Shown one piece after another: positions 1-64,000 of a stretch of 64,000 nucleotides of DNA. This stretch comes from Haloprofundus halophilus (GTDB lineage: Archaea; Halobacteriota; Halobacteria; Halobacteriales; Haloferacaceae). Positions within the stretch are counted from its first letter, which is position 1, and each line of letters starts with the position of its first letter. Below the pieces are notes generated by a model. The model was given only the letters and a program-made list of their open reading frames with translations, ran no database searches and was not told where the DNA came from. Made by a program: the position numbers and the translations under genes. The stretch covers positions 372,001 through 436,000 of the forward strand of contig NZ_QQRR01000002.1 in NCBI RefSeq assembly GCF_003439925.1, read 5' to 3'.

Positions 1-1112
1 CGGAGTTGGCGACCGTCCGCCGCCGCATCCGCGACGGCCGACTCCGCGACTACGTCGAGGGACAAGCCCGTCACGACGTCTGGCTCACGGCGGCGTTCCG
101 CGAGTTCGACCAGCAGTACGGCTACCTGGAGGAGCGAACGCCGGTCATCCGGGACTCGGAGCTCACGGCCGCGACCGAAGATTCGCTGCGCCGCGTCGAG
201 ATTCAGCGCTTCGCCGAGCGGGTGACGACCCGCTACCGAAACCGGTTCGACACTCCCCTGGTGCTCGTGCCGTGTTCGGCCCGAAAACCGTACAGCGAGT
301 CGCAGAGCCACGGCCAGTACCACGACGCCGTCCAGTTCCGCGCCCACCAGGTGTCGATGACCTCGCCCATCGGCGTCGTCCCGCAGGAACTCGAACTCAC
401 CTACCCCGCCCAGCACTACGACTCCGTCGTGACCGGCCGGTGGTCCGAGGACGAAAAGGAGTTCGTCACCGAGGTGCTGCGGCGCTACCTCCAGCGCAAC
501 GAGTACCCGCGCGTCGTCGCGCACGTCCCGCCGGAGGGCTACCGCGACATCGTCGAACGCGTCGAGAGGGAGGTCGAGATGCCGTTCGAGTACACCGTCG
601 AAGACCACCCGACGACGACGGAGTCGCTGGCGAATCTGGCGTCGACGCTGTCGAACGAACCCAAGTATCGAAAACGAGAGCGCGAGCACAACACCGTGAA
701 AGCCATCGCCGACTACCAGTTCGGCGACGGCGCGGGCGACGCCCTGTTCGCGGACGCCGACATCAAGATGACGAGTCGCTACCCCAAACTGCAGGTCCGC
801 GACGGCGACGGCGAGCAGTTGGCGACGATGGTGCCGCAGTACGGCGTGCTCTCCTTCACGCTCGCCGGGGCGCGACTGTGGGACGCCTCCGACGCACCGA
901 CGAAACGTATCGAGATAGACCGTTTCGTTCCGCACGGCAGCGTGCTCGCTCCCGGCGTCGTCGACGCCGACGAGGAGATCCGTCCCGGCGACGAGGTGGT
1001 CGTCGAGGGGCCGAAGGCGTTCGCCGTCGCCAGAGCGGAGATGTCGGGGCCGGAGATGGCCGAATCGACGCGCGGCGTCGCCGCCGAGGTGCGACACGTC
1101 GACGAGAAGTGA
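1..1112 (+). CDS. arcS: Archaeosine synthase ArcS, C-terminal part (truncated by window start)
   Basis: The reading frame is open from the first bases, so the true start lies upstream of the window. The visible ~370 residues contain the CSARKPYS motif (about residue 90) typical of the archaeosine synthase/TGT-like core. A C-terminal PUA RNA-binding domain follows (about residues 260-360, with a GSVLAPGV-type turn). In the family, ArcS adds lysine to preQ0 at position 15 of tRNA and works with the radical SAM protein RaSEA, which is also encoded here at 27598. A TTG at 6 could be read as a start, but it would cut the protein mid-domain. Confidence 0.9.
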   Translation, partial: ELATVRRRIRDGRLRDYVEGQARHDVWLTAAFREFDQQYGYLEERTPVIRDSELTAATEDSLRRVEIQRFAERVTTRYRNRFDTPLVLVPCSARKPYSESQSHGQYHDAVQFRAHQVSMTSPIGVVPQELELTYPAQHYDSVVTGRWSEDEKEFVTEVLRRYLQRNEYPRVVAHVPPEGYRDIVERVEREVEMPFEYTVEDHPTTTESLANLASTLSNEPKYRKREREHNTVKAIADYQFGDGAGDALFADADIKMTSRYPKLQVRDGDGEQLATMVPQYGVLSFTLAGARLWDASDAPTKRIEIDRFVPHGSVLAPGVVDADEEIRPGDEVVVEGPKAFAVARAEMSGPEMAESTRGVAAEVRHVDEK

Positions 1113-1449
1113 CGACCGTTCACGACCGTTCACGCCGGAAATCGGGTGGCAAATTCGGAGGATAGAAGCCGCCTACGCGGCCTATTTCGACAGAAGTTGC
1201 GAAATGTGAGGTTTCTCGAAAACGGTCACGAACTCGTACCCGTTTTACGCCGACCGCGAATCAGCCCACCACGGCATCTCGACCGGACGAATCGACGCTC
1301 GCGGGTGGTTTCATCGGTGCATAAGAACGGCCAACTGTCTATTTATCAAGTGGACGGTTGTAGCTATTTATTCGATGTCGTGTGGTACGACGCTCCGTCG
1401 GATCACGGCCACCGGAACCGGGCCTCCGGACCGGGCCGACGCACGAGCC
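1113..1449. other. Intergenic stretch with an AT-rich promoter-like segment
   Basis: About 340 bases follow arcS with no convincing gene. Bases 1340-1372 are unusually AT-rich for this genome and include CTATTTATT near 1361-1369, a plausible TATA element for the short genes at 1450 and 1565. The longer frames here are arginine/proline-rich and look like non-coding frames of GC-rich DNA. Confidence 0.5.
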
Positions 1450-1584
1450 ATGTCAAAGATCCAATACCACGGCAGCGATCTCCAAAGGCAGGGTACCGTC
1501 CCGGGTCGCCTCGCGGAGGCGACCGCGCCGACCGCACCGGTGCGCACTCACGGGGTGATCGAAGATGGTCGCTACGGCCACTGA
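1450..1584 (+). CDS. Possible 44-aa small protein, unknown
   Basis: An ATG at 1450 opens a 44-codon frame that begins MSKIQYHGSD. It overlaps the start of the next gene (1565) by 20 bases. The TATA-like element near 1361-1369 would place transcription just upstream of it. The N-terminal half has a normal composition, but I recognise no family, and the C-terminal half could be incidental. It may be a leader peptide for the 1565 gene or not a gene at all. Confidence 0.35.
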   Translation: MSKIQYHGSDLQRQGTVPGRLAEATAPTAPVRTHGVIEDGRYGH

Positions 1585-2119
1585 CATCGTCGTCCCGAAC
1601 GGCTGGATGTGCGAGACGCTCTCGGACGACGAAGTGAAGTTTGTCCCCGAGCGGTGGCGACTCTCACTGCACGCCGTTCGGCTGCCGAACAGAGAGTGGG
1701 AGCTGTACTGTCGTGAGAGCGCGGGCGAGGCGACGAGCGTCACGACCATCGGATTCACGCAGACCCGTTCGTCCGCGGTCGCGGCGTTCGTCGAGGCGAT
1801 GGAGTGGGTAAACACCGTCGCCGACCCGAAACGACGTGAGCACGAGGTGACCGAGATTCCGGTGCGCATCGCCGCACTGGCCGACCACCTCACCGCCCGC
1901 TCCGACGTCCTCGAATGCGAGACGTGGGGGCAGACGCGCGGACAGCCGTTCAACGTCGCGGGGAGCGACGACTCGGGCGGCTCCCGTCGTCACCTACCTC
2001 CGGCGGGCGGCGGCTCTCGATGCACCGCCGAAGACATCTGGGAGTCGCTGGCGGACCACCGATTCCGTCGAACTCGGCGCGGCGGCGGTCAGAACGCGCC
2101 GAACTCCTCGCTGGGGTGA
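1565..2119 (+). CDS. Hypothetical protein, 184 aa
   Basis: The first ~110 residues are acidic and soluble, with a regular composition (about residues 1-85: DEVKFVPERWRLSLHAV, RESAGEATSVTTIGFTQ), as in small conserved haloarchaeal proteins. The last ~60 residues turn into Gly/Arg/Ser-rich low-complexity sequence (GGGSR, RRTRRGGGQ). This may mean a degraded tail or a frameshift after about residue 125. No domain is recognised, and the function is unknown. Confidence 0.6.
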   Translation: MVATATDIVVPNGWMCETLSDDEVKFVPERWRLSLHAVRLPNREWELYCRESAGEATSVTTIGFTQTRSSAVAAFVEAMEWVNTVADPKRREHEVTEIPVRIAALADHLTARSDVLECETWGQTRGQPFNVAGSDDSGGSRRHLPPAGGGSRCTAEDIWESLADHRFRRTRRGGGQNAPNSSLG

Positions 2120-2241
2120 CGTCGCGCGAGCGACGACTTCGGGCACTCCGCCCGTAGCGCCCCGTTCGAGAACTGTTGGGGGGTCTCGGACGGGACGACC
2201 GACGAGCCAACTTTTTAGACGCGGCCGCGTGACTCCGAGCC

Positions 2242-2628
2242 ATGGAACACGTTTCACTCGGCGTCCCGCGTCGCATCCTCGACTCACTGCCGGACGACAG
2301 CGACGCCGCCGCTCAGGACATGCAACGCGCGGTCGACGGTATCGAGTCGCGCATCAACCGCGCCATCGACCAGGCGGAGGGCGAGGCCGAGGCCGCCGAG
2401 TACGTCACGGACGCGCTCGAACGTCTGGAGTCGCAACTCGAACGCTACGACGAGTTCGTCCCCGAACTGCGCGCGTGGGGCCAGTCGCCCATCTACGCCA
2501 TCGCGTGGCGGAATCTCCACGCCGACTTGATGCTCCAGCTGTACGAAGTCGACTGGCTGACCGAGCAGATCGACCGCGAGCGGAACCACCGCCTCGTCGA
2601 GGACGGCATCCGCTTCGGGAAACGGTAG
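2242..2628 (+). CDS. Conserved hypothetical protein, 128 aa, helical
   Basis: A fully helical, acidic soluble protein with a likely coiled coil around residues 30-75 (DGIESRINRAIDQAEGE and following). A TTTTTTAG-like TATA element near 2211-2217 lies about 28 bases before the ATG, consistent with a leaderless transcript. Its stop is 6 bases from the start of yqeC, so the two are probably cotranscribed. That link suggests, but does not show, a role near selenium/molybdenum cofactor handling. Confidence 0.8.
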   Translation: MEHVSLGVPRRILDSLPDDSDAAAQDMQRAVDGIESRINRAIDQAEGEAEAAEYVTDALERLESQLERYDEFVPELRAWGQSPIYAIAWRNLHADLMLQLYEVDWLTEQIDRERNHRLVEDGIRFGKR

Positions 2629-2634
2629 CGGCCG

Positions 2635-3381
2635 ATGCACCTCGCAGACGCACTCGCTGCACGCGAGAGGATGACCTGCGTCGCCGGCGCGGGCGGCAAG
2701 AAGACGACGATGTACGCGCTGGCCTCGCGCCTCGACCGGGCCGTCGTCACCGCGTCGGTCCGCATCCCGATTCCGTCGCTCGAAGAGAATGTAGAGACGG
2801 TCGTCGTCACCGACGACCCCATCGGTGCGCTCGGAGAAACGACAGCCGACGACTTTCCGCTCGGCCTCGTTCCCGGGAAGGCCGACGAGGTGCGGTATCA
2901 CGGCTACGAGAACGAACTGCTCGATAGTCTCGCCGCAGCGCACGACGGGCCAGTCGTCGTCAAAGCCGACGGCGCGCGGATGCGCGATTTCAAGGCCCCG
3001 AGCGACAGGGAACCGCAGATTCCGAAGACGACCGACACGGTTCTGCCCATCGCCAGCGCGCACGTCGTCGGCGAACCGCTGGACGAGAATCTGGTCCACC
3101 GACCCGAGCGAGTAGCCGAAATCGCCGGAATCGGCACCGGAGACACGATTACGACGGAGACGGTCGCGGCCGTCCTCGCCAGCGACGACGGCGGGTTGAA
3201 GCGCGTTCCCGAGGGAGCGACGGCGATTCCGGTCGTGAACAAAGTCGACGACGCGGAACTTGCGGACGTAGGCCGCGACATCGCCTCGAAGGTGCTGGAG
3301 CGCGCGGGTGACCGCGTAGAGCGTGTGGTGCTCGCGCGGATGAACCGGGAGGATGCGGTAGTCAACGTGGTGGAACGCTGA
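2635..3381 (+). CDS. yqeC: YqeC-family selenium/molybdenum cofactor protein
   Basis: A 248-aa protein with an N-terminal nucleotide-binding loop (AGAGGKKTTM, about residues 18-27). The YqeC-type core follows, with VVVKADGARMRDFK about 110 residues in and VVNKVDD near residue 200. YqeC proteins are associated with maturation of selenium-dependent molybdenum hydroxylases, although the exact reaction is not settled. It sits beside mobA in a convergent pair and 0.8 kb before an AOR-like gene, so the context is molybdenum/tungsten enzyme maturation. Confidence 0.88.
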   Translation: MHLADALAARERMTCVAGAGGKKTTMYALASRLDRAVVTASVRIPIPSLEENVETVVVTDDPIGALGETTADDFPLGLVPGKADEVRYHGYENELLDSLAAAHDGPVVVKADGARMRDFKAPSDREPQIPKTTDTVLPIASAHVVGEPLDENLVHRPERVAEIAGIGTGDTITTETVAAVLASDDGGLKRVPEGATAIPVVNKVDDAELADVGRDIASKVLERAGDRVERVVLARMNREDAVVNVVER

Positions 3382-3394
3382 CTGCGTTTTGGCC

Positions 3395-4006
3395 CTACGA
3401 CAACTCCGCGGCCGCCTCTTCGAACTCCTCGCGCGTGTTCAGGTTCTCGAACGTCCGCAACTCCCCGTGTTCCGCAATCTCGGTCTCGTCGACGACGACG
3501 TAGTCCAGCTCGAACAGCGGGTCGACGACCTTCCGCGCGCCCGCTTCGAGCGCCGCCTCGCAGGCATCGGCCATCGCGGTCGCTCGGTAGACGGCGTGCG
3601 TCGTCTGGAACCACTGGTCGTCTAACTGCGGTACAGCGGCGTCGTGACCCTCGGCGCGCTCGAACAGGTACGAGACGACGCCGGGGTCGACGAACGGCAT
3701 GTCGCAGGCGACGACGACGGCGTACTCGCCCGAGGCGGCGCGGAGGCCGGTTCGAATCCCCGACACCGGCCCCTGGTCGGGCGTCTCGTCCTCGGCGACG
3801 GAGACCGGACGCGGGTAGCTCTCGAACGCGTCGAGAATCGCCGCGCGCTGGTCGGCGCGGCAGTTGACGACGAGTTCGTCGACGACGCCCGCCAGTCGGT
3901 CGCCGACGCGGCGAATCATCGGCGTTCCGGCGAGGTCGGCGGTCGCTTTGTCGGCGTCGCCGAAGCGGGTCGACCGGCCGCCGGCGACGATGACTCCCGT
4001 GCGCAT
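3395..4006 (-). CDS. mobA: Molybdenum cofactor guanylyltransferase MobA
   Basis: A 203-aa nucleotidyltransferase that transfers GMP from GTP to molybdopterin, giving the MGD cofactor used by enzymes such as the formate dehydrogenase at 13252. The N-terminal signature VIVAGGRSTRFGDADKA is the GTP-binding loop, and ACDMPF near residue 100 is the metal-binding motif. I start it at the ATG at 4006 because MRTGVIVAGG is the family N-terminus. The frame extends 39 residues further upstream, but that part is arginine-rich and overlaps the opposing promoter. It converges with yqeC across 13 bases. Confidence 0.92.
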   Translation of the reverse strand: MRTGVIVAGGRSTRFGDADKATADLAGTPMIRRVGDRLAGVVDELVVNCRADQRAAILDAFESYPRPVSVAEDETPDQGPVSGIRTGLRAASGEYAVVVACDMPFVDPGVVSYLFERAEGHDAAVPQLDDQWFQTTHAVYRATAMADACEAALEAGARKVVDPLFELDYVVVDETEIAEHGELRTFENLNTREEFEEAAAELS

Positions 4007-4134
4007 GCGTGGCGGTTCGAGAGCGCGGGACATGCCTCTTGCGCCGGTCGGCGAACGCTCCTCGGACCGCCCTTCGTCGCCCGGACTGCCGCCCCGCCAA
4101 CGTTTATTGCCGTGAAGAATCATTTATAAACCAG

Positions 4135-6006
4135 ATGGCGACGCCCACGCGCGACGCGGTGCTGCGGGTGGACCTCTCGGCGGAGACCGTCGAGAGAGCG
4201 CGCGTCCCCGACGAGTGGCGACGCGGCTACCTCGGCGGGAAGGGGTTGGGCGCGCGTTACCTCTACGCGGAGCTCGCACCCGGCGTCGACCCGCTCGGTC
4301 CCGACAACCTCCTCTCGTTCGTGCTCGGCCCGCTATCGGGGTATCTCCCGGGTGAGACGCGCTACGCGGCGGTGACGAAGTCGCCGCTCACCGGCGGTTT
4401 TCTCGACTCCTACAGCGGCGGGTCGTTCCCCGAACGCCTCGCCGGGTCGCTCGACGACTGTCTCGGAGTCCTGGTCACCGGACGCGCCAGTCGGCCGGTG
4501 GCGCTCGTCGTCGACGGCGGCACGGCGACGATAGAACCCGCCGACGACTTGTGGGGCTGCGACACCGTCGAGACGGACGCGGCGTTTCCCGACGCCGCCG
4601 TCGCGTGCATCGGGCCGGCCGGCGAGTCCGAAGTCGCCTACGCGACCATCGCCTCCGACGGCGGCGACCACCACGCCGGACGCGGCGGCGCGGGCGCGGT
4701 GATGGGGTCGAAGCGACTGAAGGCCGTCGTCGCCCGCGGCGACGCGCCCGAGATACCGCCAGCGCTCGCGGAACTGCGCGACCGGTACGAACGTCGCTAC
4801 GAAGACCACGACACGGGACGCTGGCAGGCCGCGGGCGAGACCTTGGAGAGCGTCGACTTCGCCAACGAGGTCGGCGTCCTCGCCACCGAGGGCTGGCAGC
4901 GCGGCCAGTTCGACGCGGCCGAGAACATCGGCATCGAGGCGGCGCGCGAGGCGGCGGTCGGCCGCGAACGCGACACGGAGACCGCACCCGGCGGCTTCCG
5001 CGTCCGAACCGGAGACGACGAGGGCGAGGGCGAGAGCGTCCCGCGCGGGGCGACGCCGATGACGCTCGGTGCCGGACTCGGCGTCGAGGAGTTCGACGCC
5101 GTCGCGTCGCTCGGCGAGACGTGCGACCGCCTCGGCGTCGACGTCATCAGCGCCGGCAACGCCGTCGCGTGGGCTATCCGCGCCGCCGACGCCGGCCTCG
5201 TCGAGACCGACGCCCGCTTCGGCGACGACGAGGCGGCCCGCCGACTGCTCGACGCAATCGCCGCACGCGACGGCGAACTGGCCGACGCGCTCGCCGAGGG
5301 CGTCGCCGACGCCGCGGCGCGCTACGGCGGCGACGACCTCGTCCCGACGGTCAAGTCGATGGAACTGCCGTCGTACGACCCTCGTGGCGCGATCGGGATG
5401 GCGCTGGCGTATGCGACGAGCGACCGAGGGGCCTGCCACCGCCGAGCCAGACCGGTCGAGCGCGAGGTGTTCGAGGCGTGGGACGACGCCGACGTGGTCG
5501 AGGCCGTCGCGGGCGCACAGACCGTCCGCTCCGTCCTCTGGAGCCTCGTCGCTGACGACTTCGTCGGCGAGACGATGTGGAACGACCTCGGCGCGGCGTG
5601 GCTCGACGCGGTCGGACTACCGCACGACGCCGACGAACTGAGCCGAACCGGCGAACGAATCTGGACGCTCGTCCGCCTGTTCAACGTCCGCGAGGGGTTC
5701 GACCGGAGCGACGACGCGCTCCCGGAGGCGCTTCGCCGACCGCTCTCGGAGGGCCCCGCCGCCGGACGCGCCGTCGACCCCGAGGCGTTCGAGCGACTGC
5801 TCGACGCCTACTACGCCGCCCGCGGGTGGGGCCCCGACGGTCGCCCGACCCGGGCGACGGTCGAGCGACTCGGCCTCGGCGGCATCGTCGACGAGGCGAC
5901 GCCGCTGGCCGAGGAGGCGACGACGACGAACGCGGGGCGCGACACGACGACCGTCGCGGACCGCCGACACGACCGACACGACCGACACGACACAGATGAC
6001 AGATAG
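4135..6006 (+). CDS. AOR-like protein lacking the iron-sulfur ligands
   Basis: A 623-aa member of the tungsten-pterin aldehyde:ferredoxin oxidoreductase fold family. The pterin-binding parts are recognisable: GGKGLGARYLY near the N-terminus, VTKSPLTGGFLDSYSGG, AGRGGAGAVMGSKRLKAVV, CDRLGVDVISAGN and SDRGACHRRA. The C-x2-C-x3-C motif and the later cysteine that hold the [4Fe-4S] cluster are absent, and only five scattered cysteines remain. The ATG at 4135 follows a TTTATT element (4102-4107) at leaderless spacing. It overlaps the next gene by 11 bases. The substrate and electron partner cannot be inferred. Confidence 0.85.
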   Translation: MATPTRDAVLRVDLSAETVERARVPDEWRRGYLGGKGLGARYLYAELAPGVDPLGPDNLLSFVLGPLSGYLPGETRYAAVTKSPLTGGFLDSYSGGSFPERLAGSLDDCLGVLVTGRASRPVALVVDGGTATIEPADDLWGCDTVETDAAFPDAAVACIGPAGESEVAYATIASDGGDHHAGRGGAGAVMGSKRLKAVVARGDAPEIPPALAELRDRYERRYEDHDTGRWQAAGETLESVDFANEVGVLATEGWQRGQFDAAENIGIEAAREAAVGRERDTETAPGGFRVRTGDDEGEGESVPRGATPMTLGAGLGVEEFDAVASLGETCDRLGVDVISAGNAVAWAIRAADAGLVETDARFGDDEAARRLLDAIAARDGELADALAEGVADAAARYGGDDLVPTVKSMELPSYDPRGAIGMALAYATSDRGACHRRARPVEREVFEAWDDADVVEAVAGAQTVRSVLWSLVADDFVGETMWNDLGAAWLDAVGLPHDADELSRTGERIWTLVRLFNVREGFDRSDDALPEALRRPLSEGPAAGRAVDPEAFERLLDAYYAARGWGPDGRPTRATVERLGLGGIVDEATPLAEEATTTNAGRDTTTVADRRHDRHDRHDTDDR

Positions 6007-6853
6007 CATCGACCTCGACGAACTGGACGTATCGACCGACAGCGACGCGGAGCGGCCCAAACGCGGCGACTGGTTCTGGAAGGGCGAAGGCGACCCCGAC
6101 GACGAGACGGGGACCGACGGGTCGGGCGACGACGCGGTCGGGTCGTCGGACGCGGTCGGGTCGTCGGACGCGGTCGGGTCGTCGGACGCGGTCGTGTCGC
6201 CTAATTCGCCCGACTCACTCGACGGCGACGCCACCCTGACGGACTCGGGGGGCGATACCGGGACGGACCACCGCGCGATTCCGCGCGTGCCGCGAACCAA
6301 CGACGACAGTCCGGTCGGCATCCCCATCGAGGGCGGGGGCGCGGGAGGCGCGGCGTCGGGGACCGTCGACGCCGACGACGCGGGCGGCGACGACGGCGAA
6401 GACGGTGAGGACGACGACGTGGAACCGGAGCCGACGGGACCGCACGGGAGCGGACCCTCCGAGATGACGATGGCGCTGACGTACGAAGCCGTGAAACGGC
6501 TGGAGAACCCGGCGGCCGCCTTCGCCGACGCGGAGGGGTGGACCGACTGGGTCGGCATCGTCGGCGACGTAGACGCCCACGTCATCACCAAGTTCCAGCG
6601 CGAGTCGGTCGTCGACGTCGACTTCTTCAACGGCACCGGCACCGGTCCGGCGGAACGACTCGCCGGTATCGACGGCCACTCGATGTTCTTCGCCGAGCGG
6701 ATGGTCGTCGTCGGCGTCGCGGGCGTCGACGAGTACGTCGCCGAGGAGAGCGGGTGGGAGTTCGTCCCGCTGGAGACCGCCGCCGAGAAGGCCGGGTGGC
6801 CGCTCGTCGACCGAGACGGCGACGAACGCGAAGAACGCGACGGGGGGCGGTGA
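5996..6853 (+). CDS. Hypothetical acidic protein with a conserved C-terminal domain
   Basis: The 285 residues form two parts. Residues 1-155 are a disordered Asp/Gly/Ser-rich region that includes a DAVGSS tandem repeat. Residues 158-275 are a compact domain (MTMALTYEAVKRLENPAAAFADAE, then WVGIVGDVDAHVITKFQRE) that I take to be a conserved haloarchaeal family of unknown function. The ATG overlaps the end of the AOR-like gene by 11 bases, so translation is probably coupled and the proteins may act together. Confidence 0.75.
   Translation: MTDSIDLDELDVSTDSDAERPKRGDWFWKGEGDPDDETGTDGSGDDAVGSSDAVGSSDAVGSSDAVVSPNSPDSLDGDATLTDSGGDTGTDHRAIPRVPRTNDDSPVGIPIEGGGAGGAASGTVDADDAGGDDGEDGEDDDVEPEPTGPHGSGPSEMTMALTYEAVKRLENPAAAFADAEGWTDWVGIVGDVDAHVITKFQRESVVDVDFFNGTGTGPAERLAGIDGHSMFFAERMVVVGVAGVDEYVAEESGWEFVPLETAAEKAGWPLVDRDGDEREERDGGR
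6131..6199 (+). repeat. 18-bp tandem repeat inside the coding sequence
   Basis: Three perfect consecutive copies of GACGCGGTCGGGTCGTCG (6131-6184) are followed by a partial fourth copy. They encode DAVGSS repeats in the disordered region of the 5996 gene. The repeat keeps the frame, so copy-number change would only alter linker length. Confidence 0.9.
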
Positions 6854-6988
6854 GGCCGACGCGGGTGACGAGGGCGACGCGGGTGGCAAGACTGACGCGG
6901 GTGGGGAGGCCGACGACGCAGCGAAATCCAGCGATACCTGACGGACGCACGTACATTTTTGTGATATCGACACGCATTAGCACGCAGC

Positions 6989-7255
6989 ATGAGCCTCAGA
7001 AACGGTTTCCGCCAGTCGTGGGTGCTCACGTTCGGCATCGTCGCCGCGATGGCGTGGTTGACACTCACCGCGGTACGGGTGTTCTCGCTCGTCGAGTCGC
7101 CGCTCACGTGGGCGACGCCGACCGCCGGGACGGGCGCGATGGGCGGTCTCGTCGGTCTCGTCGTGATGGCCGTCTTCGTCGGCGTCCTGTTAGTGCTGTT
7201 CAGCGAACTCGGCGAGTCCGACCCCGCGCCGAGCACGTGGCCGCCGGAGAAGTGA
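6989..7255 (+). CDS. Small membrane protein, 88 aa
   Basis: It has two hydrophobic segments, at about residues 12-30 and 50-71, with a short polar C-terminus (GESDPAPSTWPPEK). No family is recognised. It is the first gene of a tight three-gene cluster: the stop at 7253-7255 is one base from the start of the zinc-ribbon gene, which in turn overlaps the 7400 gene. Confidence 0.8.
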   Translation: MSLRNGFRQSWVLTFGIVAAMAWLTLTAVRVFSLVESPLTWATPTAGTGAMGGLVGLVVMAVFVGVLLVLFSELGESDPAPSTWPPEK

Positions 7256-7256
7256 G

Positions 7257-7403
7257 ATGACGCAGTTCGAGTGCACCGAGTGCGGTCAACTCGGTCGGTT
7301 CGGCCGCTTCGACGAGTCGACGCTGACGATGCGCTGTCCGGTCTGCGAAAAGCAGACGGCCTGGACCGTCGCGTTCGCCGACGAGGGGGGTGTGTCGTTT
7401 TGA
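7257..7403 (+). CDS. 48-aa zinc-ribbon microprotein (two CxxC)
   Basis: The frame begins MTQFECTECGQLG and carries two zinc knuckles, CTEC (about residues 6-9) and CPVC (about residues 27-30), the pattern of haloarchaeal CPxCG-type small zinc-finger proteins. The ATG is one base after the preceding stop. Its TGA at 7401-7403 lies within a TTGA overlap with the next gene. Such microproteins are often regulators or adaptors, but no specific function can be read from the sequence. Confidence 0.8.
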   Translation: MTQFECTECGQLGRFGRFDESTLTMRCPVCEKQTAWTVAFADEGGVSF

Positions 7404-7738
7404 CGCTCGCCGTCCCGCTCTCGGAGCGGTTCCGCGAGGCGGCCGAGGAGTGGGCCGACACGCGCCTCATGGACCCCGAGGACGCCTGCGAAGTGAAAGC
7501 CGAACAGGCGCTCTTGGAGGTCGAACACCTCGTCTCCGGCGCGCACGAGGTCGAGTTCGCGGTTGAGGACGGCGAACTTCGCTACGAACCCAGCGACGAA
7601 CTGGCGGCGCTGCTCTCGTCGCACGCGGAGCGAACGGGCGTCGACGAGGCGACGGTGCTCGGTCTCCACGTCGACCTGTTCGCCCGCGTCTTCCTGGACG
7701 ACGACGCGAAACGGCCCTCGAACGCCCCGCCGAAGTGA
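7400..7738 (+). CDS. Hypothetical protein, 112 aa, probable TTG start
   Basis: An acidic soluble protein that begins TLAVPLSERFREAAEEW after a TTG start at 7400. The start overlaps the microprotein's stop by 4 bases, the usual coupling geometry in this genome. A longer frame runs upstream to 7271, but it would overlap the zinc-ribbon gene entirely and is arginine-rich, so I reject it. The C-terminal ~60 residues are regular alpha-helical sequence (TGVDEATVLGLHVDLFARVF). The function is unknown. Confidence 0.7.
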   Translation: MTLAVPLSERFREAAEEWADTRLMDPEDACEVKAEQALLEVEHLVSGAHEVEFAVEDGELRYEPSDELAALLSSHAERTGVDEATVLGLHVDLFARVFLDDDAKRPSNAPPK

Positions 7739-7804
7739 GCCGCGCGTCCCGTCGAACCCTCGACCGAGGCACGCTCCGCCACACGAACTATTAACACGAC
7801 GCAC

Positions 7805-7819
7805 TGCGAACCGTTCGCA
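7805..7819 (+). promoter_or_regulatory. Operator-like inverted repeat TGCGAA-N3-TTCGCA
   Basis: A perfect 6-bp inverted repeat with a 3-base spacer ends one base before the ATG at 7821. A TATA-like ACTATTAAC (about 7788-7796) lies some 28 bases before that ATG, so the palindrome sits between TATA box and start, a usual repressor position in archaea. The same half-sites at the same distance occur before the gene at 19701. Confidence 0.7.
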
Positions 7820-7820
7820 C

Positions 7821-8009
7821 ATGGCGAAGAAGGACAGCGGGTGGCGACCGACGGCGGCGATGGACGAGTACAAAGGCCACGCCGTCTGGGAGTACGAGAC
7901 CGGTCCACAGGAGATCAACCAGGGCGAAGTCGACGGCAAGCCGGTGTTCTCGCGGGAACTGAAATCGAAACTCGGTCTCCTCGACGACGACGTCGAGCCG
8001 ACGGAGTGA
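7821..8009 (+). CDS. Small conserved-looking protein, 62 aa
   Basis: A 62-aa soluble protein, basic at the N-terminus and acidic at the C-terminus, beginning MAKKDSGWRPTAAMDEYKGHAVWEYETG. It has its own promoter and an operator-like palindrome right at the start (7805-7819). The ATG at 7821 fits a leaderless transcript. No family is assigned. The shared operator suggests common control with the small membrane protein at 19701. Confidence 0.75.
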   Translation: MAKKDSGWRPTAAMDEYKGHAVWEYETGPQEINQGEVDGKPVFSRELKSKLGLLDDDVEPTE

Positions 8010-8046
8010 GGCCGGCGGCGGCCGACGACCACTTTTCTGCGACGGC

Positions 8047-9282
8047 TCAAAGCAGCGGGAACGAGCGGTCGTTCCGCGCGGGGACGTAGAAGTTCGCCCG
8101 CGAAGTGACGCGGACGAAGTTGAGGATGCCGTTGTGTTCGCGGTCGGTTATCGCCGGACTGTCGTCGCGGACGTACCAGCCGTTCATCGCCTTGCGCGTC
8201 CGCCGGAAGTCGTCGAGTTTCCGCTGGAAGGCGACGAAGTGGACGCCGGGCTTCCCGCCGTCGACGGTGTTGAAGTCGCGCCGGAGCACCAGCGGTTCGT
8301 CGGTGTCGTCGCGGCGGACCTGCGCGACTTTCTCGTGGTGGCCGACGACGTCGTGGTCGCGGGCGTGTTCGCGGACCCGGTCGGAGAACGGGACGTCGTC
8401 GGTGAGGTTCGCCACGTCGTCTTCGGTGAACTCCGGCGAGAACATCCGCTGGATGCGCTCCCGCTCGGTCAACGCGCCGTACCAGTCGCGGAGGTTCACC
8501 GTCAGCCGACTGAGGTGCATCGTCGTCCCGTCGACGAACCGCCCCTCCGGGATGGCGACGCTCTCTTCACTCGGTTGGGTCCGCTTGCGCCCCGAGAAGA
8601 AGCCCATGAACATCTGCTCCTCGCCGGTCAGCGCGTCGCCGGGGACGCCCTCGGCGTCGGCGTGTTCGGCCGGGAGCCCCTCGCCGAGGAAGCCGGTCCG
8701 GCGGCCGCGGACGCGGAACACGTCGCCGAGGCGGTGGTCGACCGGTTCGCCTCCGATTCGGCTCCGGGAACCGAACAGCGCGTTCTCGGCGGCCGCGAGG
8801 TTCGACGGCAGGTCGCTCTCCAAGACGAGCGCGGCGTCGAACGACTGGAGGTTCGGTTCGTCCGTCCGCGACAGCACCTGCGGCGGCGAGACGGGGACGC
8901 GCGAGAGTTCGTCGATACGCTCGAAGTAGTTCGTCCCCCACGCCAGCGCGTGGAACAGTCCCTCGTGGTGCCAGTCGTACGCCGCTTCGAGCGTCCGCAT
9001 CGCACGCTCGACGGTTCGTGCGTCTTCGACCGAGGGGTCTCGACGCAGGTCGAGGAGGAGCACGCGGCGGTACCGAGCCTGCAACTCGTTGCCCGAGTCG
9101 TCGGTCGGGAGGTACTCGCCCTGCGCGAACTGGCGGTCCGGGAGGCGGTCGCTCCGCGGGTTGGCGGCGAGTCCCTCGACGCCGGGGCCGGTCGCCGGGT
9201 CCAACAGACGGCTACACCCCGCGAAGCCGGCGGCTCCTGTCACGACTGCGAGGCGACTGAGCGCAGTGCGTCGGGAGACCAC
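8047..9282 (-). CDS. Tat-exported lipoprotein, possibly DyP-peroxidase-like
   Basis: The protein begins with a twin-arginine signal (VSRRTALSRLAVV) followed by a lipobox ending in FAGC, so it should be exported folded and anchored as a lipoprotein. The mature ~390 residues resemble the haloarchaeal DyP-like Tat lipoprotein group (DUF7405-type, from memory). I cannot confirm the haem-ligand motif of true DyP peroxidases. The GTG at 9282 places the RR motif at the N-terminus, and a TTG at 9315 would add 11 residues. The opposing small-membrane-protein genes begin 130 bases away. Confidence 0.75.
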   Translation of the reverse strand: MVSRRTALSRLAVVTGAAGFAGCSRLLDPATGPGVEGLAANPRSDRLPDRQFAQGEYLPTDDSGNELQARYRRVLLLDLRRDPSVEDARTVERAMRTLEAAYDWHHEGLFHALAWGTNYFERIDELSRVPVSPPQVLSRTDEPNLQSFDAALVLESDLPSNLAAAENALFGSRSRIGGEPVDHRLGDVFRVRGRRTGFLGEGLPAEHADAEGVPGDALTGEEQMFMGFFSGRKRTQPSEESVAIPEGRFVDGTTMHLSRLTVNLRDWYGALTERERIQRMFSPEFTEDDVANLTDDVPFSDRVREHARDHDVVGHHEKVAQVRRDDTDEPLVLRRDFNTVDGGKPGVHFVAFQRKLDDFRRTRKAMNGWYVRDDSPAITDREHNGILNFVRVTSRANFYVPARNDRSFPLL

Positions 9283-9411
9283 GGTATCTGTGTACTGCAG
9301 TGGCGGCGTTCGCAAAAAACTGTCTGTCGGTTCGGTACACTGTCACGTCTGCCGTTCGAAACTCCCATCGACCGTACATTTATTCGCTCGCTCGCACAAC
9401 CTCCGTCAACG

Positions 9412-9564
9412 ATGTTTCCGACACTCCTTCACGCCCGGGGCGTGACGGGTATCAACGGGCCGATCTCGCTGGAGGTCGCGCTCGTCTCGCTCGGGTTCGG
9501 AGCCGTCGTCCTCGGGTTCGTCGCGTACGACGCCTACCGCGCGTACGGGGAGTACGAGTCGTGA
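9412..9564 (+). CDS. Tiny single-pass membrane protein, 50 aa
   Basis: It begins MFPTLLHARGVTG and has one hydrophobic segment at about residues 19-39 (LEVALVSLGFGAVVLGFVAY), then an aromatic/charged tail (DAYRAYGEYES). A CATTTATT element lies near 9377-9384. The stop overlaps the GTG of the next gene in a GTGA arrangement, so the three small genes 9412-10071 form one transcription unit. Confidence 0.72.
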   Translation: MFPTLLHARGVTGINGPISLEVALVSLGFGAVVLGFVAYDAYRAYGEYES

Positions 9565-9842
9565 GCGGCGCGTCTCGGTCGTTCGCCGCCGCCGTTCCGA
9601 GCGCCGAGCGGACGCTCTACTACCTCCGGGCGACGGTGTACCTCCTCGCGTCGCTGCTGTGCTTTTCGCTGCTCGTCGTCGGAACCGTCGCGGTCATCGC
9701 CGAACTGAAAGGGACCTGGCACTGGGCGATACATCTCGAATCGACTATCAGTTACATGGGTCTGTTCGTCGCGGCGTTGATGGTGCCGCTCGTGCCGCTC
9801 ACGGCGGCACTGTTCGTCTCTCGGTGGTGGTTCGATGCGTAG
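9561..9842 (+). CDS. Small two-pass membrane protein, 93 aa
   Basis: The GTG start at 9561 overlaps the preceding stop. There are two hydrophobic segments (about residues 27-50 and 65-88) separated by a polar loop containing GTWHW. The following gene encodes a protein with the same layout and a TWEW at the equivalent place, so the two look like diverged tandem duplicates. The function is unknown. Confidence 0.72.
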   Translation: MSGASRSFAAAVPSAERTLYYLRATVYLLASLLCFSLLVVGTVAVIAELKGTWHWAIHLESTISYMGLFVAALMVPLVPLTAALFVSRWWFDA

Positions 9843-10071
9843 CCGCTCGGTCGCCGCGCTTCGCCGGTTCGCCGCGGTCTCCGTCGCCGGACTCGTCCTA
9901 TCTGTGTTGGGTGTCGCCGTCGTCGCCATCGTCGCCGAGTCGTACGCGACCTGGGAGTGGTACTTTCGGATGGAACAGGCGATGAGCTTGCTGATGCCGG
10001 TGACGATGGCGTTCCTCGGCCTCTCCCTCGTTTCGGGGTTCGGCGTCGTCTACGCGGCCGACCGGCGCTGA
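9835..10071 (+). CDS. Small two-pass membrane protein, 78 aa
   Basis: The ATG overlaps the preceding gene by 8 bases. Two hydrophobic segments (about residues 13-34 and 47-71) flank a loop with the motif TWEWYFRMEQ, which aligns with TWHWAIHLES of its neighbour. The paired genes may encode subunits of a small heteromeric membrane complex, but that is inference from layout only. Confidence 0.72.
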   Translation: MRSRSVAALRRFAAVSVAGLVLSVLGVAVVAIVAESYATWEWYFRMEQAMSLLMPVTMAFLGLSLVSGFGVVYAADRR

Positions 10072-10285
10072 GCGGTCCCGCGCGATGCGGCCGTCCGGCG
10101 GACAGTCCCAATCTGTTATGGAATCAGGTTTTCTATAGGTGAAAGCGTACACCGATTCGGTTGTCAGCACGTTCCGCTCTGCGGCCTGATGGGGGGCGGA
10201 GTCTCGGCAAGTCGTTCTTGTGCTCGGCTCGCTGGCTGACAATCGGTACTCGACACCCGCGAGCGACAGCCAGCGACGCGAGTCC

Positions 10286-10915
10286 CTACGAGACCATCTG
10301 CGCGACGAGTTCGTCTTCGAACTCGACGAGACCGTCGAAGACGAGCGCCGCCGCCCGGAACAGCGGTTCCTCCGTCTCGTCGAGCACGTCGTCGACGAAC
10401 GCCTCGTGCCACGCGGACAGATGCTCGTCGAGGAAGACGCGTTCGTAGCCGAACGCCTCCTCGGCCCCGTGGTACTGTCGTTCGACGAGGTAGCGCAGGA
10501 ACGCGAGTTCGACGGCGATGAAGTCGTTCTCCTCGCCGTACTCCTCGGGGGGTTTCCAACCGGCGGCGCCGTAACTGGCTTCGACTCTCGCGAGCCCCTC
10601 GCCGATGAAGTCGGTGTCCGCGCGGTAGTACGTCTCGTGCGCCAGGACGGGCGGACGCGGTCCGACGAACACCCGCGTGTACTCTCGCGCCAGGTCGTCG
10701 CGGACCGCCGCCGGGTCGCGGCCCTCGTTGTCGGCGACGAACTGTCGAAGCAGGTCGAACCCCTCGTCCAACGACTCGTTCACCTCCGCGTCCGGCAGCT
10801 GGAGGCCGTCGCCGAGCAGGTTCGAGAGGAGCGACTCGTCGGGGACGTCCCAGAACACCTCGACGACGAAGTCCAGCAGTTCGAGGCGGGCGTCGTAGAC
10901 GGCGGCGTCGTCCAT
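10286..10915 (-). CDS. TorD/DmsD-family redox-enzyme maturation chaperone
   Basis: A 209-aa all-helical protein of the TorD family. It contains the family-type segment RVFVGPRPPVLAHETYYR (about residues 86-103), a halophile version of the LFxGPxxPxxxPYESxY motif. These cytoplasmic chaperones bind the Tat signal and assist cofactor insertion for molybdenum enzymes. Its ATG overlaps the stop of the HdrA/MvhD-like gene by one base (TGATG), and the Tat-exported formate dehydrogenase catalytic subunit is divergently encoded, which is the likely client. Confidence 0.85.
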   Translation of the reverse strand: MDDAAVYDARLELLDFVVEVFWDVPDESLLSNLLGDGLQLPDAEVNESLDEGFDLLRQFVADNEGRDPAAVRDDLAREYTRVFVGPRPPVLAHETYYRADTDFIGEGLARVEASYGAAGWKPPEEYGEENDFIAVELAFLRYLVERQYHGAEEAFGYERVFLDEHLSAWHEAFVDDVLDETEEPLFRAAALVFDGLVEFEDELVAQMVS

Positions 10916-13041
10916 CACCGGCCACCTCCGTGTTCGAACAGCAGCCCGGCGCGACAGTCCCCGCAGTAGTCGAAGACGCTCGCGTCGGCGTTCGGCGCGA
11001 CGCCTTCGACCACGTCGCCGACTTCGCCTTTCACCTTCTCGATGGAGCCCCGACTGGCGAACGGCTTCCCGCAGCGGACGCACTCGGCCATCTCGCCCTC
11101 GTACACCGTCTCCCAGCGCTCGCCGCCGTTGCGCTCGGGGAGTCGAGAGAGGTCCAACCCCGTCTCGATGGTGATGGCCGTCTCCGGACAGCCCTCCTCG
11201 CAGAGCCCGCAGTTGACGCAGTCCTCGTGGCTGAACTGTAGGTCGCCGTCGGCCGTCCGCCGGATGGCGTCGGTCGGACAGAGCGTCGAACAGGTCGGCG
11301 TGAGGTTGCACGCGTCGCTCACCGCCATCAGTCCGAACGTCTCCAGCCCCCGAATCACGTCCCGGTCGGGGTCGGCGCGGTCGACGATGGCTCGAACGCT
11401 CTCCAGCGCCCAGTCGTGGGTGTTGAACGCCGGGTTCGGCTTGTCGTCGCGGACGACGCCCGTCGCGCGGTGTTCGCCCGCCGGAACCGGCGTCTCCGAG
11501 AGGCCGTCGACGAACCCTTCGACCGCTTCGACGAACGACTCGTGGTCGTCGGGGCCGGGCGCGAAGAACCCGACGCGCTCGCCGAGGCCGAGGTCGGCCG
11601 TCGCGCGGTTCAGCCGCTCGACGAGTTCGGCTTTCGGGTCCGGCCCGGAGTGCAGACAACTGTCCCCGCAGCCGACGATGGCGACGCCGTCGGCCCCCGC
11701 AGCGAGCGCGTGCAGCACGTGCGCTTCGCCGACGGTGTCGGTGCAGTTCACGGAGACGGGCAGGATGGGCGGGTAGGTGAGGTCGGTACCGCTGGCGGCG
11801 CGGCGGCCGTAGGCGCGGAGCGCGTCGGCGGCGCGCTCCGAACAGACGAACGCGATAACCGGCGTCTCGATTCCCTTCTCACCCCGGCTGAACAGCCAAC
11901 CGCCGCCCTGCTCCTCGACGTCGAGAAGGGCTTCGACCTCGCGGGCGAGGCGCTCGTTCGAGGGTTCGCGGAGCATCGTCGCGCCTGTCGGGCAGGCGCT
12001 CGTACACGCGCCGCAGTCCTGACACGCCACCTCGTCGAACTCGACGGAGTCGACGGTCGGTCGCCGGACGGCGTCGTGGGGGCAGGCGTCGGTACAGGCG
12101 GTACAGCCCCGCTGGCTCGACTCGCCCGCGGCGCAGACGTCCAGCTCCAAGTCGAGATACTTCGGTTTCGTGACGCCGCCGAGGAGACTCTCGACGGCCG
12201 CGACGGTTCCGGCGTCGACGGGGCCGGTGTAGAAGCCGAGTCGGCCGCCGCGGGCGACCGAGGGCGAGTCGGGGGAGACCACCTGGTCGGCGTCGATGGT
12301 TCGTTCGACGCCCGAGCGGTCGATGGCGTCGGTCGGACAGCACTCCTCCCACTCGCCGCCGGGAGCCTCGGGGTCGACGTCGACGGGGTAGCGCGTCAGC
12401 ATCCCGCCGGGCCCCTCCTTCACGCACTTCATGCAGGAGACGCAGTCCTCCGTCACCTCCGCTCGGAGCGTCACCTCGAACTCGCCGAACTCGCCCTCGA
12501 CGCCGACGACGCGGCCGCGTTCGACGGTCACGTCCGAGAGGTCGGCGTCGACGCCGTGGAAGTCGCGACCGTCGGCGACGAGCGTCACCTCGGCGGAGTC
12601 TGCGAGCGCGGCGGCCGTCTCGGCGTCGCCGACGACGACGACGGCGTCGCCGGCCTCGCCCGTGACGGTTCGGGTCGCCGCCTCGTGTTCGAGTCCGGCG
12701 CGGCGCGCGTTCAGCAGACGAGCGGTCTTGTCCGTGGCCGCGTCGCGCTCGTGAACCCACCCCGCGCCCGCGCGGTGGTCGACGAACGAGGTGGCCTCCG
12801 GGTGGAGGCCTTTCTCCTCCGCGAGCGCGCGGAAGCGCCGTTGGCAGCCCGAATCCGGGGCGGTGACGAGCAACTGGTCGAGTTCGTACTCGTCGACGAG
12901 TTGCGCCATCGCGGGGAGGCCGTCCTCGCACAGGAGCGTCGAACTGGCGACGACGTCCACGTCGCGGACGCCGTCTCGCGCGCGTTCCAGGTCGATGTCG
13001 CAGGTGTCGCCGCACGAGCAGACGAAAGCGCCGACGTTCAT
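10915..13041 (-). CDS. HdrA-like/MvhD/polyferredoxin fusion protein
   Basis: A 708-aa electron-transfer protein in five parts. Residues 1-120 match the HdrA N-terminal domain (GAFVCSCGDTCDID, cysteine at 38, GC at 65-66, GWVHERD). Residues 128-195 are a short remnant where HdrA carries its FAD domain. Ferredoxin cysteine clusters lie at about 200-235, 303-320 and 340-350. An MvhD-type domain occupies 394-465, with Cys400, 433, 458 and 462. Two more clusters lie at 578-588 and 608-619, then paired CxxC at 654-657 and 693-696. The start is at MNVGAF (13041). The divergent formate dehydrogenase suggests it accepts or relays those electrons. Confidence 0.85.
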   Translation of the reverse strand: MNVGAFVCSCGDTCDIDLERARDGVRDVDVVASSTLLCEDGLPAMAQLVDEYELDQLLVTAPDSGCQRRFRALAEEKGLHPEATSFVDHRAGAGWVHERDAATDKTARLLNARRAGLEHEAATRTVTGEAGDAVVVVGDAETAAALADSAEVTLVADGRDFHGVDADLSDVTVERGRVVGVEGEFGEFEVTLRAEVTEDCVSCMKCVKEGPGGMLTRYPVDVDPEAPGGEWEECCPTDAIDRSGVERTIDADQVVSPDSPSVARGGRLGFYTGPVDAGTVAAVESLLGGVTKPKYLDLELDVCAAGESSQRGCTACTDACPHDAVRRPTVDSVEFDEVACQDCGACTSACPTGATMLREPSNERLAREVEALLDVEEQGGGWLFSRGEKGIETPVIAFVCSERAADALRAYGRRAASGTDLTYPPILPVSVNCTDTVGEAHVLHALAAGADGVAIVGCGDSCLHSGPDPKAELVERLNRATADLGLGERVGFFAPGPDDHESFVEAVEGFVDGLSETPVPAGEHRATGVVRDDKPNPAFNTHDWALESVRAIVDRADPDRDVIRGLETFGLMAVSDACNLTPTCSTLCPTDAIRRTADGDLQFSHEDCVNCGLCEEGCPETAITIETGLDLSRLPERNGGERWETVYEGEMAECVRCGKPFASRGSIEKVKGEVGDVVEGVAPNADASVFDYCGDCRAGLLFEHGGGR

Positions 13042-13093
13042 ACCCACGACAACTCGTAGCACCCACGAAAGCCTTTGCGTGCCAACAATCCGC

Positions 13094-13105
13094 TACCATA
13101 CGGTA
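13094..13105. promoter_or_regulatory. Candidate operator TACC-N4-GGTA in the divergent formate dehydrogenase promoter
   Basis: TACCATACGGTA forms a 4+4 inverted repeat about 53 bases upstream of the HdrA-like start and about 147 bases upstream of fdhA. The 210-base divergent region also holds AT-rich CGTAATTTAATGG (about 13142-13154). Both are plausible control elements. The half-sites are short and could arise by chance. Confidence 0.35.
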
Positions 13106-13251
13106 ATCTCGCCCGCGGAACGGGTTAATGGGACATTCCTCCCGTAATTTAATGGTCTTTGCTAGCAGATATCTTACCAACGCATGCGCCCACGACGAAA
13201 ACGAGGCGAGTCGAATCGGGACGAGAGAACGACCGAACGAGACACTCAGGA

Positions 13252-16200
13252 ATGAGCACAGAACCGGTTTCGCTGGACTTGGACAGGCGGTCCTTCCTCA
13301 AGGCGAGCGCGCTCGCGGGTGCCGTCGCTCTCGGCGGGGGCGGTGCCGGACAGGCGCTCGCCCAGAGCGAGGAGGGTGAGACGGACGGCACCGACACGGA
13401 GGGGGAACTGACGAAGACGATCTGCAACTTCTGCGCGGTCGGTTGCGGCTTCCGCGCCGAACGGAAGGGCAACGCGTTCGTCGGACAGGAGCCCTGGCAC
13501 GAGAACCCCATCAACAACGGGTCGCTCTGCTCGAAAGGGGCGGCCATCTACGGGAGCGAACACTCGCCGAAGCGGCTGAAACATCCGCTGAAGAAGGTCG
13601 ACGGCGAGTGGCGGAAGATCTCCTGGTCGCAGGCGTACGACGAGATCGCGAGCGAACTCGAGCGCATCCGCGAAGAGTACGGCCCGGACAGCACGATGTG
13701 GCTCGGCAGCGCGCACCACTCCAACGAGGAGGCGTACGCGTTCCGGAAACTCGCGTCGCTGTACGGGACGAACAACTGCGACCACCAGGCGCGCATCTGC
13801 CACTCGACGACGGTCGCCGGCCTCGCGAACACGTGGGGCTACGGCGCGATGACGAACACTATCAACGACTACCGCAACTTCGACCTCAACATCATCATCG
13901 GGCAGAACCCCGCCGAGGCGCACCCGATTGCGATGCAGCACATCCTCGAAGGCCAGCGTCGCGGCGGCACCATCGCCTCCGTCGACGCGCGCTTCACGAA
14001 GACGTCGGCGCACGCCGACCACTTCTACCGCATCCGCCCGGGGACGGACGTGGCGCTGATGATGGGGCTGATGTACTACCTGCGCGAACAGGACGAACTC
14101 GACCGGGAGATGCTGAACGGACGGGTGAACGGCTGGCCGGACATCGACCGCAACCTCGACCAGTACGACCTCGAAACCGTCGCCGACATCACGTGGATAA
14201 GCGAGGAACAGATACAGGAGTTGGGCGACCTCGTCATCGAGAACAAGCCGAACGTCCAGATAGAGTGGGCGATGGGCGGCACCCAGCACAACAACGGGAC
14301 GCAGAACATCCGGTCGTACGCGCTGGCGAGTCTCGCCTCCGGCAGCGCCGCCCGCAGCGGCGGCGGCCTGCAGGTGATGCGCGGGCACGCGAACGTCCAG
14401 GGGGCGACCGACCTCGCGGTTGCGAGCCACATCCTGCCGGGCTACTACTCGGTGTCGTCGGCCGGGTCGTGGCAGTACTGGGCCGACGTCTGGTCGCAGA
14501 GTCCGTACACGAGCGGCAGTATCAGCTTCCGCGAACTGTACGACCGCTACGACCTGATGCCGAGCGATCAGTACGCCCGACAGGACGAGTACGTCAACTA
14601 CGACAAGTCGTCGAACCCCGACGAATCCAGCGCCGCGGGCCCGAGCGACGACGAAATCGACGACTCGTTCCCGAGCGAGCGCTCGATGATGTTCCAGAAC
14701 GGGCTGACCGTCGCCCGGTGGTTCGACGCCGCGCTCCCGCAGGAACAGCGACTCAACGAGACGCCAATCTACCAGCCGAACCCGGTGAAGGCGGCGTTCT
14801 TCTGGGGCCACTCGGCGAACTCCATCAGCGAGATGGAGCAGATGCGCGACGGGATGGACCTGCTCGACTTGCTGGTCGTCGTCGACGTGTTCCCCTCGCT
14901 GGCGTCGGTGATGGCCGACCGCTCCGACGGCGTCATCATCCTCCCGGCGGCGAGTCAGTACGAACACTACCGTTCGCTGACGAACTCCCACCGGTCGGTG
15001 CAGTGGAGCGACCCGGTTCGCAACCCCTCGCACAACACGAAACCCGACCTGCAGATAATGCAGGAACTCGCCGACCGACTCGGCTTCGGCGACCACTTCG
15101 ACTGGGGAACCGGCCCCGAACTGTACAGCGGCAAAAGCACGTATCAGGACGTGCTCCGGGAGATCAACCTCGGCGTTCGAACCATCGGCTATCAGCAGGA
15201 CCCCGAGCGACTGGAGAGCCAGCGCGAGTACGACTGGGCGTTCAGCACCGAGGACCTGAAGGCGACCCAGGGGCCGCACGAAGGCGAGTTCTGGCAACTC
15301 CCGTGGCCCTGTTGGGGCGAGGGCCACCCCGGCACGCCCATCATCTGGACCGACGACTTAGACCCCAACGAGGGCGGCCACGACTTCCGCGCCCGGTGGG
15401 GGACGACCGCGCCGAACCCGCAGGAGTGGAACGAGATGACGACGCCCTCGCAGGACTACCCGCTCCGAGCGACGTTCGACCAGCAGGGCGAGGAGGGGTT
15501 GAACCTGCTTCGCGACTCGTTCAACCCCGACTGGTGGAACGGGTCGGGGCCGATTCGCGGCGTCCCGCAGTATCCCGGCTTCACGACGACGCTGCCCGAA
15601 GATTTGGAGAACGCCGACGCGCCGAACCTCCCGACGCGGTACGCGCTCGACCCGACGAAGTCGGTGCTCGACGCCGCGCGTGACATGAACGAGCGCTTCG
15701 ACTGGGCGGAGTTCGACCTCGACGACTACCGCCCCTACGACTTCAAACAGCCGGACCCGCCGACGGGTCGGGCGAAGGCTCGCGCGGTCGCGTGGAACTT
15801 CCTCGACCCGATTCCGGTCCACCGCGAACCCATCGAGAGTCCGCGACCGGACCTCGTCGAGCGGTGGCCGGCGAACGGCCAGCAGCGGAACTTCTACCGC
15901 CTCGACCAGGACAACGCGACGGTCCAGGAAGATGCGACGCGGAAAGCCGCCGAGAACGGCTTCGACGTCATCATGACGACGGGACGGCAGGTCGAACACC
16001 AGGGCGGCGGCTCCGAGAGCCGCTCGAACATCTTCCTGGCGGACCTGCAACCGCACATGTACGCCGAGATAACGCCGAACATGGCCGAGGAACTCGGCGT
16101 CGACGGCGGTGACCTGGTCGTCGTCTCGACGACCGACCGCGGATCGATTCTCGTGAAGGCGCGGGTGACGAACCGCCCGAACGACCGCGAGACGTTCCTC

Positions 16201-16497
16201 CCGTTCCACTGGGGCGGCGTCTGGCGCGGCAAGAGCTTAGAGGAGCGCTACCCCGACGGGACGGTACCGTTCGCGCTGGGCGACAGCGTGAACCTCATCA
16301 CGTCGAAGGGGTACGACGTCGAGACGCAGATGCAGGAGACGAAGGCGGCGATGGTGAAGGTGCGGCCGGCGACGCAGGAACTCGTCGACGAACTCAACAT
16401 GGGCGTCGACCTGTCGGCGCTGGAGTTCCCGCAGGACCGCGACAACGTCGGGACGCAGAAGGACTTCGACGTCCGCGACTCGAAAACCGTCCAATGA
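13252..16497 (+). CDS. fdhA: Formate dehydrogenase catalytic subunit (Tat-exported, cysteine form)
   Basis: A 1081-aa molybdopterin oxidoreductase that oxidises formate to CO2 outside the membrane. The Tat signal DRRSFLK is at residues 11-17. The N-terminal [4Fe-4S] ligands are Cys58, Cys61, Cys65 and Cys93. The active-site run ARICHSTTVAG places Cys183 followed by His184 where FdnG-type enzymes have selenocysteine-His. The C-terminal pterin-binding domain (about 940-1060) includes TTGRQVEHQGGGSESR. The ATG at 13252 gives the Tat N-terminus; the upstream frame extension is rejected. It is the first gene of a four-gene operon. Confidence 0.92.
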   Translation: MSTEPVSLDLDRRSFLKASALAGAVALGGGGAGQALAQSEEGETDGTDTEGELTKTICNFCAVGCGFRAERKGNAFVGQEPWHENPINNGSLCSKGAAIYGSEHSPKRLKHPLKKVDGEWRKISWSQAYDEIASELERIREEYGPDSTMWLGSAHHSNEEAYAFRKLASLYGTNNCDHQARICHSTTVAGLANTWGYGAMTNTINDYRNFDLNIIIGQNPAEAHPIAMQHILEGQRRGGTIASVDARFTKTSAHADHFYRIRPGTDVALMMGLMYYLREQDELDREMLNGRVNGWPDIDRNLDQYDLETVADITWISEEQIQELGDLVIENKPNVQIEWAMGGTQHNNGTQNIRSYALASLASGSAARSGGGLQVMRGHANVQGATDLAVASHILPGYYSVSSAGSWQYWADVWSQSPYTSGSISFRELYDRYDLMPSDQYARQDEYVNYDKSSNPDESSAAGPSDDEIDDSFPSERSMMFQNGLTVARWFDAALPQEQRLNETPIYQPNPVKAAFFWGHSANSISEMEQMRDGMDLLDLLVVVDVFPSLASVMADRSDGVIILPAASQYEHYRSLTNSHRSVQWSDPVRNPSHNTKPDLQIMQELADRLGFGDHFDWGTGPELYSGKSTYQDVLREINLGVRTIGYQQDPERLESQREYDWAFSTEDLKATQGPHEGEFWQLPWPCWGEGHPGTPIIWTDDLDPNEGGHDFRARWGTTAPNPQEWNEMTTPSQDYPLRATFDQQGEEGLNLLRDSFNPDWWNGSGPIRGVPQYPGFTTTLPEDLENADAPNLPTRYALDPTKSVLDAARDMNERFDWAEFDLDDYRPYDFKQPDPPTGRAKARAVAWNFLDPIPVHREPIESPRPDLVERWPANGQQRNFYRLDQDNATVQEDATRKAAENGFDVIMTTGRQVEHQGGGSESRSNIFLADLQPHMYAEITPNMAEELGVDGGDLVVVSTTDRGSILVKARVTNRPNDRETFLPFHWGGVWRGKSLEERYPDGTVPFALGDSVNLITSKGYDVETQMQETKAAMVKVRPATQELVDELNMGVDLSALEFPQDRDNVGTQKDFDVRDSKTVQ

Positions 16498-16506
16498 GGT
16501 GATACG

Positions 16507-17175
16507 ATGGCCACAAACAACACGAACGAAACGAAGATGTCACAGGGTGTCATGAGCGTCGGCGAGGACGCGCGAATCTTCCCCGACGTGGAGGCGTGTA
16601 TCGACTGCGGCGGCTGCGTCGTCGCCTGTAAACGGACGTGGGACGTCCCGCGGGACGAACAGCGAATCAGCATCTCGACGATGCTCGAAGGCGAGGAGGC
16701 GGCGGCGGGACTCAACGCCCACAGCGCGAAGGCGCTCAGGCAGGGCCAGAACCCCGGCGAGACGAGCGTGCCGATGCAGTGTTACCACTGCGAGAACGCA
16801 CCGTGCGTCTCGGTCTGCCCGACCGACTCGCTGTTCAAGAAGGAGAACGGGTTCGTCGAGGTCCGCGACGACCTCTGCGTCGGCTGTCAGTACTGCCTGT
16901 CGGCGTGTCCGTTCGGCGCGCCGCAGTTCCCCGACGCCGACGAGGGCGCGGCGAAACTGTTCGGCACCGGCGGCACGATGGACAAGTGTACGATGTGCGA
17001 GGAACGCCAGGACGTCGGCAAGGGTCCGGCCTGCGCCGAGGAGTGCGCCACCGACGCGCTCCTCGTCGGCACCGCCGGTCAGATAGCCGAGGAACTCGAC
17101 AAGCGCGGTAGCGCGTCGTTCTTCAACTCGGAGGCGATGGAGATCATCTTCGGCGAAGACGCGGAGGCGTTCTGA
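16507..17175 (+). CDS. fdhB: Formate dehydrogenase iron-sulfur subunit
   Basis: A 222-aa ferredoxin-like subunit with four cysteine clusters: CIDCGGCVVAC, CYHCENAPCVSVC, CVGCQYCLSAC and CTMC with later CAEEC. This is the DmsB/FdnH-type layout that passes electrons from the catalytic subunit to the membrane cytochrome. It lacks its own Tat signal, so it is presumably exported with fdhA. It starts 9 bases after fdhA, and its stop overlaps the next ATG (TGATG). Confidence 0.92.
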   Translation: MATNNTNETKMSQGVMSVGEDARIFPDVEACIDCGGCVVACKRTWDVPRDEQRISISTMLEGEEAAAGLNAHSAKALRQGQNPGETSVPMQCYHCENAPCVSVCPTDSLFKKENGFVEVRDDLCVGCQYCLSACPFGAPQFPDADEGAAKLFGTGGTMDKCTMCEERQDVGKGPACAEECATDALLVGTAGQIAEELDKRGSASFFNSEAMEIIFGEDAEAF

Positions 17176-17636
17176 TGAGCCGCTCGCTGCCGGAGACGCG
17201 CGACTACAGCGGGCTGGCCATCGCCGTCAACGCCCTCGTCGCGATCGCGGTCACCGCCGTCGTCGTCTGGTGGGCGTCGGGGTTCGCGTACAACGCCGAG
17301 ACGCTGTTCCGCGTGGCTCCGACCGTCGAAGCCGGCGGTATCGGCGCCGACTGGCGCGCCGGGAACACGATTCCGGCGCTCGACTTCCTCATCGCGTTCA
17401 TCCACGCCGCCGACGTGTTGATGGGACTCGGCATCCTCGTCATGTTGTTCGTCCACTGGGGCGCGTTCCGCCGCCTCGCCTCGCGGATGCGACAACCCGG
17501 CGAGACGGCGCGCTACGACTCGGACGCGGACGCCGTCGCCGACGGTGGTCGGACGGCGGCCGACGCGACCGCGGCCGCCGACGGGTCCGTCGACACCGAT
17601 GGTTCCCCCGGTGACCGAGGGGGTGACGGCCGATGA
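17175..17636 (+). CDS. Extra membrane protein of the formate dehydrogenase operon
   Basis: The 153-aa protein has two hydrophobic segments, at about residues 13-35 and 70-92, and a disordered Asp/Ala/Gly-rich tail from about residue 112. It lies between the iron-sulfur and cytochrome genes with overlapping starts and stops on both sides, so it belongs to the operon. No counterpart is present in the classical three-subunit enzyme. It may be an additional membrane anchor or assembly factor; the family is not recognised. Confidence 0.8.
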   Translation: MSRSLPETRDYSGLAIAVNALVAIAVTAVVVWWASGFAYNAETLFRVAPTVEAGGIGADWRAGNTIPALDFLIAFIHAADVLMGLGILVMLFVHWGAFRRLASRMRQPGETARYDSDADAVADGGRTAADATAAADGSVDTDGSPGDRGGDGR

Positions 17637-18646
17637 CGAACTTGGACCACGGGAAGTTCACCCGGATGACGACGACGTTCCACACGCTCTTGGCGCTGGA
17701 CGTGTTCATCCTGTTCTTCTCGGGCTACGGCCTGATGTTCAACGACGAACTCTGGTGGCTCGTCACGCTGATGGGCGGTAGCACCGGCGTGACGGCGGTC
17801 CACCGCATCGCGGGACTGGCCCTCGTCGCGCTCATCGTCTTCTGGGTGCTGATGATGCTGACGACGAGCACCGGCCGCGGCAACTTCCGCGAGATTCTGA
17901 TGGGTCCCGACGACGTCGCGGCGGCGATTCAGGACTTCAAGTTCGTCCTCGGGATGGCCGACGAGCGCCACCCGAACGCCCGGCAGTTCGCGGGCTACAA
18001 GTCCGACGACGTGCCGCTACTGTCGTACATCGGCAAGGGCGTCATCTACATCTTCTCCATCGAACTGACGCTGCTCACCATCTCCGGACTGCTCATCTGG
18101 AGCAAGACCGGCGTGATGCAGTACTTCGCCACGAAGACGGCGGCGATGGCGTTCGTCGTCTTCCACGGCCTGCTCGGCGTCATCATGCTGATGGGCGTGA
18201 TGTTCCACATCTTCGAGCACGGTTTCCACCCGGCGTTCTACCCGGTGGAGGTGAAGGCGTTCATCCCCCGGAAGCTGATTCCGGAGGAGCACGCCGACAC
18301 CGACCACGACTCGACGGGTATCAGCCAACTCACCCTCGCGCCGTCGTGGGGGTGGGCGACGAACGTCATGGGCGTACTCACCGTCATCGGTATCGTCAGC
18401 GTGCTCGTCGGGAGCATCTTCGACGAGGGCTACCCCGTGCCGCGCGAACTCGTCGTCGGCGGGGGTCCGACGGACCTGCTCTTGACCGTCGGCATCAACG
18501 TCGGCATCCTCGTGCTGTTCATCGGCATGGCGCTGCAGATGTACGGCAACCTGCTTCGCGTCCGCTGGCAGAAGCAGCTGGAGCAGGAGGCGCGCGCGAC
18601 GGCGACGACGGACGGTGGACAGGTGAATCAGCCGAACGACGACTAG
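17633..18646 (+). CDS. Formate dehydrogenase cytochrome b subunit
   Basis: A 337-aa membrane protein of the FdnI/FdoI type that carries two b haems and passes electrons to the quinone pool. The histidines are in the expected places: His17 and His57 in the first two helices, and His178 and His192 or His196 in a later helix pair (VVFHGLLG, MFHIFEHGFH). The C-terminal part has two further membrane segments (about 240-262 and 280-302), making it longer than the bacterial subunit. The ATG overlaps the preceding stop (ATGA). Confidence 0.88.
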   Translation: MTNLDHGKFTRMTTTFHTLLALDVFILFFSGYGLMFNDELWWLVTLMGGSTGVTAVHRIAGLALVALIVFWVLMMLTTSTGRGNFREILMGPDDVAAAIQDFKFVLGMADERHPNARQFAGYKSDDVPLLSYIGKGVIYIFSIELTLLTISGLLIWSKTGVMQYFATKTAAMAFVVFHGLLGVIMLMGVMFHIFEHGFHPAFYPVEVKAFIPRKLIPEEHADTDHDSTGISQLTLAPSWGWATNVMGVLTVIGIVSVLVGSIFDEGYPVPRELVVGGGPTDLLLTVGINVGILVLFIGMALQMYGNLLRVRWQKQLEQEARATATTDGGQVNQPNDD

Positions 18647-18650
18647 CGAC

Positions 18651-18816
18651 CTTTTACCCTGCGCTCGGGCAACTACGTTGCCCTCGCTCGGTAAAAGCTC
18701 GACCAAAAGCACTCGTCACTTACTTCAGCCGCTTCGCGGCTTCCGTTCGCTCCTCGGCCGAGAATCGCGGAGCGATTCTCGTACAACAAGAACAGGACCC
18801 GGTTGCTCGGCAACCG
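18651..18816. repeat. Array of four perfect stem-loops after the formate dehydrogenase operon
   Basis: Four hairpins follow one another. The first pairs CTTTTACC (18651-18658) with GGTAAAAG (18690-18697) and has an inner stem GGGCAAC/GTTGCCC (18667-18683). The others are AGCCGC/GCGGCT (18727-18741), CGAGAATCGC/GCGATTCTCG (18759-18781) and CGGTTGC/GCAACCG (18800-18816). All have 3-base loops in the innermost stem. The first begins 4 bases after the cytochrome stop and may end transcription; the rest exceed what a terminator needs. Confidence 0.75.
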
Positions 18817-18855
18817 ACCTACGTACTGTCGAGGGCTACTACCGTTTGAGAGCAG

Positions 18856-19092
18856 TCACTCCTCGTGACCCGTCGTCGGAGACAGCCGCCGAAACACGGG
18901 AACGAACGGCTTCAGCAGGAGAGCCGCGGCGACGAGAAAGACCAGAAGCGCCCCGCTATCGGACACACCGAACTCCATCGCCCCGAGCGCGACGGCTCCC
19001 GCAACGACGAGATACACCCAGAACGCGACGACGACGGGGACGTACCCGTGCGTCGGAGCGGGTGTTTGGTACATATCTACGAGTTCGTCCAC
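18856..19092 (-). CDS. Small two-pass membrane protein, 78 aa
   Basis: It has hydrophobic segments at about residues 18-41 and 45-65, ending in a short charged tail (RRLSPTTGHEE). The frame opens at a GTG (19092); an internal ATG at 19074 is also possible. A perfect TCCGAA-N3-TTCGGA palindrome lies just upstream (19111-19125), with an AT-rich box beyond it. No family is recognised. Confidence 0.72.
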   Translation of the reverse strand: MDELVDMYQTPAPTHGYVPVVVAFWVYLVVAGAVALGAMEFGVSDSGALLVFLVAAALLLKPFVPVFRRLSPTTGHEE

Positions 19093-19110
19093 CCTCGGAT
19101 AAGTTTTCTG

Positions 19111-19125
19111 TCCGAACTGTTCGGA
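19111..19125 (-). promoter_or_regulatory. Operator-like inverted repeat TCCGAA-N3-TTCGGA
   Basis: A perfect 6-bp inverted repeat with a 3-base spacer lies 18 bases upstream of the GTG at 19092. It shares the CGAA-N3-TTCG core with the palindromes at 7805-7819 and 19684-19700 but differs in the outer position. The AT-rich AATTATCC side is where a TATA box for the minus-strand gene would lie. Confidence 0.55.
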
Positions 19126-19155
19126 TAATTCACTCGGTACGCGGTGTGTCTACGC

Positions 19156-19557
19156 TTACGCCGAGAGCAACTCCGCGCCCTCGGTGGAGAGTTCGACGGT
19201 CACGTCCTGTCTGGTGTGCTGGCTGATCTGGTCGATGTTGCGCGTCAGCACTTCGAGGACGTCCTTCGGTTCGGGGTAGACGAGCATGTTGCCGTCGTCG
19301 TCCTCCATGACGAGTTGGGTGTCCGAGAGCGAAATCTGGTCGTTCTCGATGCGGGCGACGATGGCGCGCAGTTCTTCGGCGCCGCCGGGGTCGCCCTCCT
19401 CGACCATCGTCACGTACAGCGAGTCGAGACCGATGAGGTCCTTGTACTCGCGGACGCGGCGGGCGCAGCGCACCATATCCTTCGTGACGGCCGTCTTCTG
19501 CGGGTTGCCGTGTTCGCCCTCGAAACAGTGCTTGCACACCCGGAGTTCCATCCGCAT
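19156..19557 (-). CDS. Conserved hypothetical protein with N-terminal CxxC, 133 aa
   Basis: A soluble acidic protein beginning MRMELRVCKHCFEGEHGN. The CKHC pair plus nearby His/Cys may bind a metal. The C-terminal half is a mixed alpha/beta domain (DTQLVMEDDDGNMLVYPEPKDVLEVLTRNIDQIS). An ACATATATC sequence about 28-35 bases upstream fits a TATA box. It stands alone, and its function is unknown. Confidence 0.8.
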   Translation of the reverse strand: MRMELRVCKHCFEGEHGNPQKTAVTKDMVRCARRVREYKDLIGLDSLYVTMVEEGDPGGAEELRAIVARIENDQISLSDTQLVMEDDDGNMLVYPEPKDVLEVLTRNIDQISQHTRQDVTVELSTEGAELLSA

Positions 19558-19683
19558 AGTTCACCTCTACCATCGACTCCGATATATGTTGGCACGTCGG
19601 CGACTCGCGGGAGTCGCGCCGAGTCGCCGCGTCGCTCCCGCGACTCGTCGCCTCCGGGTCGCCGTACCGTTTTTGTGTCCAGC

Positions 19684-19700
19684 ATGCGAACTATTCGCAT
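19684..19700 (+). promoter_or_regulatory. Operator-like inverted repeat ATGCGAA-N3-TTCGCAT
   Basis: A perfect 7-bp inverted repeat with a 3-base spacer ends at the base before the ATG at 19701. A T-rich box (CGTTTTTGTG, about 19668-19677) lies some 28 bases before that ATG. The inner 15 bases follow the same TGCGAA-N3-TTCGCA pattern as 7805-7819, at the same one-base distance from the start codon. Confidence 0.72.
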
Positions 19701-19904
19701 ATGGCCGGAATCCTCAACACGGTGTACGTGGTGGCGGTACTGCTCGTCGCGATCGGCGGCGTCGGCGGCGTGATGTGGCTGACGCGAGACTCCAACCCGG
19801 ACCCGCGTACGTCGTCGACGCGGCTCCGAAACGCCTCGAACGCGCTCATCGTCGCCGCTATCGGTATTTTCCTGATTGCGATGGCGGCGAACCTCCTGCT
19901 GTGA
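19701..19904 (+). CDS. Small two-pass membrane protein, 67 aa
   Basis: It has two hydrophobic segments (about residues 5-27 and 46-66) joined by a polar loop (TRDSNPDPRTSSTRLRN). The start fits a leaderless transcript with the operator palindrome 19684-19700 covering the promoter-proximal DNA. The function is unknown. The shared operator links it to the soluble 62-aa protein at 7821. Confidence 0.78.
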   Translation: MAGILNTVYVVAVLLVAIGGVGGVMWLTRDSNPDPRTSSTRLRNASNALIVAAIGIFLIAMAANLLL

Positions 19905-19981
19905 CGCCGGCCAGTGTAACGCTCGGCGGCGCGAACCGCCTCTCCGCACACCTTTTTACCGATTCCACGCCTTCTGCGACT

Positions 19982-20260
19982 ATGCAACTCGAACTGCGGT
20001 TCTTCGCGACGTTCCGCGAGGCCGTCGGACAGAAGACTATCGAGCGCGAGTACGACGGGGACCGCACCGTCGGTGACGTTCTCTCGGCGCTCGAAGCGGA
20101 GTTCGGCGGACTCGAGGGCCAGTTGCTCGAAGACGGCGACCTCAGACCGCAGATAAACGTCCTGAAGAACGGGCGCGAGGTGCTCCACATGGAGGGAATC
20201 GAGACGACCATGGAGGACGGCGACACGCTGAGCGTCTTCCCGCCGGTCGCCGGAGGGTGA
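19982..20260 (+). CDS. Ubiquitin-like small modifier / MoaD-family protein
   Basis: A 92-aa beta-grasp protein that ends in a Gly-Gly tail (FPPVAGG), which is adenylated by an E1-like enzyme. In haloarchaea such proteins act as SAMP modifiers conjugated to lysines and/or as MoaD sulfur carriers for molybdopterin synthase. I recall MQLELRFFATFREAVG as the SAMP3-like type, but SAMP1 or MoaD cannot be excluded. It is followed one base later by a gene that may encode a MoaD-related domain, which supports a cofactor link. Confidence 0.88.
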   Translation: MQLELRFFATFREAVGQKTIEREYDGDRTVGDVLSALEAEFGGLEGQLLEDGDLRPQINVLKNGREVLHMEGIETTMEDGDTLSVFPPVAGG

Positions 20261-20261
20261 G

Positions 20262-20540
20262 ATGAGCGACGCCACCAACGAGACGAAAACCGTCGAGAAG
20301 TCGTTTCGGGGCATCTCCGAGCGCCTCGCCGCCCACTACCTGACGAACCTCGGCGGCGAACGCGTCGAGGACGACCGCGTCGTCGGCGACGACTGGGAGG
20401 CGACGCTCTCCTCGGAGAAAGTCGACATCGGGCCGACCCTCGACATCACCGAGGTGACGCTCGTCTTCGAGGGCGACGCCGAGACGCTCGACCCGCTGAT
20501 AGAGCGGTTCTCGCAGAAAGCGATGCGCGCCGGCGGGTAA
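20262..20540 (+). CDS. Small protein, possibly the MoaD-related C-terminal domain family
   Basis: A 92-aa soluble protein (RGISERLAAHYLTNLGGERVEDD, then DWEATLSSEKVDIGP). I tentatively place it with the archaeal/Thermus MoaD-related C-terminal domain family (DUF1952-like). In some organisms that domain is fused behind MoaD. Its position one base after the ubiquitin-like gene agrees with such a split fusion. It ends AMRAGG, a second GG tail that may be coincidence. Confidence 0.75.
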   Translation: MSDATNETKTVEKSFRGISERLAAHYLTNLGGERVEDDRVVGDDWEATLSSEKVDIGPTLDITEVTLVFEGDAETLDPLIERFSQKAMRAGG

Positions 20541-20542
20541 CC

Positions 20543-20974
20543 GTGTCCGAAGACCACGGGAACGGCGAAAGAGACGCGGGCGCACCCCCAGACGACGCCG
20601 AACCGACCGTCGTCGATATCGAAGACGTCCCCATCGAAGGGCAGGTTATGCTCGTCGCGGGCGCGAAGGCGAGCATCCCGCCGGAGCGGCTTCCGGCGCT
20701 TCTCACACGAACGCAGGCGGACCTCGGCGGCCGGATAGACGACTATCGTCAGCGGTACGAACTCGTCGACGAGACCGACGAGTACGCCGCGTTCTTCGTT
20801 CCCGACGACCACTGGGCGGGCGTCGGCGAGCGGCTCGGACTCGACCACCGAGAGACGGACGCGATTCGCCGAACCCACGAGGAGCAGTTGCGTCGAATCG
20901 GGCGCTCCGACGGTCGGCGAGAGGAGTTCGACTCGGCGCTCGAAATCAGACAAGTCGCGGTTATCGGCCTGTAA
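20543..20974 (+). CDS. Hypothetical protein, 143 aa
   Basis: It starts at a GTG two bases after the preceding stop, so it is third in the MoaD-like operon. The N-terminal ~30 residues are disordered and acidic. Residues 30-143 form a soluble domain (IEGQVMLVAGAKASIPPERLPALL, DHWAGVGERLGLDHRETDAIRRTHEEQL). No domain name can be given with certainty, and the function is unknown. Confidence 0.78.
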   Translation: MSEDHGNGERDAGAPPDDAEPTVVDIEDVPIEGQVMLVAGAKASIPPERLPALLTRTQADLGGRIDDYRQRYELVDETDEYAAFFVPDDHWAGVGERLGLDHRETDAIRRTHEEQLRRIGRSDGRREEFDSALEIRQVAVIGL

Positions 20975-21058
20975 CCGCCGAGACTCGACGCTCGGAGTCG
21001 GCGGTCGAGATAGCCGCCGACGGAGTACGTCCGGACTCGGTGTCGGAGCGGTAGACGT

Positions 21059-21199
21059 TCATCGGTTCGTTCTGGTCGCTCCCGTACAGCAGCTACCGCC
21101 GTCTTCGCTCACGTCTTCGAGAATCACCTGGCCGTCGACTTCGACACCGGACCGACCGATTGCATCCCTCGCCGGCGTGTTTTCCGAATCGCAGTTCAT
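21059..21199 (-). CDS. Possible 46-aa cysteine-containing small protein
   Basis: The minus-strand ATG at 21199 opens a frame beginning MNCDSENTPARDAIGRSG and ending with a CC pair (GGSCCTGATRTNR). The composition is normal for a real haloarchaeal protein rather than a shadow frame. No promoter stands out and no family is recognised. The rest of 20975-21275 holds no other candidate. The frame is also open upstream, so the start is uncertain. Confidence 0.42.
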   Translation of the reverse strand: MNCDSENTPARDAIGRSGVEVDGQVILEDVSEDGGSCCTGATRTNR

Positions 21200-21275
21200 T
21201 CGACTCGCTGAGAGAAGAAGGTGACGCCGTTGCCGGATAGACAGGGGTTTCCTATCGGGTGTTCCGAGAGTGTAC

Positions 21276-21974
21276 ATGAACGTTCCTACGGAACTTCGGA
21301 CCGGCGTCCGGGACGTGTTGCCGTTGTTTCTCGGCATCGTTCCGTTCGCCGTCGTCTTCGGCGTCGCCGCCGTCGACGCCGGGCTCTCGGCGGCGCAGGC
21401 CGTCGGCCTCTCGGTGTTCGTCTTCGCCGGTGCGTCGCAGTTGGCGACGCTCGACCTGCTCGCCCGCGACGCCGCCGTACCGGTCGTCGTACTCACCGCC
21501 GTCGTCATCAACCTCCGCATGCTGATGTACTCGGCGTCTCTCGCGCCGTACTTCCGGTCGCTCGCCGGTCGGTCGAAGGCGGTGCTGGCGTACTTTCTCA
21601 CCGACCAAGCGTACGCGCTCTCGGTCGCGCACTACGGACCGCTCGGAGAGGCGGAACCGTCGGGCGTCTCCGACCGCCGCTGGTATTACCTCGGCGTCGC
21701 GGTGAGCCTCTGGGTCGTCTGGCAGTTGGGGACGGTCGCCGGACTCGTCCTCGGCACCGGCGTCCCCGACGGTTGGGGCCTCGACTTCACCGTTCCGCTG
21801 GTCTTTCTGGCGCTTCTCGTGCCGGCGATGAAAGACGTGCCGACGACGGTGGCGGGCGTCTGCGGCGGAGTCGTCGCCGTCGTCGCCGCCGGACTCCCGC
21901 TGAACCTCGGGTTGCTCGTCGGGGCGACGGTGGGTATCGTCGCCGGACTCCTCGCGGAGCGTGGTCCTCGATGA
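21276..21974 (+). CDS. azlC: AzlC-family branched-chain amino acid exporter subunit
   Basis: A 232-aa inner-membrane protein of the AzlC family. It begins with the typical GVRDVLPLFLGIVPFAVVFGV helix and has the conserved FVFAGASQLATLDLL and NLRMLMYSASLAPYF segments. With AzlD it exports branched-chain amino acids or analogues. The ATG at 21276 is preferred over a GTG six bases earlier. The stop overlaps the azlD ATG (ATGA). Confidence 0.9.
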   Translation: MNVPTELRTGVRDVLPLFLGIVPFAVVFGVAAVDAGLSAAQAVGLSVFVFAGASQLATLDLLARDAAVPVVVLTAVVINLRMLMYSASLAPYFRSLAGRSKAVLAYFLTDQAYALSVAHYGPLGEAEPSGVSDRRWYYLGVAVSLWVVWQLGTVAGLVLGTGVPDGWGLDFTVPLVFLALLVPAMKDVPTTVAGVCGGVVAVVAAGLPLNLGLLVGATVGIVAGLLAERGPR

Positions 21975-22336
21975 CGACGTCGTATCCGACGACGACGGTG
22001 TGGGCCGTCGTCCTCGCCATCGGCGTGCTGACGTTCGCCATCCGCTTTTCGTTTCTCGCCCTGTTCGGGTCCGGGTCCGCGGGTGGTCGAAGCGGGGCCG
22101 GAGAGACCGTCTCGCCGCGAATCCGCGCGGTGCTTCGGTACGTCCCGCCGGCAGTGTTGGCGGCGCTGGTCTTCCCGGCCATCGTGACGATAGAGCCGAC
22201 AGTCATCGAGACGCTCTCGAACGACCGACTGCTCGCCGGTGCAATAGCGGCAGCCGTCGCCTGGCGCACCGAGAGCGTCATCGCGACCATCACCGTCGGG
22301 ATGGGCGCGCTGTGGGCGCTACAGTTTTTGCTCTAG
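21971..22336 (+). CDS. azlD: AzlD-family transporter subunit
   Basis: A 121-aa protein with four hydrophobic segments, the small partner of AzlC. TFAIRFSFLALFG and VPPAVLAALVFPAI match the family. Its ATG overlaps the azlC stop, so they form a two-gene operon. Confidence 0.9.
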   Translation: MTTSYPTTTVWAVVLAIGVLTFAIRFSFLALFGSGSAGGRSGAGETVSPRIRAVLRYVPPAVLAALVFPAIVTIEPTVIETLSNDRLLAGAIAAAVAWRTESVIATITVGMGALWALQFLL

Positions 22337-22433
22337 GTGGCTAGCGAAAAGGAGTCGGCGACCCGAGTCGAGAAGAGAGCTCCGCCGTTCACGGCGTCGA
22401 CGAGACGCTCCGCGTCTCGTTCGCAGATCAAAG

Positions 22434-23117
22434 TTAGAACGCTTCGCGCTCCGAGGACGGGTGTGAATCCGACGGCTGCTCGGACGGCGAGGCGACCAAC
22501 TCGGTGAGTATCCCGAGATACCGGTGACTGACGCCGTCGACTCGGAGCCCCGCCTCTATCACGACCTGTTCGGGCGTCTGGTTCCACCGACAGCCCATCT
22601 GCTCGAAGTGCCACGGCGCGAAGCGGTCCTGCAGCCGCGCCAGCGGTTCGACGCGGCTTCGGCCGTGTTCGAGCAGGAGAATCTGTCCGTCGGGCTCGCA
22701 AACCCGGGCCATCTCTTCGAGCGCCGCGACCGGGTCGGGGAACGTACACGTCGACAGCGACGAGACAACCGTGTCGAAACTGTCGTCGCCGAACGGAAGC
22801 GCCTGCGCGTCGGCCTCTCGGAGGTCGGCGTCGATGCCGAGTTCGTCGGCCCGCTTCCGCGCTCGCTCCAGCATCTCCGGACTGAGGTCGACGCCGACGA
22901 CCGAGACGCCCGCGGGGAGGTACGGGAAGTTGGCTCCGGTGCCGCAGGCGACGTCGAGTACGCGACCGCTGGCCCGCGAGAAGAGGCGGTGACGGCTCCG
23001 TCCGAGGAACAGCCGGTCGAACGGCTCTGCGCGGTCGAACTGCGACGCGGCGTCGCCGTAGATGCGCCGGAGCTCGTCGACGGACTTTCCGGGTCGCTCC
23101 GAGTTCTCTGCGCTCAC
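22434..23117 (-). CDS. Class I SAM-dependent methyltransferase
   Basis: A 227-aa soluble protein with the SAM-binding motif DVACGTGANFPYLP (about residues 55-68), acidic residue VVGVDLSPEML (about 75-85) and DTVVSSLSTCTFPD (motif IV region). It resembles UbiE/COQ5-like small-molecule methyltransferases, but the substrate is not evident. The start is taken at GTG 23117 (VSAENSERPGKS); the same frame continues upstream without an ATG of normal composition. Confidence 0.85.
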   Translation of the reverse strand: MSAENSERPGKSVDELRRIYGDAASQFDRAEPFDRLFLGRSRHRLFSRASGRVLDVACGTGANFPYLPAGVSVVGVDLSPEMLERARKRADELGIDADLREADAQALPFGDDSFDTVVSSLSTCTFPDPVAALEEMARVCEPDGQILLLEHGRSRVEPLARLQDRFAPWHFEQMGCRWNQTPEQVVIEAGLRVDGVSHRYLGILTELVASPSEQPSDSHPSSEREAF

Positions 23118-23200
23118 AGTACGTGATGAGCTACCGAGTACCAAAAATCGTACTGTTGCAGAGATTCGCGGAACAAGCCCACGACTTCGGTCGCGTGATT

Positions 23201-23458
23201 TCACGGCCGTTCTTCGGACGGCGACTCGCGCTCGCGGACGGCGGCGAACCGCTGTGCGGCGTCGGCGATTCGCTCGAACGCGAGGACGAAGCGGTAGAGC
23301 AGGTAGAGCGGTAAAACGGCGACGGCGAGCCAGATGACGAAAAACAGTTGTTGAGCAATGAGTATCGAGTACAGCGCGAGGAAGAAAAACAGGACGAGCG
23401 CGACGATTCCCGCGTTCGTCCGTGCCAGTTCGCGGAGGGTCGGAGGGCTTCGGGACAT
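23201..23458 (-). CDS. Small two-pass membrane protein, 85 aa
   Basis: It has hydrophobic segments at about residues 16-37 and 38-57, with an amphipathic helical tail (AFERIADAAQRFAAVRERES). It lies 83 bases upstream of the methyltransferase on the same strand, so it may be cotranscribed. The insertion sequence begins 150 bases to its right, which may have displaced its promoter context. The family is unknown. Confidence 0.75.
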   Translation of the reverse strand: MSRSPPTLRELARTNAGIVALVLFFFLALYSILIAQQLFFVIWLAVAVLPLYLLYRFVLAFERIADAAQRFAAVRERESPSEERP

Positions 23459-23602
23459 ACTCCTTCTGCGGTAGACTCGCTGAAAAAGTTTGCTCGAACA
23501 ACACTCTCTGTGGCTGTCCGTTTGAGCGAGTCGGCGTGGTCGAATCGAAGCCGACCGCGAGACGCGGATACGACGTAGCGGTCGCTCGAGAACTGGAAAA
23601 AG

Positions 23603-23610
23603 AAAAATCT
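23603..23610. repeat. Target-site duplication, left copy (AAAAATCT)
   Basis: AAAAATCT directly precedes the left inverted repeat and recurs at 24915-24922 directly after the right one. An 8-bp duplication is the length known for ISH1-group IS5-family elements. Confidence 0.85.
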
Positions 23611-23662
23611 GGCTCTGTTGAAATCCTCAGAGAGTTACACGTCCACCCGGTAGTTTGATCGG

Positions 23663-24475
23663 ATGCAGACCCTCCCGAAGTCGCGGTTACTCCAGTTTGT
23701 TGAGCAGGCATTCCACTTGGCTCAACGAGCTGTCGCCCGCTACTCCTCGAAGTTCTCAAAACGACGCTATACACTCCACCAGCACATCGTCCTCCTCTGT
23801 CTCAAAGTTCGGAAGAATACGACATACCGGACGCTTCTCGACGAACTCATCGAGATGCCCCGCATTCGGAGAGCCATCAATCTGGACGAACTCCCGTCAC
23901 CCTCAACATTGTGTAAAGCGTTCAACCGCCTTGACATGGCCGTCTGGCGGGTTCTTCTCAATCTCTCAGTCACGCTTCTCCCGACCAACGGTGTCGTTGG
24001 GATTGATGCATCTAGATTCGACCGCAGTCGCGCCTCAATACACTACACAAAGCGAACGAAGCTGACGATTCAGCAGTTGAAAGTTACACTTCTCGTGGAC
24101 ACGAGAGAGAGTGCGATCCTCGATTTGCACGTGACGACGACGAGAAAACACGACTCGCAGATTGCGCCGTCGCTCATCAAGCGAAATGCTGAGAAAATAG
24201 CGACTCTTCTCGGAGATAAGGGATACGACGACCAGAAAATTCGTGCGTTAGCCCGTGATTTGGATGTTCGTCCACTCATCAAACACCGTGAGTTCTCCTC
24301 ACTTCAGAAAGCGTGGAATGCTCGGCTGGACTCCGACCTCTACGGCCAACGGAGCCAGAGCGAAACTGTGAACTCTCGACTCAAGCGAAAATACGGTGTA
24401 TTCGTTCGTTCACGACGTTGGTGGAAGCAGTTTCGTGAACTTGCTCTTGCGTGTCTCGTCCACAATCTCGACTGA
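23663..24475 (+). CDS. IS5-family (ISH1-type) transposase
   Basis: A 270-aa DDE transposase. The catalytic positions are visible: Asp in GIDASRFDRS (about residue 114), Asp in LGDKGYDD (about residue 190) and Glu in QRSQSETVNSRLKRKYG (about residue 240), with the IS5-type Y-(2)-R-(3)-E-(6)-K spacing around the last. The frame is intact from ATG to stop, so the element may still be active. Codon use is much more AT-rich than the host genes, a sign of recent transfer. Confidence 0.92.
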   Translation: MQTLPKSRLLQFVEQAFHLAQRAVARYSSKFSKRRYTLHQHIVLLCLKVRKNTTYRTLLDELIEMPRIRRAINLDELPSPSTLCKAFNRLDMAVWRVLLNLSVTLLPTNGVVGIDASRFDRSRASIHYTKRTKLTIQQLKVTLLVDTRESAILDLHVTTTRKHDSQIAPSLIKRNAEKIATLLGDKGYDDQKIRALARDLDVRPLIKHREFSSLQKAWNARLDSDLYGQRSQSETVNSRLKRKYGVFVRSRRWWKQFRELALACLVHNLD

Positions 24476-24896
24476 GCCCTCTAACAATCAGTATAGAGAA
24501 TACAGTCAGCAAAGCGATGTTCATTCGACGGCGACTCAGAGCATCGCAGCGAGGAAGCTGATTAAATCGATCTAATCCTTCAACACGACTCTGACAGTCA
24601 ATTGCTGTTGAATGTTTCTGCAGGAATCAGCCCGACAACCAGACCCGAAATGCAAAATAGAAGTCCGAGATGAATCGCTGGATTGAGTTCTATGCTATCA
24701 AATATAACTTCAAAAGAATACCCGTAGAACATCAGGGCTATTCCGAACAGTTCTACAAGTATCGACCTGTGAATGTGCATCTTGTTATTTCATCTTGTCG
24801 TGAATTCAAACACATTACGGTATCAGCATCGGTTCGAGTGTTAGTGATCGACTTAAAGCGCGAGTTCAACACAGCTGTTGAAACCTGTCATTGACG
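24476..24896. other. AT-rich segment between transposase and right IS end
   Basis: About 420 low-GC bases lie inside the element after the transposase. They contain a possible small membrane-protein frame (24598-24780, minus) and, near the right end, GTTGAAACC (24877-24885), which pairs with GGTTTCAAC (24900-24908) of the terminal repeat. No other coding frame is convincing. Confidence 0.6.
24598..24780 (-). CDS. Possible IS passenger: 60-aa membrane protein
   Basis: An ATG frame (MHIHRSILVELFGIALMFYGY) with two hydrophobic segments, at about residues 7-23 and 36-54, lies antisense to the transposase within the IS. The composition resembles a real membrane peptide rather than a shadow frame, but the segment is AT-rich, where hydrophobic frames can arise by chance. 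No family is recognised. Confidence 0.4.
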   Translation of the reverse strand: MHIHRSILVELFGIALMFYGYSFEVIFDSIELNPAIHLGLLFCISGLVVGLIPAETFNSN

Positions 24897-24914
24897 GAGG
24901 GTTTCAACAAAGCC

Positions 24915-24922
24915 AAAAATCT
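24915..24922. repeat. Target-site duplication, right copy (AAAAATCT)
   Basis: This octamer is identical to 23603-23610 and immediately follows the right end of the insertion sequence, marking the insertion site. Confidence 0.85.
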
Positions 24923-24939
24923 TCGATTTGGACGGTCGC

Positions 24940-26871
24940 TCAGTCGTCGGCGGGGGCGGCGGAGTCGCTGCCGCTGCTGACGCCCGTGCCGGGACCGATA
25001 TCGATTTCGAGTTCGTCGAGTTTCTCGTCGGGGACGACGCCGTCGACCCAGCCGCGGTGGCTGTAGTACTCGTCTTTCATCTCGTCGAGTTCGCAGAACT
25101 CGCCCTCGGAGGCGCCCTGTCCGGGGACGCCGCCCTCGCCGTCGAGGAACCGCGCCGGCAGCGAGTCGTCCGAACCGTCGAAGCCCGCGAGGTTGTTGTA
25201 GTAGCGTTCGAGATTGTAGACGCGCTCGCCCGCCTCGATGAGTTCGTCCTCGGTCACGTCGAGGCCGGTCATGCCGTTGTACTGCAGGACGTACTCCTCG
25301 ATGCCCTCCGCGAAGGCGTTGAACTTGCAGATGTCGAAGCTGTCGGAGATGGCGTGGAGGTCCTGGAACGTCGCGGTGAGTTCGCCCTTGCCCTCCCACG
25401 CATACGGGTCGACCTTCTCGGGGACGCCGAGAATCTCGGCGGCCGGGGTGTAGGCGCGCAGGTGGCACGCCCCGCGATTCGAGGTGGCGTAGGCGATTCC
25501 CATGCCCTTCATGCAGCGCGGGTCGTACGCCGGAATCGTCTGGCCCTTGACGGCCAGCGAGTTCTCCTCTGCGTCTTTCTTCTCGGCGATGCGCCGCGCG
25601 CCCTCGGCGAGCAGGTCCGGGAGGCCCTCCTCGCGGTGCGAAATCCGCTCGATGAGGTCGACCATCGTCTCGGAGTCGCCCCAGTCGAGCGTCCCGACGT
25701 CGTCGAGTTTGCCCTCCTCGGACATCTCCATCGCCATCGCCATCATGTTGCCAACCTCGATGGTGTCGACGCCCATGTCGTTGCAGCGGTCGATCATGAG
25801 CGCGATGTCGTCGCGCTCGGTGTGGCCGGAGTTCGGGCCGAGCGCGTACGCCGACTCGTACTCGTACGACTCCATCCGGACGTTCATCTCCTCGCCCTTG
25901 TGCATCGTCGTCACCTCGACTTCCTTCTTACAGGCGACGGGGCAGGAGTGACACGTCGGCTCGTCGACGAGGATGTTCTCGCGGACGTTCTCGCCGGAGA
26001 CCTCCTCGGCGTCGATGGTCGTCCCCTCGCTCTCGGAGAAGCTCCGCGTCGAGGTGTACTTGCCGTTCTTCACCGGGAGGCCGTCCATCTCCTCGGTGAT
26101 GTTCATGAGGACGTTCGTCCCGTACATCGAGAGGCCGCCCTCGTTCGGCGCGGTGACGTCGGACTCCTGAATCGCCTGCATCCCCTGCTGGTAGCCCTTC
26201 TGGAACGTCTCGGGGTCCGCCGGCTTCGGCATCCGGGTGCCGGACTTGACGACGACCGCCTTGAGGTTCTTCGAGCCCATCACGCAGCCGGTGCCGCCGC
26301 GGCCCGAGGCTCGGTCGTCCTCGTTGACGATGCAGGCGTAGCGCACGCCGTTCTCGCCGCCGGGACCGATGGCCATCACGGAGACGTTCTTGCCGACGCT
26401 GCCGTCGACCTCCTCGCCGATGGTCTCGATGGTCTCGTGGACGCCCTTCCCCCACAGGTGAGAGGCGTCGCGGAGTTCGACCTCTCCGTCTTCGACGTAC
26501 GCGTACACCGGCTCTTCGGCCTTGCCGTCGAAGACGAGGCCGTCGAAGCCGGACCACTTCAGCCGCGCGCCGGACCAGCCGCCGTGGTGGGAGTCGGTGA
26601 CGGTGCCGGTGAGCGGCGATTTCGTGACGACGGCGATGCGGCCGCTCATCACCGTCTGGGTGCCCGTCAACGGACCGTTCATGAACGCGAGCCGGTTCTC
26701 CGGGCCGTCCGGGTCGACGTCCGGTCCGGCGTCGAAGACGTACTTCACGCCGAGGCCGCGCGCGCCGATGTACTTGCGCGCGTCCTCGTCGTCGATGCCT
26801 CGGTAGGCCACCTCGCCCGATGTGAGGTCGACCTCCCCTACGTGGTCCTGAAATCCGCCGAGTTCGGTCAT
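24940..26871 (-). CDS. aor: Aldehyde:ferredoxin oxidoreductase
   Basis: A 643-aa tungsten-pterin enzyme that oxidises aldehydes to acids with ferredoxin as acceptor. The cluster ligands are present as CHSCPVAC (near residue 305) with a later cysteine in FDICKFNAF. Pterin-binding regions are clear: GARGLGVKYVF, VTKSPLTGTVTDSHHGG, GRGGTGCVMGSKNLKAVV, CNDMGVDTIEVGN and NRGACHLRAY. It is complete and of normal length, in contrast to the degenerate paralogue at 4135. The IS inserted 25 bases beyond its 3' end, so the coding sequence is untouched. Confidence 0.93.
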   Translation of the reverse strand: MTELGGFQDHVGEVDLTSGEVAYRGIDDEDARKYIGARGLGVKYVFDAGPDVDPDGPENRLAFMNGPLTGTQTVMSGRIAVVTKSPLTGTVTDSHHGGWSGARLKWSGFDGLVFDGKAEEPVYAYVEDGEVELRDASHLWGKGVHETIETIGEEVDGSVGKNVSVMAIGPGGENGVRYACIVNEDDRASGRGGTGCVMGSKNLKAVVVKSGTRMPKPADPETFQKGYQQGMQAIQESDVTAPNEGGLSMYGTNVLMNITEEMDGLPVKNGKYTSTRSFSESEGTTIDAEEVSGENVRENILVDEPTCHSCPVACKKEVEVTTMHKGEEMNVRMESYEYESAYALGPNSGHTERDDIALMIDRCNDMGVDTIEVGNMMAMAMEMSEEGKLDDVGTLDWGDSETMVDLIERISHREEGLPDLLAEGARRIAEKKDAEENSLAVKGQTIPAYDPRCMKGMGIAYATSNRGACHLRAYTPAAEILGVPEKVDPYAWEGKGELTATFQDLHAISDSFDICKFNAFAEGIEEYVLQYNGMTGLDVTEDELIEAGERVYNLERYYNNLAGFDGSDDSLPARFLDGEGGVPGQGASEGEFCELDEMKDEYYSHRGWVDGVVPDEKLDELEIDIGPGTGVSSGSDSAAPADD

Positions 26872-27045
26872 TGTAAGGTACTATGATTATAATGGGGCCC
26901 CACTTCGTTAGCTGTTGTCGCGCCGATGTAACCACATTTAGTTACTCACGTCGCGGTCCCCGTCTCTCCGAGGCGGCGTCAGGCGTCTCGACACGTCGGC
27001 GGCGGAGCGGGAGTCTTATTCGAGCGGCGAGACCACTCCGAAGCG

Positions 27046-27474
27046 ATGTCTTCGGCACCGCCGAGAACCGTAGCACGCTCCACGTTCCTCTCACCCCGTC
27101 TCCGCTGGGCGGCCGTCCTCGTCGTCGCCGGCGGCGTCTTCGCCGCCTCCGTCGTCACGCCGCCGGGCGACGGCGTCCCGACGCTCGGACCGTTCGGACT
27201 CGTCGGTGCGGACAAGTGGTTACACGCCGCGGCGTACGCCGCCGTCGCCGGGACGCTCTCGCACGCGCTCGCACCGCGGTTCCGGCGCGCGGCCCTCGGC
27301 GGCTTCCTCGGTGGGTCGGCCTACGGATTCTGCGTCGAGCTCGTCCAGGCGTTCGTCCCCGCCCGACAGTTCGACCTCCTCGACGCGGCCGCGAACGGCG
27401 TCGGTGCGGCACTCGGTGTAGGGCTCTGGTTGCTCTTCGCGTTCGCTCTCGCGTCGGCCGTCGGACGCGACTGA
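27046..27474 (+). CDS. VanZ-like membrane protein
   Basis: A 142-aa membrane protein with about four hydrophobic segments. It has the VanZ-type features DKWLHAAAYAAVAG (about residues 56-69) and GFCVELVQAFVPARQFDLLDAAANGVGAALG (about residues 90-120). Family members affect cell-surface and antibiotic phenotypes in bacteria; the role in archaea is unknown. A GTCTTATTCG box at about -28 fits a leaderless start. Confidence 0.85.
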   Translation: MSSAPPRTVARSTFLSPRLRWAAVLVVAGGVFAASVVTPPGDGVPTLGPFGLVGADKWLHAAAYAAVAGTLSHALAPRFRRAALGGFLGGSAYGFCVELVQAFVPARQFDLLDAAANGVGAALGVGLWLLFAFALASAVGRD

Positions 27475-27597
27475 CCGCGGCGAGTCGTCGGTGACTCGCC
27501 GCCGTCGAGTCGACGACAGCGGCCGCGATGCGGTGACGCCGCCGTCGGCCGAGGGGGAGACGAAGCGGCTTTACGCGCCCGTCGCCGAGTCGCACCA

Positions 27598-28668
27598 ATG
27601 AGCGAGCCGAGTCCCGACGTGTACGAGCGGGGACGCGGAATGGACGCGCACAACAAGGTGATGCGCGAGATTCGCGGCCTCAAGGAGAAACACTACGACC
27701 CGCACGAACCGACCCGCGTCTGGATAGATGAGGACAACACGCCGAGCGGCGTCTACCAGTCTCTGACTATCATCCTCAACACCGGCGGCTGTCGGTGGGC
27801 GCGCGCCGGCGGCTGTACGATGTGCGGCTACGTCGCCGAGTCCGTCGAAGGCGGGACGGTCGAACACGAGGCGCTGATGGACCAGATACAGGTCTGTCTC
27901 GACCACGAGGCGGAGAACGCCGAAGAGAAGTCGCCGCTCATCAAAATCTACACCTCCGGGTCGTTCCTCGACGAGCGCGAGGTACCGGCGGAGACGCGGG
28001 ACGCCATCGCGGAGACGTTCTCGGACCGAGAGCGCATCGTCGTCGAGTCGCTGCCCGACTTCGTCGACCGCGAGAAACTCGACGACTTCGTCTCGCGGGG
28101 GCTCGACACCGACGTGGCCGTCGGCCTCGAAACGGCGACCGACCGCGTCCGCCGCGACTGCGTGAACAAGTACTTCGCGTTCGACGATTTCGTCGCTGCG
28201 AGCGAGGAAGCCGACGCCGCGGGTGCGGGCATCAAAGCCTACCTCCTGATGAAGCCGCCGTTCCTCTCGGAGTCGGAGGCCATCGAGGACATGAAATCCT
28301 CCGTCCGTCGCTGCGCGGAGTACGCTCACACCGTCTCGATGAACCCCTGCAACGTCCAGCGCTACACGATGGTCGACGAGCTCCACTTCCGCGGCGGCTA
28401 CCGGCCGCCGTGGCTCTGGTCGGTCGCCGAGGTGCTTCGCGACACCGCCGACGCCGACGCCATCGTCGTCTCCGACCCGGTTGGACACGGCTCCGACCGC
28501 GGCCCGCACAACTGCGGTGAGTGCGACGACCTCGTCCAGAAAGCCATCAAGGACTTCGACCTCCGACAGGACCCCTCCGTGTTCGAGCAGGTCGACTGCG
28601 ACTGCAAGGCGACGTGGCGCGCCGTCGTCGAGGAGGAGACGAGCTACGCGATGCCGTTAGCGAACTGA
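27598..28668 (+). CDS. raSEA: Archaeosine biosynthesis radical SAM protein RaSEA
   Basis: A 356-aa radical SAM enzyme with an unusual C-x7-C-x2-C cluster motif (Cys65, Cys73, Cys76; CRWARAGGCTMC). Family members pair with ArcS to convert the lysine-preQ0 adduct on tRNA position 15 to archaeosine. The later motifs VGLETATDRVRRDCVNKYF and IKAYLLMKPPFLSE fit the family. The C-terminal CGECDD and VDCDCK cysteines may bind a second metal. The partner ArcS is encoded at the start of the window, 26 kb away. Confidence 0.92.
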   Translation: MSEPSPDVYERGRGMDAHNKVMREIRGLKEKHYDPHEPTRVWIDEDNTPSGVYQSLTIILNTGGCRWARAGGCTMCGYVAESVEGGTVEHEALMDQIQVCLDHEAENAEEKSPLIKIYTSGSFLDEREVPAETRDAIAETFSDRERIVVESLPDFVDREKLDDFVSRGLDTDVAVGLETATDRVRRDCVNKYFAFDDFVAASEEADAAGAGIKAYLLMKPPFLSESEAIEDMKSSVRRCAEYAHTVSMNPCNVQRYTMVDELHFRGGYRPPWLWSVAEVLRDTADADAIVVSDPVGHGSDRGPHNCGECDDLVQKAIKDFDLRQDPSVFEQVDCDCKATWRAVVEEETSYAMPLAN

Positions 28669-28881
28669 GAAGACGGCTGGCGAAGCCAGAAGCGCAGACG
28701 GCGTCGGCGTACGTTCTCTTTTGGCCGGGTCCGGTAGTCGGCCGACACATCGCTGTAAGCGACCGTTTACGCCCGCGTAGGCCGCTCATAGTGATACCCG
28801 ATGCCGTGCAGCGTCCAAGTAGGAGTCGAGCGGCCACCCGGCGGGAAGCGCCGCCCAGTCGCCGCCTCGACCAGTTCGACC

Positions 28882-29004
28882 ATGAAACAGACGCAAGGAA
28901 GCTACAAGGCGATCTACTGCTCCGACGGCTGGCTGGAGATACGCGAAGACCAGAACGTCGAAGGCTGGATATCCACCGACTCGCCGGTGCCGGTCACGAC
29001 GTAG
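28882..29004 (+). CDS. 40-aa small protein of the haloarchaeal DUF7331-like type
   Basis: An ATG at 28882 gives MKQTQGSYKAIYCSDGWLEI and onward to WISTDSPVPVTT. The pattern (short lead, exposed beta residues, WISTDSPV near the end) resembles a family of ~40-60-aa haloarchaeal proteins (DUF7331-like, from memory). The frame is open further upstream, but that part is Pro/Arg-rich and unlikely. The function is unknown. Confidence 0.62.
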   Translation: MKQTQGSYKAIYCSDGWLEIREDQNVEGWISTDSPVPVTT

Positions 29005-29118
29005 GCGCTCGACCCGTTCCACTCCGTCTCTCGACGGAGCCACAGCGCTGCCGCAGTCGCCTCCTGACTGGCCCCTCCACCTGTTTTCTCGCCGCTCGGA
29101 CGGTCGCCGGTCGACTGT

Positions 29119-29793
29119 TCAGGCGAACCCGCGGAGGATTCCCGCGCCGTCGGTCCCTCCCACGTCGGCGAGCGTCGCCCGTTCGGGGTGCGGCATCAAC
29201 ACCGCGACGCTCGCTCTCTCGCCGAGAATTCCGGCGACGTTGCCCGTAGAGCCGTTGGGGTTCGCCTCGTCGGTGACGTTGCCGTCTGCGTCGCAGTACC
29301 GGAACAGCACGCGGTCGGCCGCGTCGAGCGTCTCGTACTTCTCGGAGGAGATCTCGAACCGGCCCTCGCCGTGGGCGATGGGCACCTCGATGACTTCGCC
29401 CTCGTCGTAGGCGGCGGTCCACGGCGTCTCGGCGTTCTCGACCCGCAGGTGGACCCGTTCGCACTGGAACCGCGCGCTCCGGTTCGTCGTGAACGCGCCG
29501 TCGGTCAGTCCGGACTCGCAGCCGACCTGCGCGCCGTTGCAGACGCCCAAGACGGGAACGCCGCGCTCGGCCATGTCGCGGATCTCGTTCATGATGGGCG
29601 ACTGGGCGGCCATCGCCCCCGCGCGGAGGTAGTCGCCGTAGGAGAACCCGCCCGGTAGCATCACGCCAGTCGCGTCCCCGGGCAGGCCGTCTTCGTGCCA
29701 GACGCGTTCGGCGTCGATACCGAGGTGGGTGAGCGCCGCGACGGCGTCGCGGTCGCAGTTCGACCCGCCGAACTGCACGACTGCGACCGTCAC
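29119..29793 (-). CDS. purQ: Phosphoribosylformylglycinamidine synthase, glutaminase subunit PurQ
   Basis: A 224-aa class I glutamine amidotransferase that supplies ammonia to PurL in purine synthesis. The nucleophile cysteine is in VLGVCNGAQVG (about residue 86). The catalytic His and Glu are in MPHPER near the C-terminus, with AHGEGRFE between. The GTG at 29793 (VTVAVVQFGGSNCDRD) is the family N-terminus. purS lies 55 bases upstream on the same strand, so purS-purQ form an operon. Confidence 0.95.
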   Translation of the reverse strand: MTVAVVQFGGSNCDRDAVAALTHLGIDAERVWHEDGLPGDATGVMLPGGFSYGDYLRAGAMAAQSPIMNEIRDMAERGVPVLGVCNGAQVGCESGLTDGAFTTNRSARFQCERVHLRVENAETPWTAAYDEGEVIEVPIAHGEGRFEISSEKYETLDAADRVLFRYCDADGNVTDEANPNGSTGNVAGILGERASVAVLMPHPERATLADVGGTDGAGILRGFA

Positions 29794-29848
29794 CGGAACC
29801 GCCTCCCGTGGGGGTAGACGACGGTCGGAATCGTGGAGACGGCGACGC

Positions 29849-30103
29849 TCATTCGGCTTCCTCGACCACCACGTCGTAGTCGTGGATGGTCGGATTTGCG
29901 AGCAGTCGCTCGGCCATCTCGTCGGCGCGTTCCTCGGCGTCCGACGCGGAGTCGGCGTCGACGTCCACCTCGAAGCGGTCCGCCGAGCGGAGCCCCCGCA
30001 GTTCGAAGCCGAGCCGTTCGAGCGCACGCTTTGTCGTCTCCGCCTCGGGGTCCAACACGCCGCGCTTCAGTCTGACGGTCACCGTCGCGGTGTACGCGGT
30101 CAT
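29849..30103 (-). CDS. purS: Phosphoribosylformylglycinamidine synthase subunit PurS
   Basis: An 84-aa PurS protein that bridges PurL and PurQ in the FGAM synthase complex. The typical start MTAYTATVTVRLKRGVLDPEAETTKRAL is complete at ATG 30103. The motif RLKRGVLDPEAETTKRAL is a family hallmark. The AT-rich segment upstream (CCATTTTACCC on the minus strand) is a candidate promoter. Confidence 0.95.
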   Translation of the reverse strand: MTAYTATVTVRLKRGVLDPEAETTKRALERLGFELRGLRSADRFEVDVDADSASDAEERADEMAERLLANPTIHDYDVVVEEAE

Positions 30104-30406
30104 CGTCCGACTCTGCGCGGTCGTGGGTAAAATGGCTTTTGGATACTCGTCGATAACCAAGTTCGTGTATATCGCGGCGTCTGTGGTGGGTCGACGTCCC
30201 GCCGCGTCCGCGTGTTCGTCGACGCCAGGTAGCTCACGACCGTTGATTCGAAAATCTCCGCTCTCGCCGAATTCGGTCAGTACGAGCCGTCTGGGGTGGC
30301 GGTAACGGGTCACTGCCTCTCGCGTTGTTGCCACGAACGGAAGACGTATCCTCAGTTATGCTCCACATTACCACGTGTTCACTCCCGGCTTCTTGGTGAT
30401 GAGAGT
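30104..30406. other. Divergent purS/purU promoter region
   Basis: About 300 bases separate purS and purU. They contain AT-rich boxes for the minus strand (about 30127-30140 and 30160-30175) and, less clearly, for the plus strand (CAGTTATG, CACATTACC at about 30352-30370). No gene or RNA is evident. A plus-strand frame extending from 30296 into purU has no family support. Confidence 0.5.
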
Positions 30407-31387
30407 ATGACCCGTGAGTTGACCGAAATCACCGTCATCGGCGAGGACAAGACGGGCCTCGTCGCGCGTATCACGTCGCTTCTATTCGACCGCGGCATCA
30501 ACATCGAAGATATCGACCAGGCCGTCCGCGAGGGAATTTTCCGGATGACGCTGCACGCCGACACCGGCGAGATGGTGTGCACGTCCGAGACGCTCCGCTC
30601 GACGCTCGACGACCTCGCGACCGAGCTCGGCGTCGAGATCCAAGTCCGGTTTCCGTCCGACCGCGAGACGAAGCGCCTCGCCGTGCTCGTGACGAAGGAG
30701 TCGCACTGTCTGGAGGCGCTGTTCGAGGCGTGGGCCAACGACGAACTCGACGCCGAGATCGGCGTCGTCATCGGCAACCACGACGACCTCCAGCCGCTGG
30801 CGGACCACTACAACGTGCCGTTCCACGACATCGGCGACAAGAAAGGCGGAGCCGACGAAGGCGAACTGCTCGAACTGCTCGACGAGTACGACGTGGACCT
30901 CATCGTTCTCGCGCGCTATATGCGCATCCTCTCGCCGAACGTCGTCTTCCGCTACGAGGACCGCATCATCAATATCCATCCGAGCCTCCTTCCCTCGTTT
31001 CCCGGCGCGGCCGCCTACCGCCAGGCGAAGGAAGGCGGCGTCAGAATCGCGGGCGTCACCGCCCACTACGTGACCACCGACCTCGACCAGGGGCCCATCA
31101 TCACCCAGCGCGCGTTCGACGTACCCGACGACGCGTCGGTCGACGAAATCAAAGCGCGCGGGCAACCGCTGGAAGCCGACGCGCTCCTCGAAGCGGTGAA
31201 GCTACATCTCGGCGACGCGCTGAGCGTCCACCGGGGCCAGACGAGTCTCCGCGATGACGAGGATATCGACTACCAACTCGGCCTCTCGAAGGAAGCGCAG
31301 GCGGCGAACCCCGACCGCCCCGTCGACGGGAAACTGCCGCAGTCGCTGCAGAGACCGGCCGAGCCGAACGAACCGAGCGACGACTGA
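30407..31387 (+). CDS. purU: Formyltetrahydrofolate deformylase PurU
   Basis: A 326-aa enzyme that hydrolyses 10-formyl-THF to THF and formate. An ACT domain occupies residues 4-80 (TEITVIGEDKTGLVARITSLL), then a formyltransferase-type catalytic domain. It has the signature NIHPSLLPSFPGA with catalytic His, and VTTDLDQGPII with catalytic Asp. The C-terminal 45 residues after the catalytic domain are a halophile extension (DEDIDYQLGLSKEAQAANPDRP). The ATG at 30407 fits the family start. It lies among purine genes, consistent with formate supply for purine synthesis. Confidence 0.9.
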   Translation: MTRELTEITVIGEDKTGLVARITSLLFDRGINIEDIDQAVREGIFRMTLHADTGEMVCTSETLRSTLDDLATELGVEIQVRFPSDRETKRLAVLVTKESHCLEALFEAWANDELDAEIGVVIGNHDDLQPLADHYNVPFHDIGDKKGGADEGELLELLDEYDVDLIVLARYMRILSPNVVFRYEDRIINIHPSLLPSFPGAAAYRQAKEGGVRIAGVTAHYVTTDLDQGPIITQRAFDVPDDASVDEIKARGQPLEADALLEAVKLHLGDALSVHRGQTSLRDDEDIDYQLGLSKEAQAANPDRPVDGKLPQSLQRPAEPNEPSDD

Positions 31388-31410
31388 CGTCGTCTCTTCT
31401 CTCCGCCTCG

Positions 31411-32427
31411 TCACAGATTCCGCACCGCGTCGATCGCTTCGTCGAGTTCCGGCGCGTCGAACCAGTCGAAGTTCGTGTACGCGTTCGTCCCGGCGGCGTA
31501 CATCTCCGAGACAGTTTCGACGACCGAATCCGGCAGCACCGGCGGCTCGGCGTCGCACAACGCGCGCCAGTCGGGGTCGTCGCGGCGGTCCGCTTCGGTT
31601 TTCGCGTCGCCGACGGCGTCGACCCACTCGGGGTGCTCGCGCTTGTAGTACTGGCGGACGACCTCCTTCGACATCTCCTGGCCGTCGTAGCTGAACCGAT
31701 TCTCGTCGAACGTCCCGACGACGTCGGCGACTTTGATGGCTCCGTCGTGGTAGAGACACTCGATTTTGCCGTCCTCGTGGACCAGCCCCGTCTGCTCGGC
31801 GCGGTCGGTGAGGATGTGGTTCACCGCGAGCGCCAACTCTTCGAGGCGGTCGATATCGGCCGGTCCCGAGATATCGTCGGCCTCGTCCCGCGAGAGGTAG
31901 CGGTCGCGCTCTTCGAACTTGGTGGAGAACTCGACGACCGGCCGCGGGAGGTCGACGACTTCGTCGGGCCACCCGTCGTAGTCGAGGCCGTAGTCGGCGG
32001 GGTCGCCGCGCGAGCGGAGGCTCGACCCGACGGGAACCGTGTTCCGGAAGACGATTTCGAGCGGAATCAGGTAGTTGTCCCCGACGGCGTCGTAGAACCC
32101 GTCGTAGTCGTAGCCGTCGTCGTATCGGAGGTTCGGCACCTGCACGAGGTCGATAGCCATCTCGCGGGGCGGCTCGGTGGTCTCGCCGAGTTCGACCTCC
32201 TCGCCGCCTTCGACCACGCCACGGTAGTGCGTCGGGATGTGGTTGACGTCGAGTAACTCGAAGTTGTACGCGCCCATCGTACAGAGGCTCGCTCCCTTCC
32301 CCGGTATCTCGTCGGGCATCTTCCCCCAGTCGAAGACGGAGTAGTCGTCGGTGAAGACGAAGCTCCCCCGTCCGAGCGAGTCGGCCGTCGGTTCCTCGGC
32401 CACGCGGAACTCCTTGACGCTCGTCAT
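31411..32427 (-). CDS. purC: Phosphoribosylaminoimidazole-succinocarboxamide synthase PurC
   Basis: A 338-aa SAICAR synthase, joining aspartate to CAIR with ATP. The N-terminal ATP-binding part (RGSFVFTDDYSVFDWGKMPDEIPGKGASLCTMGAYNFELL) and DGKIECLYHDGAIKVADVVGTFDENRF are characteristic of the archaeal form, which is longer than bacterial PurC. It converges with purU with a 23-base gap. AAGTTACTTA on the minus strand about 30 bases upstream is a likely TATA box. Confidence 0.92.
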   Translation of the reverse strand: MTSVKEFRVAEEPTADSLGRGSFVFTDDYSVFDWGKMPDEIPGKGASLCTMGAYNFELLDVNHIPTHYRGVVEGGEEVELGETTEPPREMAIDLVQVPNLRYDDGYDYDGFYDAVGDNYLIPLEIVFRNTVPVGSSLRSRGDPADYGLDYDGWPDEVVDLPRPVVEFSTKFEERDRYLSRDEADDISGPADIDRLEELALAVNHILTDRAEQTGLVHEDGKIECLYHDGAIKVADVVGTFDENRFSYDGQEMSKEVVRQYYKREHPEWVDAVGDAKTEADRRDDPDWRALCDAEPPVLPDSVVETVSEMYAAGTNAYTNFDWFDAPELDEAIDAVRNL

Positions 32428-32755
32428 AGCTGAACACGCGGCGGCGCACGGTAAGTAACTTTCACTTCTGTGCTGATTCGAGAGGAAGTGGAGTCCGAAA
32501 TGCGCACGTTTGTGTGTTGTCTCGACGTGTGCTCGAAAACGTGCTGTGACAACACGCGTCGCTATCGCTGTGTCGATTGCGAACAGGCGACCCGTCTCCG
32601 TCCGCGAGCGGTGCGTCGCACACCAGCCTCGACCGACTCGCGGTAGTTCGTTAACTCACGAGCGGTCTGGCCCCGTCATCGGTGATAAACGTCGGGAGTG
32701 TGTGAGACGCTACCGGCACCCGAGAGTATTAGCCTCGGGACCGCACGCTTACCGT
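32428..32755. other. Intergenic region, no gene seen
   Basis: About 330 bases separate purC from the ThDP-enzyme gene. AGTATTA at about 32725-32731 lies some 28 bases before the ATG at 32756 and suggests a leaderless promoter. A plus-strand frame starting at 32510 runs into the downstream gene, but its first 82 residues are Cys/Arg-rich and do not match the enzyme family. I see no RNA or repeat. Confidence 0.5.
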
Positions 32756-34444
32756 ATGAGCGACGGCTACTCCGGCGCGGACCTCTTCGTCGACGCGCTC
32801 GAACAGTACGGTGTCACGCATCTCTTCGGTAACCCCGGGACGACCGAACTACCGGTGATGCGGGCGCTGGAGGACAGCGACCTCGACTACGTACTCGGTC
32901 TCCACGAGGACGTCGCCGTCGGGGCGGCCGCCGGATACGCCAGCACCCGACGGTACCACGGTCACCGCGATCCCGACGTGTTACCGGTCGGCGTCGTCAA
33001 CCTCCACGTCGCTCCCGGACTCGCTCACGGCCTCGGCAACCTCTACGGTGCGAGCGTCGCGGGGGCACCGCTCGTCGTCACGGCGGGCAACCACAGCACC
33101 GATTTCCGCCACGAGGAGCCCATCCTCTCGGGCGACCTCCGCGAACTGACCGACCAGTTCTGCAAGTGGTCCGACGAGGTGCTGGACGTGGCCGCGCTCC
33201 CGACGATGCTCCGTCGGGCGTTCCGCGTCGCGCTCACGCCGCCGACCGGCCCGGTGTTCCTCGCGCTGCCGCTCGACGTGATGATGACCGAGACGGACGC
33301 AGACCCCGAGCGACTGGGACCGATCCCGACCGCGGGCCGCGGCGACTCCGCCGAGATAGAACGCGCCGCCGACCTGCTCGCCGGGGCCGACGACCCCGTG
33401 CTCGTCGTCGGCGACGAGGTCGCTCGCGCCGGGACCGATGCCGTCGACGCGGTCGTCGAACTCGCGGAGGCGGCGGGCGCCCGCGTCCACGGCGAGATTC
33501 TCTCCTGCGAGGTGAACTTCCCCGGCGACCACCCGCAGTGGGTGTCTCACGTCCCGCCGGACGAGGGACTCGCGTCGACGCTGATGGAGACGGACACGCT
33601 CGTCTTCGCGGGCGTCTCGACGCACACGACGCTGACGCGTCACGAGGAACCGCTCGTGCCCGACGACGCGACGTGCATCCACCTCGGGCCCGACGCGTGG
33701 GAACTCGGGAAGAATCAGCCCGCGGACGCGGCCGTGGTGGGCGACGTCGGCTCCGTCTGTTCGGACCTCGCGGGGCGCGTCGGAGAGCGGGTCGACGACG
33801 GCGAACGCGAGGCGCGACTCGACCTCGTCGACGCGACGAAACGGGCGGTCGAACATCGGACGCGCTCGCTCGGAACGGGCGACGCCGACGACCCACGGGC
33901 CTCGAAAGCCGAGCTGGTCGACGCAATTCGGGCCGCCGCCCCCGACGCGTACGTCGTCGACGAGGGTATCACCTCGAAGTACGTGATGCTCACGCGGTGG
34001 CCGTTCGCGCCCGAACAGTACGTCTCGAACAAGGGCGGCGGGCTGGGTTACGGGCTCCCGGCGGCGGTCGGTGCCGCCGTCGCCGAGAGCCAGCGCGACG
34101 ACCCCCGGACGGTTCTCGGATTCATCGGCGACGGCTCGTACCTCTACTACCCGCAGACGCTGTACACGGCGGCGCGGTACGACCTCGACCTCACCGTCGT
34201 CGTCTCCGACAATCGAAACTACCGCATCCTGAAGGACAACGCGCTCGGCCTGTTCGGCGGCGACGAAGGCGATTACGAGTTCGTCGGGATGGACTTCGAC
34301 CCGCCGGTCGACATCCCGAAAAACGCCGAGAGTCACGGCGCTCGCGGGCAGTTGGTCGACTCGCGGGAAGAGATCGAAGACGCGGTTCGGGAGGCGGTCT
34401 CTCGGAGTGGACCGGACGTGCTGGACGTGCTCGTCCACGACTGA
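32756..34444 (+). CDS. ThDP-dependent enzyme of the acetolactate synthase/benzoylformate decarboxylase family
   Basis: A 562-aa thiamine-diphosphate enzyme with the three usual domains. The N-terminal domain has GNPGTTELPVMRALE and the activating glutamate in GLHEDVAVGAAAGYAS. The C-terminal ThDP-binding motif is IGDGSYLYYPQTLYTAARYDLDLTVVVSDNRNY (GDG at about 460). The substrate is not determined: the His-rich HSTDFRHEEPILSGDL region resembles decarboxylases rather than acetolactate synthase, and no regulatory subunit gene is nearby. Confidence 0.85.
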   Translation: MSDGYSGADLFVDALEQYGVTHLFGNPGTTELPVMRALEDSDLDYVLGLHEDVAVGAAAGYASTRRYHGHRDPDVLPVGVVNLHVAPGLAHGLGNLYGASVAGAPLVVTAGNHSTDFRHEEPILSGDLRELTDQFCKWSDEVLDVAALPTMLRRAFRVALTPPTGPVFLALPLDVMMTETDADPERLGPIPTAGRGDSAEIERAADLLAGADDPVLVVGDEVARAGTDAVDAVVELAEAAGARVHGEILSCEVNFPGDHPQWVSHVPPDEGLASTLMETDTLVFAGVSTHTTLTRHEEPLVPDDATCIHLGPDAWELGKNQPADAAVVGDVGSVCSDLAGRVGERVDDGEREARLDLVDATKRAVEHRTRSLGTGDADDPRASKAELVDAIRAAAPDAYVVDEGITSKYVMLTRWPFAPEQYVSNKGGGLGYGLPAAVGAAVAESQRDDPRTVLGFIGDGSYLYYPQTLYTAARYDLDLTVVVSDNRNYRILKDNALGLFGGDEGDYEFVGMDFDPPVDIPKNAESHGARGQLVDSREEIEDAVREAVSRSGPDVLDVLVHD

Positions 34445-34537
34445 GGGCGGTCGCCGCCCCGAACGTGGGCATCGCGCTCCCCGCCCGAGTTGCCGACGAC
34501 CACCTGACTTTTACTGGTCGCGCCGGTGGGTCTGCGT

Positions 34538-35935
34538 ATGAGCGACGCGCCAGCGCCGGACGCCGGACGCGGTCCGACCGGACCGACGGCGTTCGACTTC
34601 GAACACGTGCCGGAGACCGACCAGTCGTTCGAGAACGCGCTGGCGAAAGCCCGCGACGGGGAGCGACTCACCGTCGACGACGGCGTCGAACTGCTGACGA
34701 CCGGCACCGACTCGGAGGGTATCGACCCGGCGCGAAAGGAACTCGTCCTGGAGGCCGCCGACCGCCGCCGCGCAGAGGTCGTCGGCGAGGACGTGACGTT
34801 CGTCGCCAACCTCAACAACAACGTGACGACGGCGTGCAACACCGGCTGTCTGTTCTGTAACTTCAAGAACAGCTCGCACGCGTTCGAGACCGACTCCGAC
34901 GCCGACCACGGCGGATTCACGAAGACGCCCGCTGAATCGAGAGCCGTCGTCGAGGACGCGCTCGATATGGGCATCTACGAGGTCACCTCCGTCTCCGGAC
35001 TCCACCCGGCGTTCGCGCTCGACGAGGAGCACCACGAGATTCTCCGCGGCTACGACGACGCCGCGCGGACGGTGAACTACAAGCCGCCCGAACGGTACGA
35101 GACGGACCCCGGAACGTATCTCGAACAGATGGAGGCGATGAGCGTCGGCGGCGTCCACCTCCACTCGATGACGCCCGAGGAGGCGTATCACGCCCGCCGC
35201 GGCACCGACTGGTCCTACGAGTCGGTGTACCGCAAACTCCGCGACGCCGGTCTCGACTCCGCACCCGGAACGGCGGCCGAGATTCTCGTCGACGAGGTGC
35301 GCGACGTCATCTGCCCCGGCAAAATCGACTCGCAGGGGTGGGTCGACGCGATAGAGGGCGCGATTTCGGTCGGGTTGGACGCGACGGCGACCATCATGTA
35401 CGGCCACGTCGAAAACGAGATGCACCGCGTGATGCACCTGAAGCGCGTCCGCGACCTCCAGGACAGAACCGGCGGAATCACCGAGTTCGTCCCGCTCTCG
35501 TTCGTCCACCAGCAGACGCCGCTGTACGAGCGCGGCGTCGTCACCGGCGGGGCCTCCGACGACGAGGACGAACTGCTCGTCGCCGTCTCTCGCCTCTTTT
35601 TGGACAACGTCGACAACGTCCAGTCGTCGTGGGTGAAGTACGGCGACGCGAAGGGGCTCAAACTGCTCAACTGCGGCGCGAACGACTTCATGGGGACGAT
35701 TCTCTCCGAGGAGATCACCAAACGCGCTGGCGGCGAGTACGGCGAGTTCCGCTCGTTCGACGACTACGTCGAGATGCTGTCGGCCATCGGTCGCCCGCCG
35801 GTCGAACGCTCGACGGATTACCGGGAGCGTCGTCGCATCGACCCCGACTCCGGGCCGCACGGCCCGATGCTCGGCCCGCGCGCCGACGGAACGCCGATGC
35901 TGGACCGACAGCGGTCGCGGGAGTCGAGGCAGTGA
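34538..35935 (+). CDS. cofH: F420 biosynthesis radical SAM enzyme CofH
   Basis: A 465-aa subunit of FO synthase that, with CofG, makes the deazaflavin chromophore of F420 from tyrosine and the pyrimidine intermediate. The cluster motif CNTGCLFC (about residues 103-110) is the C-x3-C-x2-C of radical SAM enzymes. MTPEEAYHARR, VISPGKID-like VICPGKIDSQGWVDAI and TATIMYGHVEN match CofH. The ATG at 34538 is preferred to a GTG 12 bases upstream. cofC and cofG lie 2-4 kb downstream on the other strand. Confidence 0.93.
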   Translation: MSDAPAPDAGRGPTGPTAFDFEHVPETDQSFENALAKARDGERLTVDDGVELLTTGTDSEGIDPARKELVLEAADRRRAEVVGEDVTFVANLNNNVTTACNTGCLFCNFKNSSHAFETDSDADHGGFTKTPAESRAVVEDALDMGIYEVTSVSGLHPAFALDEEHHEILRGYDDAARTVNYKPPERYETDPGTYLEQMEAMSVGGVHLHSMTPEEAYHARRGTDWSYESVYRKLRDAGLDSAPGTAAEILVDEVRDVICPGKIDSQGWVDAIEGAISVGLDATATIMYGHVENEMHRVMHLKRVRDLQDRTGGITEFVPLSFVHQQTPLYERGVVTGGASDDEDELLVAVSRLFLDNVDNVQSSWVKYGDAKGLKLLNCGANDFMGTILSEEITKRAGGEYGEFRSFDDYVEMLSAIGRPPVERSTDYRERRRIDPDSGPHGPMLGPRADGTPMLDRQRSRESRQ

Positions 35936-35951
35936 GCGGAGGCCTCGAACG

Positions 35952-36509
35952 ATGATGAGTCCGACCCACGTCGCCACCGGCGTCGTCATCGCCGCGCCGT
36001 TCACGGTTCTCGCGCCGGAACTCGCGACGCTCGTCGCGCTCGCGGCGATGGTCGGCGGCGTCTTTCCGGATCTCGACCTGTTCGTCGGCGTCCACCGGAA
36101 GACGCTGCACTTTCCGGTCTACTACTGGGCCGTCGTGATTCCGACCGCCGCGCTCGCCGCGGTCGTCCCGTCGGCGGCGACGATAGCCGCGTTCTTCTTC
36201 TTCCTCTCGGCGGCGGTCCACTCCGTCGCCGACTGGTTCTGCGGCGGTAACGAACTCCGGCCCTGGGAGATGACCTCCGAGCACGCGGTGTTCGTCCACC
36301 CGCTCGGCCGGTGGCTCCCGCCGAAGCGACTCGTCAGATGGGACGGGTCGCCCGAGGACCTGCTGCTGACGGTTCTGCTCTCGCTTCCGGGTCTCTTCCT
36401 GTTCGAGGGGCCGGTCCGACTGCTCACGGTGGCGGTGCTCGTCGTCGCCGTCGTCTACGCCGCGGTCAGAAAACGAGTGCCCGACCTCGCGCCGTGGTTG
36501 GCCGAGTGA
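35952..36509 (+). CDS. Metal-dependent hydrolase-like membrane protein (YdjM type)
   Basis: A 185-aa membrane protein beginning MMSPTHVATGVVIAAPF, with GGVFPDLDLFVGVHRKTLHFPVYYW and FFLSAAVHSVADWF. The His/Asp pattern (THVATG, FPDLD, HRKTLHFP, HSVAD) is that of the YdjM/LexA-regulated membrane hydrolase family. Substrates are not known. It begins 16 bases after cofH, so it is probably cotranscribed. Confidence 0.85.
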   Translation: MMSPTHVATGVVIAAPFTVLAPELATLVALAAMVGGVFPDLDLFVGVHRKTLHFPVYYWAVVIPTAALAAVVPSAATIAAFFFFLSAAVHSVADWFCGGNELRPWEMTSEHAVFVHPLGRWLPPKRLVRWDGSPEDLLLTVLLSLPGLFLFEGPVRLLTVAVLVVAVVYAAVRKRVPDLAPWLAE

Positions 36510-36540
36510 GTGGTCGAAGTGGGGGGTTCCGCTCCGACGC

Positions 36541-37455
36541 TCAGTCGTCGGCGGGCGTCTGTGCGTCCTGCGTCGTCACGCTGCCGTCGACGTCGACGCT
36601 GCCGGTCAGCTGACGGTACGGGTACGGCATGTCGATTCCCTCGGCGTCGAGGCGCTCTTTGACGTTCTGGACGACGTCGGACTGGATGCGGACGAAGTCC
36701 GAGCGGTTCGGTTCGTCGACCCAGAAGCGCGTGTTGAGGCCGACGTAGGAGTCGGCCAGTTCGGTCACGCGGACGTCGGGTGCGGGGTCGTCGAGCACTT
36801 CGGGCACTCGGTTGACTTCGTCGAGAATCGCTTCCTTCGCGTGGTCGATGTCGTCCCCGTAGCCGATGCCGAAGACGAACTGCTGCCGGAGGCGGTCGTA
36901 GGCGACGGGGTTCTTCAGCGGGTTGTTGGCGAGTTCACCGTTCGGAACCGTAATACGCTCGTTGTCGAACGTCCGGACGCGCGTCACTCTGAGGTCGATA
37001 TCCTCGACGCGGCCGGTGATGTCGCCGACTTCGATCCAGTCGCCGACTTCGAACGGCTTGTCCTTGAGGATGAAAACTCCGGCGACGAAGTTGCCGATCA
37101 GGTCTTGGGCGGCGAACCCGACGGCGAGCGCGAGCGCACCGCCGAACACGCCGAGCGCGGCGATGACGGTGCCGAAGCCGGCCAGCATGAGGCCGACGGC
37201 GAGCGCCAGTACCCAGACGACCGCGGCCATGACACTGTCTGCGAGCGTACGGACCGTCTCGTCGTGGCCCTGTTGTCTGAGAACGCGGTCGACCAGCGGG
37301 ACGAGCACGGCCCGGCCGAGAATCAGCGTAACGACGACGCCGAGGACGAACAGTATCACCGGGACGAGATACTGCTGGACGATTTCACCGAGTGTGATCC
37401 CTTCTATCGGAATCGTTCCCTGCAAGACGACCGAGGCGACTGACTGAAACGACAT
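36541..37455 (-). CDS. MscS-family mechanosensitive ion channel
   Basis: A 304-aa channel protein with three membrane segments (about residues 25-50, 72-92, 95-120). The pore-lining helix is Gly/Ala-rich (GVFGGALALAVGFAAQDLIGNF), followed by the cytoplasmic beta domain (FEVGDWIEVGDITGRVEDIDLRVTRVRTFDNERITVPNGEL). Such channels release solutes on osmotic downshift, relevant to a halophile. Confidence 0.93.
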   Translation of the reverse strand: MSFQSVASVVLQGTIPIEGITLGEIVQQYLVPVILFVLGVVVTLILGRAVLVPLVDRVLRQQGHDETVRTLADSVMAAVVWVLALAVGLMLAGFGTVIAALGVFGGALALAVGFAAQDLIGNFVAGVFILKDKPFEVGDWIEVGDITGRVEDIDLRVTRVRTFDNERITVPNGELANNPLKNPVAYDRLRQQFVFGIGYGDDIDHAKEAILDEVNRVPEVLDDPAPDVRVTELADSYVGLNTRFWVDEPNRSDFVRIQSDVVQNVKERLDAEGIDMPYPYRQLTGSVDVDGSVTTQDAQTPADD

Positions 37456-37568
37456 AGTTCACGGTCACTTTCGCGGTCTCGCGTCATTACTCCTTGGGGG
37501 TGAATCTCGCGTTGGAACCGGTTTCGCCCCCTCCTGTACGTCGGTCGCGGCTGACGGTCCGGGTTCGG

Positions 37569-38711
37569 TCACTGGGAGCAGAGCGCCCGGTACCGCCGCC
37601 CGGCGTCGTCGTCTGCGCACATCGCATCCAGTATACGAGCCGAGAGCCACTCGGTTCCCGTCGGGTCCAACCGCCCCGGTTCGTCGTCGACGCTCGACGA
37701 GCGAAGCGTCGACGGCAGAAACCGCTCGTACACCGGTAGTCGCTCCCGGAGCGGAACGCCGCCGTGGTCGGCGACGTCTCGAAGTTCCCGGAGCGCCGGC
37801 CACTCGTAGTCGGGGTTGATGTAGTCGTCCGTCACCGGGGAGACGCCGCCGAGGTCGTCGACGCCGCAGTCGAGCAGGTCGCGGGCGGGCGAGAGGTTCG
37901 GCGGAATCTGCACCGACACCACCTCGGGGAGCGCGACCCGCGCCATGGCGACAACGCGGCGCATCGCCTCGACGCTCGGCGTCTCGTAGTCCGAGCGCTC
38001 GTTCGGGACGACGTTCTGGACGATGACCTCCTGGACGTGCCCGTGGCGCTCGTGGAGCTCGCGGATGGCGAGCAGGCTCTCGGCGCGGTCGCGCCACGTC
38101 TCGCCGATGCCGACGAGGAGGCCGGTGGTGAACGGGACGTTCGCGCGACCCGCGGCTCGGATGGTGTTCAGGCGCTGGCCGGGCGTCTTTCGGCGCGTTC
38201 CGGAGTGCGCGGCCACGTCGGCGGTCGTCTCCAGCATCACACCCATCGAGGCGTTGACCTCGCGTAGCCGCTCGAACTCCGACTCGGTGAGGTCGCCCGG
38301 GTTCGAGTGCGGCAGCAGGCCCTCCTCGAGCGCGATCTCGCAGGCGCGGTAGAGGTAGTCGAGAATCGAGTCGTAGCCCCACTCGTCGAGTTGGTCGTGG
38401 ATGGCTTCGTAGCGGGCGTCGGGTTTGTCGCCGAAGGTGAACAGCGCCTCCGTACACCCGGCGTCGGCACCCATCCGGAGCGTCTCTCGAATCTCCTCGG
38501 GCGACATGAGCGTCGCCTGCCCCGGGACGTCGTAGTACGTGCAGTAGGTGCAGGTGTAGCGACAGGCGGTCGTCAGCGGTAGGAAGACGTTCCGCGCGTA
38601 GGTGAGCGCCGGCGCCGGTTCCGCGTCGTCGGGCGTCACCGACAGCAGGCGCGCTACCTCGTCCTCGTCGACGGCGATGTCCACGTCGTACTCGTCGGCC
38701 GCGGGGAACAC
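37569..38711 (-). CDS. cofG: F420 biosynthesis radical SAM enzyme CofG
   Basis: The other FO synthase subunit, a 380-aa radical SAM protein with CRYTCTYCTYYDVPG (C-x3-C-x2-C). It also has TFGDKPDARYEAIHDQL, the LLPHSNPGDLTE motif and the C-terminal VDDLGGVSPVTDDYINP. The start is taken at GTG 38711 (VFPAADEYDVDIAVD), where the family begins; the frame extends about 76 residues upstream in arginine-rich sequence without support. It lies downstream of cofC on the minus strand. Confidence 0.9.
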   Translation of the reverse strand: MFPAADEYDVDIAVDEDEVARLLSVTPDDAEPAPALTYARNVFLPLTTACRYTCTYCTYYDVPGQATLMSPEEIRETLRMGADAGCTEALFTFGDKPDARYEAIHDQLDEWGYDSILDYLYRACEIALEEGLLPHSNPGDLTESEFERLREVNASMGVMLETTADVAAHSGTRRKTPGQRLNTIRAAGRANVPFTTGLLVGIGETWRDRAESLLAIRELHERHGHVQEVIVQNVVPNERSDYETPSVEAMRRVVAMARVALPEVVSVQIPPNLSPARDLLDCGVDDLGGVSPVTDDYINPDYEWPALRELRDVADHGGVPLRERLPVYERFLPSTLRSSSVDDEPGRLDPTGTEWLSARILDAMCADDDAGRRYRALCSQ

Positions 38712-38935
38712 GTTGAGGCGTGGTACGTCGGCGGACAAAAACGTATCACTCCCCGGCAACCCGCGGCCGACGCGGCGTCGAAGGCTCGGCGCGGGACGGA
38801 GCCACGGCGCGAAGATGGCGAACAGGCGGCGAGCCTCGGTCGTTCTCGGTACCGCGAGGGGTTCGCCGCACGACCGCCTCGACTCCCTCGCGACCGGTTT
38901 CAGGTCACGCGGGGAGGTGGTCGCGCGCTCGTATT

Positions 38936-39556
38936 TCAACGTTCGCGTCGCACGCCGACGCGACCGTCGTGCGCGTCGACCTCGAACCCGGCGTCGAGGA
39001 GCCAGTCGCGCGCCCGGCCGTCGGTGTGGAGCAACACCTCGACGAGGTCGGCCGGTTCGTCGATATCGGTCGACAGTCGCATCGAGTCGAACTCGCGGAC
39101 GCTCGCGCCGACGTCGCGGGCGACGCGGAGGTGGTCGAGGTACGAGGTCCCGTGGTAGTCGACGCGGAACGCGGGGTGGCGGACGACGAGCGCGTTCGTC
39201 CCGCCGCCGCGTCCGGGGGCGACGACGACGTCGCCGCCGGCGTCGAGAAGTCGGGAGAGCACGCGCGGCGTGGCGAGCGCGAGGTCGCTCATGACGACGG
39301 CCGTGGGTTCCTCCGCCCCGGCGAGGCGGTCGTTGACCGCCCTCGAGAGCGGTCGGTCGTCGACGACGACGGACGCTCGGGCGTCGAGTTCGACCGACTC
39401 GGTCGCCACTACCGTCGGTTCGACGCCGGCGTCGACGACCGCGTCGACGACGTCCGCGAGCATCGCCCGCGAGAACGACTCCCGCTCGGCCGGGTCGAGC
39501 GCGTCGGCGAGGCGCGTCTTCGGACGCGCTGCTGCGTAGGGAACGAGAACGATCAT
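38936..39556 (-). CDS. cofC: 2-phospho-L-lactate guanylyltransferase CofC
   Basis: A 206-aa nucleotidyltransferase that activates phospholactate with GTP for joining to FO in F420 synthesis. The N-terminus MIVLVPYAAARPKTRLADALDPAERESFSRAML and GRGGGTNALVVR match CofC. The ATG at 39556 is chosen; the frame continues 23 residues upstream through unsupported sequence. It is followed downstream by cofG, giving a cofC-cofG transcription unit. Confidence 0.93.
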   Translation of the reverse strand: MIVLVPYAAARPKTRLADALDPAERESFSRAMLADVVDAVVDAGVEPTVVATESVELDARASVVVDDRPLSRAVNDRLAGAEEPTAVVMSDLALATPRVLSRLLDAGGDVVVAPGRGGGTNALVVRHPAFRVDYHGTSYLDHLRVARDVGASVREFDSMRLSTDIDEPADLVEVLLHTDGRARDWLLDAGFEVDAHDGRVGVRRER

Positions 39557-39572
39557 AGGAGAAGAGAGGGGG

Positions 39573-40379
39573 TTATCCCAGTTTATCGTAGGTGGTCTGG
39601 TTCGAACGGTACCAGAAGAAACCACCCGCGACGACGAGCAGGACGACGAGTCCGCCGACGGCGTACATCGCCATCTGCATCGTCTGACTCGACTGCTGGG
39701 CGGAGCCGGCCTGCTGTTCTGCCTCGTTCGCCAGTTCGGTGGCGAGGTCGAAGTCGGGGTTATCGCCGTCGAACGCGCGGATCGCCTGCGTCAGCGACTG
39801 TTCGGCCTGCTGGGTGTCCGCGCCGCCGGCGCTCTCGATGGCCGCCTCGGCGTTCTCGATGGCCGCGCGCGCGTCGGCGCTCTCGGTCGTGTAGTGGTGC
39901 GTCTCCCACGACTGAATCGCGTTGCTCGCGCCGCCGTTGCGCGACTGCGAGAGGCCCATGAGGAGGAACGACTGTTCCTCTTCGTACTGGTACTCGGTCA
40001 CTTCCGGCACCGTACCGGTGACCTTCACGTCGACCTCGCTGACGCCGTCGTCGGAGGAGACGGTCGCGCCCGAGAAGTTCTGGCCGTCGAACTCGTCGCT
40101 GCCGACCTTCGACCCGGTCTGGTCGTAGTAGGTCACGGTCCACGTCACGTCGGTGAGATTCGTCTGCCCGGTGACCGACCACGTGTTCCACTGCGGGTTC
40201 TTGTACAGCTCGTCGAGCGTCACCGTCGCGCTCACTTGCTCGCCGACCTCACCCTCCGCCGGCGCGTCCTCCTCGGCGACCGAGACGGCGGCCGCCGGGG
40301 CGGCGAACGCCGACAGGAGGAGCGAACAGGCGACGAGCGCGAGGAGTTTAGAAGAGCGATTCAAGTTCGTCCTCGTCAT
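39573..40379 (-). CDS. Secreted, C-terminally anchored hypothetical protein
   Basis: A 268-aa surface protein. It has an N-terminal signal peptide (LLALVACSLLLSAFAAPAAA, about residues 12-31) and an extracellular beta-rich domain (40-150) with TVTYYDQTG and VDVKVTGTVPE. An Ala/Glu/Gln helical region (165-230, probable coiled coil) and one C-terminal membrane segment (about 238-258) end in a short basic tail. It starts 32 bases inside the end of cetZ, so the two are translated from one transcript. The family is unknown. Confidence 0.85.
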   Translation of the reverse strand: MTRTNLNRSSKLLALVACSLLLSAFAAPAAAVSVAEEDAPAEGEVGEQVSATVTLDELYKNPQWNTWSVTGQTNLTDVTWTVTYYDQTGSKVGSDEFDGQNFSGATVSSDDGVSEVDVKVTGTVPEVTEYQYEEEQSFLLMGLSQSRNGGASNAIQSWETHHYTTESADARAAIENAEAAIESAGGADTQQAEQSLTQAIRAFDGDNPDFDLATELANEAEQQAGSAQQSSQTMQMAMYAVGGLVVLLVVAGGFFWYRSNQTTYDKLG

Positions 40380-41529
40380 CGTTGACCAGGTTCTGGAGGT
40401 TGGTATCGCTCTCGCGGTTGATTTCGTCGATGTTGTCCTGCGCCTCGATGGCGACCTGCTGGAGCTCCTTGATTCGGGGGACGTTCGTCACGCCCGAAAG
40501 CAGGATGACGCCCGCGACGAAGCCGCTGCCGGTGACGGGGTAGTCGCCGCCGCGGACTTCCATGCTCCCGGTCTGCTCCTCGAGCCACTTGCGGCCGCGC
40601 TCTATTCCTTTCCGGTTGAGGTGCCGCGGCGGACCCGCCATAACCAACAGCGCGCGCTCGGTGCCTTCGATCTCACACGGGAGCGTCAGCCGTCCGAGCG
40701 CCGCCTTGCGGACGAGGCTCGTGATGCGGTTCGTCGTGTGCGCGGTGTCGAGCGTGTCGTCGCCGCCACCGCCGCCGGTCAGCCGCGAGAGGAGTCCGCC
40801 GGACTGCTCCTCCTCGACCGACTCGGAGGCGTAGCCGACCGTGGAGACGCCGCCGCCGGAGAGCGTGTTGATGATTTCGGAGGAGTCGACGACGCTCTCC
40901 GCGACTTCCTGCCCCGCCTTGACCTCGCCCGCGCCGAAGAGGATGCCGAAGCGCCGGACGATCTCGTCGTTGATCTCGTCGTAGCCGCCCTGCACCGACT
41001 CGCCGGTTTTCCGCCACGCGTCGTTGTCGAAGACGAGCAGATTGTCGACTTCGCGGACGAACGTCTGGAACGAGCGCGCGGCGTTGAGCGTGTAGATGCC
41101 GCCCTCGTCGCTGCCCGGGAGGATGCCGAGACCGTAGACGGGTTCGGTGTAGATGCGCTTGAGGTGTTTGGCGAGAACCGGTGCGCCGCCGCTGCCGGTG
41201 CCGCCGCCGAGACCGGAGACGACGAGGAAGGCATCCACCTCGTGGACCGGAATCCCGTCGATGGCTCCCTGTACCTCGTCGATGTCCTCCTCGGCGACTT
41301 CCGCGCCGAGTTCGTTGTCCGCGCCGACGCCGTGACCCTTGACGCGCGACTGTCCGATGAGCACGCGCTGTTCCTTCGGGATGTTCGTCAGACCCATCAG
41401 GTCGGCTTTCGCGGAGTTGACCGCCACCGCCGCCCGGACGATATCGCTGCCGTGTCGTTGGTCGTACTCGACGAACTTGTCGACGATTTTCCCGCCGGCT
41501 TGCCCGAAGCCGATCATTGCCAGTTTCAT
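40348..41529 (-). CDS. cetZ: Tubulin/FtsZ-superfamily protein CetZ
   Basis: A 393-aa cytoskeletal GTPase of the haloarchaeal CetZ family, which controls cell shape and motility in Haloferax. The N-terminus MKLAMIGFGQAGGKIVDKF and the tubulin signature GGGTGSG (residues 108-114) bind nucleotide. The catalytic-loop region NLLVFDNDAWR and a C-terminal acidic tail (VNDDEDELESLF) are present. It looks most like the CetZ1 subgroup. The AT-rich upstream DNA (about 41555-41585) is a likely promoter. Confidence 0.93.
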   Translation of the reverse strand: MKLAMIGFGQAGGKIVDKFVEYDQRHGSDIVRAAVAVNSAKADLMGLTNIPKEQRVLIGQSRVKGHGVGADNELGAEVAEEDIDEVQGAIDGIPVHEVDAFLVVSGLGGGTGSGGAPVLAKHLKRIYTEPVYGLGILPGSDEGGIYTLNAARSFQTFVREVDNLLVFDNDAWRKTGESVQGGYDEINDEIVRRFGILFGAGEVKAGQEVAESVVDSSEIINTLSGGGVSTVGYASESVEEEQSGGLLSRLTGGGGGDDTLDTAHTTNRITSLVRKAALGRLTLPCEIEGTERALLVMAGPPRHLNRKGIERGRKWLEEQTGSMEVRGGDYPVTGSGFVAGVILLSGVTNVPRIKELQQVAIEAQDNIDEINRESDTNLQNLVNDDEDELESLF

Positions 41530-41802
41530 GATTTCGCTCCCCTCGTCATTGTGTAAAAGCCAATACGAAATCCGATATAAGCCTTATGATGGTAGAAAGT
41601 CAGTTCACTGTGATATTCAGGTTTGATAATCGGTGACAACGTGTCGGCGGTAACGAGTGCTTACAGCGGACGAATCGGCCGAAATCGGGCGAAGGAGACG
41701 ATTAAAGGGATCAGTTAGGGACGAGTGTCAATCACCAGACAGCCGTCATCTCGCCGACCCAGAAGGAGTAAGATATCGAAAGTAAGCCGCCGTTACCGGG
41801 GT

Positions 41803-42696
41803 TTACCGCGACGAATCGCGGAGATACGCGTCGAGCGTCTTCAGGTCGGACGCGCGCTTGCCGAACGCGTCGATGTCGTTGTCGTCGGTCGTGTTGTCGA
41901 ACTGCAGCGACCGGTACTGGTCGCTCCCCATCGGGAACCCGGGTATCTTCCCGCCGATGCCGAGGCCGATGCCGGCCAATCCCATCGGCACTGGTACGAC
42001 GTTCACGGATCGACCCTCCGCACCGTGGGCTTTCCTCGCTACCTCCGCGAGCGTCAGCTTCTCCGGCCCGCCGATCTCGTACACCTGTCCCACGTGGTCG
42101 TCGTCCTCCGCGGCGTCGGCGAGCATCGACGCGATATCGCCGACCCAGATCGGCTGGAACCCGGTTTTCCCGCCGCCCGGAAGCGGGGTGAGGTACGGCG
42201 GCGCGAGCTTCTTCGTGAAGGGGACGAACTCGCCGCCGTCGCCGAAGATGACCGAGGGTCGGAAGACGACCCAGTCGAGCTCGGAGCTCCTCACGACGTC
42301 CTCGGCTTCGCCCTTCGACCGGATGTACGCCGTCGGGCCGTTCGGGTCCGCCCCGAGCGCGCTCATCTGGACGAGCTTCGAAACGCCGTGCTCCTCGGCG
42401 GCTTTCACGACGTTCTCGGTGCCGCCGAGGTGGACCTCGAAGTGTTTCTCGTCGCCGCCGCTGGGTTTGAAAAGCGGCGACAGCGCGACGAGGTTGACGG
42501 CGACGTCCTTCCCTTCGAACGCCCCCTCGATGGAGTCGTAGGCGGTCACGTCGCCGCGGGCGGTTTCGACGCCCGGCGGCAGGTCGTCGCTTTCGGGACT
42601 TCTCGACAGCACCGTCACCTCGTGACCGCGGTCGAGCAGTTCCGCTGCGAGGTGCGTTCCGACGAACCCAGTTCCGCCGACGACGAGCACTTTCAT
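41803..42696 (-). CDS. NDUFA9-like NAD(P)-binding SDR protein
   Basis: A 297-aa atypical short-chain dehydrogenase with the nucleotide-binding loop VVGGTGFVGTHLAAEL (residues 4-19). SALGADPNGPTAYIRSKGEAE replaces the usual catalytic Y-x3-K region, and FRPSVIFGDGGEFV follows. It groups with complex I NDUFA9-type and related proteins, which bind NAD(P)H without clear catalysis. The neighbouring 273 bases to the right (41530-41802) hold only the cetZ promoter. Confidence 0.87.
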   Translation of the reverse strand: MKVLVVGGTGFVGTHLAAELLDRGHEVTVLSRSPESDDLPPGVETARGDVTAYDSIEGAFEGKDVAVNLVALSPLFKPSGGDEKHFEVHLGGTENVVKAAEEHGVSKLVQMSALGADPNGPTAYIRSKGEAEDVVRSSELDWVVFRPSVIFGDGGEFVPFTKKLAPPYLTPLPGGGKTGFQPIWVGDIASMLADAAEDDDHVGQVYEIGGPEKLTLAEVARKAHGAEGRSVNVVPVPMGLAGIGLGIGGKIPGFPMGSDQYRSLQFDNTTDDNDIDAFGKRASDLKTLDAYLRDSSR

Positions 42697-42848
42697 GCGC
42701 GTACTGTCGGACGGACTGAACGTAAAGCTACCGCGCTATTTGCTCCCAGTTGGCCGTCTTTCCGGTCGAATCGACCGTTTTTGCGCCCCGCCGCGTCCGA
42801 CGCGGAGAGCTATCAACGCTTAAGCGCGGCCACCGACACCACCCGGAC

Positions 42849-43445
42849 ATGCTCATCACGCTGGAGGGTCTCGACGGCAGCGGCAAGACGACGGTGTGGG
42901 AGGCGTTGCACGACTCGCACCCCGACGCCGTCTTCACCCGCGAACCGACGAACTCCTGGTACGGCGACGCGGTCGACCGCGCCATCCGCGACGACGACGC
43001 CGACCCGCTGGCCTCGCTGTTTCTCTTCACGGCCGACCACGCCGACCACCTCTCGCGGGTGATTCGACCCGCGCTGGCCGACGGCGAACTCGTCATCTCC
43101 GACCGCTACTCGGACTCGCGGTACGCGTATCAGGCCGTCGAACTCCAGCAGTCCGAGATAAACCGTCCCCTGGAGTACATCCGCGGCATCCACGCCGCTT
43201 TCACCCGTCCGCCGGACGCGACCATCTACTTCGACGTCGACCCGGAGACGGCGGCGGCGCGAAGCGGCGCGACCAACAAGTTCGAGCAGGCGGAGTATCT
43301 CGCCTCGGTCCGCGCGAACTACGAGCGCCTCATCGACGCGGAACGGCACCGCTTCGTCCGCGTCGACGCGACGAAATCGCCCGAGGAGGTCATCGACCGG
43401 GTCGAAGAGGCCGTCGACCGGTTGGTCGACGCCCGCGGCGACTGA
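42849..43445 (+). CDS. tmk: Thymidylate kinase
   Basis: A 198-aa dTMP kinase: [20 protein letters not shown] is the P-loop start, EPTNSWYGD the substrate loop and [13 protein letters not shown] the DRY motif. The ATG at 42849 lies 28 bases after a GCTTAAGC box, which fits a leaderless promoter. It supplies dTTP for DNA synthesis. Confidence 0.93.
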
Positions 43446-43631
43446 ACGAACCGAGTCGACGCGGAACCCGGCGTCGCGTCTCGCGTGCGGCAGGTCGGTG
43501 TGTTCCGCCTCGGACGTCTGCGGCGATACCCTCCGCTCGCTTCACTCGCGGTGGTCTTTCTCCTCCTCCTTCTGTCGGGATGCAGCGACTACCTCGGCGA
43601 GCGGGTGGTCGAGCGGTCGAGTCTGAGACCG

Positions 43632-43940
43632 CTACGGCGTCTCGGGCAGGTCGTACTCGTCGGGCGAGGGCATGTAGAGCACGTCGATGGTGAATCCGAG
43701 CGCCAGCGGCATCCCGACCAGCAGGCCGAGCGTTCCCATCTGTCCGAGTTCGACCGAGACGAGCTGTCCGGTGACGAGCGTCAGCGCCACCAGTGCGGCC
43801 GGAACGAGGACGACGGCGTACAGTACCATCCCCCACTGCGTGTCCAACCGCAGGCGGAGAAATCGCGTTATGACCGCTGCGACGAACGTGTGGGCGACGA
43901 ACGCGACCCCGAGCACGACCAGTCCGAGGACCGAGACCAT
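43632..43940 (-). CDS. Membrane protein, 102 aa
   Basis: A protein with three hydrophobic segments (about residues 3-25, 38-58 and 68-88) and an acidic tail (MPSPDEYDLPETP). No family is recognised. A plus-strand frame across this region that begins with a lipobox-like leader is a shadow. The gene is divergent from the E1 alpha gene. Confidence 0.75.
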   Translation of the reverse strand: MVSVLGLVVLGVAFVAHTFVAAVITRFLRLRLDTQWGMVLYAVVLVPAALVALTLVTGQLVSVELGQMGTLGLLVGMPLALGFTIDVLYMPSPDEYDLPETP

Positions 43941-44078
43941 GGTCCGCCTACGGGCCGCTCGCTCTTTGGGCTGTCGGAACCGGGGCGAGCGCCGAAACGA
44001 CGACGACGCCGATTCGCTCCGACTGTCGCCGTGCTAAACCGACCCACTTTATCACGAACAATCACCGACTGCACAGTC

Positions 44079-45125
44079 ATGCATCGACTCATCGACGACC
44101 GGTCGCTCTCGGAGTCGTCGCTCTCGGCCGACGACGCCCGGGCGGCGTACGTCGACATGGTCCGAACGCGGCGATTCGACGAGCGCGCGCTCGCGCTACA
44201 GCGGCGCGGGTGGATGAGCGGGTATCCCCCGTTTCTCGGACAAGAGGCGTCGCAGGTCGGCGCGGCCCACGCGATGGCCGACGACGACTGGCTCTTCCCG
44301 ACCTACCGTTCGAACGCGCTCCAGATCGCCCGCGGCGTCCCGATGAGCGACATCCTCCGCTTCCGGCGCGGCTACCCCGAGTACCACTCCGACCACGACG
44401 TGCCGGTGTTCCCGCAGGCGGTTCCCATCGCCAGCCAGATTCCGCACGCCGCCGGCGCGGGGATGGCGCGCAACTACCGGGGAAACGACGAGGCGATGTT
44501 GGTCTGCTTCGGCGACGGCGCGACGAGCGAGGGCGACTTCCACGAGGGGCTGAACTTCGCGGGCGTGTTCGACGCGCCGGTCGTCTTCTTCTGTGAGAAC
44601 AACGACTGGGCCATCTCACTGCCGCGCGAGCGACAGACCGCCAGCGAGTCTATCGCCGTCAAAGCCGAGGCGTACGGTCTCGAGGGGATCCAGGTCGACG
44701 GCAACGACCCGCTCGCGGTCCGCGAGGCGGTCGAGCAGGGGCTCGAAGCCGCTCGAAACGGTTCGCCCGTGCTGGTCGAGAGCCTCACCTACCGCCGCGG
44801 CGCGCACACGACCGCCGACGACCCCTCCGTCTACCGCGACGACGACCCCGACCTCCCCGAGTGGCGCACCCGCGACCCGCTCGAACGGTTCGAGGAGTTC
44901 CTCCGCGCGGAGGGCCTCGTCGACGACGAGTTCGTCGAGAGCGCGTACGACGACGCCAACGAGGAGCTGTCCGAGGCGGTCGAAGTCGCCGAATCCGGTC
45001 CCCGCGCCGACCCCGACGAACTGTTCGACTTCGTCTACGAGTCGCTGCCGCCGGAGCTCGAAGCCCAGCGCGAGCGGATGCACCGCTCGATCGAAACCCA
45101 CGACCCCCAGGAACTGGACCGATAG
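44079..45125 (+). CDS. 2-oxoacid dehydrogenase E1 component, alpha subunit
   Basis: A 348-aa ThDP-binding subunit with the usual motif FGDGATSEGDFHEGLNFAGVFDAPVVFFCENN (GDG at about residue 144). It has FRRGYPEYHSDHD near the active site and YRRGAHTTADDPSVYR, the phosphorylation-loop region. Pyruvate, branched-chain or acetoin dehydrogenases share this subunit. No E1 beta, E2 or E3 gene is adjacent, so it is an orphan and its substrate is undetermined. The CTTTATC box about 30 bases upstream is a likely promoter. Confidence 0.88.
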   Translation: MHRLIDDRSLSESSLSADDARAAYVDMVRTRRFDERALALQRRGWMSGYPPFLGQEASQVGAAHAMADDDWLFPTYRSNALQIARGVPMSDILRFRRGYPEYHSDHDVPVFPQAVPIASQIPHAAGAGMARNYRGNDEAMLVCFGDGATSEGDFHEGLNFAGVFDAPVVFFCENNDWAISLPRERQTASESIAVKAEAYGLEGIQVDGNDPLAVREAVEQGLEAARNGSPVLVESLTYRRGAHTTADDPSVYRDDDPDLPEWRTRDPLERFEEFLRAEGLVDDEFVESAYDDANEELSEAVEVAESGPRADPDELFDFVYESLPPELEAQRERMHRSIETHDPQELDR

Positions 45126-45153
45126 CGCTCGCGTCGGTTCGAGAGCGGTCGAC

Positions 45154-46107
45154 TCACCGAATCGGAATCGACCGCGCCGCCGCGTCCCGCTCCTCGGCGC
45201 TCTCGACTAACCGTTCGATACGCGCTTCCAGCGGTGGGTGCGTCGACAGCAATCGGCCGAGTCGCGTCTCGTCTTCGGGCCCCGGCGTCGGCGGGGCCGG
45301 GAGGCCGAAAAAGCGGCTCAACGGCGACTCCGTCGCCTGCTGGAGTCGCTCGAGTGCGCGAGCGAGCGACAGCGGCCGCCCCGTCACCTCGACGGCTCTG
45401 TCGTCGGCGGCGAACTCCCGCCGCCGCGAGTACGCCCGGACGAACAGCGTCAACCCGACCGCGACGAGCGTGACGACGCCGCCGACGCCGTACCCGCCGT
45501 TCGACAGCGGCGTCGCCGTCGGCGTGCCGCGGAGCCACGCCGTCGCCCGGGCGACGCCCTCGAGGAACAGCGCGACGGGTAACAGCGCGACGGCGAGCAC
45601 GCTGACGACGGTTCGGAGCGCGCTGAAAGCGAACGTCTGCACCAACCCGTCGTACCCCTCCAGGTGCGCGAGTTCGTGCGCCAACAGCGCCTCGAACTCG
45701 TCGCCCGAGAGCATCCGAAACAGCGAGCGGTCGACGACGACGATGCCGTCTCTCGGTCCGCCGAGGGCGAACGCGTTCGGCGCGGCGAGTCGGGCGACGT
45801 ACACCGTCGGCGTCGCGATCTCCATGCGCTCGGACAGCGCGTCGAGGCGGCGGTAGAGCCCCGGCGCGCGCTCGGGCAGGAGTCGACTCGCTTCGACGCT
45901 CGCCAACAGTCTCGACGTGCCGAAGCGGTAGTTGGCCCACGCCGTCAGGAGGACGACGCCGCCGACGAGGGCGACGCTCGTTGCGGGGTCGGGCCGGACC
46001 GACCAGAGGAGGACGAGAAACCGGTACGTCAGGACGGCCAAGACGGCGTAGAACGCCAGAAGCGACAGTCCCACCACGGCCGCGAACGTGCGGAAGAGGA
46101 GTCGCAT
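45154..46107 (-). CDS. M48-family (HtpX-like) membrane zinc protease
   Basis: A 317-aa protease with two N-terminal membrane helices (about residues 8-33 and 42-62). The zinc motif HELAH is at residues 144-148 and a glutamate ligand lies in SRRREFAADDRAVE (about residue 224). Two more helices follow the motif. HtpX-type enzymes degrade damaged membrane proteins. The ATG at 46107 begins the first hydrophobic helix; the frame upstream is arginine-rich and rejected. Confidence 0.9.
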   Translation of the reverse strand: MRLLFRTFAAVVGLSLLAFYAVLAVLTYRFLVLLWSVRPDPATSVALVGGVVLLTAWANYRFGTSRLLASVEASRLLPERAPGLYRRLDALSERMEIATPTVYVARLAAPNAFALGGPRDGIVVVDRSLFRMLSGDEFEALLAHELAHLEGYDGLVQTFAFSALRTVVSVLAVALLPVALFLEGVARATAWLRGTPTATPLSNGGYGVGGVVTLVAVGLTLFVRAYSRRREFAADDRAVEVTGRPLSLARALERLQQATESPLSRFFGLPAPPTPGPEDETRLGRLLSTHPPLEARIERLVESAEERDAAARSIPIR

Positions 46108-46163
46108 AGGTGAGGTACGCCGGGTCGGTTCAAACAGTTGTTGTCGGTGGCTCCCGCAGCCTC

Positions 46164-46397
46164 TCACTCGCCGAGCGAGATGTACGTCTTCGTATCGGTG
46201 ACGCCCTGGAGCCCCTGAATCCCCGACGAGGAGGTTTTGAGCACGTCGTACACCTCCTCCGCGTCGACTTCCACGATGAGGTCGTACGCGCCCGCCACGA
46301 TGTGCGCCTCGGTCACCCGTTCGAGGTCTCGGATCGGCGCGACTAACTGCTCTGACTCTCCGGCTCCCGTTTTCACCATGATGAACGCGTGAACCAT
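46164..46397 (-). CDS. Stand-alone RAM domain protein (Lrp/AsnC ligand-binding)
   Basis: A 77-aa protein made only of the Lrp/AsnC C-terminal ligand-binding domain, with no helix-turn-helix. MVHAFIMVKTGAGESEQL and AHIVAGAYDLIVEVDAEEVYDVLK mark it. Such domains oligomerise and bind amino acids or other effectors. It is divergent from trkA, on whose other side lies a similar 76-aa protein. A GTTAC-N3-GTAAC palindrome lies just upstream of its ATG. Confidence 0.9.
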   Translation of the reverse strand: MVHAFIMVKTGAGESEQLVAPIRDLERVTEAHIVAGAYDLIVEVDAEEVYDVLKTSSSGIQGLQGVTDTKTYISLGE

Positions 46398-46405
46398 CGT
46401 GGTGT

Positions 46406-46418
46406 GTTACTCCGTAAC
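46406..46418 (-). promoter_or_regulatory. Operator-like palindrome GTTAC-N3-GTAAC
   Basis: A perfect 5-bp inverted repeat with a TCC spacer lies 9-21 bases before the minus-strand ATG at 46397. The T-rich GCTTTTGCC sequence next to it on the minus strand is at TATA distance. The site also lies in the 95-base divergent region shared with trkA. Confidence 0.5.
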
Positions 46419-46492
46419 GTGGCAAAAGCCTTCCCCCGGGGCGGACCGCGACCGGGGCAAGGTTATTCTCCCCCGCCGACGTACGCCGTCCC

Positions 46493-47179
46493 ATGCGGTT
46501 TGTTATCATTGGCGCCGGTCGTGTCGGGCTCCGAACCGCCCGCGTCCTCCGCGAGGAGGGTCACGACGTGACGCTCATCGAACGGGACGGCGACCAAGCC
46601 GAACGCGCCCGTGCCAGCGGGTTCGAGGTCGTCGACGGAGACGGCTCCCGCGAACCGATACTGGAGTCCGCGGGCGTCGACGAGGCCGACGCGCTCGGCG
46701 CGCTCACGAGCGACCTGAACGCCAACTTCGCGGCCTGCATGATCGGTAAGCACCACGGCTGTCGAACGGTGATGCGCATCGACGAGGACTACCGCGAGGA
46801 GATCTACCAGAAGTACGCCCAGGAGGTCGACGAGATCGTCTACCCGGAGCGACTCGGCGCTATCGGCGCGAAGAACGCGCTACTCGGCGGGTCGATTCGC
46901 GCCATCGCCGACGTCGCCCAGAGCCTCCAGGTGCTTCTCATCACGGTCACCGACGAGTCGCCGATGAACGGCTACACGATAAGCGAGGTCGCGCTCCCGT
47001 CGGAGTCGCGCATCCTCGCGTTCGGCAAGGACGGCGACCCGATGGGGATACCCCTCCCCGACGACTCGGTGGAGACGGGCGACCGCGTGGCCGTGCTCGC
47101 GGACTTCTCGGTGCTCGACGAGGTGCGTCAACTGCTCGTCGGCGACAGTTCGATGGCCGCCGCCGTGGGGGGTGACTGA
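46493..47179 (+). CDS. trkA: TrkA-family potassium uptake regulatory protein
   Basis: A 228-aa cytoplasmic regulator of Trk/Ktr-type K+ uptake. The RCK domain has the dinucleotide-binding GAGRVGLRTARVL (residues 7-19) and acidic LIERD (about residue 29). A TrkA-C domain follows (about 145-215, DESPMNGYTISEVALPSESRILAF). No channel subunit is adjacent. It is flanked by RAM proteins: one divergent upstream and one starting two bases after its stop, so the second is coupled. Confidence 0.92.
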   Translation: MRFVIIGAGRVGLRTARVLREEGHDVTLIERDGDQAERARASGFEVVDGDGSREPILESAGVDEADALGALTSDLNANFAACMIGKHHGCRTVMRIDEDYREEIYQKYAQEVDEIVYPERLGAIGAKNALLGGSIRAIADVAQSLQVLLITVTDESPMNGYTISEVALPSESRILAFGKDGDPMGIPLPDDSVETGDRVAVLADFSVLDEVRQLLVGDSSMAAAVGGD

Positions 47180-47181
47180 GC

Positions 47182-47412
47182 GTGGTCACCGCCTACGTGA
47201 TGGTGAAAGCGAACACCGGCGAAGCCGAACGACTGCGCAGCGAGATATCGTCGCTCGACGGCGTCGTCGACGCCCACATCGTCGCCGGAGACGTCGACAT
47301 CATCGCCAAGGTGACCGTCGACACGCCCGCGGAGGTCAAGAACATCTCCGCGACGCAGATTCAGGGCATCGACGGCGTCGAGGACACGCAGACGTACATC
47401 TCGATGGACTGA
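47182..47412 (+). CDS. Stand-alone RAM domain protein (Lrp/AsnC ligand-binding)
   Basis: A 76-aa paralogue of the 46164-46397 protein: VTAYVMVKANTGEAERLRSEI, AHIVAGDVDIIAKVTVDTPAEV and DTQTYISMD correspond. It starts at a GTG two bases after the trkA stop. It has no DNA-binding domain. Cotranscription suggests that it senses a ligand for, or partners with, TrkA. Confidence 0.9.
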   Translation: MVTAYVMVKANTGEAERLRSEISSLDGVVDAHIVAGDVDIIAKVTVDTPAEVKNISATQIQGIDGVEDTQTYISMD

Positions 47413-47466
47413 ACGCGGCGACCGGCCTCCGCGTTCGCCCGTCTCGTTTCTACTCGACGGAGTCGC

Positions 47467-47967
47467 CTACTCGACGGGGTCGCTCCCGCCGGCCTGATAC
47501 GCCTGCGAGAGCATCGACGACACCGGCTCGGTGTAGTCGTAGCCGGGGATGATGCCCTGCGCGTACGTCCCCTCGACGAAGTCGACGAGCGCGCCCGCGT
47601 CGTCGACGCCGCGACGCTCGTTGATGTCCTCGAACGCCATTTCGACGGTCGCGTGGCGGCCCGTCTCCGACACCGCGGGGTCGAGGTCGCGTTCGACGGC
47701 GGTGACGCCGCCCACGTCGACGACGCGGAGTTCGAACGTCTCGTACCAACCCTCCTCGACGACGTCGGCGACCTCGTCGTCGGTCACCTCGTCGAGCATC
47801 GGCACGCGGACGGTCACGTCGTAGGCGATTTTGCCGTCTTCGCCCGGCGACACCTCGACGACGCCCTCGAAGGGGCTCTTCACGGATTCGTACGTCGTCT
47901 CGTCCACTCTCTCGAACGACGCGTGGTCGCGGAAGGCGCGGTGCACGCGGTCGGGAACGTCGGTCAT
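47467..47967 (-). CDS. DUF5813-family haloarchaeal protein
   Basis: A 166-aa acidic soluble protein beginning MTDVPDRVHRAFRDHASFERV and ending DYTEPVSSMLSQAYQAGGSDPVE, the pattern I associate with DUF5813. The ATG at 47967 is the family start; the frame extends upstream in Arg/Glu-rich sequence that lacks support. Its role is unknown. Confidence 0.85.
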   Translation of the reverse strand: MTDVPDRVHRAFRDHASFERVDETTYESVKSPFEGVVEVSPGEDGKIAYDVTVRVPMLDEVTDDEVADVVEEGWYETFELRVVDVGGVTAVERDLDPAVSETGRHATVEMAFEDINERRGVDDAGALVDFVEGTYAQGIIPGYDYTEPVSSMLSQAYQAGGSDPVE

Positions 47968-48072
47968 CGGTGGGAGAAGGCGCTCGCGGGAGAAAAGCGA
48001 CTCGCGTCTGCGACGTCGTCGCCGCGGTGACGACAACCTATTTACACGTCGTCCGGGATTCTCGGTCGACAG

Positions 48073-48456
48073 ATGTTCGAGTGGCTCTTCCCGGGGTGGT
48101 CGAACCCCCTCGGCCTGACGGCGTTCGTCGGTCTTCGAATCCTCCTCAACGTCGCGTTGACCGTGCTTGCCGCGAGGGCCGTCGGTCGGCGCGCGGCGAC
48201 GACTGTGGCGATGACGGCCGGGACCGCGCTCTCCGCGGCGATGGTGGTTCTCCTGCTCCGGCCGGGCGTGCTCGGGTACACCGCCTCGTTCGTCGAACTC
48301 GGCGTGCAACTCGCGATAGTCGTCCTCGGCGGGTACGTCGCCTACGTCGACCGCTCCGCGAAGCGGCGAGTGGTCACCACGACCGCTCTCGTCGCTGCGC
48401 TCGCGCTCCTGCTCTTCACGATTCCGCTCTACGGCGAGGCGTTCGTTGCGCCGTAG
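48073..48456 (+). CDS. Membrane protein, 127 aa
   Basis: It has four hydrophobic segments (about residues 12-33, 42-65, 71-90 and 95-118), with a short basic loop DRSAKRRVV before the last. No family is recognised. A TATTTACAC box about 30 bases upstream fits a promoter. Confidence 0.78.
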   Translation: MFEWLFPGWSNPLGLTAFVGLRILLNVALTVLAARAVGRRAATTVAMTAGTALSAAMVVLLLRPGVLGYTASFVELGVQLAIVVLGGYVAYVDRSAKRRVVTTTALVAALALLLFTIPLYGEAFVAP

Positions 48457-48531
48457 CGACGAGCGACCCAGATATCGGTCCCGCTGTCCGCTATTGACGG
48501 GCTTTTATCGGTCGCACCGAAACGACCGGCC

Positions 48532-49779
48532 ATGGCAGACCGGTTTCTCGAAACGGACGACTTGCTGGAGGCCGTCACCGAGGCGGAGTTCGACCGGCCA
48601 CCGGCCGTCGTCGCCAACGCGCACATCACGGGACTGAGCGTCGCGCGGGCGCTCGACGCCCACGACGTTCCGGTCGTCGCTCTCGACCGCTCCGGCGACG
48701 GCGTCGCGCCGCCCTCGGACGCCGTCGACTTCGCCGGGCGCGTCACCTACCCGCTGGACGACCGCGAGGGGTTCAGGAGAGACCTCGAAGCGCTCGCCGA
48801 CGCCGCGGGCACCGACCTCGTCGCTTTCGGCTGTATGGACGAGTGGGTCCACGCGTTCGCGGGAACCGAGCCCGAGGGCGTCAGACTCCCGTTCTCGGAG
48901 AAGAAGGGAATCGACGCCGTGCTGGACAAGTCGTCGCTCTACCGCCTCGCCGAGGAACTGGAGGTCCCGTACCCCGAGACGTACTGGCTCGACGAAGACG
49001 ACCCCGACGCCGCCGCGGAGGCGCTTGGCTTCCCGTTCGTGCTCAAACCCGCGCTGAAGCGCGAGGGCGAGGAGGCGCTCGGGACGAACGTCGTGGAGGT
49101 CGACGACCGCGAGGAGCTGTACGAGACGCTCGAAGCCGCCGAAGCGGCCGACGTCGAACTCCTGGCGCAGGAGAAAGTGAACATCGCGCAGGGCCGCGAC
49201 GCGTCGCTCGCCTCCTACATCTCGCCCGACGGGGAGACGCTGTCGGTCGTCGGCAACGCCCGCGTCCGCTACCCGCAGGCGTTCGGCACGTCGTGCGTCG
49301 TCGAGACGACAGACCGGCCCGAAATCCGCGAGCGCGCGCTGGCGGTCTTGGAGCGGACGGGCTACCACGGCATCAGCGAGTCCGAGTTCGTCTACGACGC
49401 CGACCGCGGTGAGTACGTCCTCCTCGACATCAACACGCGCCCGTGGAAGTGGATCTCCATGCCCGTCGCCGCCGGGGCGAACCTGCCGTTGGCCGCGTAC
49501 TCGGCGGTCGTCGACGACGTACAGTACGACGTTGCGGGCGCGGCCGAGTCGGTCGGCGACGCCCGCTGGGTGTACCTCCGCGACTATCTGACGCTGCTCT
49601 CGACGGACGACTCGTTCCGCGACGTGCTGTCGGACGGCGACTGGGCGGCGCTGGTTGCCGGGTCGTTCGAATCGTCGGGGACGCTGACGACGGGCGTCTA
49701 CCGGCCGTCGGACCCGACCCCGACGGCCAAACTCCTCGGAACCGAGTTCGGCCGACGCGACTACTACTGCTCCTGCTGA
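48532..49779 (+). CDS. ATP-grasp carboxylate-amine ligase-like protein
   Basis: A 415-aa ATP-grasp enzyme. It has a Rossmann-like N-terminal domain (PAVVANAHITGLSVARALDAHDVPVVALDRSG), SEKKGIDAVLDKSSLYRLAEELEVPYPETYWL as the preATP-grasp hinge, and GFPFVLKPALK for ATP binding. YVLLDINTRPWKWI is the Mg-binding motif. It resembles amino-acid ligases (for example D-aspartate or lipid-amine types), but the substrate cannot be named. CGGGCTTTTATC lies about 28 bases upstream. Confidence 0.85.
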   Translation: MADRFLETDDLLEAVTEAEFDRPPAVVANAHITGLSVARALDAHDVPVVALDRSGDGVAPPSDAVDFAGRVTYPLDDREGFRRDLEALADAAGTDLVAFGCMDEWVHAFAGTEPEGVRLPFSEKKGIDAVLDKSSLYRLAEELEVPYPETYWLDEDDPDAAAEALGFPFVLKPALKREGEEALGTNVVEVDDREELYETLEAAEAADVELLAQEKVNIAQGRDASLASYISPDGETLSVVGNARVRYPQAFGTSCVVETTDRPEIRERALAVLERTGYHGISESEFVYDADRGEYVLLDINTRPWKWISMPVAAGANLPLAAYSAVVDDVQYDVAGAAESVGDARWVYLRDYLTLLSTDDSFRDVLSDGDWAALVAGSFESSGTLTTGVYRPSDPTPTAKLLGTEFGRRDYYCSC

Positions 49780-49913
49780 GACGCGCCCGCCTTCGCGTGT
49801 CGCGGACGCGCGGCGTCGGGGAACCGGCGGAGTCGGCGAATGTGTCCCGTTCACGTGATTTTCCGGCGGCAACACACAAGTCATTTCAACTCAGTACGCT
49901 GTCTGTTCGATGT

Positions 49914-50201
49914 ATGGCTGAGACTGAGGCTCAAAACAACGTCGACCGACTCGTCGAACTACTCGACGGTCGGCTGAAGAAGTCCGAATGGGAGATTCTC
50001 GTCGCGCTCGCCGAGGCGGACGAACCGCTCACCGAAGACGAGCTCGCCGAAGCGACCGGCTACACCGAGCGCACCGTCTCCAAACGCGTCGACACGCTCG
50101 AAGAGCAGGTCCACGGCGGCACCCTAATTCAGCGCGACGACGACGGCAATCCGTATCTCCACCCGCAGTTCGCCGCCGCGATTCGACAGTACGAGTCGTA
50201 A
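49914..50201 (+). CDS. Small winged helix-turn-helix regulator
   Basis: A 95-aa soluble protein. The helix-turn-helix is LTEDELAEATGYTERTVSKRVDTLEEQ (about residues 39-65), followed by a beta-hairpin wing (GTLIQRDDDGNPYLH). It has no ligand domain. Its targets are unknown. Confidence 0.85.
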   Translation: MAETEAQNNVDRLVELLDGRLKKSEWEILVALAEADEPLTEDELAEATGYTERTVSKRVDTLEEQVHGGTLIQRDDDGNPYLHPQFAAAIRQYES

Positions 50202-50286
50202 TCGGTTCTCGCCCTCCGTCACCGCTACCCCACGTGAGCCGCCGGTATCGCCCACCTATTACTCCCTCCCTCCCCTGCGTCCGCCA

Positions 50287-51642
50287 ATGACCGAGCGGAT
50301 GCATCTCAACCTCTTCACGATGAACTCGGTGGAGCACGTCTCGCCGGGGCGGTGGACCTACCCGGGCGACCAGTCGCACCGCTACACCGACCGCGACTAC
50401 TGGACCGAAGTCGCCAGAACCGCCGAGCGAGGCGGCTTCGACGCCGTCTTCTTCGCCGACGTGCGCGGCATCTACGACGTGTACGGCGGCGACCGCGATT
50501 CGGCGATTCGCAACGCCATCCAGACGCCGGCGAACGACCCGCAGGCGCTCGTCCCCGCGATGGCCGAGGTGACGGACCATCTCGGATTCGCCGTCACGCG
50601 CTCGACGACGTACACCCACCCGTACCAACTCGCCCGCGAACTCTCGACGCTCGACCACCTCACCGACGGCCGCATCGCGTTCAACGTCGTCACCTCCTAC
50701 CTCGAAAGCGCCGCCGAGAACCTCGGCCTCGACGAGCGGATGGACCGAGGGACGCGCTACGACCGCGCCGACGAGTTCATGCAGGTGTGCTACGCGCTCT
50801 GGGAGGACAGTTGGGAGGAGGACGCCGTGATTCAGGACCGCGAGCGCGGGATGTACGCCGACCCCGAGAAGGTCCACGCCATCGACTTCGAGGGCGAGTT
50901 CTTCTCGGTGCCCGGTCCGCACAGTTGCGAACCGTCGCCGCAGCGGACGCCGGTGCTGTATCAGGCCGGGTCGTCGGACCGCGGGCGCGAGTTCGCCGCC
51001 GACAACGCCGAAGCCGTGTTCGTGAGCCAACCCACCGAGACCGGAACACGGAGCTACATCGAGGACATGCGCGAACGCGCCGCCGACCGCGGCCGCGACC
51101 CCGACTCCTTGCTCTTCTTCCCCGGAATCGTCCCCATCGTCGGCGAAACCGAGAAACTGGCCCGCGAGAAACACGAGAGCTTCAGCGAGCACGTCAGCAC
51201 CGAGGGAACGCTCACGATGCTCTCGGGCTTTCTGGACATGGACCTCTCGCAGTTAGACCCCGACCAGAAGGTCGAACACATCGAGACGGACGCGATTCAG
51301 GGCGCGATGAACGCCTTCACGAAGAACGACCCCGACCGCGAGTGGACCGTCCGCGAGGTGGCGGAGTTCTCGGGACTCGGCTCGACCTCGCCCGTCGTCG
51401 TCGGCACGCCCGAACAGGTCGCCGACGACCTCCAGTACTGGTTCGAGGAGGTCGGCGTCCACGGCTTCAACGTCAAGGAGATCTCGCGTCCGGGCACGCT
51501 GAACGACTTCGTGAACCTCGTCGTGCCCGTGCTCCGCGAGCGCGGACTGCTACGCGAGGAGTACAAGGGCGGGACGCTGCGCGAGAACGTGTTGGGGGCG
51601 GGGCAGAGTCGGCTTCGAGACGACCATCCGGCGAAGCAGTAG
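50287..51642 (+). CDS. LLM-class flavin monooxygenase (NtaA/SnaA/DszA type)
   Basis: A 451-aa flavin-dependent monooxygenase of the nitrilotriacetate/pristinamycin/desulfurisation family. GGFDAVFFADVRGIYDVYGGDR, RLSTLDHLT-like ELSTLDHLTDGRIAFNVVTSYLESAAENLGL and YQAGSSDRGREFAADNAEAVFV are the family blocks. It needs reduced FMN (or F420) from a separate reductase, and none is adjacent. The substrate is unknown. Confidence 0.88.
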   Translation: MTERMHLNLFTMNSVEHVSPGRWTYPGDQSHRYTDRDYWTEVARTAERGGFDAVFFADVRGIYDVYGGDRDSAIRNAIQTPANDPQALVPAMAEVTDHLGFAVTRSTTYTHPYQLARELSTLDHLTDGRIAFNVVTSYLESAAENLGLDERMDRGTRYDRADEFMQVCYALWEDSWEEDAVIQDRERGMYADPEKVHAIDFEGEFFSVPGPHSCEPSPQRTPVLYQAGSSDRGREFAADNAEAVFVSQPTETGTRSYIEDMRERAADRGRDPDSLLFFPGIVPIVGETEKLAREKHESFSEHVSTEGTLTMLSGFLDMDLSQLDPDQKVEHIETDAIQGAMNAFTKNDPDREWTVREVAEFSGLGSTSPVVVGTPEQVADDLQYWFEEVGVHGFNVKEISRPGTLNDFVNLVVPVLRERGLLREEYKGGTLRENVLGAGQSRLRDDHPAKQ

Positions 51643-51705
51643 AAAACCCGACCTCTCACGCCGGTTGCGATGGGATTTTGTCGTCTGCGTGACCCGTAGC
51701 GTGTA

Positions 51706-53565
51706 GTGACCGACGCAAACACGTCATTTCAGGCCCTCGCCGACCGGGTCGAGCGCCCGATACAGCGGGTGTTCGCCGAGTACGGTGTGCCGGAGTTGCG
51801 GTGGCTGACCCTCGGCGTCCTGACGAGTTTTCTCTCTCGCGCGGCGAACCTCGTTCCGCCGCTGCTGCTCGGCGTCACCCTCAACGCCGTCGACCAGGGT
51901 CCAAGCGCGTACAGCCTCCCCCTCGTCCCCGGGGCGTGGCTCCCGGAGACGGTTCCCGAACAGTTGACGCTCTCTATCGCGCTCATCGCGGGGTCGTTCG
52001 TCGTCGCCGCGGTGGCGTCGTGGGGGCGGACGGTGACGCTGAACCTGTTCGCGCACCGTATCGAACATTTCCTCCGAGTCGACACCTACGAGCGGATGCA
52101 GGCGCTCGACATGGCCTTCTTCGACGACAAGCAGACCGGCGAGATAATGTCGGTGCTGAACAACGACGTGAACAATCTGGAGGTGTTCTTCGACAACGCC
52201 CTGGAGAGCACCATCCGCCTGTTCGTGATGGTGCTCGGCATCGCGGGCGTGTTGTTCTACCTCAACTGGCAACTCGCCGTCGTCACGCTCGTGTTCGTCC
52301 CCGTGCTCGCGGGTTTCACCTACTGGTTCATGACGCGCGTCGAACCCGTCTACGCGGCCGTCCGGTCGAGCATCGGTGGGATGAACACCCGACTGGAGAA
52401 CAACCTTTCTGGCATCGACCTCATCAAGACGACGGCGACCGAGCGCTACGAGGCCGAACGCGTCCGCGACGCCTCGAAGGAGTACTTCGACCAGATAATG
52501 ACCGTCATCAAACTCTCCGGAATCTACCAACCGGGGATGCAGTTCATCGGCGGGATGACGTTTCTGGCGACGTTCGCCGTCGGGGGCTACTGGCTAGTCG
52601 TCGGCCCGCCGCCGTACGCCAGCGGCGCGCTTCGAATCGGGACGTTCGTCACGTTCGTCACACTCGCACAGCAACTCGTCGCGCCGGTCAGCGAGTCGGG
52701 CCGCATCGTCGAGTGGTACGAGAACGCGCTCGCGTCGACGCGGCGTATCTACGCGCTCCGCGACATGCCAGCGAGCATCGACGACCCCGACGACCCCGTT
52801 TCGCTCGACGCCGTCTCGGGTCGCGTCGAGTACGACTCGGTCTCGTTCTCGTACGACGAGAGCGAGCAGGTGCTCTCGGACGTGAGCTTCGCCGTCGAAC
52901 CGGGCGAGACGCTGGCGCTCGTCGGACCGACGGGTGCCGGAAAGTCGACGATTCTAAAACTGCTCCCCCGCTTGTACGACGTGAGTGACGGTTCCGTCCG
53001 CGTCGACGGCGTCGACGTGCGCGAGACCTCGCTCACCGAGTTGCGCGGCGCCGTCGGCTACGTCGGCCAAGAGACGTTCCTCTTCGACGGCAGCGTCGCC
53101 GAGAACCTCCGCTACGGGGCGTTCGACGCGACGGAGGAGGAGATGGTCGAGGCCGCCAAAATCGCGGAGGCCCACGAGTTCATCGAGGGGCTTCCGGAGG
53201 GGTACGACACGCGAATCGGCGAGCGCGGCGTGAAGCTCTCCGGCGGTCAGCGGCAACGGCTCTCCATCGCGCGGACGGCGCTCGCGGACGCCCCGATTCT
53301 CGTGCTCGACGAGGCGACGTCGGCGGTCGACACCGAGACCGAACGGCGCATCCAGCGCGGGCTGGAACGGCTCACGGAGGACCGGACGACGCTCGTCATC
53401 GCCCACCGCCTCTCGACGGTGACGAACGCCGACGAGATTCTCGTGCTCGACGACGGCCGAATCGCGGAGCGCGGGTCCCACAGTCAACTCCACGCCACCG
53501 GCGGCGAGTACGCCTCGCTGTGGGCCGCGCAGGCAGCGGTCTCGACCGAGTCGGGGGACGACTGA
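51706..53565 (+). CDS. ABC exporter half-transporter
   Basis: A 619-aa MsbA-type protein with a six-helix membrane domain (about residues 25-350) fused to an ATPase. Walker A GPTGAGKST, signature LSGGQRQRLSIAR, Walker B ILVLDEATS and the switch His in IAHRLST are all present. It should act as a dimer. It starts at GTG 51706. The cargo (lipid, drug or peptide) cannot be inferred. Confidence 0.93.
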   Translation: MTDANTSFQALADRVERPIQRVFAEYGVPELRWLTLGVLTSFLSRAANLVPPLLLGVTLNAVDQGPSAYSLPLVPGAWLPETVPEQLTLSIALIAGSFVVAAVASWGRTVTLNLFAHRIEHFLRVDTYERMQALDMAFFDDKQTGEIMSVLNNDVNNLEVFFDNALESTIRLFVMVLGIAGVLFYLNWQLAVVTLVFVPVLAGFTYWFMTRVEPVYAAVRSSIGGMNTRLENNLSGIDLIKTTATERYEAERVRDASKEYFDQIMTVIKLSGIYQPGMQFIGGMTFLATFAVGGYWLVVGPPPYASGALRIGTFVTFVTLAQQLVAPVSESGRIVEWYENALASTRRIYALRDMPASIDDPDDPVSLDAVSGRVEYDSVSFSYDESEQVLSDVSFAVEPGETLALVGPTGAGKSTILKLLPRLYDVSDGSVRVDGVDVRETSLTELRGAVGYVGQETFLFDGSVAENLRYGAFDATEEEMVEAAKIAEAHEFIEGLPEGYDTRIGERGVKLSGGQRQRLSIARTALADAPILVLDEATSAVDTETERRIQRGLERLTEDRTTLVIAHRLSTVTNADEILVLDDGRIAERGSHSQLHATGGEYASLWAAQAAVSTESGDD

Positions 53566-53696
53566 CCTCGCGGACCCGGGGCCGTACGCCGTCGCGCGGG
53601 CGCTCACGCTCCGACGACTCTCTAACTGACCGACCAGTCATCCCCCGCCCTCTGCCGTCTGCGCCACGCTTAAGTAGGCGGGGAGTCTGTGTTCAG
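53566..53696. other. Intergenic region with a promoter-like box
   Basis: DNA between the ABC exporter and the structured-RNA candidate. It contains GCTTAAGTA at 53668-53676, a TATA-like box about 27 bases before the first hairpin of the candidate RNA. No coding frame is supported. Confidence 0.5.
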
Positions 53697-53808
53697 GTGA
53701 CGCTTCGCTTTGGAGGGCCGAAGCGTCAGCGGGGACCAATTCAGGGCGGCAAACGCTGCACCCTTGCTTTTCTCACGGGTGCGGCGTTTACCCCTTTCGC
53801 TGAAACAA
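53697..53808 (+). ncRNA. Candidate structured small RNA with two long hairpins
   Basis: Two strong stem-loops lie in a 405-base stretch without protein genes. Hairpin I pairs TGACGCTTCG (53698-53707) with CGAAGCGTCA (53719-53728), with an 11-base loop. Hairpin II pairs AAACGCTGCACCC (53751-53763) with GGGTGCGGCGTTT (53777-53789), 13 bp with one G-T pair. A lower stem TTCAG/CTGAA (53740-53744, 53800-53804) and an ACA triplet (53805-53807) lie exactly 15 bases beyond the upper stem, as in H/ACA guide RNAs. No K-turn is visible, so the class is unproven. Confidence 0.5.
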
Positions 53809-53898
53809 CGACCGACGAGCGATAGCCACCGATAGATACGAGCGTGTACTCGAACGAGCGTGTTCGACGAGCGACGACGCCGGTCGGCGTTCGATGTC

Positions 53899-53985
53899 GC
53901 AGTATTCGACCGCCGAGGCAACCCGCTGCAGCACTCGACCGCCGACGCGACCCACAGCAGCACTCGACCGCTACGACTCGGTCGG
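53899..53985. repeat. Three imperfect 29-bp direct repeats
   Basis: Three consecutive units start at 53899, 53928 and 53957. Each starts GCAG, contains CTCGACCGC or TTCGACCGC, and matches the next at roughly four of five positions (the third is more diverged). The last unit runs into the 3' end of the gene at 53971. There are no spacers, so this is not a CRISPR array. Confidence 0.5.
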
Positions 53986-54165
53986 CGGGTTCCGAGCGAG
54001 TCCCTCGAACATCGCCGCCCCCGCGACGGCCGTCCCGGCACCGCCGGCCAGAGAGAACGGAACGACCGTCAGCGCTCCGAGCGCCCCGCCGCCGAACAGC
54101 GCGACACCCATCACGAACAGTATCAGGTCGAAGCGCGTCGGGGCGGTCGAGGCGAGGTCGGTCAT
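53971..54165 (-). CDS. Small two-pass membrane protein, 64 aa
   Basis: It begins MTDLASTAPTRFDLILFVMG and has hydrophobic segments at about residues 13-33 and 36-53, ending GLARNPPTES. The layout resembles a small family of haloarchaeal two-helix membrane proteins, but no name is assigned. The upstream minus-strand DNA contains TAATTAG-type AT-rich sequence suited to a promoter. Confidence 0.72.
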   Translation of the reverse strand: MTDLASTAPTRFDLILFVMGVALFGGGALGALTVVPFSLAGGAGTAVAGAAMFEGLARNPPTES

Positions 54166-54287
54166 GGCTCTAATTAGATGTCATTAGCCATCCTTGAGTA
54201 AGTTCGGTTCTGTTAGCTGGCTACGATTTCGACTCGGTCGGCGTCGCCATCGCTACAGCGTCGTCGCGTCCTCCGGCGAGAAATCGA

Positions 54288-54372
54288 TGCGAGGGACGAG
54301 ATTTGAACTCGCGAATCCCTACGGAAGCGGGTCTTAAGCCCGCCGCTTTTGGCCTGGCTCAGCCACCCTCGC
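54288..54372 (-). tRNA. tRNA-Leu (anticodon UAA)
   Basis: An 85-nt class II tRNA. The acceptor stem GCGAGGG pairs with CCCTCGC, and the D arm reads GGCTGAGCCAGGCC. The anticodon stem GCGGG/CCCGC encloses the loop CTTAAGA, giving UAA at positions 34-36. A variable arm follows, then the T arm GCGAGTTCAAATCTCGT. The discriminator base is A and CCA is not encoded. It reads UUA leucine codons. Confidence 0.95.
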
Positions 54373-54458
54373 GCACACTGTCGTACCGGCGTCCCCCGCA
54401 AGTCGGTTTCGGTACGCGGTCGTGCGCCGAACTCCGGTCGCCCGTCTTCGGCCGACGC

Positions 54459-54794
54459 TCACCAGTCGACGCTCAGCGTCCCGTCGCCGTGGGGGTTCGG
54501 TGCGATCTCCTCGTCCGTGCGACGGTCGATGACGTGGATGACCCCGTCGCCCTTCTTCGCCGGACAGACCTCGGCGGCGCGGACGTTCTCGTCGAGTTCG
54601 TCCTCGCCGATGTAGTACGACCTCGCCTTCGCCAGGCCGGAGGCGAGGTCCATCTCCCAGTTGTCGGCCACTTCCGCGCAGCGCCCCGCCCCGAAGCACT
54701 TGTTGGCCTCGAAGATTATCTTGTACGGCTTCTCCGCTACGGGGGGACCCTCGCCGCCGAACTCGCTCGGCTTCTTGACGCCGTCGTCGCTCAT
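54459..54794 (-). CDS. Small ferredoxin, [3Fe-4S] P450-type pattern
   Basis: A 111-aa ferredoxin-like protein with CFGAGRC (about residues 33-39) and a later CP in AAEVCPAKK. The second and fourth ligand positions of a normal C-x2-C-x2-C-x3-C motif are Ala. This C-x5-C plus CP pattern is that of single-cluster [3Fe-4S] ferredoxins such as those serving Streptomyces P450s. Residues 1-20 are an acidic leader. It lies 64 bases downstream of the GNAT gene on the same strand. Confidence 0.8.
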   Translation of the reverse strand: MSDDGVKKPSEFGGEGPPVAEKPYKIIFEANKCFGAGRCAEVADNWEMDLASGLAKARSYYIGEDELDENVRAAEVCPAKKGDGVIHVIDRRTDEEIAPNPHGDGTLSVDW

Positions 54795-54858
54795 CGGGAA
54801 CAGATAGCGACAGGTCGACCTTTCCTCTGTCGGTCCCGCGCCGAGCGCCGACCCCGGA

Positions 54859-55335
54859 CTACAGCGACTTCTCCATCTCGATGTGCGGGATTCCCGCCTC
54901 CTCGAACACGTCGCTCGTCGTCTCGTAGCCGAGGTCGCGGTAGAACGTCTCGACGTGGGTCTGGGCGTGCAGTCGAAGTTCTCCGAACCCCTCCTCGCGG
55001 GCGGTGCGCTCTGCGGCCGCGACGAGTCGCTTGCCCCACCCGTCGCCGCGTCTCGGTTCGAGCACCGCCACGCGTTCGAGTTTGCCGACGGCCGCAGTGT
55101 CGCCGTCGGCGACACCGCCGCGTTCGTTCTCACCGACGCGGCGGAGGCGCGCGACGCCAACGGCGGCCTCGCCGTCGTAGGCGACGAAGTGCAGCGCCCC
55201 GTCGTCGTACTCGTCCCACTCCAGTCTCTCGGGGACGTCCTGCTCGTCGACGAACACCGCCTCGCGGACGGCGAAGGCGTCCGCGCGTTCCGTCTCGGTC
55301 TCGACCAGTTTCACGCGCTCGTCGGCGCCCGTCAC
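54859..55335 (-). CDS. ElaA-like GNAT acetyltransferase
   Basis: A 158-aa GNAT protein. AVREAVFVDEQDVPERLEWDEYDDGALHFVAYDGEAAVG is the ElaA/PhnO-like N-terminus, and GWGKRLVAAAERTAREEG binds acetyl-CoA. Its start overlaps the stop of the upstream AhbA/AhbB gene by 4 bases, so they are coupled. The substrate is unknown. Confidence 0.85.
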   Translation of the reverse strand: MTGADERVKLVETETERADAFAVREAVFVDEQDVPERLEWDEYDDGALHFVAYDGEAAVGVARLRRVGENERGGVADGDTAAVGKLERVAVLEPRRGDGWGKRLVAAAERTAREEGFGELRLHAQTHVETFYRDLGYETTSDVFEEAGIPHIEMEKSL

Positions 55336-56438
55336 CGGTCGTCACCCACCAGTTCGTCGTACTGCGCGCCCGTCTGCTTCAGCGTCTCCGTCGAGTAGAG
55401 TCGCTCGTGGTCGAACGGGAGGTGTTCGGCGGCCAGTTCGTCTATCTTCTCGTCGACGACGTCGGCCTCGCGGCCGTGAATCATCGTGAAGAGGTTGTAC
55501 GGCCACCCCTGCTCGGGTCGTCGCGGACGGTGGTAGCAGAGGGTCACGTACGGCAGCGACCCGACGCGCTCGCCGCGGACGTCGAGTTCGTCGTCGGGGA
55601 TGTCCCAGACCACCATGCAGTTGTTCCGGAAGCCGGTGACGACGTGGTTGACGACGCAGCCGATGCGCTTGATACAGCCGTCGTCGAGCAGTCGTCGAAC
55701 CGCAGCGAGCACGTCGTCGACGTCGGCGTCGACGGCGTCCGCAACGTCCCCGTACGGCGTCGCCGACAGCGGGAAACCGTCCTGGATTTCGAGGAGGAGA
55801 GCCGCTTCCAGCGCCGAGAGGCCGCCCGTCGCTTCCTCGCTGATGCGCGTCGCGCTCACGGTGGTCTCCGCGGAGTTCTCCCGCGTTCGCGGGTCCTCCG
55901 CCCGCGGGTCCTCCGCCCGCGCTTCCGGAGACGGAACCGTCTCTCTCGCGAACCGGTCGTCGTTGACGACGGGGAACTCCAGGTCGATGTAGTAGTCGGT
56001 GAGCATCGGGAGGTTCAACACCGCACAGTCGGTTCGCTCCTCGATTTCGCCGAGGATTCGGTCGCGCGTCTCCCGCGACCCCGCCGTGACGACGAACCAC
56101 ATGTTCCACTCGTGGTCGCGGCGGTAGTTGTGGTTCACCTGGCGGTAGCCGTTGATGATCTCTGCGACCTCGTCGAAGCGCTCTTCGGGCGCGCTCACCG
56201 CCGCGAGCGTCGAACTCCCGATGACCGGCGGGTTGAGCACCGCGCCGAACCGTCGAAAGACGCCCCGCTCGCGGAGTCGTTCGACCCGCGAGAGCGCTTC
56301 GTCTTCGGAGACGCCGAGCTCCTCGCCGACGACGCGGAACGGTCGTTCGACGACGGGGAACTCGCTTTGGTACTCGTCGACGAGTGCGGCGTCGACGGCG
56401 TCGAGGTCGGCACGCCAGTCGGCGTCTACGGGACCCAT
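55332..56438 (-). CDS. ahbAB: Siroheme decarboxylase, AhbA-AhbB fusion
   Basis: The 368 residues contain two homologous Lrp/AsnC-like halves. Residues 1-160 are one half, with VGEELGVSEDEALSRVERLRERGVFRRFGAVLN and HNYRRDHEWNMWFVV. Residues 205-365 are the other, with YGDVADAVDADVDDVLAAVRRLLDDGCIKRIGCVVNH, and CYHRPRRPEQGWPYNLFTMIHG carries the second set of histidines. The linker (165-200) has an EDPR repeat. Siroheme decarboxylase converts siroheme to 12,18-didecarboxysiroheme in the alternative haem pathway. In many species the halves are separate proteins AhbA and AhbB. Confidence 0.9.
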   Translation of the reverse strand: MGPVDADWRADLDAVDAALVDEYQSEFPVVERPFRVVGEELGVSEDEALSRVERLRERGVFRRFGAVLNPPVIGSSTLAAVSAPEERFDEVAEIINGYRQVNHNYRRDHEWNMWFVVTAGSRETRDRILGEIEERTDCAVLNLPMLTDYYIDLEFPVVNDDRFARETVPSPEARAEDPRAEDPRTRENSAETTVSATRISEEATGGLSALEAALLLEIQDGFPLSATPYGDVADAVDADVDDVLAAVRRLLDDGCIKRIGCVVNHVVTGFRNNCMVVWDIPDDELDVRGERVGSLPYVTLCYHRPRRPEQGWPYNLFTMIHGREADVVDEKIDELAAEHLPFDHERLYSTETLKQTGAQYDELVGDDR

Positions 56439-56527
56439 CGCTCGGTGTTAGGAGGCGTCGAACGTACCAGTTTCGGACTGGCGCCGGTTTCTCTCGGGAG
56501 GCTCCGCGAGGCTCCCGACCCGTTCGC

Positions 56528-57139
56528 TCAGTCGCCGCCGGACCGTCGCCTGTCGCTCGGGGACCCCGACGGCCCCCCCGTGCCGACGGTTTCGGCCAGC
56601 GGTCTCGCGTCCTCCTCCGAGAGTTCTCGGCCCATCACGACCATCGGGTTAGTGCCGTTCAACTCGAAGGAGTCGTGGATAGTCCGCCAGCCGTTCCGTT
56701 CGTACAGCCTCCGAGCGGGTTCGTTCTCGACGCCGGTCGTGAGGACGCTCGTCTCGTGAGCGAGGCCGTCGAGGACAGTGTCGTGGAGGTTGGTCCCGAG
56801 GCCCTGCCGACGGGCGTCGTCGGCGACGGCGAGTTCGACGAACTCGAAGCAGTCTCCGAGCCACTCGCTGGTCCGGTCGGGTCCGAGCGTGGCAGCGAGT
56901 TGGTCGTGGTAGAACTGGCCCGGCGCGGACGTGTAGCCGTAGACGAAGCCGAGCACCTCGTCCGCTTCGACGGCCGCGAATCCCCGGTACCCCGGATACT
57001 CCGCGTGTCGTTCGAACTGCGTCGCGGCCTCGACCCGACTCCCCCATCCGCGCTCGGCGTCGCCGTACAGTTCCCAGTACAGCGAGACGGCGGCATCGAG
57101 GGCTGGGCTTCGTCGGGAGAGCGGGATGAGGTCTGGCAT
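56528..57139 (-). CDS. GNAT-family acetyltransferase
   Basis: A 203-aa N-acetyltransferase if started at MPDLIPLSRR (57139); a frame 9 residues longer begins at 57166. The GNAT core has FVELAVADDARRQGLGTNLHDTVLDGL (acetyl-CoA loop RRQGLG) and ARRLYERNGWRTIHDSFELNG. The C-terminal 20 residues are Ser/Gly/Arg-rich and disordered. The substrate is not identifiable. Confidence 0.85.
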   Translation of the reverse strand: MPDLIPLSRRSPALDAAVSLYWELYGDAERGWGSRVEAATQFERHAEYPGYRGFAAVEADEVLGFVYGYTSAPGQFYHDQLAATLGPDRTSEWLGDCFEFVELAVADDARRQGLGTNLHDTVLDGLAHETSVLTTGVENEPARRLYERNGWRTIHDSFELNGTNPMVVMGRELSEEDARPLAETVGTGGPSGSPSDRRRSGGD

Positions 57140-57286
57140 GTGCTCTCGTTCGGCGGCCTCACACATCAGTCCCTTTTATGCAACGCCTAGAATTACACGA
57201 ACGTTTACTAGTTTTTCCTCGACGGCTCCGGCGGCTTCGAGGGCGAGAACGGGACGTTTTTGCTCCGCCCGTCCCAAGCCGCGCAC

Positions 57287-58348
57287 ATGGCGAACGCGAC
57301 AGCAGAATTCGGCGAGTGGCCGCTGAAACGGCTGATGACGGAGGTGTGCGGCTCCGGGCACAAGTCGGCCGACGACCTCACCCGCGAGCAGGCCAGCGAG
57401 GCGATGCAGCGCATCTTCGCGAGCGAACCGGACCCTACGACGCTCGGAGCGTTCTGGCTCGCGAACCGCTGGAAACGCAACAACCCCGAGGAGCTCGCCG
57501 CCTACACCGACGAGATGTGCGCCCGCGTCGAGTACGCCGAACCCGACGCCGACCCCGTCGACTGCGGCGCGAACTACGACGGAAAGGGTCGGACCGCGAT
57601 TCTCGGCGTCGCCGCCGGCGTCGTCGCCGCCGCCGCGGGGACGCCCGTCGTCGCTCACTCCGGCGACCGGGTGCCGACGCAGAAACAGGACGCCTACAAG
57701 CACGTCCTCGACGAACTCGGCGTGCGGACGGAACTCGAACCACAGGAATCGGCCGACATGGTCGACGAGACCGGCTTCGGTTTCTACTACCAACCCGCGT
57801 TCAACCCGGCGGTCGACGACCTCTTCGACCGCCGCGACATGATGGGCGTCCGGACGTTCGTCAACACCATCGAGACGCTGGCGAACCCGGCGAACGCCGA
57901 CTACCACCTCGGGTCGTTCTACCACCTCGCGTTCGCCAAGAAGGTGACCGACACGTTCGAGAGGAGCGAACACCACGACCTCCACCGGGTCATCATGTTC
58001 CAGGGGATGGAGGGGTACGACGACATCCGTCCCGGCTACACGAAGGTCGCCGAGTGGACCGACGGAGAGTTCGAGGATTACGAGATAGAGACGGAAAACT
58101 ACGGCATGGAGTTCGACGCCGATGACCTCGAAGTCGACGACGTCGCGGGCGACTCCGCGCGGATAACCGAAGCGGTCGTCGCCGGCGACCGCGACGACGA
58201 GTTCGCCGACGCCGTCGCGGTGAACGCGGCGTTCCGCATCTTCGCCCGCGAGGACGCCGAGGACCTCGAAACCGGACTGGAGATGGCGCGGGAGGCCATC
58301 GCCGACGGCAGCGCCGAGGCGGTGCTCGAAGAGCTTCGGGCGTTCTGA
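57287..58348 (+). CDS. Anthranilate phosphoribosyltransferase-like protein (TrpD2/YbiB type)
   Basis: A 353-aa protein with the TrpD fold: an N-terminal helical domain (REQASEAMQRIFASEPDPTTLGAFWLANRWKRNNPEELAAYTDEM) and a nucleotide-binding domain. The glycine-rich loop reads VDCGANYDGKGRTAILGVAAG where true TrpD has GTGGD. QKQDAYKHVLDELGV and the NTIETLANPAN region match the TrpD2/YbiB group, which binds nucleic acids or unknown ligands rather than making tryptophan. A GTTTTTGC box about 30 bases upstream is a likely promoter. Confidence 0.82.
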   Translation: MANATAEFGEWPLKRLMTEVCGSGHKSADDLTREQASEAMQRIFASEPDPTTLGAFWLANRWKRNNPEELAAYTDEMCARVEYAEPDADPVDCGANYDGKGRTAILGVAAGVVAAAAGTPVVAHSGDRVPTQKQDAYKHVLDELGVRTELEPQESADMVDETGFGFYYQPAFNPAVDDLFDRRDMMGVRTFVNTIETLANPANADYHLGSFYHLAFAKKVTDTFERSEHHDLHRVIMFQGMEGYDDIRPGYTKVAEWTDGEFEDYEIETENYGMEFDADDLEVDDVAGDSARITEAVVAGDRDDEFADAVAVNAAFRIFAREDAEDLETGLEMAREAIADGSAEAVLEELRAF

Positions 58349-58512
58349 AACCGACGGCGCGCGAACTGCCTCGCGCTTTCTCTCTCGTGACTTCGACTCG
58401 TTCTGTCCACGTCGGCTGATGGGACACGTCCCCGATTCGGCGAGTGGCGCGGAAAACCCCCGTCGACCGCCGAGAACACGACGTTTTTGCCACTCTGTGA
58501 CAGCGGTCAGGC

Positions 58513-59781
58513 ATGGCGCAACTCACCGACCGCTCGCTCACCGAGATTCGACGCGACCTGCACACCTACCCTGAAGCCGGCTGGAAGGAGTTCCGAACGA
58601 CCGCACTCGTCGCCGAGGAACTCGACGAACGCGACTTCGACCTCCGGCTCGGGCCGGAAGCGGTGAACGCCGACGGTCGACTGGGCGTCCCCGGCGACGA
58701 CGAACTCTCCGCGGCCGAGGAGCGCGCCCGCGACCTCGGCGCACCCGAGCGGTATCTCGACCGACTGGAAGGCGTCTCGGGTCTCGTCGCCACCAAACAG
58801 TACGGCGACGGCACCGGACCGACGGTCGGCGTCCGCGTCGACATGGACGCCCTAAAGCGACAGGAGGCGACCGACGACGACCACCGCCCCGCCCGCGAGG
58901 GGTTCGGCTCGAAACACCCCGGCGAGATGCACGCCTGCGGCCACGACGGCCACACCGCCATCGGCGTCGGTATCGCCCGCGAGCTGGACGCCAACGGGGG
59001 CTTCGACGGCACGCTCAAACTGTTCTTCCAACCCGCCGAGGAGGGCGGTCGCGGCGGGAAACCGATGAGCGAAGCCGACCACTTCTCGGACATCGACCAC
59101 ATGCTCGCGCTGCATCTCGGACTCGGCGAGGCGACGGGGACCGTCGTCGCGGGCTACGACAACCCGCTCTCCAACGCGAAACTCGACGTGACGTTCCTCG
59201 GCGAACCGGCCCACGCCGGCGGCGCGCCGAACGAGGGGAGAAACGCGATGCAGGCGCTCGCAGCAGCGGTCCAGAATCTCTACGCCATCCCCCGGCACGC
59301 CGACGGCGCGACCCGCATCAACGTCGGGCAGGTCCACTCGCCGAACGCGCAGAACGTCATCAGCGAGGAGGCGCGCCTCCGCGTCGAAGTGCGCGGCGAA
59401 ACTGCCGAACTGAACGAGTACATGCTCGAAAAGGCGCGCCGAGTGGTCGAACACGCCGCCGCGATGCACGACTGCGAGTTCGAGACGAGCCTCTACGGGA
59501 AGACGACGACGTTCGAGAACGACGCCGAGATGGTCGACGCGGTGAAAGCCGCCGCCGCAGGTGTCGATTCCGTCGACGAAATCAAAGACAGAAAACCGTT
59601 CGGCGGCAGCGAAGACGCCTCGTACCTCATCCGCGAGGTCCAGCGAAACGGCGGGACGGCGTCGTACGTCGGCGTCGGCGCGTCGAACCCGGCGGGCCAC
59701 CACACGGCGTACTTCGACATCGACGAGGACGCGCTCGACATCGGCGTCGACGTCACCTGCGAGACGATTCGCGGGCTCTAG
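58513..59781 (+). CDS. M20-family amidohydrolase (AbgB/HipO-like)
   Basis: A 422-aa metallopeptidase-like hydrolase. It has MHACGHDGHTAIGVG with the metal-binding Cys/His/Asp, FFQPAEEGGRGG with the catalytic Glu pair, VTFLGEPAHAGGAPNEGRNAM in the dimerisation domain and GASNPAGHHTAYFDIDE near the C-terminus. Family members cleave N-acyl or aminobenzoyl amino acids. The long gap of about 40 residues before the first domain strand is a halophile-type insertion. The natural substrate is unknown. Confidence 0.88.
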   Translation: MAQLTDRSLTEIRRDLHTYPEAGWKEFRTTALVAEELDERDFDLRLGPEAVNADGRLGVPGDDELSAAEERARDLGAPERYLDRLEGVSGLVATKQYGDGTGPTVGVRVDMDALKRQEATDDDHRPAREGFGSKHPGEMHACGHDGHTAIGVGIARELDANGGFDGTLKLFFQPAEEGGRGGKPMSEADHFSDIDHMLALHLGLGEATGTVVAGYDNPLSNAKLDVTFLGEPAHAGGAPNEGRNAMQALAAAVQNLYAIPRHADGATRINVGQVHSPNAQNVISEEARLRVEVRGETAELNEYMLEKARRVVEHAAAMHDCEFETSLYGKTTTFENDAEMVDAVKAAAAGVDSVDEIKDRKPFGGSEDASYLIREVQRNGGTASYVGVGASNPAGHHTAYFDIDEDALDIGVDVTCETIRGL

Positions 59782-59795
59782 GCGGCCCGTCTCCG

Positions 59796-60770
59796 TTACT
59801 CCACGTCCAGCAGTGCGACGCCGACGAGCGTCTGCCCGGCGGTCACCGTCGACTCCAGCGCCACCGAGTAGAGGATGCCGTCGCGGTCGGCTTCGACCTC
59901 TTGGAGGACGTCGTACGTCGTCGGGTCGAACAGACGACCCAGATGGTCGCCCGAAGCGACCGACTGGCCGAGTTCGACGCCGTCGTCGACGAGGAACAGC
60001 CCCGAGTCGGCGGCTTTCACGCGGCCGAGGTGGTTGCGTGCGACGGTGCCGTCCCACTCGGTCTCTCTCGTGCCGTCGTGTTCGCCGTCGAGCATCCCCA
60101 TGTGTTCGAGCACGCCGAACATTCCCTCCACCCCTGTTTCGATGGCGGGTTCCACGAGCTGCTTGTTGTGCGCGAGTTCGGGTGTGATGGAGGGAATACC
60201 CTCGCACGTGGCGGCGACGCGGAACTTCCCGCCGAAGTTACGTTCGGACCACTCGGTGTCGGCGTCGTCGCCGGCGGCTTCGGCGAGGAGCAGGTCAGTC
60301 CCGAACGCTTCGGCGAGCGCACGGCACTCCTCGTCGCCCTTCAGGTAGACCGTGTGGGTGAGCATGTCGGGACTACCGGTGTGCAGGTCGACGATGGCGT
60401 CGGCGTCGCCGGCGTACTCCCAGAGGCGGGCCGCGATGCGCTGGTGGAGCGACCCCTCTGCGTCGCCGGGCCAGACGCGGTTCAGGTTCGGGTTGACCGA
60501 GTCGATGACCTCGGGTGTCGTGTAGGAGACGTGGTCGAACGTGAGCGGGTCGGCGACGGGGACGGCGATTACTTTCCCCCGTAGTTCGTCGTGGTCGAGT
60601 CGCTCGTGGAGCCGGCGCAGGACTTCGGTGCCGTTGATTTCGCGGCCGTGTTGGGCGGCCTGGACGTACAGCGTCGGACCGTCGTCGTCGCCCTCGTACG
60701 TGTGTACCGTCGTCTCGACGGGGACGCCGGAGGGGAGTCGCGTGAGCGTGAGTCGCTCTGCGGTGTGCAT
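59796..60770 (-). CDS. Succinylglutamate desuccinylase/aspartoacylase-family protein
   Basis: A 324-aa zinc hydrolase. GPTLYVQAAQHGREINGTEVL has the H-x2-E zinc ligands, and DADAIVDLHTGS gives the third histidine. VNPNLNRVWPGDAEGS and SGLFLVDDGVELGQSVASGDHLGRL follow. The family removes acyl groups from amino acids. The ATG at 60770 is preferred to a GTG nine bases upstream. It converges with the M20 gene across 14 bases. Confidence 0.87.
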   Translation of the reverse strand: MHTAERLTLTRLPSGVPVETTVHTYEGDDDGPTLYVQAAQHGREINGTEVLRRLHERLDHDELRGKVIAVPVADPLTFDHVSYTTPEVIDSVNPNLNRVWPGDAEGSLHQRIAARLWEYAGDADAIVDLHTGSPDMLTHTVYLKGDEECRALAEAFGTDLLLAEAAGDDADTEWSERNFGGKFRVAATCEGIPSITPELAHNKQLVEPAIETGVEGMFGVLEHMGMLDGEHDGTRETEWDGTVARNHLGRVKAADSGLFLVDDGVELGQSVASGDHLGRLFDPTTYDVLQEVEADRDGILYSVALESTVTAGQTLVGVALLDVE

Positions 60771-61092
60771 GATTTTCACTCGGCGTGAGGGGTGATGTAT
60801 CTGCGGGTGACGGCACGAGTTCGGAGGCGGAAACCGACGGCGGGAGAGTTCGCGGCGAGAGCGACCGAACCGTCGACGCTGTCGGTGTCGACGCGTTCGC
60901 GCCGCGCAGTCGGACGGTTTCCCGACCGAGGGCCCGCCTTACCACAGCCGGCGGATGTGTGTCGACCCCCTCTTTTCCGGCGTCTCCGTGTTGCGGCCGG
61001 CCTCTGTCCCGACAAGCGTCTCTCCTGCTCTCTCGATCGGTAGTCCCCGGCGACACCGAACGACTTTCCTCCCCTCGGGGGACCGCTTCTCC
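60771..61092. other. Intergenic region without a supported gene
   Basis: About 320 bases separate the desuccinylase-like gene from the prolyl isomerase gene. The plus-strand frame that begins at 60955 continues into the isomerase, but its first 46 residues have no family match and would bury the Tat lipoprotein signal. I see no clear promoter box, RNA or repeat. Confidence 0.5.
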
Positions 61093-61809
61093 ATGAGCCG
61101 ATCCGCGACCCGCCGCGACGCCCTCCGAACGACAGCCCTCGCGCTCGGTGCCGCGCTCGCCGGCTGTACCGGCCGGGACGACGGGGACTCCGGCGATGCC
61201 GCCGACCTCGACGACGACTCCGCCGACGAGGCCACGTCAACGGGCTTTTTCACCCCCGGAGCCGACGACTCGGGTATGGCCGACCAGGAGAATCCCGACA
61301 ACCCGACAGCGGTACTCAAGACGAACCACGGCGACATCACCGTCGAACTCTTCGAGGAGCGCGTCCCGCGCACCGTCGACAACTTCGTCGGCCTCGCGAC
61401 GGGTCAGAAGGAGTGGACCGACCCCGAGACGGGCGAGACGAAAGACGGCGAACCGCTCTACCAGGACGTGCTGTTCCACCGCATCATCGAGGGCTTCATG
61501 ATTCAGGGCGGCGACCCGACGGGAACCGGCCGCGGCGGCCCCGGCTACCAGTTCGACGACGAGTTCCACGACGAACTCGGCCACGACGGCCCCGGCGTGC
61601 TCTCGATGGCGAACTCCGGCCCGAACACGAACGGCTCGCAGTTCTTCATCACGCTCGATGCCCAACCGCACCTCGACGGCCGCCACTCGGTGTTCGGCAA
61701 GGTCATCGACGGGATGGACGTCGTCCGCGAGATCGGCTCGGTGCCGACCGGTCGCAACGACAAACCCACCGAAGACGTCGTTCTCGAATCGGTCGCCATC
61801 TACCGATAG
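61093..61809 (+). CDS. Tat-exported lipoprotein cyclophilin (peptidyl-prolyl isomerase)
   Basis: A 238-aa protein with a twin-arginine signal (TRRDALRTTALALGAALAGC, about residues 7-26) ending in a lipobox cysteine. An acidic linker (28-60) and a cyclophilin domain (70-238) follow. The domain has NHGDITVELFEERVPRTVDNFVG, FHRIIEGFMIQGGDPTGTGRGGPGY and NGSQFFITLDAQPHLDGRHSVFGKV. It should fold exported proteins at the cell surface. The ATG at 61093 puts the signal at the N-terminus. Confidence 0.9.
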   Translation: MSRSATRRDALRTTALALGAALAGCTGRDDGDSGDAADLDDDSADEATSTGFFTPGADDSGMADQENPDNPTAVLKTNHGDITVELFEERVPRTVDNFVGLATGQKEWTDPETGETKDGEPLYQDVLFHRIIEGFMIQGGDPTGTGRGGPGYQFDDEFHDELGHDGPGVLSMANSGPNTNGSQFFITLDAQPHLDGRHSVFGKVIDGMDVVREIGSVPTGRNDKPTEDVVLESVAIYR

Positions 61810-61876
61810 GTCGGCTCCGACACCCGCTTCTCACGTTTTTAAGAATCGGTACGGTACGGTTGCGCGTCTACATATA

Positions 61877-61904
61877 CTCTCGTGGCAATTCTTATATACG
61901 AGAG
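61877..61904 (+). promoter_or_regulatory. Palindrome CTCTCGT / ACGAGAG straddling the DUF5802 TATA box
   Basis: A perfect 7-bp inverted repeat (61877-61883 and 61898-61904) encloses the box CTTATATA (61891-61898). The box lies about 29-36 bases before the ATG at 61927, so transcription would begin close to the start codon. A protein bound here would block the general factor TBP, which makes this a good repressor-site candidate. Confidence 0.6.
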
Positions 61905-61926
61905 TGGTAGACACTCACACGCACAG

Positions 61927-62271
61927 ATGTTCGAACGATTCTCCAGCGGCTACTACCTCGGTGAACTGTACGTCGAACCGCACGACTGCGACCGCCCCGT
62001 GATTCACCGAGCGGACCACGAGCGGATGAACGAGCAACTGTACCTCACCGGTGACGGCGTCGAACGACTCGACGCACCGCTCGTCATGAAACTCCACACG
62101 ACCCACTTCCCCGTCCTCGGCGACGACGACGTACCGACGGGAACGCTCGCCCTCCCCGAGTCGATGGCGACCGACGACCTGCCGGACTCCCGCGAGGTGT
62201 TCCTCGCGGCCGCCGACCGCGCAACCGAACTGCTCCGGTACGCGGGGTACGAGGCCCCGACCGGCACCTGA
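61927..62271 (+). CDS. DUF5802-family haloarchaeal protein
   Basis: A 114-aa soluble protein beginning MFERFSSGYYLGELYVEPHD, with LTGDGVERLDAPLVMKLHTTHFPVLGDD, a pattern I recall as DUF5802. The function is unknown. The ATG at 61927 follows the promoter palindrome. A longer frame from 61882 lacks family support. Confidence 0.88.
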   Translation: MFERFSSGYYLGELYVEPHDCDRPVIHRADHERMNEQLYLTGDGVERLDAPLVMKLHTTHFPVLGDDDVPTGTLALPESMATDDLPDSREVFLAAADRATELLRYAGYEAPTGT

Positions 62272-62373
62272 GCCGTCGACTGGCACCTGAGCCGCCAACC
62301 GACGCGGTTCGTCGTCGGTGTCGCCGGCCGTCGACCCCCGCAGTTGAAGTTCCCGGACCGCCCCTCTCGGGGT

Positions 62374-63267
62374 ATGCTCGACGAGTTGCTCGGCCGCGCC
62401 GAGTTGAAGCGGCGCATCGAGGAACTGGAGGAGGAAAACCACCACCTCGAACGCCGCGCCGCCGCCGAGGAGGAACGCAGAGCCGACGCCGTCACCGCCC
62501 GACAGGAGGCCGAAGAGCGCGTCAACCGCCTCGAAGACCGTATCGCCGAACTCGACGACCGGGTCGAGCGCCTGCAGGACGAGGAGGATGCGGACCTCGA
62601 GTTCCGCGGGACGGAGACGCTCCGCGACGCTCGTCTCGACGAGGTACTCGACCGGTTGGGCTCCGTCCGGACCGGCCCCGAGGGCGCGCTCACCGCGATG
62701 GTCGACGGCGAGTCGGTGCCCGCCGAGGTCGAAGACGGCTTCGGAGAACACGCCTCGCTCGTCCGTCGCGTCGCGCCGTGTCTCGTCTACACCGACGACG
62801 CCGGGCTCGTGAGCGCGGCGCTGTCGCCGCCGCGTCCGCCCGAGGCGTTCTGCGAGTGGGACGGCTCGTTTCGAGTCGAGGAGTCGTGGTTCCGGCCGAC
62901 CGGCCGGTTCGCGTTCGCCGTCGCTCGCGCGGACCTCTTCGCGCTCGGCGAGTACGACGGCCGCGAGCGACTCCAAGAACGGGGGTTCGAGAGCGACGTG
63001 AAGGAGAAACACTCGAAGGGCGGGTTCTCGCAGTCGCGGTTCGAGCGCATCCGAGACGGCCAAATCGCCGAGCACGTCGAGAAATGTCGCGAGGCCATCG
63101 AGGAGAGCGGAACCGGGACGACGATTCTCGTCGGCGACCGAGAGGTCGTCCGCGAGTTACGCGACGCGGTGGACGTGACCGCGACGAGCGACGCGAACGG
63201 GGCGCCAGAGGAGGCGCTGGACGAGGGATTCCGCGACTTCTGGGCGACCGAACTGTACCGACTCTGA
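62374..63267 (+). CDS. Vms1/Ankzf1-family peptidyl-tRNA hydrolase-like protein
   Basis: A 297-aa protein. The N-terminal ~75 residues are a coiled coil (RIEELEEENHHLERRAAAEEERR). The C-terminal domain contains KHSKGGFSQSRFERIRDGQIAEH, the Vms1 catalytic-type motif with the conserved glutamine. Archaeal family members are related to release factors and act on peptidyl-tRNA in stalled ribosomes. The ATG at 62374 is chosen; a frame 10 residues longer begins with TTG. Confidence 0.85.
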   Translation: MLDELLGRAELKRRIEELEEENHHLERRAAAEEERRADAVTARQEAEERVNRLEDRIAELDDRVERLQDEEDADLEFRGTETLRDARLDEVLDRLGSVRTGPEGALTAMVDGESVPAEVEDGFGEHASLVRRVAPCLVYTDDAGLVSAALSPPRPPEAFCEWDGSFRVEESWFRPTGRFAFAVARADLFALGEYDGRERLQERGFESDVKEKHSKGGFSQSRFERIRDGQIAEHVEKCREAIEESGTGTTILVGDREVVRELRDAVDVTATSDANGAPEEALDEGFRDFWATELYRL

Positions 63268-63362
63268 CCCGACTCTGACTCCGCCGAGTCGGTGTCGCGC
63301 CGGTTGCGGCACGTCGGACCGCTGGCAACCGATTTATCACATCTTGCCGCGTGCTCCCCGAT

Positions 63363-64000
63363 ATGACCGATATTGGGACCGAGAGTCGCCGTATCGTCGT
63401 TCTCGCACACGAGAAGTTCCCCGGTCGCGCGAAGACCGCGACCGGCGTAATGCGCTACGGAAACGACGAAATCGTCGCCGTGCTCGACCGAGACCGCGCC
63501 GGGACGCGCGTTCGCGACCACCGAGCGGACCTCCCCGACGCCCCCGTCGTCGCCTCGTTCGAGGACGTGCCGGACGCCGAGTCTGTCGACGCGCTGCTGG
63601 TCGGTATCGCGCCCATCGGCGGCGGCTTCGACGAGACGTGGCGACCCGACGTCCGCGCCGCTATCGAGTCCGGCTGCGACGTCGTCGCCGGACTCCACTA
63701 CTTCCTCGAAGACGACGAGGAGTTCGCGGCGCTCGCGGCCGAACACGGCGTCGACCTCGTCGACGTGCGCAAACCCGACCCCGACCTCTCCGTCGCACAG
63801 GGGGTCGCCGACCAGGTGTCGGCCGACATCGTGCTCACCGTCGGCACCGACTGTTCGGTCGGGAAGATGACCGCGACGCTCGAACTCGTCGAGGCCGCCC
63901 GGGAGGCGGGCGTCGACGCGGCGTTCGTCCCGACGGGACAGACTGGAATCATGATTTCGGGGTGGGGCAACCCCATCGACCGGGTGGTGAGCGACTTCAC
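63363..64000 (+). CDS. DUF1611 (DgcN-like) protein, truncated by window end
   Basis: An ATG at 63363 opens a frame that is still open at the end of the window after 212 codons. MTDIGTESRRIVVLAHEKFPGRAKTATGVMRYGND and the P-loop-like TVGTDCSVGKMTATLELVEAA (about residues 158-178) mark the DUF1611/DgcN family, which is linked to D-amino acid or N-acetyl-D-glutamate metabolism. A partner epimerase gene would be expected just beyond the window. ATTTATC at about 63330-63336 is a candidate TATA box. Confidence 0.87.
   Translation, partial: MTDIGTESRRIVVLAHEKFPGRAKTATGVMRYGNDEIVAVLDRDRAGTRVRDHRADLPDAPVVASFEDVPDAESVDALLVGIAPIGGGFDETWRPDVRAAIESGCDVVAGLHYFLEDDEEFAALAAEHGVDLVDVRKPDPDLSVAQGVADQVSADIVLTVGTDCSVGKMTATLELVEAAREAGVDAAFVPTGQTGIMISGWGNPIDRVVSDF

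Follow-up and report, generated by a model that had tools for sequence, protein, structure and literature searches.

What a protein of the aldehyde ferredoxin oxidoreductase (AOR) type may do once it has lost the ligands of its [4Fe-4S] cluster is the question raised by the gene at positions 4135-6006 of the window, the whole stretch of 64,000 nucleotides from Haloprofundus halophilus analysed here. The reading that we prefer, and to which we give an even chance, is that its product is a redox-dead, cofactor-holding accessory protein for the maturation of formate dehydrogenase (FDH), acting together with YqeC and MobA.

The AOR fold and its altered cofactor site

The product, P0001, matched the profiles AFOR_N (213.6 bits) and AFOR_C (306.4 bits) over nearly its full length; these were its only two matches at E ≤ 0.001, and no homology to the FdhD family (PF02634) was found. 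The AlphaFold model, predicted with 40 aligned sequences as input (pLDDT 91.4, pTM 0.91), was aligned with the AOR of Pyrococcus furiosus (PfAOR, 1aor) with Z 48.6 and rmsd 2.0 over 572 residues, and was superposed on the FOR of the same organism with Z 50.0. The AOR/WOR fold, already recognized in the original prediction, was thus recovered, with both domains, from the Pfam matches and from the predicted model. The complete AOR of the window used there for comparison (24940-26871) does contain CHSCPVAC together with the later Cys, is closely related to WOR83 from H. volcanii (PDB 9q1t), and lies on the minus strand.

The features of the gene are given below. Residue positions Arg76, Thr243, Cys288/291/295/494, Glu313, Tyr427, His448 and 489 follow PfAOR numbering.

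4135..6006, plus strand: cysteine-less AOR-fold protein P0001, 623 aa (translation, Pfam match, alignment, tree, predicted model)
4975..4998, plus strand: loop in place of the AOR C-x2-C-x3-C motif, codons 281-288 with Thr281, Ala284 and Phe288 (PfAOR alignment)
5050..5052, plus strand: Ala306 where PfAOR has Glu313 (Glu kept in 0 of 92 orthologues)
5125..5142, plus strand: first DxxGxD pterin motif, kept, Asp331-Asp336 (alignment)
5437..5439, plus strand: His435, equivalent to PfAOR His448 (invariant in 92 of 92 orthologues)
5539..5556, plus strand: Trp469-Asp474, rewritten second pterin/cluster motif (Asp489 to Trp and Cys494 to Asp, each in 92 of 92)

The loss of cysteines was checked residue by residue in 92 aligned orthologues, some of which represent one genome held in two collections. 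Cys288, Cys291, Cys295 and Cys494 of PfAOR align with Thr281, Ala284, Phe288 and Asp474 in P0001, and the predicted loss of all cluster ligands extends to the whole set, with the four [4Fe-4S] ligands present in 0/92 orthologues. Position 494 is Asp, position 295 Phe or Tyr and position 489 Trp in all 92; at positions 288 and 291 Cys was not among the common residues of these orthologues, and row-by-row inspection revealed Cys at none of the four ligand positions in any clade member. The aromatic residue at 489 is independent of cysteine loss, as Trp, Phe or Tyr stands there in several cysteine-bearing relatives. A replacement cluster with four other cysteines was rejected, since good conservation is limited to three Cys columns (158 in 88/92, 330 in 92/92 and 434 in 92/92), two of them also Cys in PfAOR, and the lowest total is three Cys per sequence; the objection foreseen in the original prediction, that alternative cysteines might form a cluster site, thereby falls. 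Apparent cysteine loss in other lineages (L131 and L138) was likewise dismissed as an alignment artefact, the raw sequences containing CFSCGIAC.

The pterin pocket, predicted to have been kept, has been kept in part. Retained are Thr243 and His448 (both 92/92), Arg76 (89/92), Tyr427 (88/92) and, with few variants across the clade, the first DxxGxD motif; lost are Glu313, replaced by Ala, Gly or Ser in 92/92 orthologues, and the second DxxGLC motif. Members of the AOR/WOR family have two DxxGL(D/C) pterin motifs, of which P0001 keeps the first and has the second replaced, a change that could mean that the bis-pterin cofactor is not bound. Arg277, Arg304 and Asp474 appear in the alignment as invariant new residues around the old cluster positions. 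In passages of a 2026 survey of the family, Thr243, Glu313, Tyr427 and His448 are listed as conserved active-site residues and the large subunit is described with a [4Fe-4S] cluster, and these passages do not mention a cluster-free clade (PMC13328260). Three residues of this active-site set are kept and Glu313 is the one lost. With the four cysteines and Glu313 gone, the usual electron route through the cluster is lost and aldehyde oxidation becomes unlikely; to judge from the sequence, P0001 probably no longer oxidizes aldehydes. Since cluster ligands and Glu313 are missing clade-wide, the gene should not be annotated as “aldehyde ferredoxin oxidoreductase”.

A single clade and its gene neighbourhood

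A tree of 63 AOR proteins separated its 31 cysteine-less rows, all haloarchaeal, from the rest by a branch with SH-aLRT 100, and their sister group comprised cysteine-bearing haloarchaeal proteins and one protein from a Bipolaricaulota genome. A single loss is probable, since the four cysteines are all present in the nearest relatives. Among the best 80 of 586 confirmed stretches, members with at least about 50% identity were found in haloarchaea only, and two clade members (L123 and L126) had an apparent frame shift. The dN/dS ratios were 0.21, 0.18 and 0.15 for three near orthologue pairs and 0.31 and 0.38 for two farther pairs. A degenerating copy was therefore rejected on the grounds of one clade and purifying selection; the conserved cysteine-less clade that the original prediction had proposed to look for exists, and the scattered set of decaying copies that it had feared does not fit a single clade.

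The genes surrounding P0001 in the window are as follows.

2635..3381, plus strand: YqeC, TIGR03172 165.6 bits, SelD-independent branch (profile search, YqeC tree)
3395..4006, minus strand: MobA-like nucleotidyltransferase (profile match; start from in-house gene call)
5996..6853, plus strand: DUF7124 protein, its start overlapping the stop of the AOR-like gene (family match, predicted model)
6989..7255, plus strand: small conserved neighbour (cluster present at 18/65 clade loci)
7400..7738, plus strand: small conserved neighbour (cluster present at 20/65 clade loci)
10286..10915, minus strand: NarJ/TorD-type chaperone of Mo enzyme (profile match)
10915..13041, minus strand: HdrA-like polyferredoxin (profile match)
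13252..16497, plus strand: formate dehydrogenase alpha-like catalytic subunit with Cys-His pair (TIGR01591 440 bits, below the model cut-off of 666)
16507..17175, plus strand: 4Fe-4S protein of the FDH gene cluster (profile match)
17633..18646, plus strand: cytochrome b561-type membrane protein of the FDH gene cluster (profile match)

The mobA and yqeC genes had been correctly placed nearby; missing there was the FDH gene cluster, located downstream of the AOR-like gene at a distance of about 4 to 13 kb. The window also encodes a DUF7405 protein with a weak match to Dyp-type peroxidases (8047-9243, minus strand; conserved in 13/65 loci) and a protein with DUF5591, TGT_C2 and PUA domains (3-1112, plus strand), which we take to be the domain set of archaeosine tRNA modification.

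For the comparison of loci in-house gene calls were used, which are crude and lacking for a few loci (L051, L201). By these calls the 65 clade loci contained an FDH-alpha relative in 33, YqeC in 30, DUF7124 in 27 and MobA in 21 cases. When loci of at least 12 kb were considered, at least one of FDH, YqeC and MobA was found in 48/60 clade loci (FDH 34, YqeC 30, MobA 21), against 0/6 sister loci, 2/11 loci of other haloarchaeal AORs and 0/17 loci of non-haloarchaeal AORs. The two linked control loci, L063 (G112) and L067 (G155), encode an AOR of another kind, with its cysteines, close to FDH and accompanied by NarJ-like and polyferredoxin genes, to which L067 adds MobA. Among the 12 unlinked clade loci, L076, L085, L089, L094 and L126 have genes for the NarJ-like protein and the polyferredoxin, which in the window adjoin FdhA. 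YqeC varies between lineages in its order and direction, and some loci combine the AOR-like gene and FDH with a NuoF-like or polyferredoxin gene. One protein family lacking a Pfam match (about 190 aa; L181:7417-7989, minus strand), near MobA and FDH in many loci, is perhaps a divergent FDH chaperone.

The coupling to the gene at 5996 had also been predicted. The overlap is real, amounting to 11 nt in the window and 4-14 nt in 20 of 27 same-strand pairs; a general partnership with the clade was not supported, the gene being near in only 27/65 loci, and a fixed pair was rejected because DUF7124 occurs in 193/195 genomes with or without the AOR-like gene. Two or more copies of DUF7124 were found in 64/96 genomes carrying the AOR-like gene versus 19/99 others. 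The product has a long, acidic N-terminal part of low confidence, with a conserved GDWFW-like stretch in the copy beside the AOR-like gene, and a folded C-terminal domain (about 157-270); its model had no match in the PDB at E ≤ 0.001, and our literature search retrieved no paper naming DUF7124.

By gene linkage alone, a maturase, a subunit and a pathway enzyme would look alike. That P0001 is still an enzyme, a W/Mo-pterin protein catalysing a non-redox reaction, or a redox reaction direct to a partner, on a one-carbon compound up- or downstream of FDH, would agree with its location beside FDH with NuoF-like or polyferredoxin genes and with the retention of Thr243, Tyr427 and His448, three of the four residues named in the survey passages (PMC13328260). 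We nevertheless consider it somewhat unlikely, as Glu313 of the same set is lost in 92/92 orthologues, the cluster route is gone, and the link to the cofactor genes YqeC and MobA is at least as tight as that to FDH.

Co-occurrence with YqeC and formate dehydrogenases

Among 195 Halobacteriales genomes, 96 carriers of the AOR-like gene were read by eye from the search table (orthologue rows, split rows included), with G155 and G071, which have only the cysteine-bearing sister, excluded. YqeC (TIGR03172) was found in 117/195 genomes and in 95/96 carriers, the one carrier without it being G133, whose genome is 77% complete. SelD was found in 17/195 genomes, in all of which YqeC lies within 5 kb of it, and is absent from 81/96 carriers, so that the genomic mark of the selenium cofactor of selenium-dependent molybdenum hydroxylases (SDMH), SelD in the genome, is mostly missing. 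In the YqeC tree the SelD-linked proteins form a separate branch (6 rows, SH-aLRT 100), and their genes accompany genes for XO-family hydroxylases and XdhC-like proteins; the selenium-dependent hydroxylase clusters at L205-L212 combine SelD, YqeC, an XdhC-like protein and an XO-family subunit. Two genomes in which YqeC occurs solely in the SelD-linked form were left out of the co-occurrence table, which gave SelD-independent YqeC as present/absent in 95/1 carriers and 20/79 non-carriers (p 3e-34). The association was repeated inside 14 mixed genera (42/43 carriers versus 12/39 non-carriers), and relatedness therefore does not explain it.

A match to FDH-alpha (TIGR01591, E ≤ 1e-90) was present in 94/96 carriers versus 57/99 other genomes, and the two carriers without it have genomes 70% and 62% complete; above the model cut-off, FDH was found in 130/195 genomes. 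Counted without four weaker matches (G012, G039, G155, G185), the FDHs most closely related to the one in the window occur in 50 genomes, 48 of which are carriers.

It is also conceivable that the AOR-like protein serves AORs that have their cysteines, or other Mo/W enzymes, and that it is linked to FDH only because gene islands are shared. In each of the 15 carrier genomes checked 2-5 AFOR_N genes were found, and hence at least one further AOR-type gene, and mobile islands could produce the nested presence. Other AOR loci show little such linkage (the 2/11 and 0/6 above) and arrangements differ more widely between lineages than one island would suggest, and we hold this explanation to be very improbable.

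The FDH-alpha tree comprised 83 proteins, a thinned set with about half of the FDH rows from clade loci, and included 22 FDHs hand-picked from genomes without YqeC (two of its rows, L178 and L247, are the same place in one genome). One clade of 26 rows (SH-aLRT 100) contained 21 of these 22; the rest were from G005 and G046 (the only YqeC of both being of the selenium type), G123 (two rows, one place) and the carrier G147. Of the other 57 rows 56 came from YqeC-positive genomes, L234 (G165) being the exception, and three kinds could be recognized among them: the polyferredoxin-linked kind of the window, one of about 1,090 aa often adjoining a NuoF-like gene, and one of about 710 aa. The Cys-His pair was present in 82/82 rows with the site filled. 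Genomes that have neither YqeC nor FdhD nor the cluster-free AOR supply most of a haloarchaeal FDH clade represented by the loci L216-L235, L254 and L255.

P0001 might alternatively be a metal-free protein that either senses the supply of cofactor or belongs to an FDH complex as a non-catalytic subunit, structural or regulatory. Its proximity to FDH in several operon types, the rewritten second pterin motif and the invariant Arg277, Arg304 and Asp474 would suit such a role. That three separate FDH kinds accompany the protein is more like a shared helper, however, and the invariant pterin-side residues would be needless in a structural role; we regard the idea as improbable.

A putative accessory role and its relation to known systems

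The preferred reading, an accessory protein for FDH maturation, builds on the predicted fold, the loss of the ligands and of Glu313, the single clade under purifying selection, the co-occurrence with YqeC and FDH, the gene linkage and the absence of FdhD. The old AOR pocket would hold a tungsten- or molybdenum-pterin cofactor, which the protein, with selenium-independent YqeC and MobA, would then pass to apo-FDH; cofactor binding, hand-over and the order of these steps are the parts that we infer. A holder of the cofactor is suggested because the pterin-side residues are kept and because the gene is inherited and placed with YqeC, MobA and FDH. Because the gene tracks these three, of the options offered by the original prediction (holding or delivering the metal cofactor, using another partner, or catalysing a non-redox reaction), the first fits best.

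FdhD (PF02634) was detected in 0/195 haloarchaeal genomes at E ≤ 1e-15, the control search being positive in 8/14 named genomes, archaea included. Part of a report on Methylorubrum states that deletion of fdhD abolished FDH activity and metal content (PMC13197769). The more specific proposal that FDH matures here without FdhD, with the cluster-stripped AOR as cofactor carrier and selenium-independent YqeC supplying or placing the terminal sulfur (or selenium) ligand on the metal, we consider unlikely. Against it, and against the general reading, stand the 20/99 non-carrier genomes with SelD-independent YqeC, with 12 of 20 such YqeC loci near an FDH relative, so that YqeC and FDH can manage without the AOR-like protein. 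The FDH clade found mostly in genomes without YqeC or the AOR-like gene seemingly needs neither, and the lack of FdhD is in itself no reason to require the AOR-like protein.

In a literature search of titles and abstract openings, with most subscription papers and bioRxiv outside its scope, no description of a cluster-free AOR clade or of a link between YqeC and FDH was found. What is new here is that an AOR-like protein tracks selenium-independent YqeC and three FDH kinds, often with MobA. If the preferred reading is true, the fold of an old redox enzyme now serves to handle cofactors, YqeC, so far tied to selenium, gains a second, testable setting, and the first candidates for the completion of haloarchaeal FDH without FdhD are at hand.

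Compared with the AOR/WOR family (PfAOR 1aor, FOR 1b25, 9mqx), P0001 shares the whole fold (Z 48.6-50.0), both Pfam domains, Arg76, Thr243, Tyr427, His448 and the first DxxGxD motif, and differs in the absent [4Fe-4S] ligands and Glu313 and in a W-x4-D where the second DxxGLC motif stood. The cysteine-bearing sister group (L058-L062, L128, L129, L154), about 42-45% identical to P0001, resembles it in Tyr93 and in His-His at 182-183; in contrast to P0001 it keeps all four cysteines and Glu313, and YqeC, MobA and FDH were found in 0/6 of its loci of at least 12 kb (L154 apart). FdhD, a sulfurtransferase and cofactor chaperone of FDH, is similar in the proposed role, the handling of the bis-pterin cofactor of FDH, but belongs to another Pfam family and was found in none of the 195 haloarchaeal genomes. 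The YqeC/YqeB/SelD system of selenium-dependent molybdenum hydroxylases was noted with YqeC in Haloarcula marismortui by Haft and Self, in the part of their paper considered here (PMC2276186). Deletion of yqeC in C. difficile gave no clear phenotype according to passages of one study (PMC11448449), and a survey suggests, in one of its passages, that YqeC may also act in processes unrelated to selenium (PMC5029168). That system shares with the window a YqeC of the same family adjoining Mo-cofactor genes; its SelD-linked YqeC has its own branch and XO-family enzymes, whereas the YqeC branch of the window has no SelD nearby and is accompanied by FDH.

Follow-up and report, generated by a model that had tools for sequence, protein, structure and literature searches.

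Within the window, the 64,000-nucleotide stretch of the Haloprofundus halophilus genome analysed here, one open frame on the reverse strand encodes a 708-aa protein for which we use the working name HDL. The gene overlaps by one base the gene of a TorD/NarJ-family chaperone, and the pair is transcribed divergently from fdhA, fdhB, a gene for a small membrane protein and a cytochrome b gene, as the initial annotation had recognized in placing HDL divergent from a formate dehydrogenase (FDH) (Table 1). The promoter region between HDL and fdhA spans positions 13042-13251. FdhA carries a Tat signal and, judged from this sequence, is presumably exported, whereas an export signal is absent from the HDL sequence, and HDL should therefore stay in the cytoplasm. 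Elsewhere in the window are genes for an AOR-family tungsten oxidoreductase (4009-6006, +), an acidic DUF7124 protein (5996-6853, +) and a DUF7405 protein related to Dyp-type peroxidases (8047-9315, -); a Dyp-type gene is also found near HDL in Haladaptatus (L040). Just beyond fdhC lies a gene for a conserved protein of ~132 aa that starts MRMELRVCKHC and has no Pfam match (19156-19557, -); the same type of gene is directly upstream of HDL in all four haloarchaeal loci in which TorD is not adjacent.

Table 1. Features of the HDL locus, given as positions in the window, and MRMELRVCKHC-type genes, given as positions in their own loci.
Feature	Position	Strand	Basis or remark
HDL, flavin-less HdrA-MvhD-polyferredoxin-rubredoxin-like protein	10915..13041	-	708 aa open frame
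HdrA N-terminal domain, residues 1-115; C8, C10, C38, C66 (C61 in other orthologues)	12697..13041	-	probable [4Fe-4S] site
First FAD-domain remnant, residues 125-198; GxGxxG loop lost (VGDAETA)	12448..12669	-	alignment, hhalign
Reduced inserted ferredoxin, residues 199-240; C200, C203, C206, C235	12322..12447	-	holds a single cluster; most other archaeal members have two
Second FAD-domain remnant, residues 245-300; ~250 HdrA residues missing after it	12142..12309	-	alignment with true HdrA, hhalign
Ferredoxin module 2, residues 301-360; eight cysteines, counterpart of the HdrA C-terminal ferredoxin	11962..12141	-	domain search and alignment
MvhD/FlpD domain, residues 395-515; C400, C433, C458, C462	11497..11859	-	PF02662, E 6e-18
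Ferredoxin module 3, residues 572-626; T581 replaces second Cys of first motif in main haloarchaeal clade	11164..11328	-	Pfam, alignment
Rubredoxin-like CxxC..CxxC tail, residues 640-700, as in HycF	10942..11124	-	PDB 7z0s_F match; four Cys invariant in all aligned members
TorD/NarJ-family chaperone	10286..10915	-	PF02613, E 2e-25; one-base overlap with HDL end
fdhA, Tat-signal Cys-ligated formate dehydrogenase catalytic subunit	13252..16497	+	RRSFLKAS; RICH; RGHANVQG
fdhB, Fe-S subunit, nearest FDH3 beta	16507..17175	+	Pfam, NCBIfam
Small membrane protein conserved in fdh operon	17175..17636	+	locus comparison
fdhC, cytochrome b subunit	17633..18646	+	PF01292
MRMELRVCKHC-type protein	L069 8010-8408; L070 7699-8196; L071 10550-10948; L072 7420-7818		directly upstream of HDL

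In a comparison with PDB sequences (phmmer), HDL residues 1-113 matched the N-terminal domain of HdrA and residues 269-374 its C-terminal ferredoxin, and profile-profile alignment (hhalign) placed residues 1-287 on residues 1-357 of true HdrA with 99.1% probability (E 4e-19). With the PF02662 match and several Fer4 modules, these results bear out the original description of a single chain with an HdrA N-terminal domain, several ferredoxins and MvhD. In total HDL contains three ferredoxin modules and a rubredoxin-like CxxC..CxxC tail, and its C-terminal part (577-697) matches HycF in both NCBIfam and PDB. HdrA models of Pfam and NCBIfam match, but under their cut-offs, and the NF040770 score is 98.8 bits against a cut-off of 1100. 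HDL likewise falls outside the HdrA-MvhD fusions (type Ia, or HdrA2), the MvhD part being present and the HdrA part incomplete. Neither Pfam nor NCBIfam gave a DNA-binding or signalling domain in HDL, and Pfam gave no match to PF04216, the FdhE family.

The incomplete part is the flavin domain. Where true HdrA proteins of this phylum have GGGVAGIEAAL, the aligned HDL sequence reads VGDAETAAAL, and a single beta-alpha-beta stub is left at ~125-200. The ~30 residues that follow this loop in HdrA (VEKxPxIGGHM..NDCSIC) are missing by alignment and hhalign, the G.FGEFEVTL strand is retained, and before the next ferredoxin the second half of the FAD domain is short of about 250 residues. The initial annotation had described an FAD domain cut to ~70 residues without GxGxxG; the reduction and the loss of the motif are confirmed, but the remnant consists of two pieces, ~125-198 and ~245-300, flanking the reduced inserted ferredoxin. 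The loss is real but not special to Haloprofundus halophilus: the FAD-binding TrxR-like domain with GxGxxG is absent in the haloarchaeal orthologues, where the motif is gone and ~250 residues are missing, and the collapse is common to these orthologues, other Halobacteriota and the members in proteobacterial FDH3 operons. Judged from the aligned sequences, the collapse is ancient. Two HDL members of one other archaeal genus (L119 and L121) retain a GGGAVG loop and a TDCSFC segment and are likely, by their sequences, intermediates in the decay of the HdrA flavin domain. Since structure prediction with AlphaFold2, from only 8 sequences, gave a pLDDT of 37 and a pTM of 0.28, the absence of an FAD fold rests on sequence.

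Co-occurrence with HdrBC, which would have argued against a flavin-free protein, was not observed as judged by HdrB: its profile (TIGR03288) gave nothing above cut-off in the 242 halobacterial genomes or in the own genome, where the CCG-domain matches sit in frames of 582-1078 codons, whereas HdrB has ~290 positions. HDL derives from HdrA and has no flavin site, and is therefore not a bifurcating HdrA, in line with the proposal of a flavin-free, non-bifurcating derivative, which the sequence loss of the flavin site supports.

The metal ligands, by contrast with the flavin site, are kept. All HDL cysteines except C66 and C234 are present in at least 65 of the 74 close orthologues, most in 73-74, and because of this conservation HDL cannot be put down to chance, damage or a pseudogene. 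The CxC..C..C ligands of the HdrA N-terminal domain are conserved in HDL orthologues. Among 73 haloarchaeal sequences, 26 have C61 and 47 have C66, never both and never neither, although these are not 73 independent observations, because one clade-inherited swap could explain the pattern. The sequences suggest that the N-domain site (C8, C10, C38 and C61 or C66) is still occupied. Ligands of modules 2 and 3 and of the rubredoxin-like tail are conserved in all aligned haloarchaeal, other archaeal and bacterial members, apart from the T581 swap. The core ligands (N-domain, modules 2 and 3, tail) are thus kept across domains of life, whereas lineages differ in the inserted ferredoxin and in the MvhD cysteines, the latter being present in 74/74 close haloarchaeal orthologues and absent in bacterial and divergent haloarchaeal members. 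With its metal sites kept and the flavin lost, HDL is able to carry clusters or to transfer electrons one at a time.

Of 242 halobacterial genomes, about 65 have an HDL orthologue that is complete or almost complete in length; 60 of the 242 have a close fdhA relative, and HDL is present in every one of these. TorD is encoded on the same strand less than 200 bp from HDL in 71/75 haloarchaeal loci, a few of which may be one species taken from two collections. In the remaining loci (L069-L072) TorD lies more than 5 kb off or outside the stretch and HDL is near another Tat-signal FDH; in L069-L071 this FDH differs in its membrane anchor and has a TorD of its own at a greater distance. The partner can also be another enzyme, namely a Tat-signal Phs/Arr-like molybdoenzyme with an NrfD anchor instead of an FDH in L041, L073 and L074. 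In the Natronorubrum locus L041 (enzyme region 2990-8027, ars genes downstream), NCBIfam places PhsA over ArrA, neither at cut-off, and we call the enzyme Phs/Arr-like because the 'Arr' label rests on the neighbouring ars genes. An Mrp/ApbC-like Fe-S carrier is encoded directly downstream of HDL in these three loci and in L076, which is related to the Phs-type loci and has no visible enzyme; the assignment was Pfam-checked in L041 and made by matching start sequences in the other three. MobA-like genes lie near HDL in L041, L073 and L074. The aligned HDL-linked Mo/W enzymes carry Cys at the metal-ligand position, the alignment of such distant enzymes being approximate.

Several simpler rules of association can be rejected. 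An AOR homologue is found in 49 of the 67 long HDL loci, in L080/L081 directly beside HDL, and is absent from 18, Phs-type loci included; AOR is not a constant partner. That HDL follows FDH only is contradicted by the three Phs/Arr-like loci and by a hydrogenase in a further archaeal genome (G264, below). Nor does HDL serve every TorD client, as the own genome has its second TorD-family gene in a nar-type operon from which HDL is absent; L081 contains a further TorD operon, which has no HDL of its own and whose enzyme lacks the Cys ligand in the alignment. An Mrp-family gene is located near the NarJ-like gene of a nar-type operon of the own genome (L177, contig C3, 7309-11174), so that Mrp accompanies haloarchaeal molybdoenzymes outside HDL loci as well.

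Beyond the haloarchaea, searching the phylum with a profile brought up full-length HDL members in several other families, mostly in draft genomes. In nearly all other Halobacteriota loci read, a TorD-family gene adjoins HDL, and many contain a Tat-signal FdhA. The gene order is fdhD-HDL-torD in L141 and fdhABC, mobA, HDL, torD, cysteine desulfurase, fdhD, moaA, moeA in L152, with moaA/moeA on the other strand; tatC (Pfam-checked) and a TatA-like frame lie near the HDL/FDH cluster in L148, and a TatC-like frame is found in L146. In G264 (L147, 5042-10417), the neighbours of HDL are TatA and a [NiFe] hydrogenase that has a Tat signal and is accompanied by a HypB-type gene; this genome encodes a single short molybdopterin protein and, away from HDL, an isolated TorD, and contains no relative of FdhA. 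Eight annotated bacterial loci have an HDL homologue inside or next to a torD-containing FDH3 operon; the homologue and torD overlap in the beta-proteobacterium Variovorax, as in the window. Mrp/ApbC is encoded downstream of the homologue in 4/8, and AOR is absent from these loci. The bacterial members have homology to HDL over the full length, including the N-domain and the collapsed FAD domain (hhalign, 97.8% over 248 columns), at about 28-30% identity; the MvhD cysteines are lost, and the inserted ferredoxin is lost in most. HDL agrees with the FDH3-associated 4Fe-4S binding protein family in domain order, full-length homology and linkage to torD and an exported FDH. The tree has haloarchaeal, other-archaeal and bacterial groups, with several long branches. 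Over all loci, the maturation genes near HDL are those for Mrp/ApbC, FdhD, cysteine desulfurase, MobA, MoaA and MoeA, together with Tat genes.

FdhD was found in 0/242 halobacterial genomes, with 8/14 control genomes positive, and FdhE (PF04216) in 0/242, with the E. coli control positive. A 2023 review of molybdoenzyme maturation describes the halobacterial FDHs without FdhD as an unexplained case (PMC10609526). As a general explanation, HDL as a plain FdhD substitute was rejected, because FdhD is encoded in 27/28 other (non-halobacterial) HDL-bearing archaeal genomes and in some bacterial FDH3 neighbourhoods with an HDL homologue.

TorD-family chaperones keep Tat-enzyme precursors in the cytoplasm until their cofactors are inserted. 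As the relatives of HDL are almost always found beside a chaperone for exported metal enzymes, HDL is probably an assembly factor. On the basis of gene linkage we favour, as a probable though by no means secure reading, that HDL is a cytoplasmic Fe-S redox factor working with TorD to mature Tat-exported enzymes. HDL would go back to an HdrA(-MvhD) protein that lost its flavin site. TorD would hold the exported-enzyme precursor in the cytoplasm, and HDL would serve the TorD-bound precursor by supplying electrons and/or Fe-S clusters for cofactor assembly, after which the folded enzyme would leave via Tat. Most clients would be Cys-ligated Mo/W formate dehydrogenases; Phs/Arr-like enzymes, and perhaps one [NiFe] hydrogenase, would be others. 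Candidate steps are Fe-S loading, with regard to the Mrp neighbours, and sulfuration or reductive activation, with regard to the FdhD and cysteine desulfurase neighbours. We infer the cytoplasmic location of HDL, its binding to TorD or the apo-enzyme, and a chemical step that may be electron donation, cluster transfer, or reductive sulfuration or activation of the metal. The narrower proposal that formate dehydrogenase of haloarchaea receives its cofactor sulfuration or reductive activation from the HDL-TorD pair itself is rather unlikely. Observations that speak against a maturation role include the non-adjacent TorD in L069-L072 and the presence of Mrp in a nar-type locus without HDL.

The initial annotation had suggested an electron conduit or a redox sensor. 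A maturation role fits the neighbourhood better than either: FdhA has a Tat signal and is presumably exported while HDL has no signal, the constant neighbour is TorD, the MvhD cysteines are missing in some lineages, and other exported enzymes replace FDH. The strongest rival, to which we give a minor but appreciable chance, is a cytoplasmic wire in which the MvhD part takes electrons and HDL passes them between ferredoxin or an AOR-family W enzyme and some partner, on the model of the Bam, Flx or Hdr complexes minus bifurcation. The many Fe-S ligands in one chain would suit such a wire, and the invariant MvhD [2Fe-2S] cysteines of the close haloarchaeal orthologues suggest, as a counterpoint to a pure maturation role, an electron-input function there. 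A link of HDL with cytoplasmic W metabolism is possible because of the frequency of AOR genes in the long loci; this frequency and the AOR neighbours in L080/L081 also count in favour of the wire. However, the FDH is presumably exported and reaches quinone through FdhB and cytochrome b subunits of its own, the MvhD cysteines are absent in bacteria and divergent haloarchaea, and AOR is missing from 18/67 long loci and from the bacterial loci with annotation. A wire has no need of an adjacent TorD and explains neither this linkage nor the change of partner.

A redox or metal sensor, by which HDL would report the state of the cytoplasm and control fdh expression or assembly, is improbable. It would be compatible with the shared divergent promoter region and with the large number of redox centres, one of which has just three cysteines in the main haloarchaeal clade, but HDL has no DNA-binding or signalling domain in Pfam/NCBIfam, and neither the TorD overlap nor the change of partner enzyme is explained. 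That HDL is an active enzyme which binds FAD or another flavin non-canonically and bifurcates is hardly credible despite the HdrA homology of its N-terminal half and the loop kept in L119/L121, given the absence in haloarchaeal orthologues of GxGxxG, the segment after it and ~250 FAD-domain residues, and of any HdrB over cut-off in the 242 genomes.

The proposed maturation factor resembles several known systems. With HdrA of the type I soluble heterodisulfide reductase HDL has in common the N-terminal Fe-S domain, the start of the FAD domain and the inserted and C-terminal ferredoxins, and with the type Ia fusion (HdrA2) the fused MvhD; unlike both, it is without the FAD site, most of the flavin domain and HdrB, and has an extra ferredoxin, the rubredoxin-like tail and the pairing with TorD. 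Two archaeal HdrA surveys build their classes on the FAD/TrxR domain (PMC9012536, PMC12054007), and in the former all classes appear to retain the FAD residues. HycF of formate hydrogenlyase has the same C-terminal ferredoxin and rubredoxin-like region but is a subunit of a membrane enzyme, whereas HDL has HdrA and MvhD parts in front. FdhE has been proposed as a redox/Fe-binding cytoplasmic accessory of exported FDHs with CX2C motifs (PMC10609526), a role like that proposed here for HDL, with no detectable homology between the two. The '4Fe-4S binding protein' of bacterial FDH3 operons (with TorD, DUF3305 and DUF3306) has the same operon context, and an unnamed 'fer4' gene appears on bacterial operon maps of a TorD/DmsD survey (PMC4464133). 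In Shewanella, SO_4506, an 'iron-sulfur cluster-binding protein', showed RyhB-dependent changes similar to those of the chaperone FdhT and FdhAB (PMC5826389); by gene position, it is likely an HDL-family member. A search of the open-licence literature found no functional study of HDL or its bacterial homologue.

RefSeq names haloarchaeal HDL 'hydrogenase iron-sulfur subunit', and the bacterial gene is annotated '4Fe-4S binding protein'; in haloarchaea, the former name or an HdrA-like annotation should not be taken as evidence for bifurcation. HDL is a concrete candidate for the gap in haloarchaeal FDH maturation without FdhD (PMC10609526), and its bacterial relatives occur in genetically workable groups. 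If the maturation reading is true, a subunit of a bifurcating enzyme would have been turned into a flavin-free assembly factor, and if the sulfuration or activation reading of the HDL-TorD pair is true, a flavin-less HdrA would have become an activation factor of molybdo- and tungsto-enzymes.
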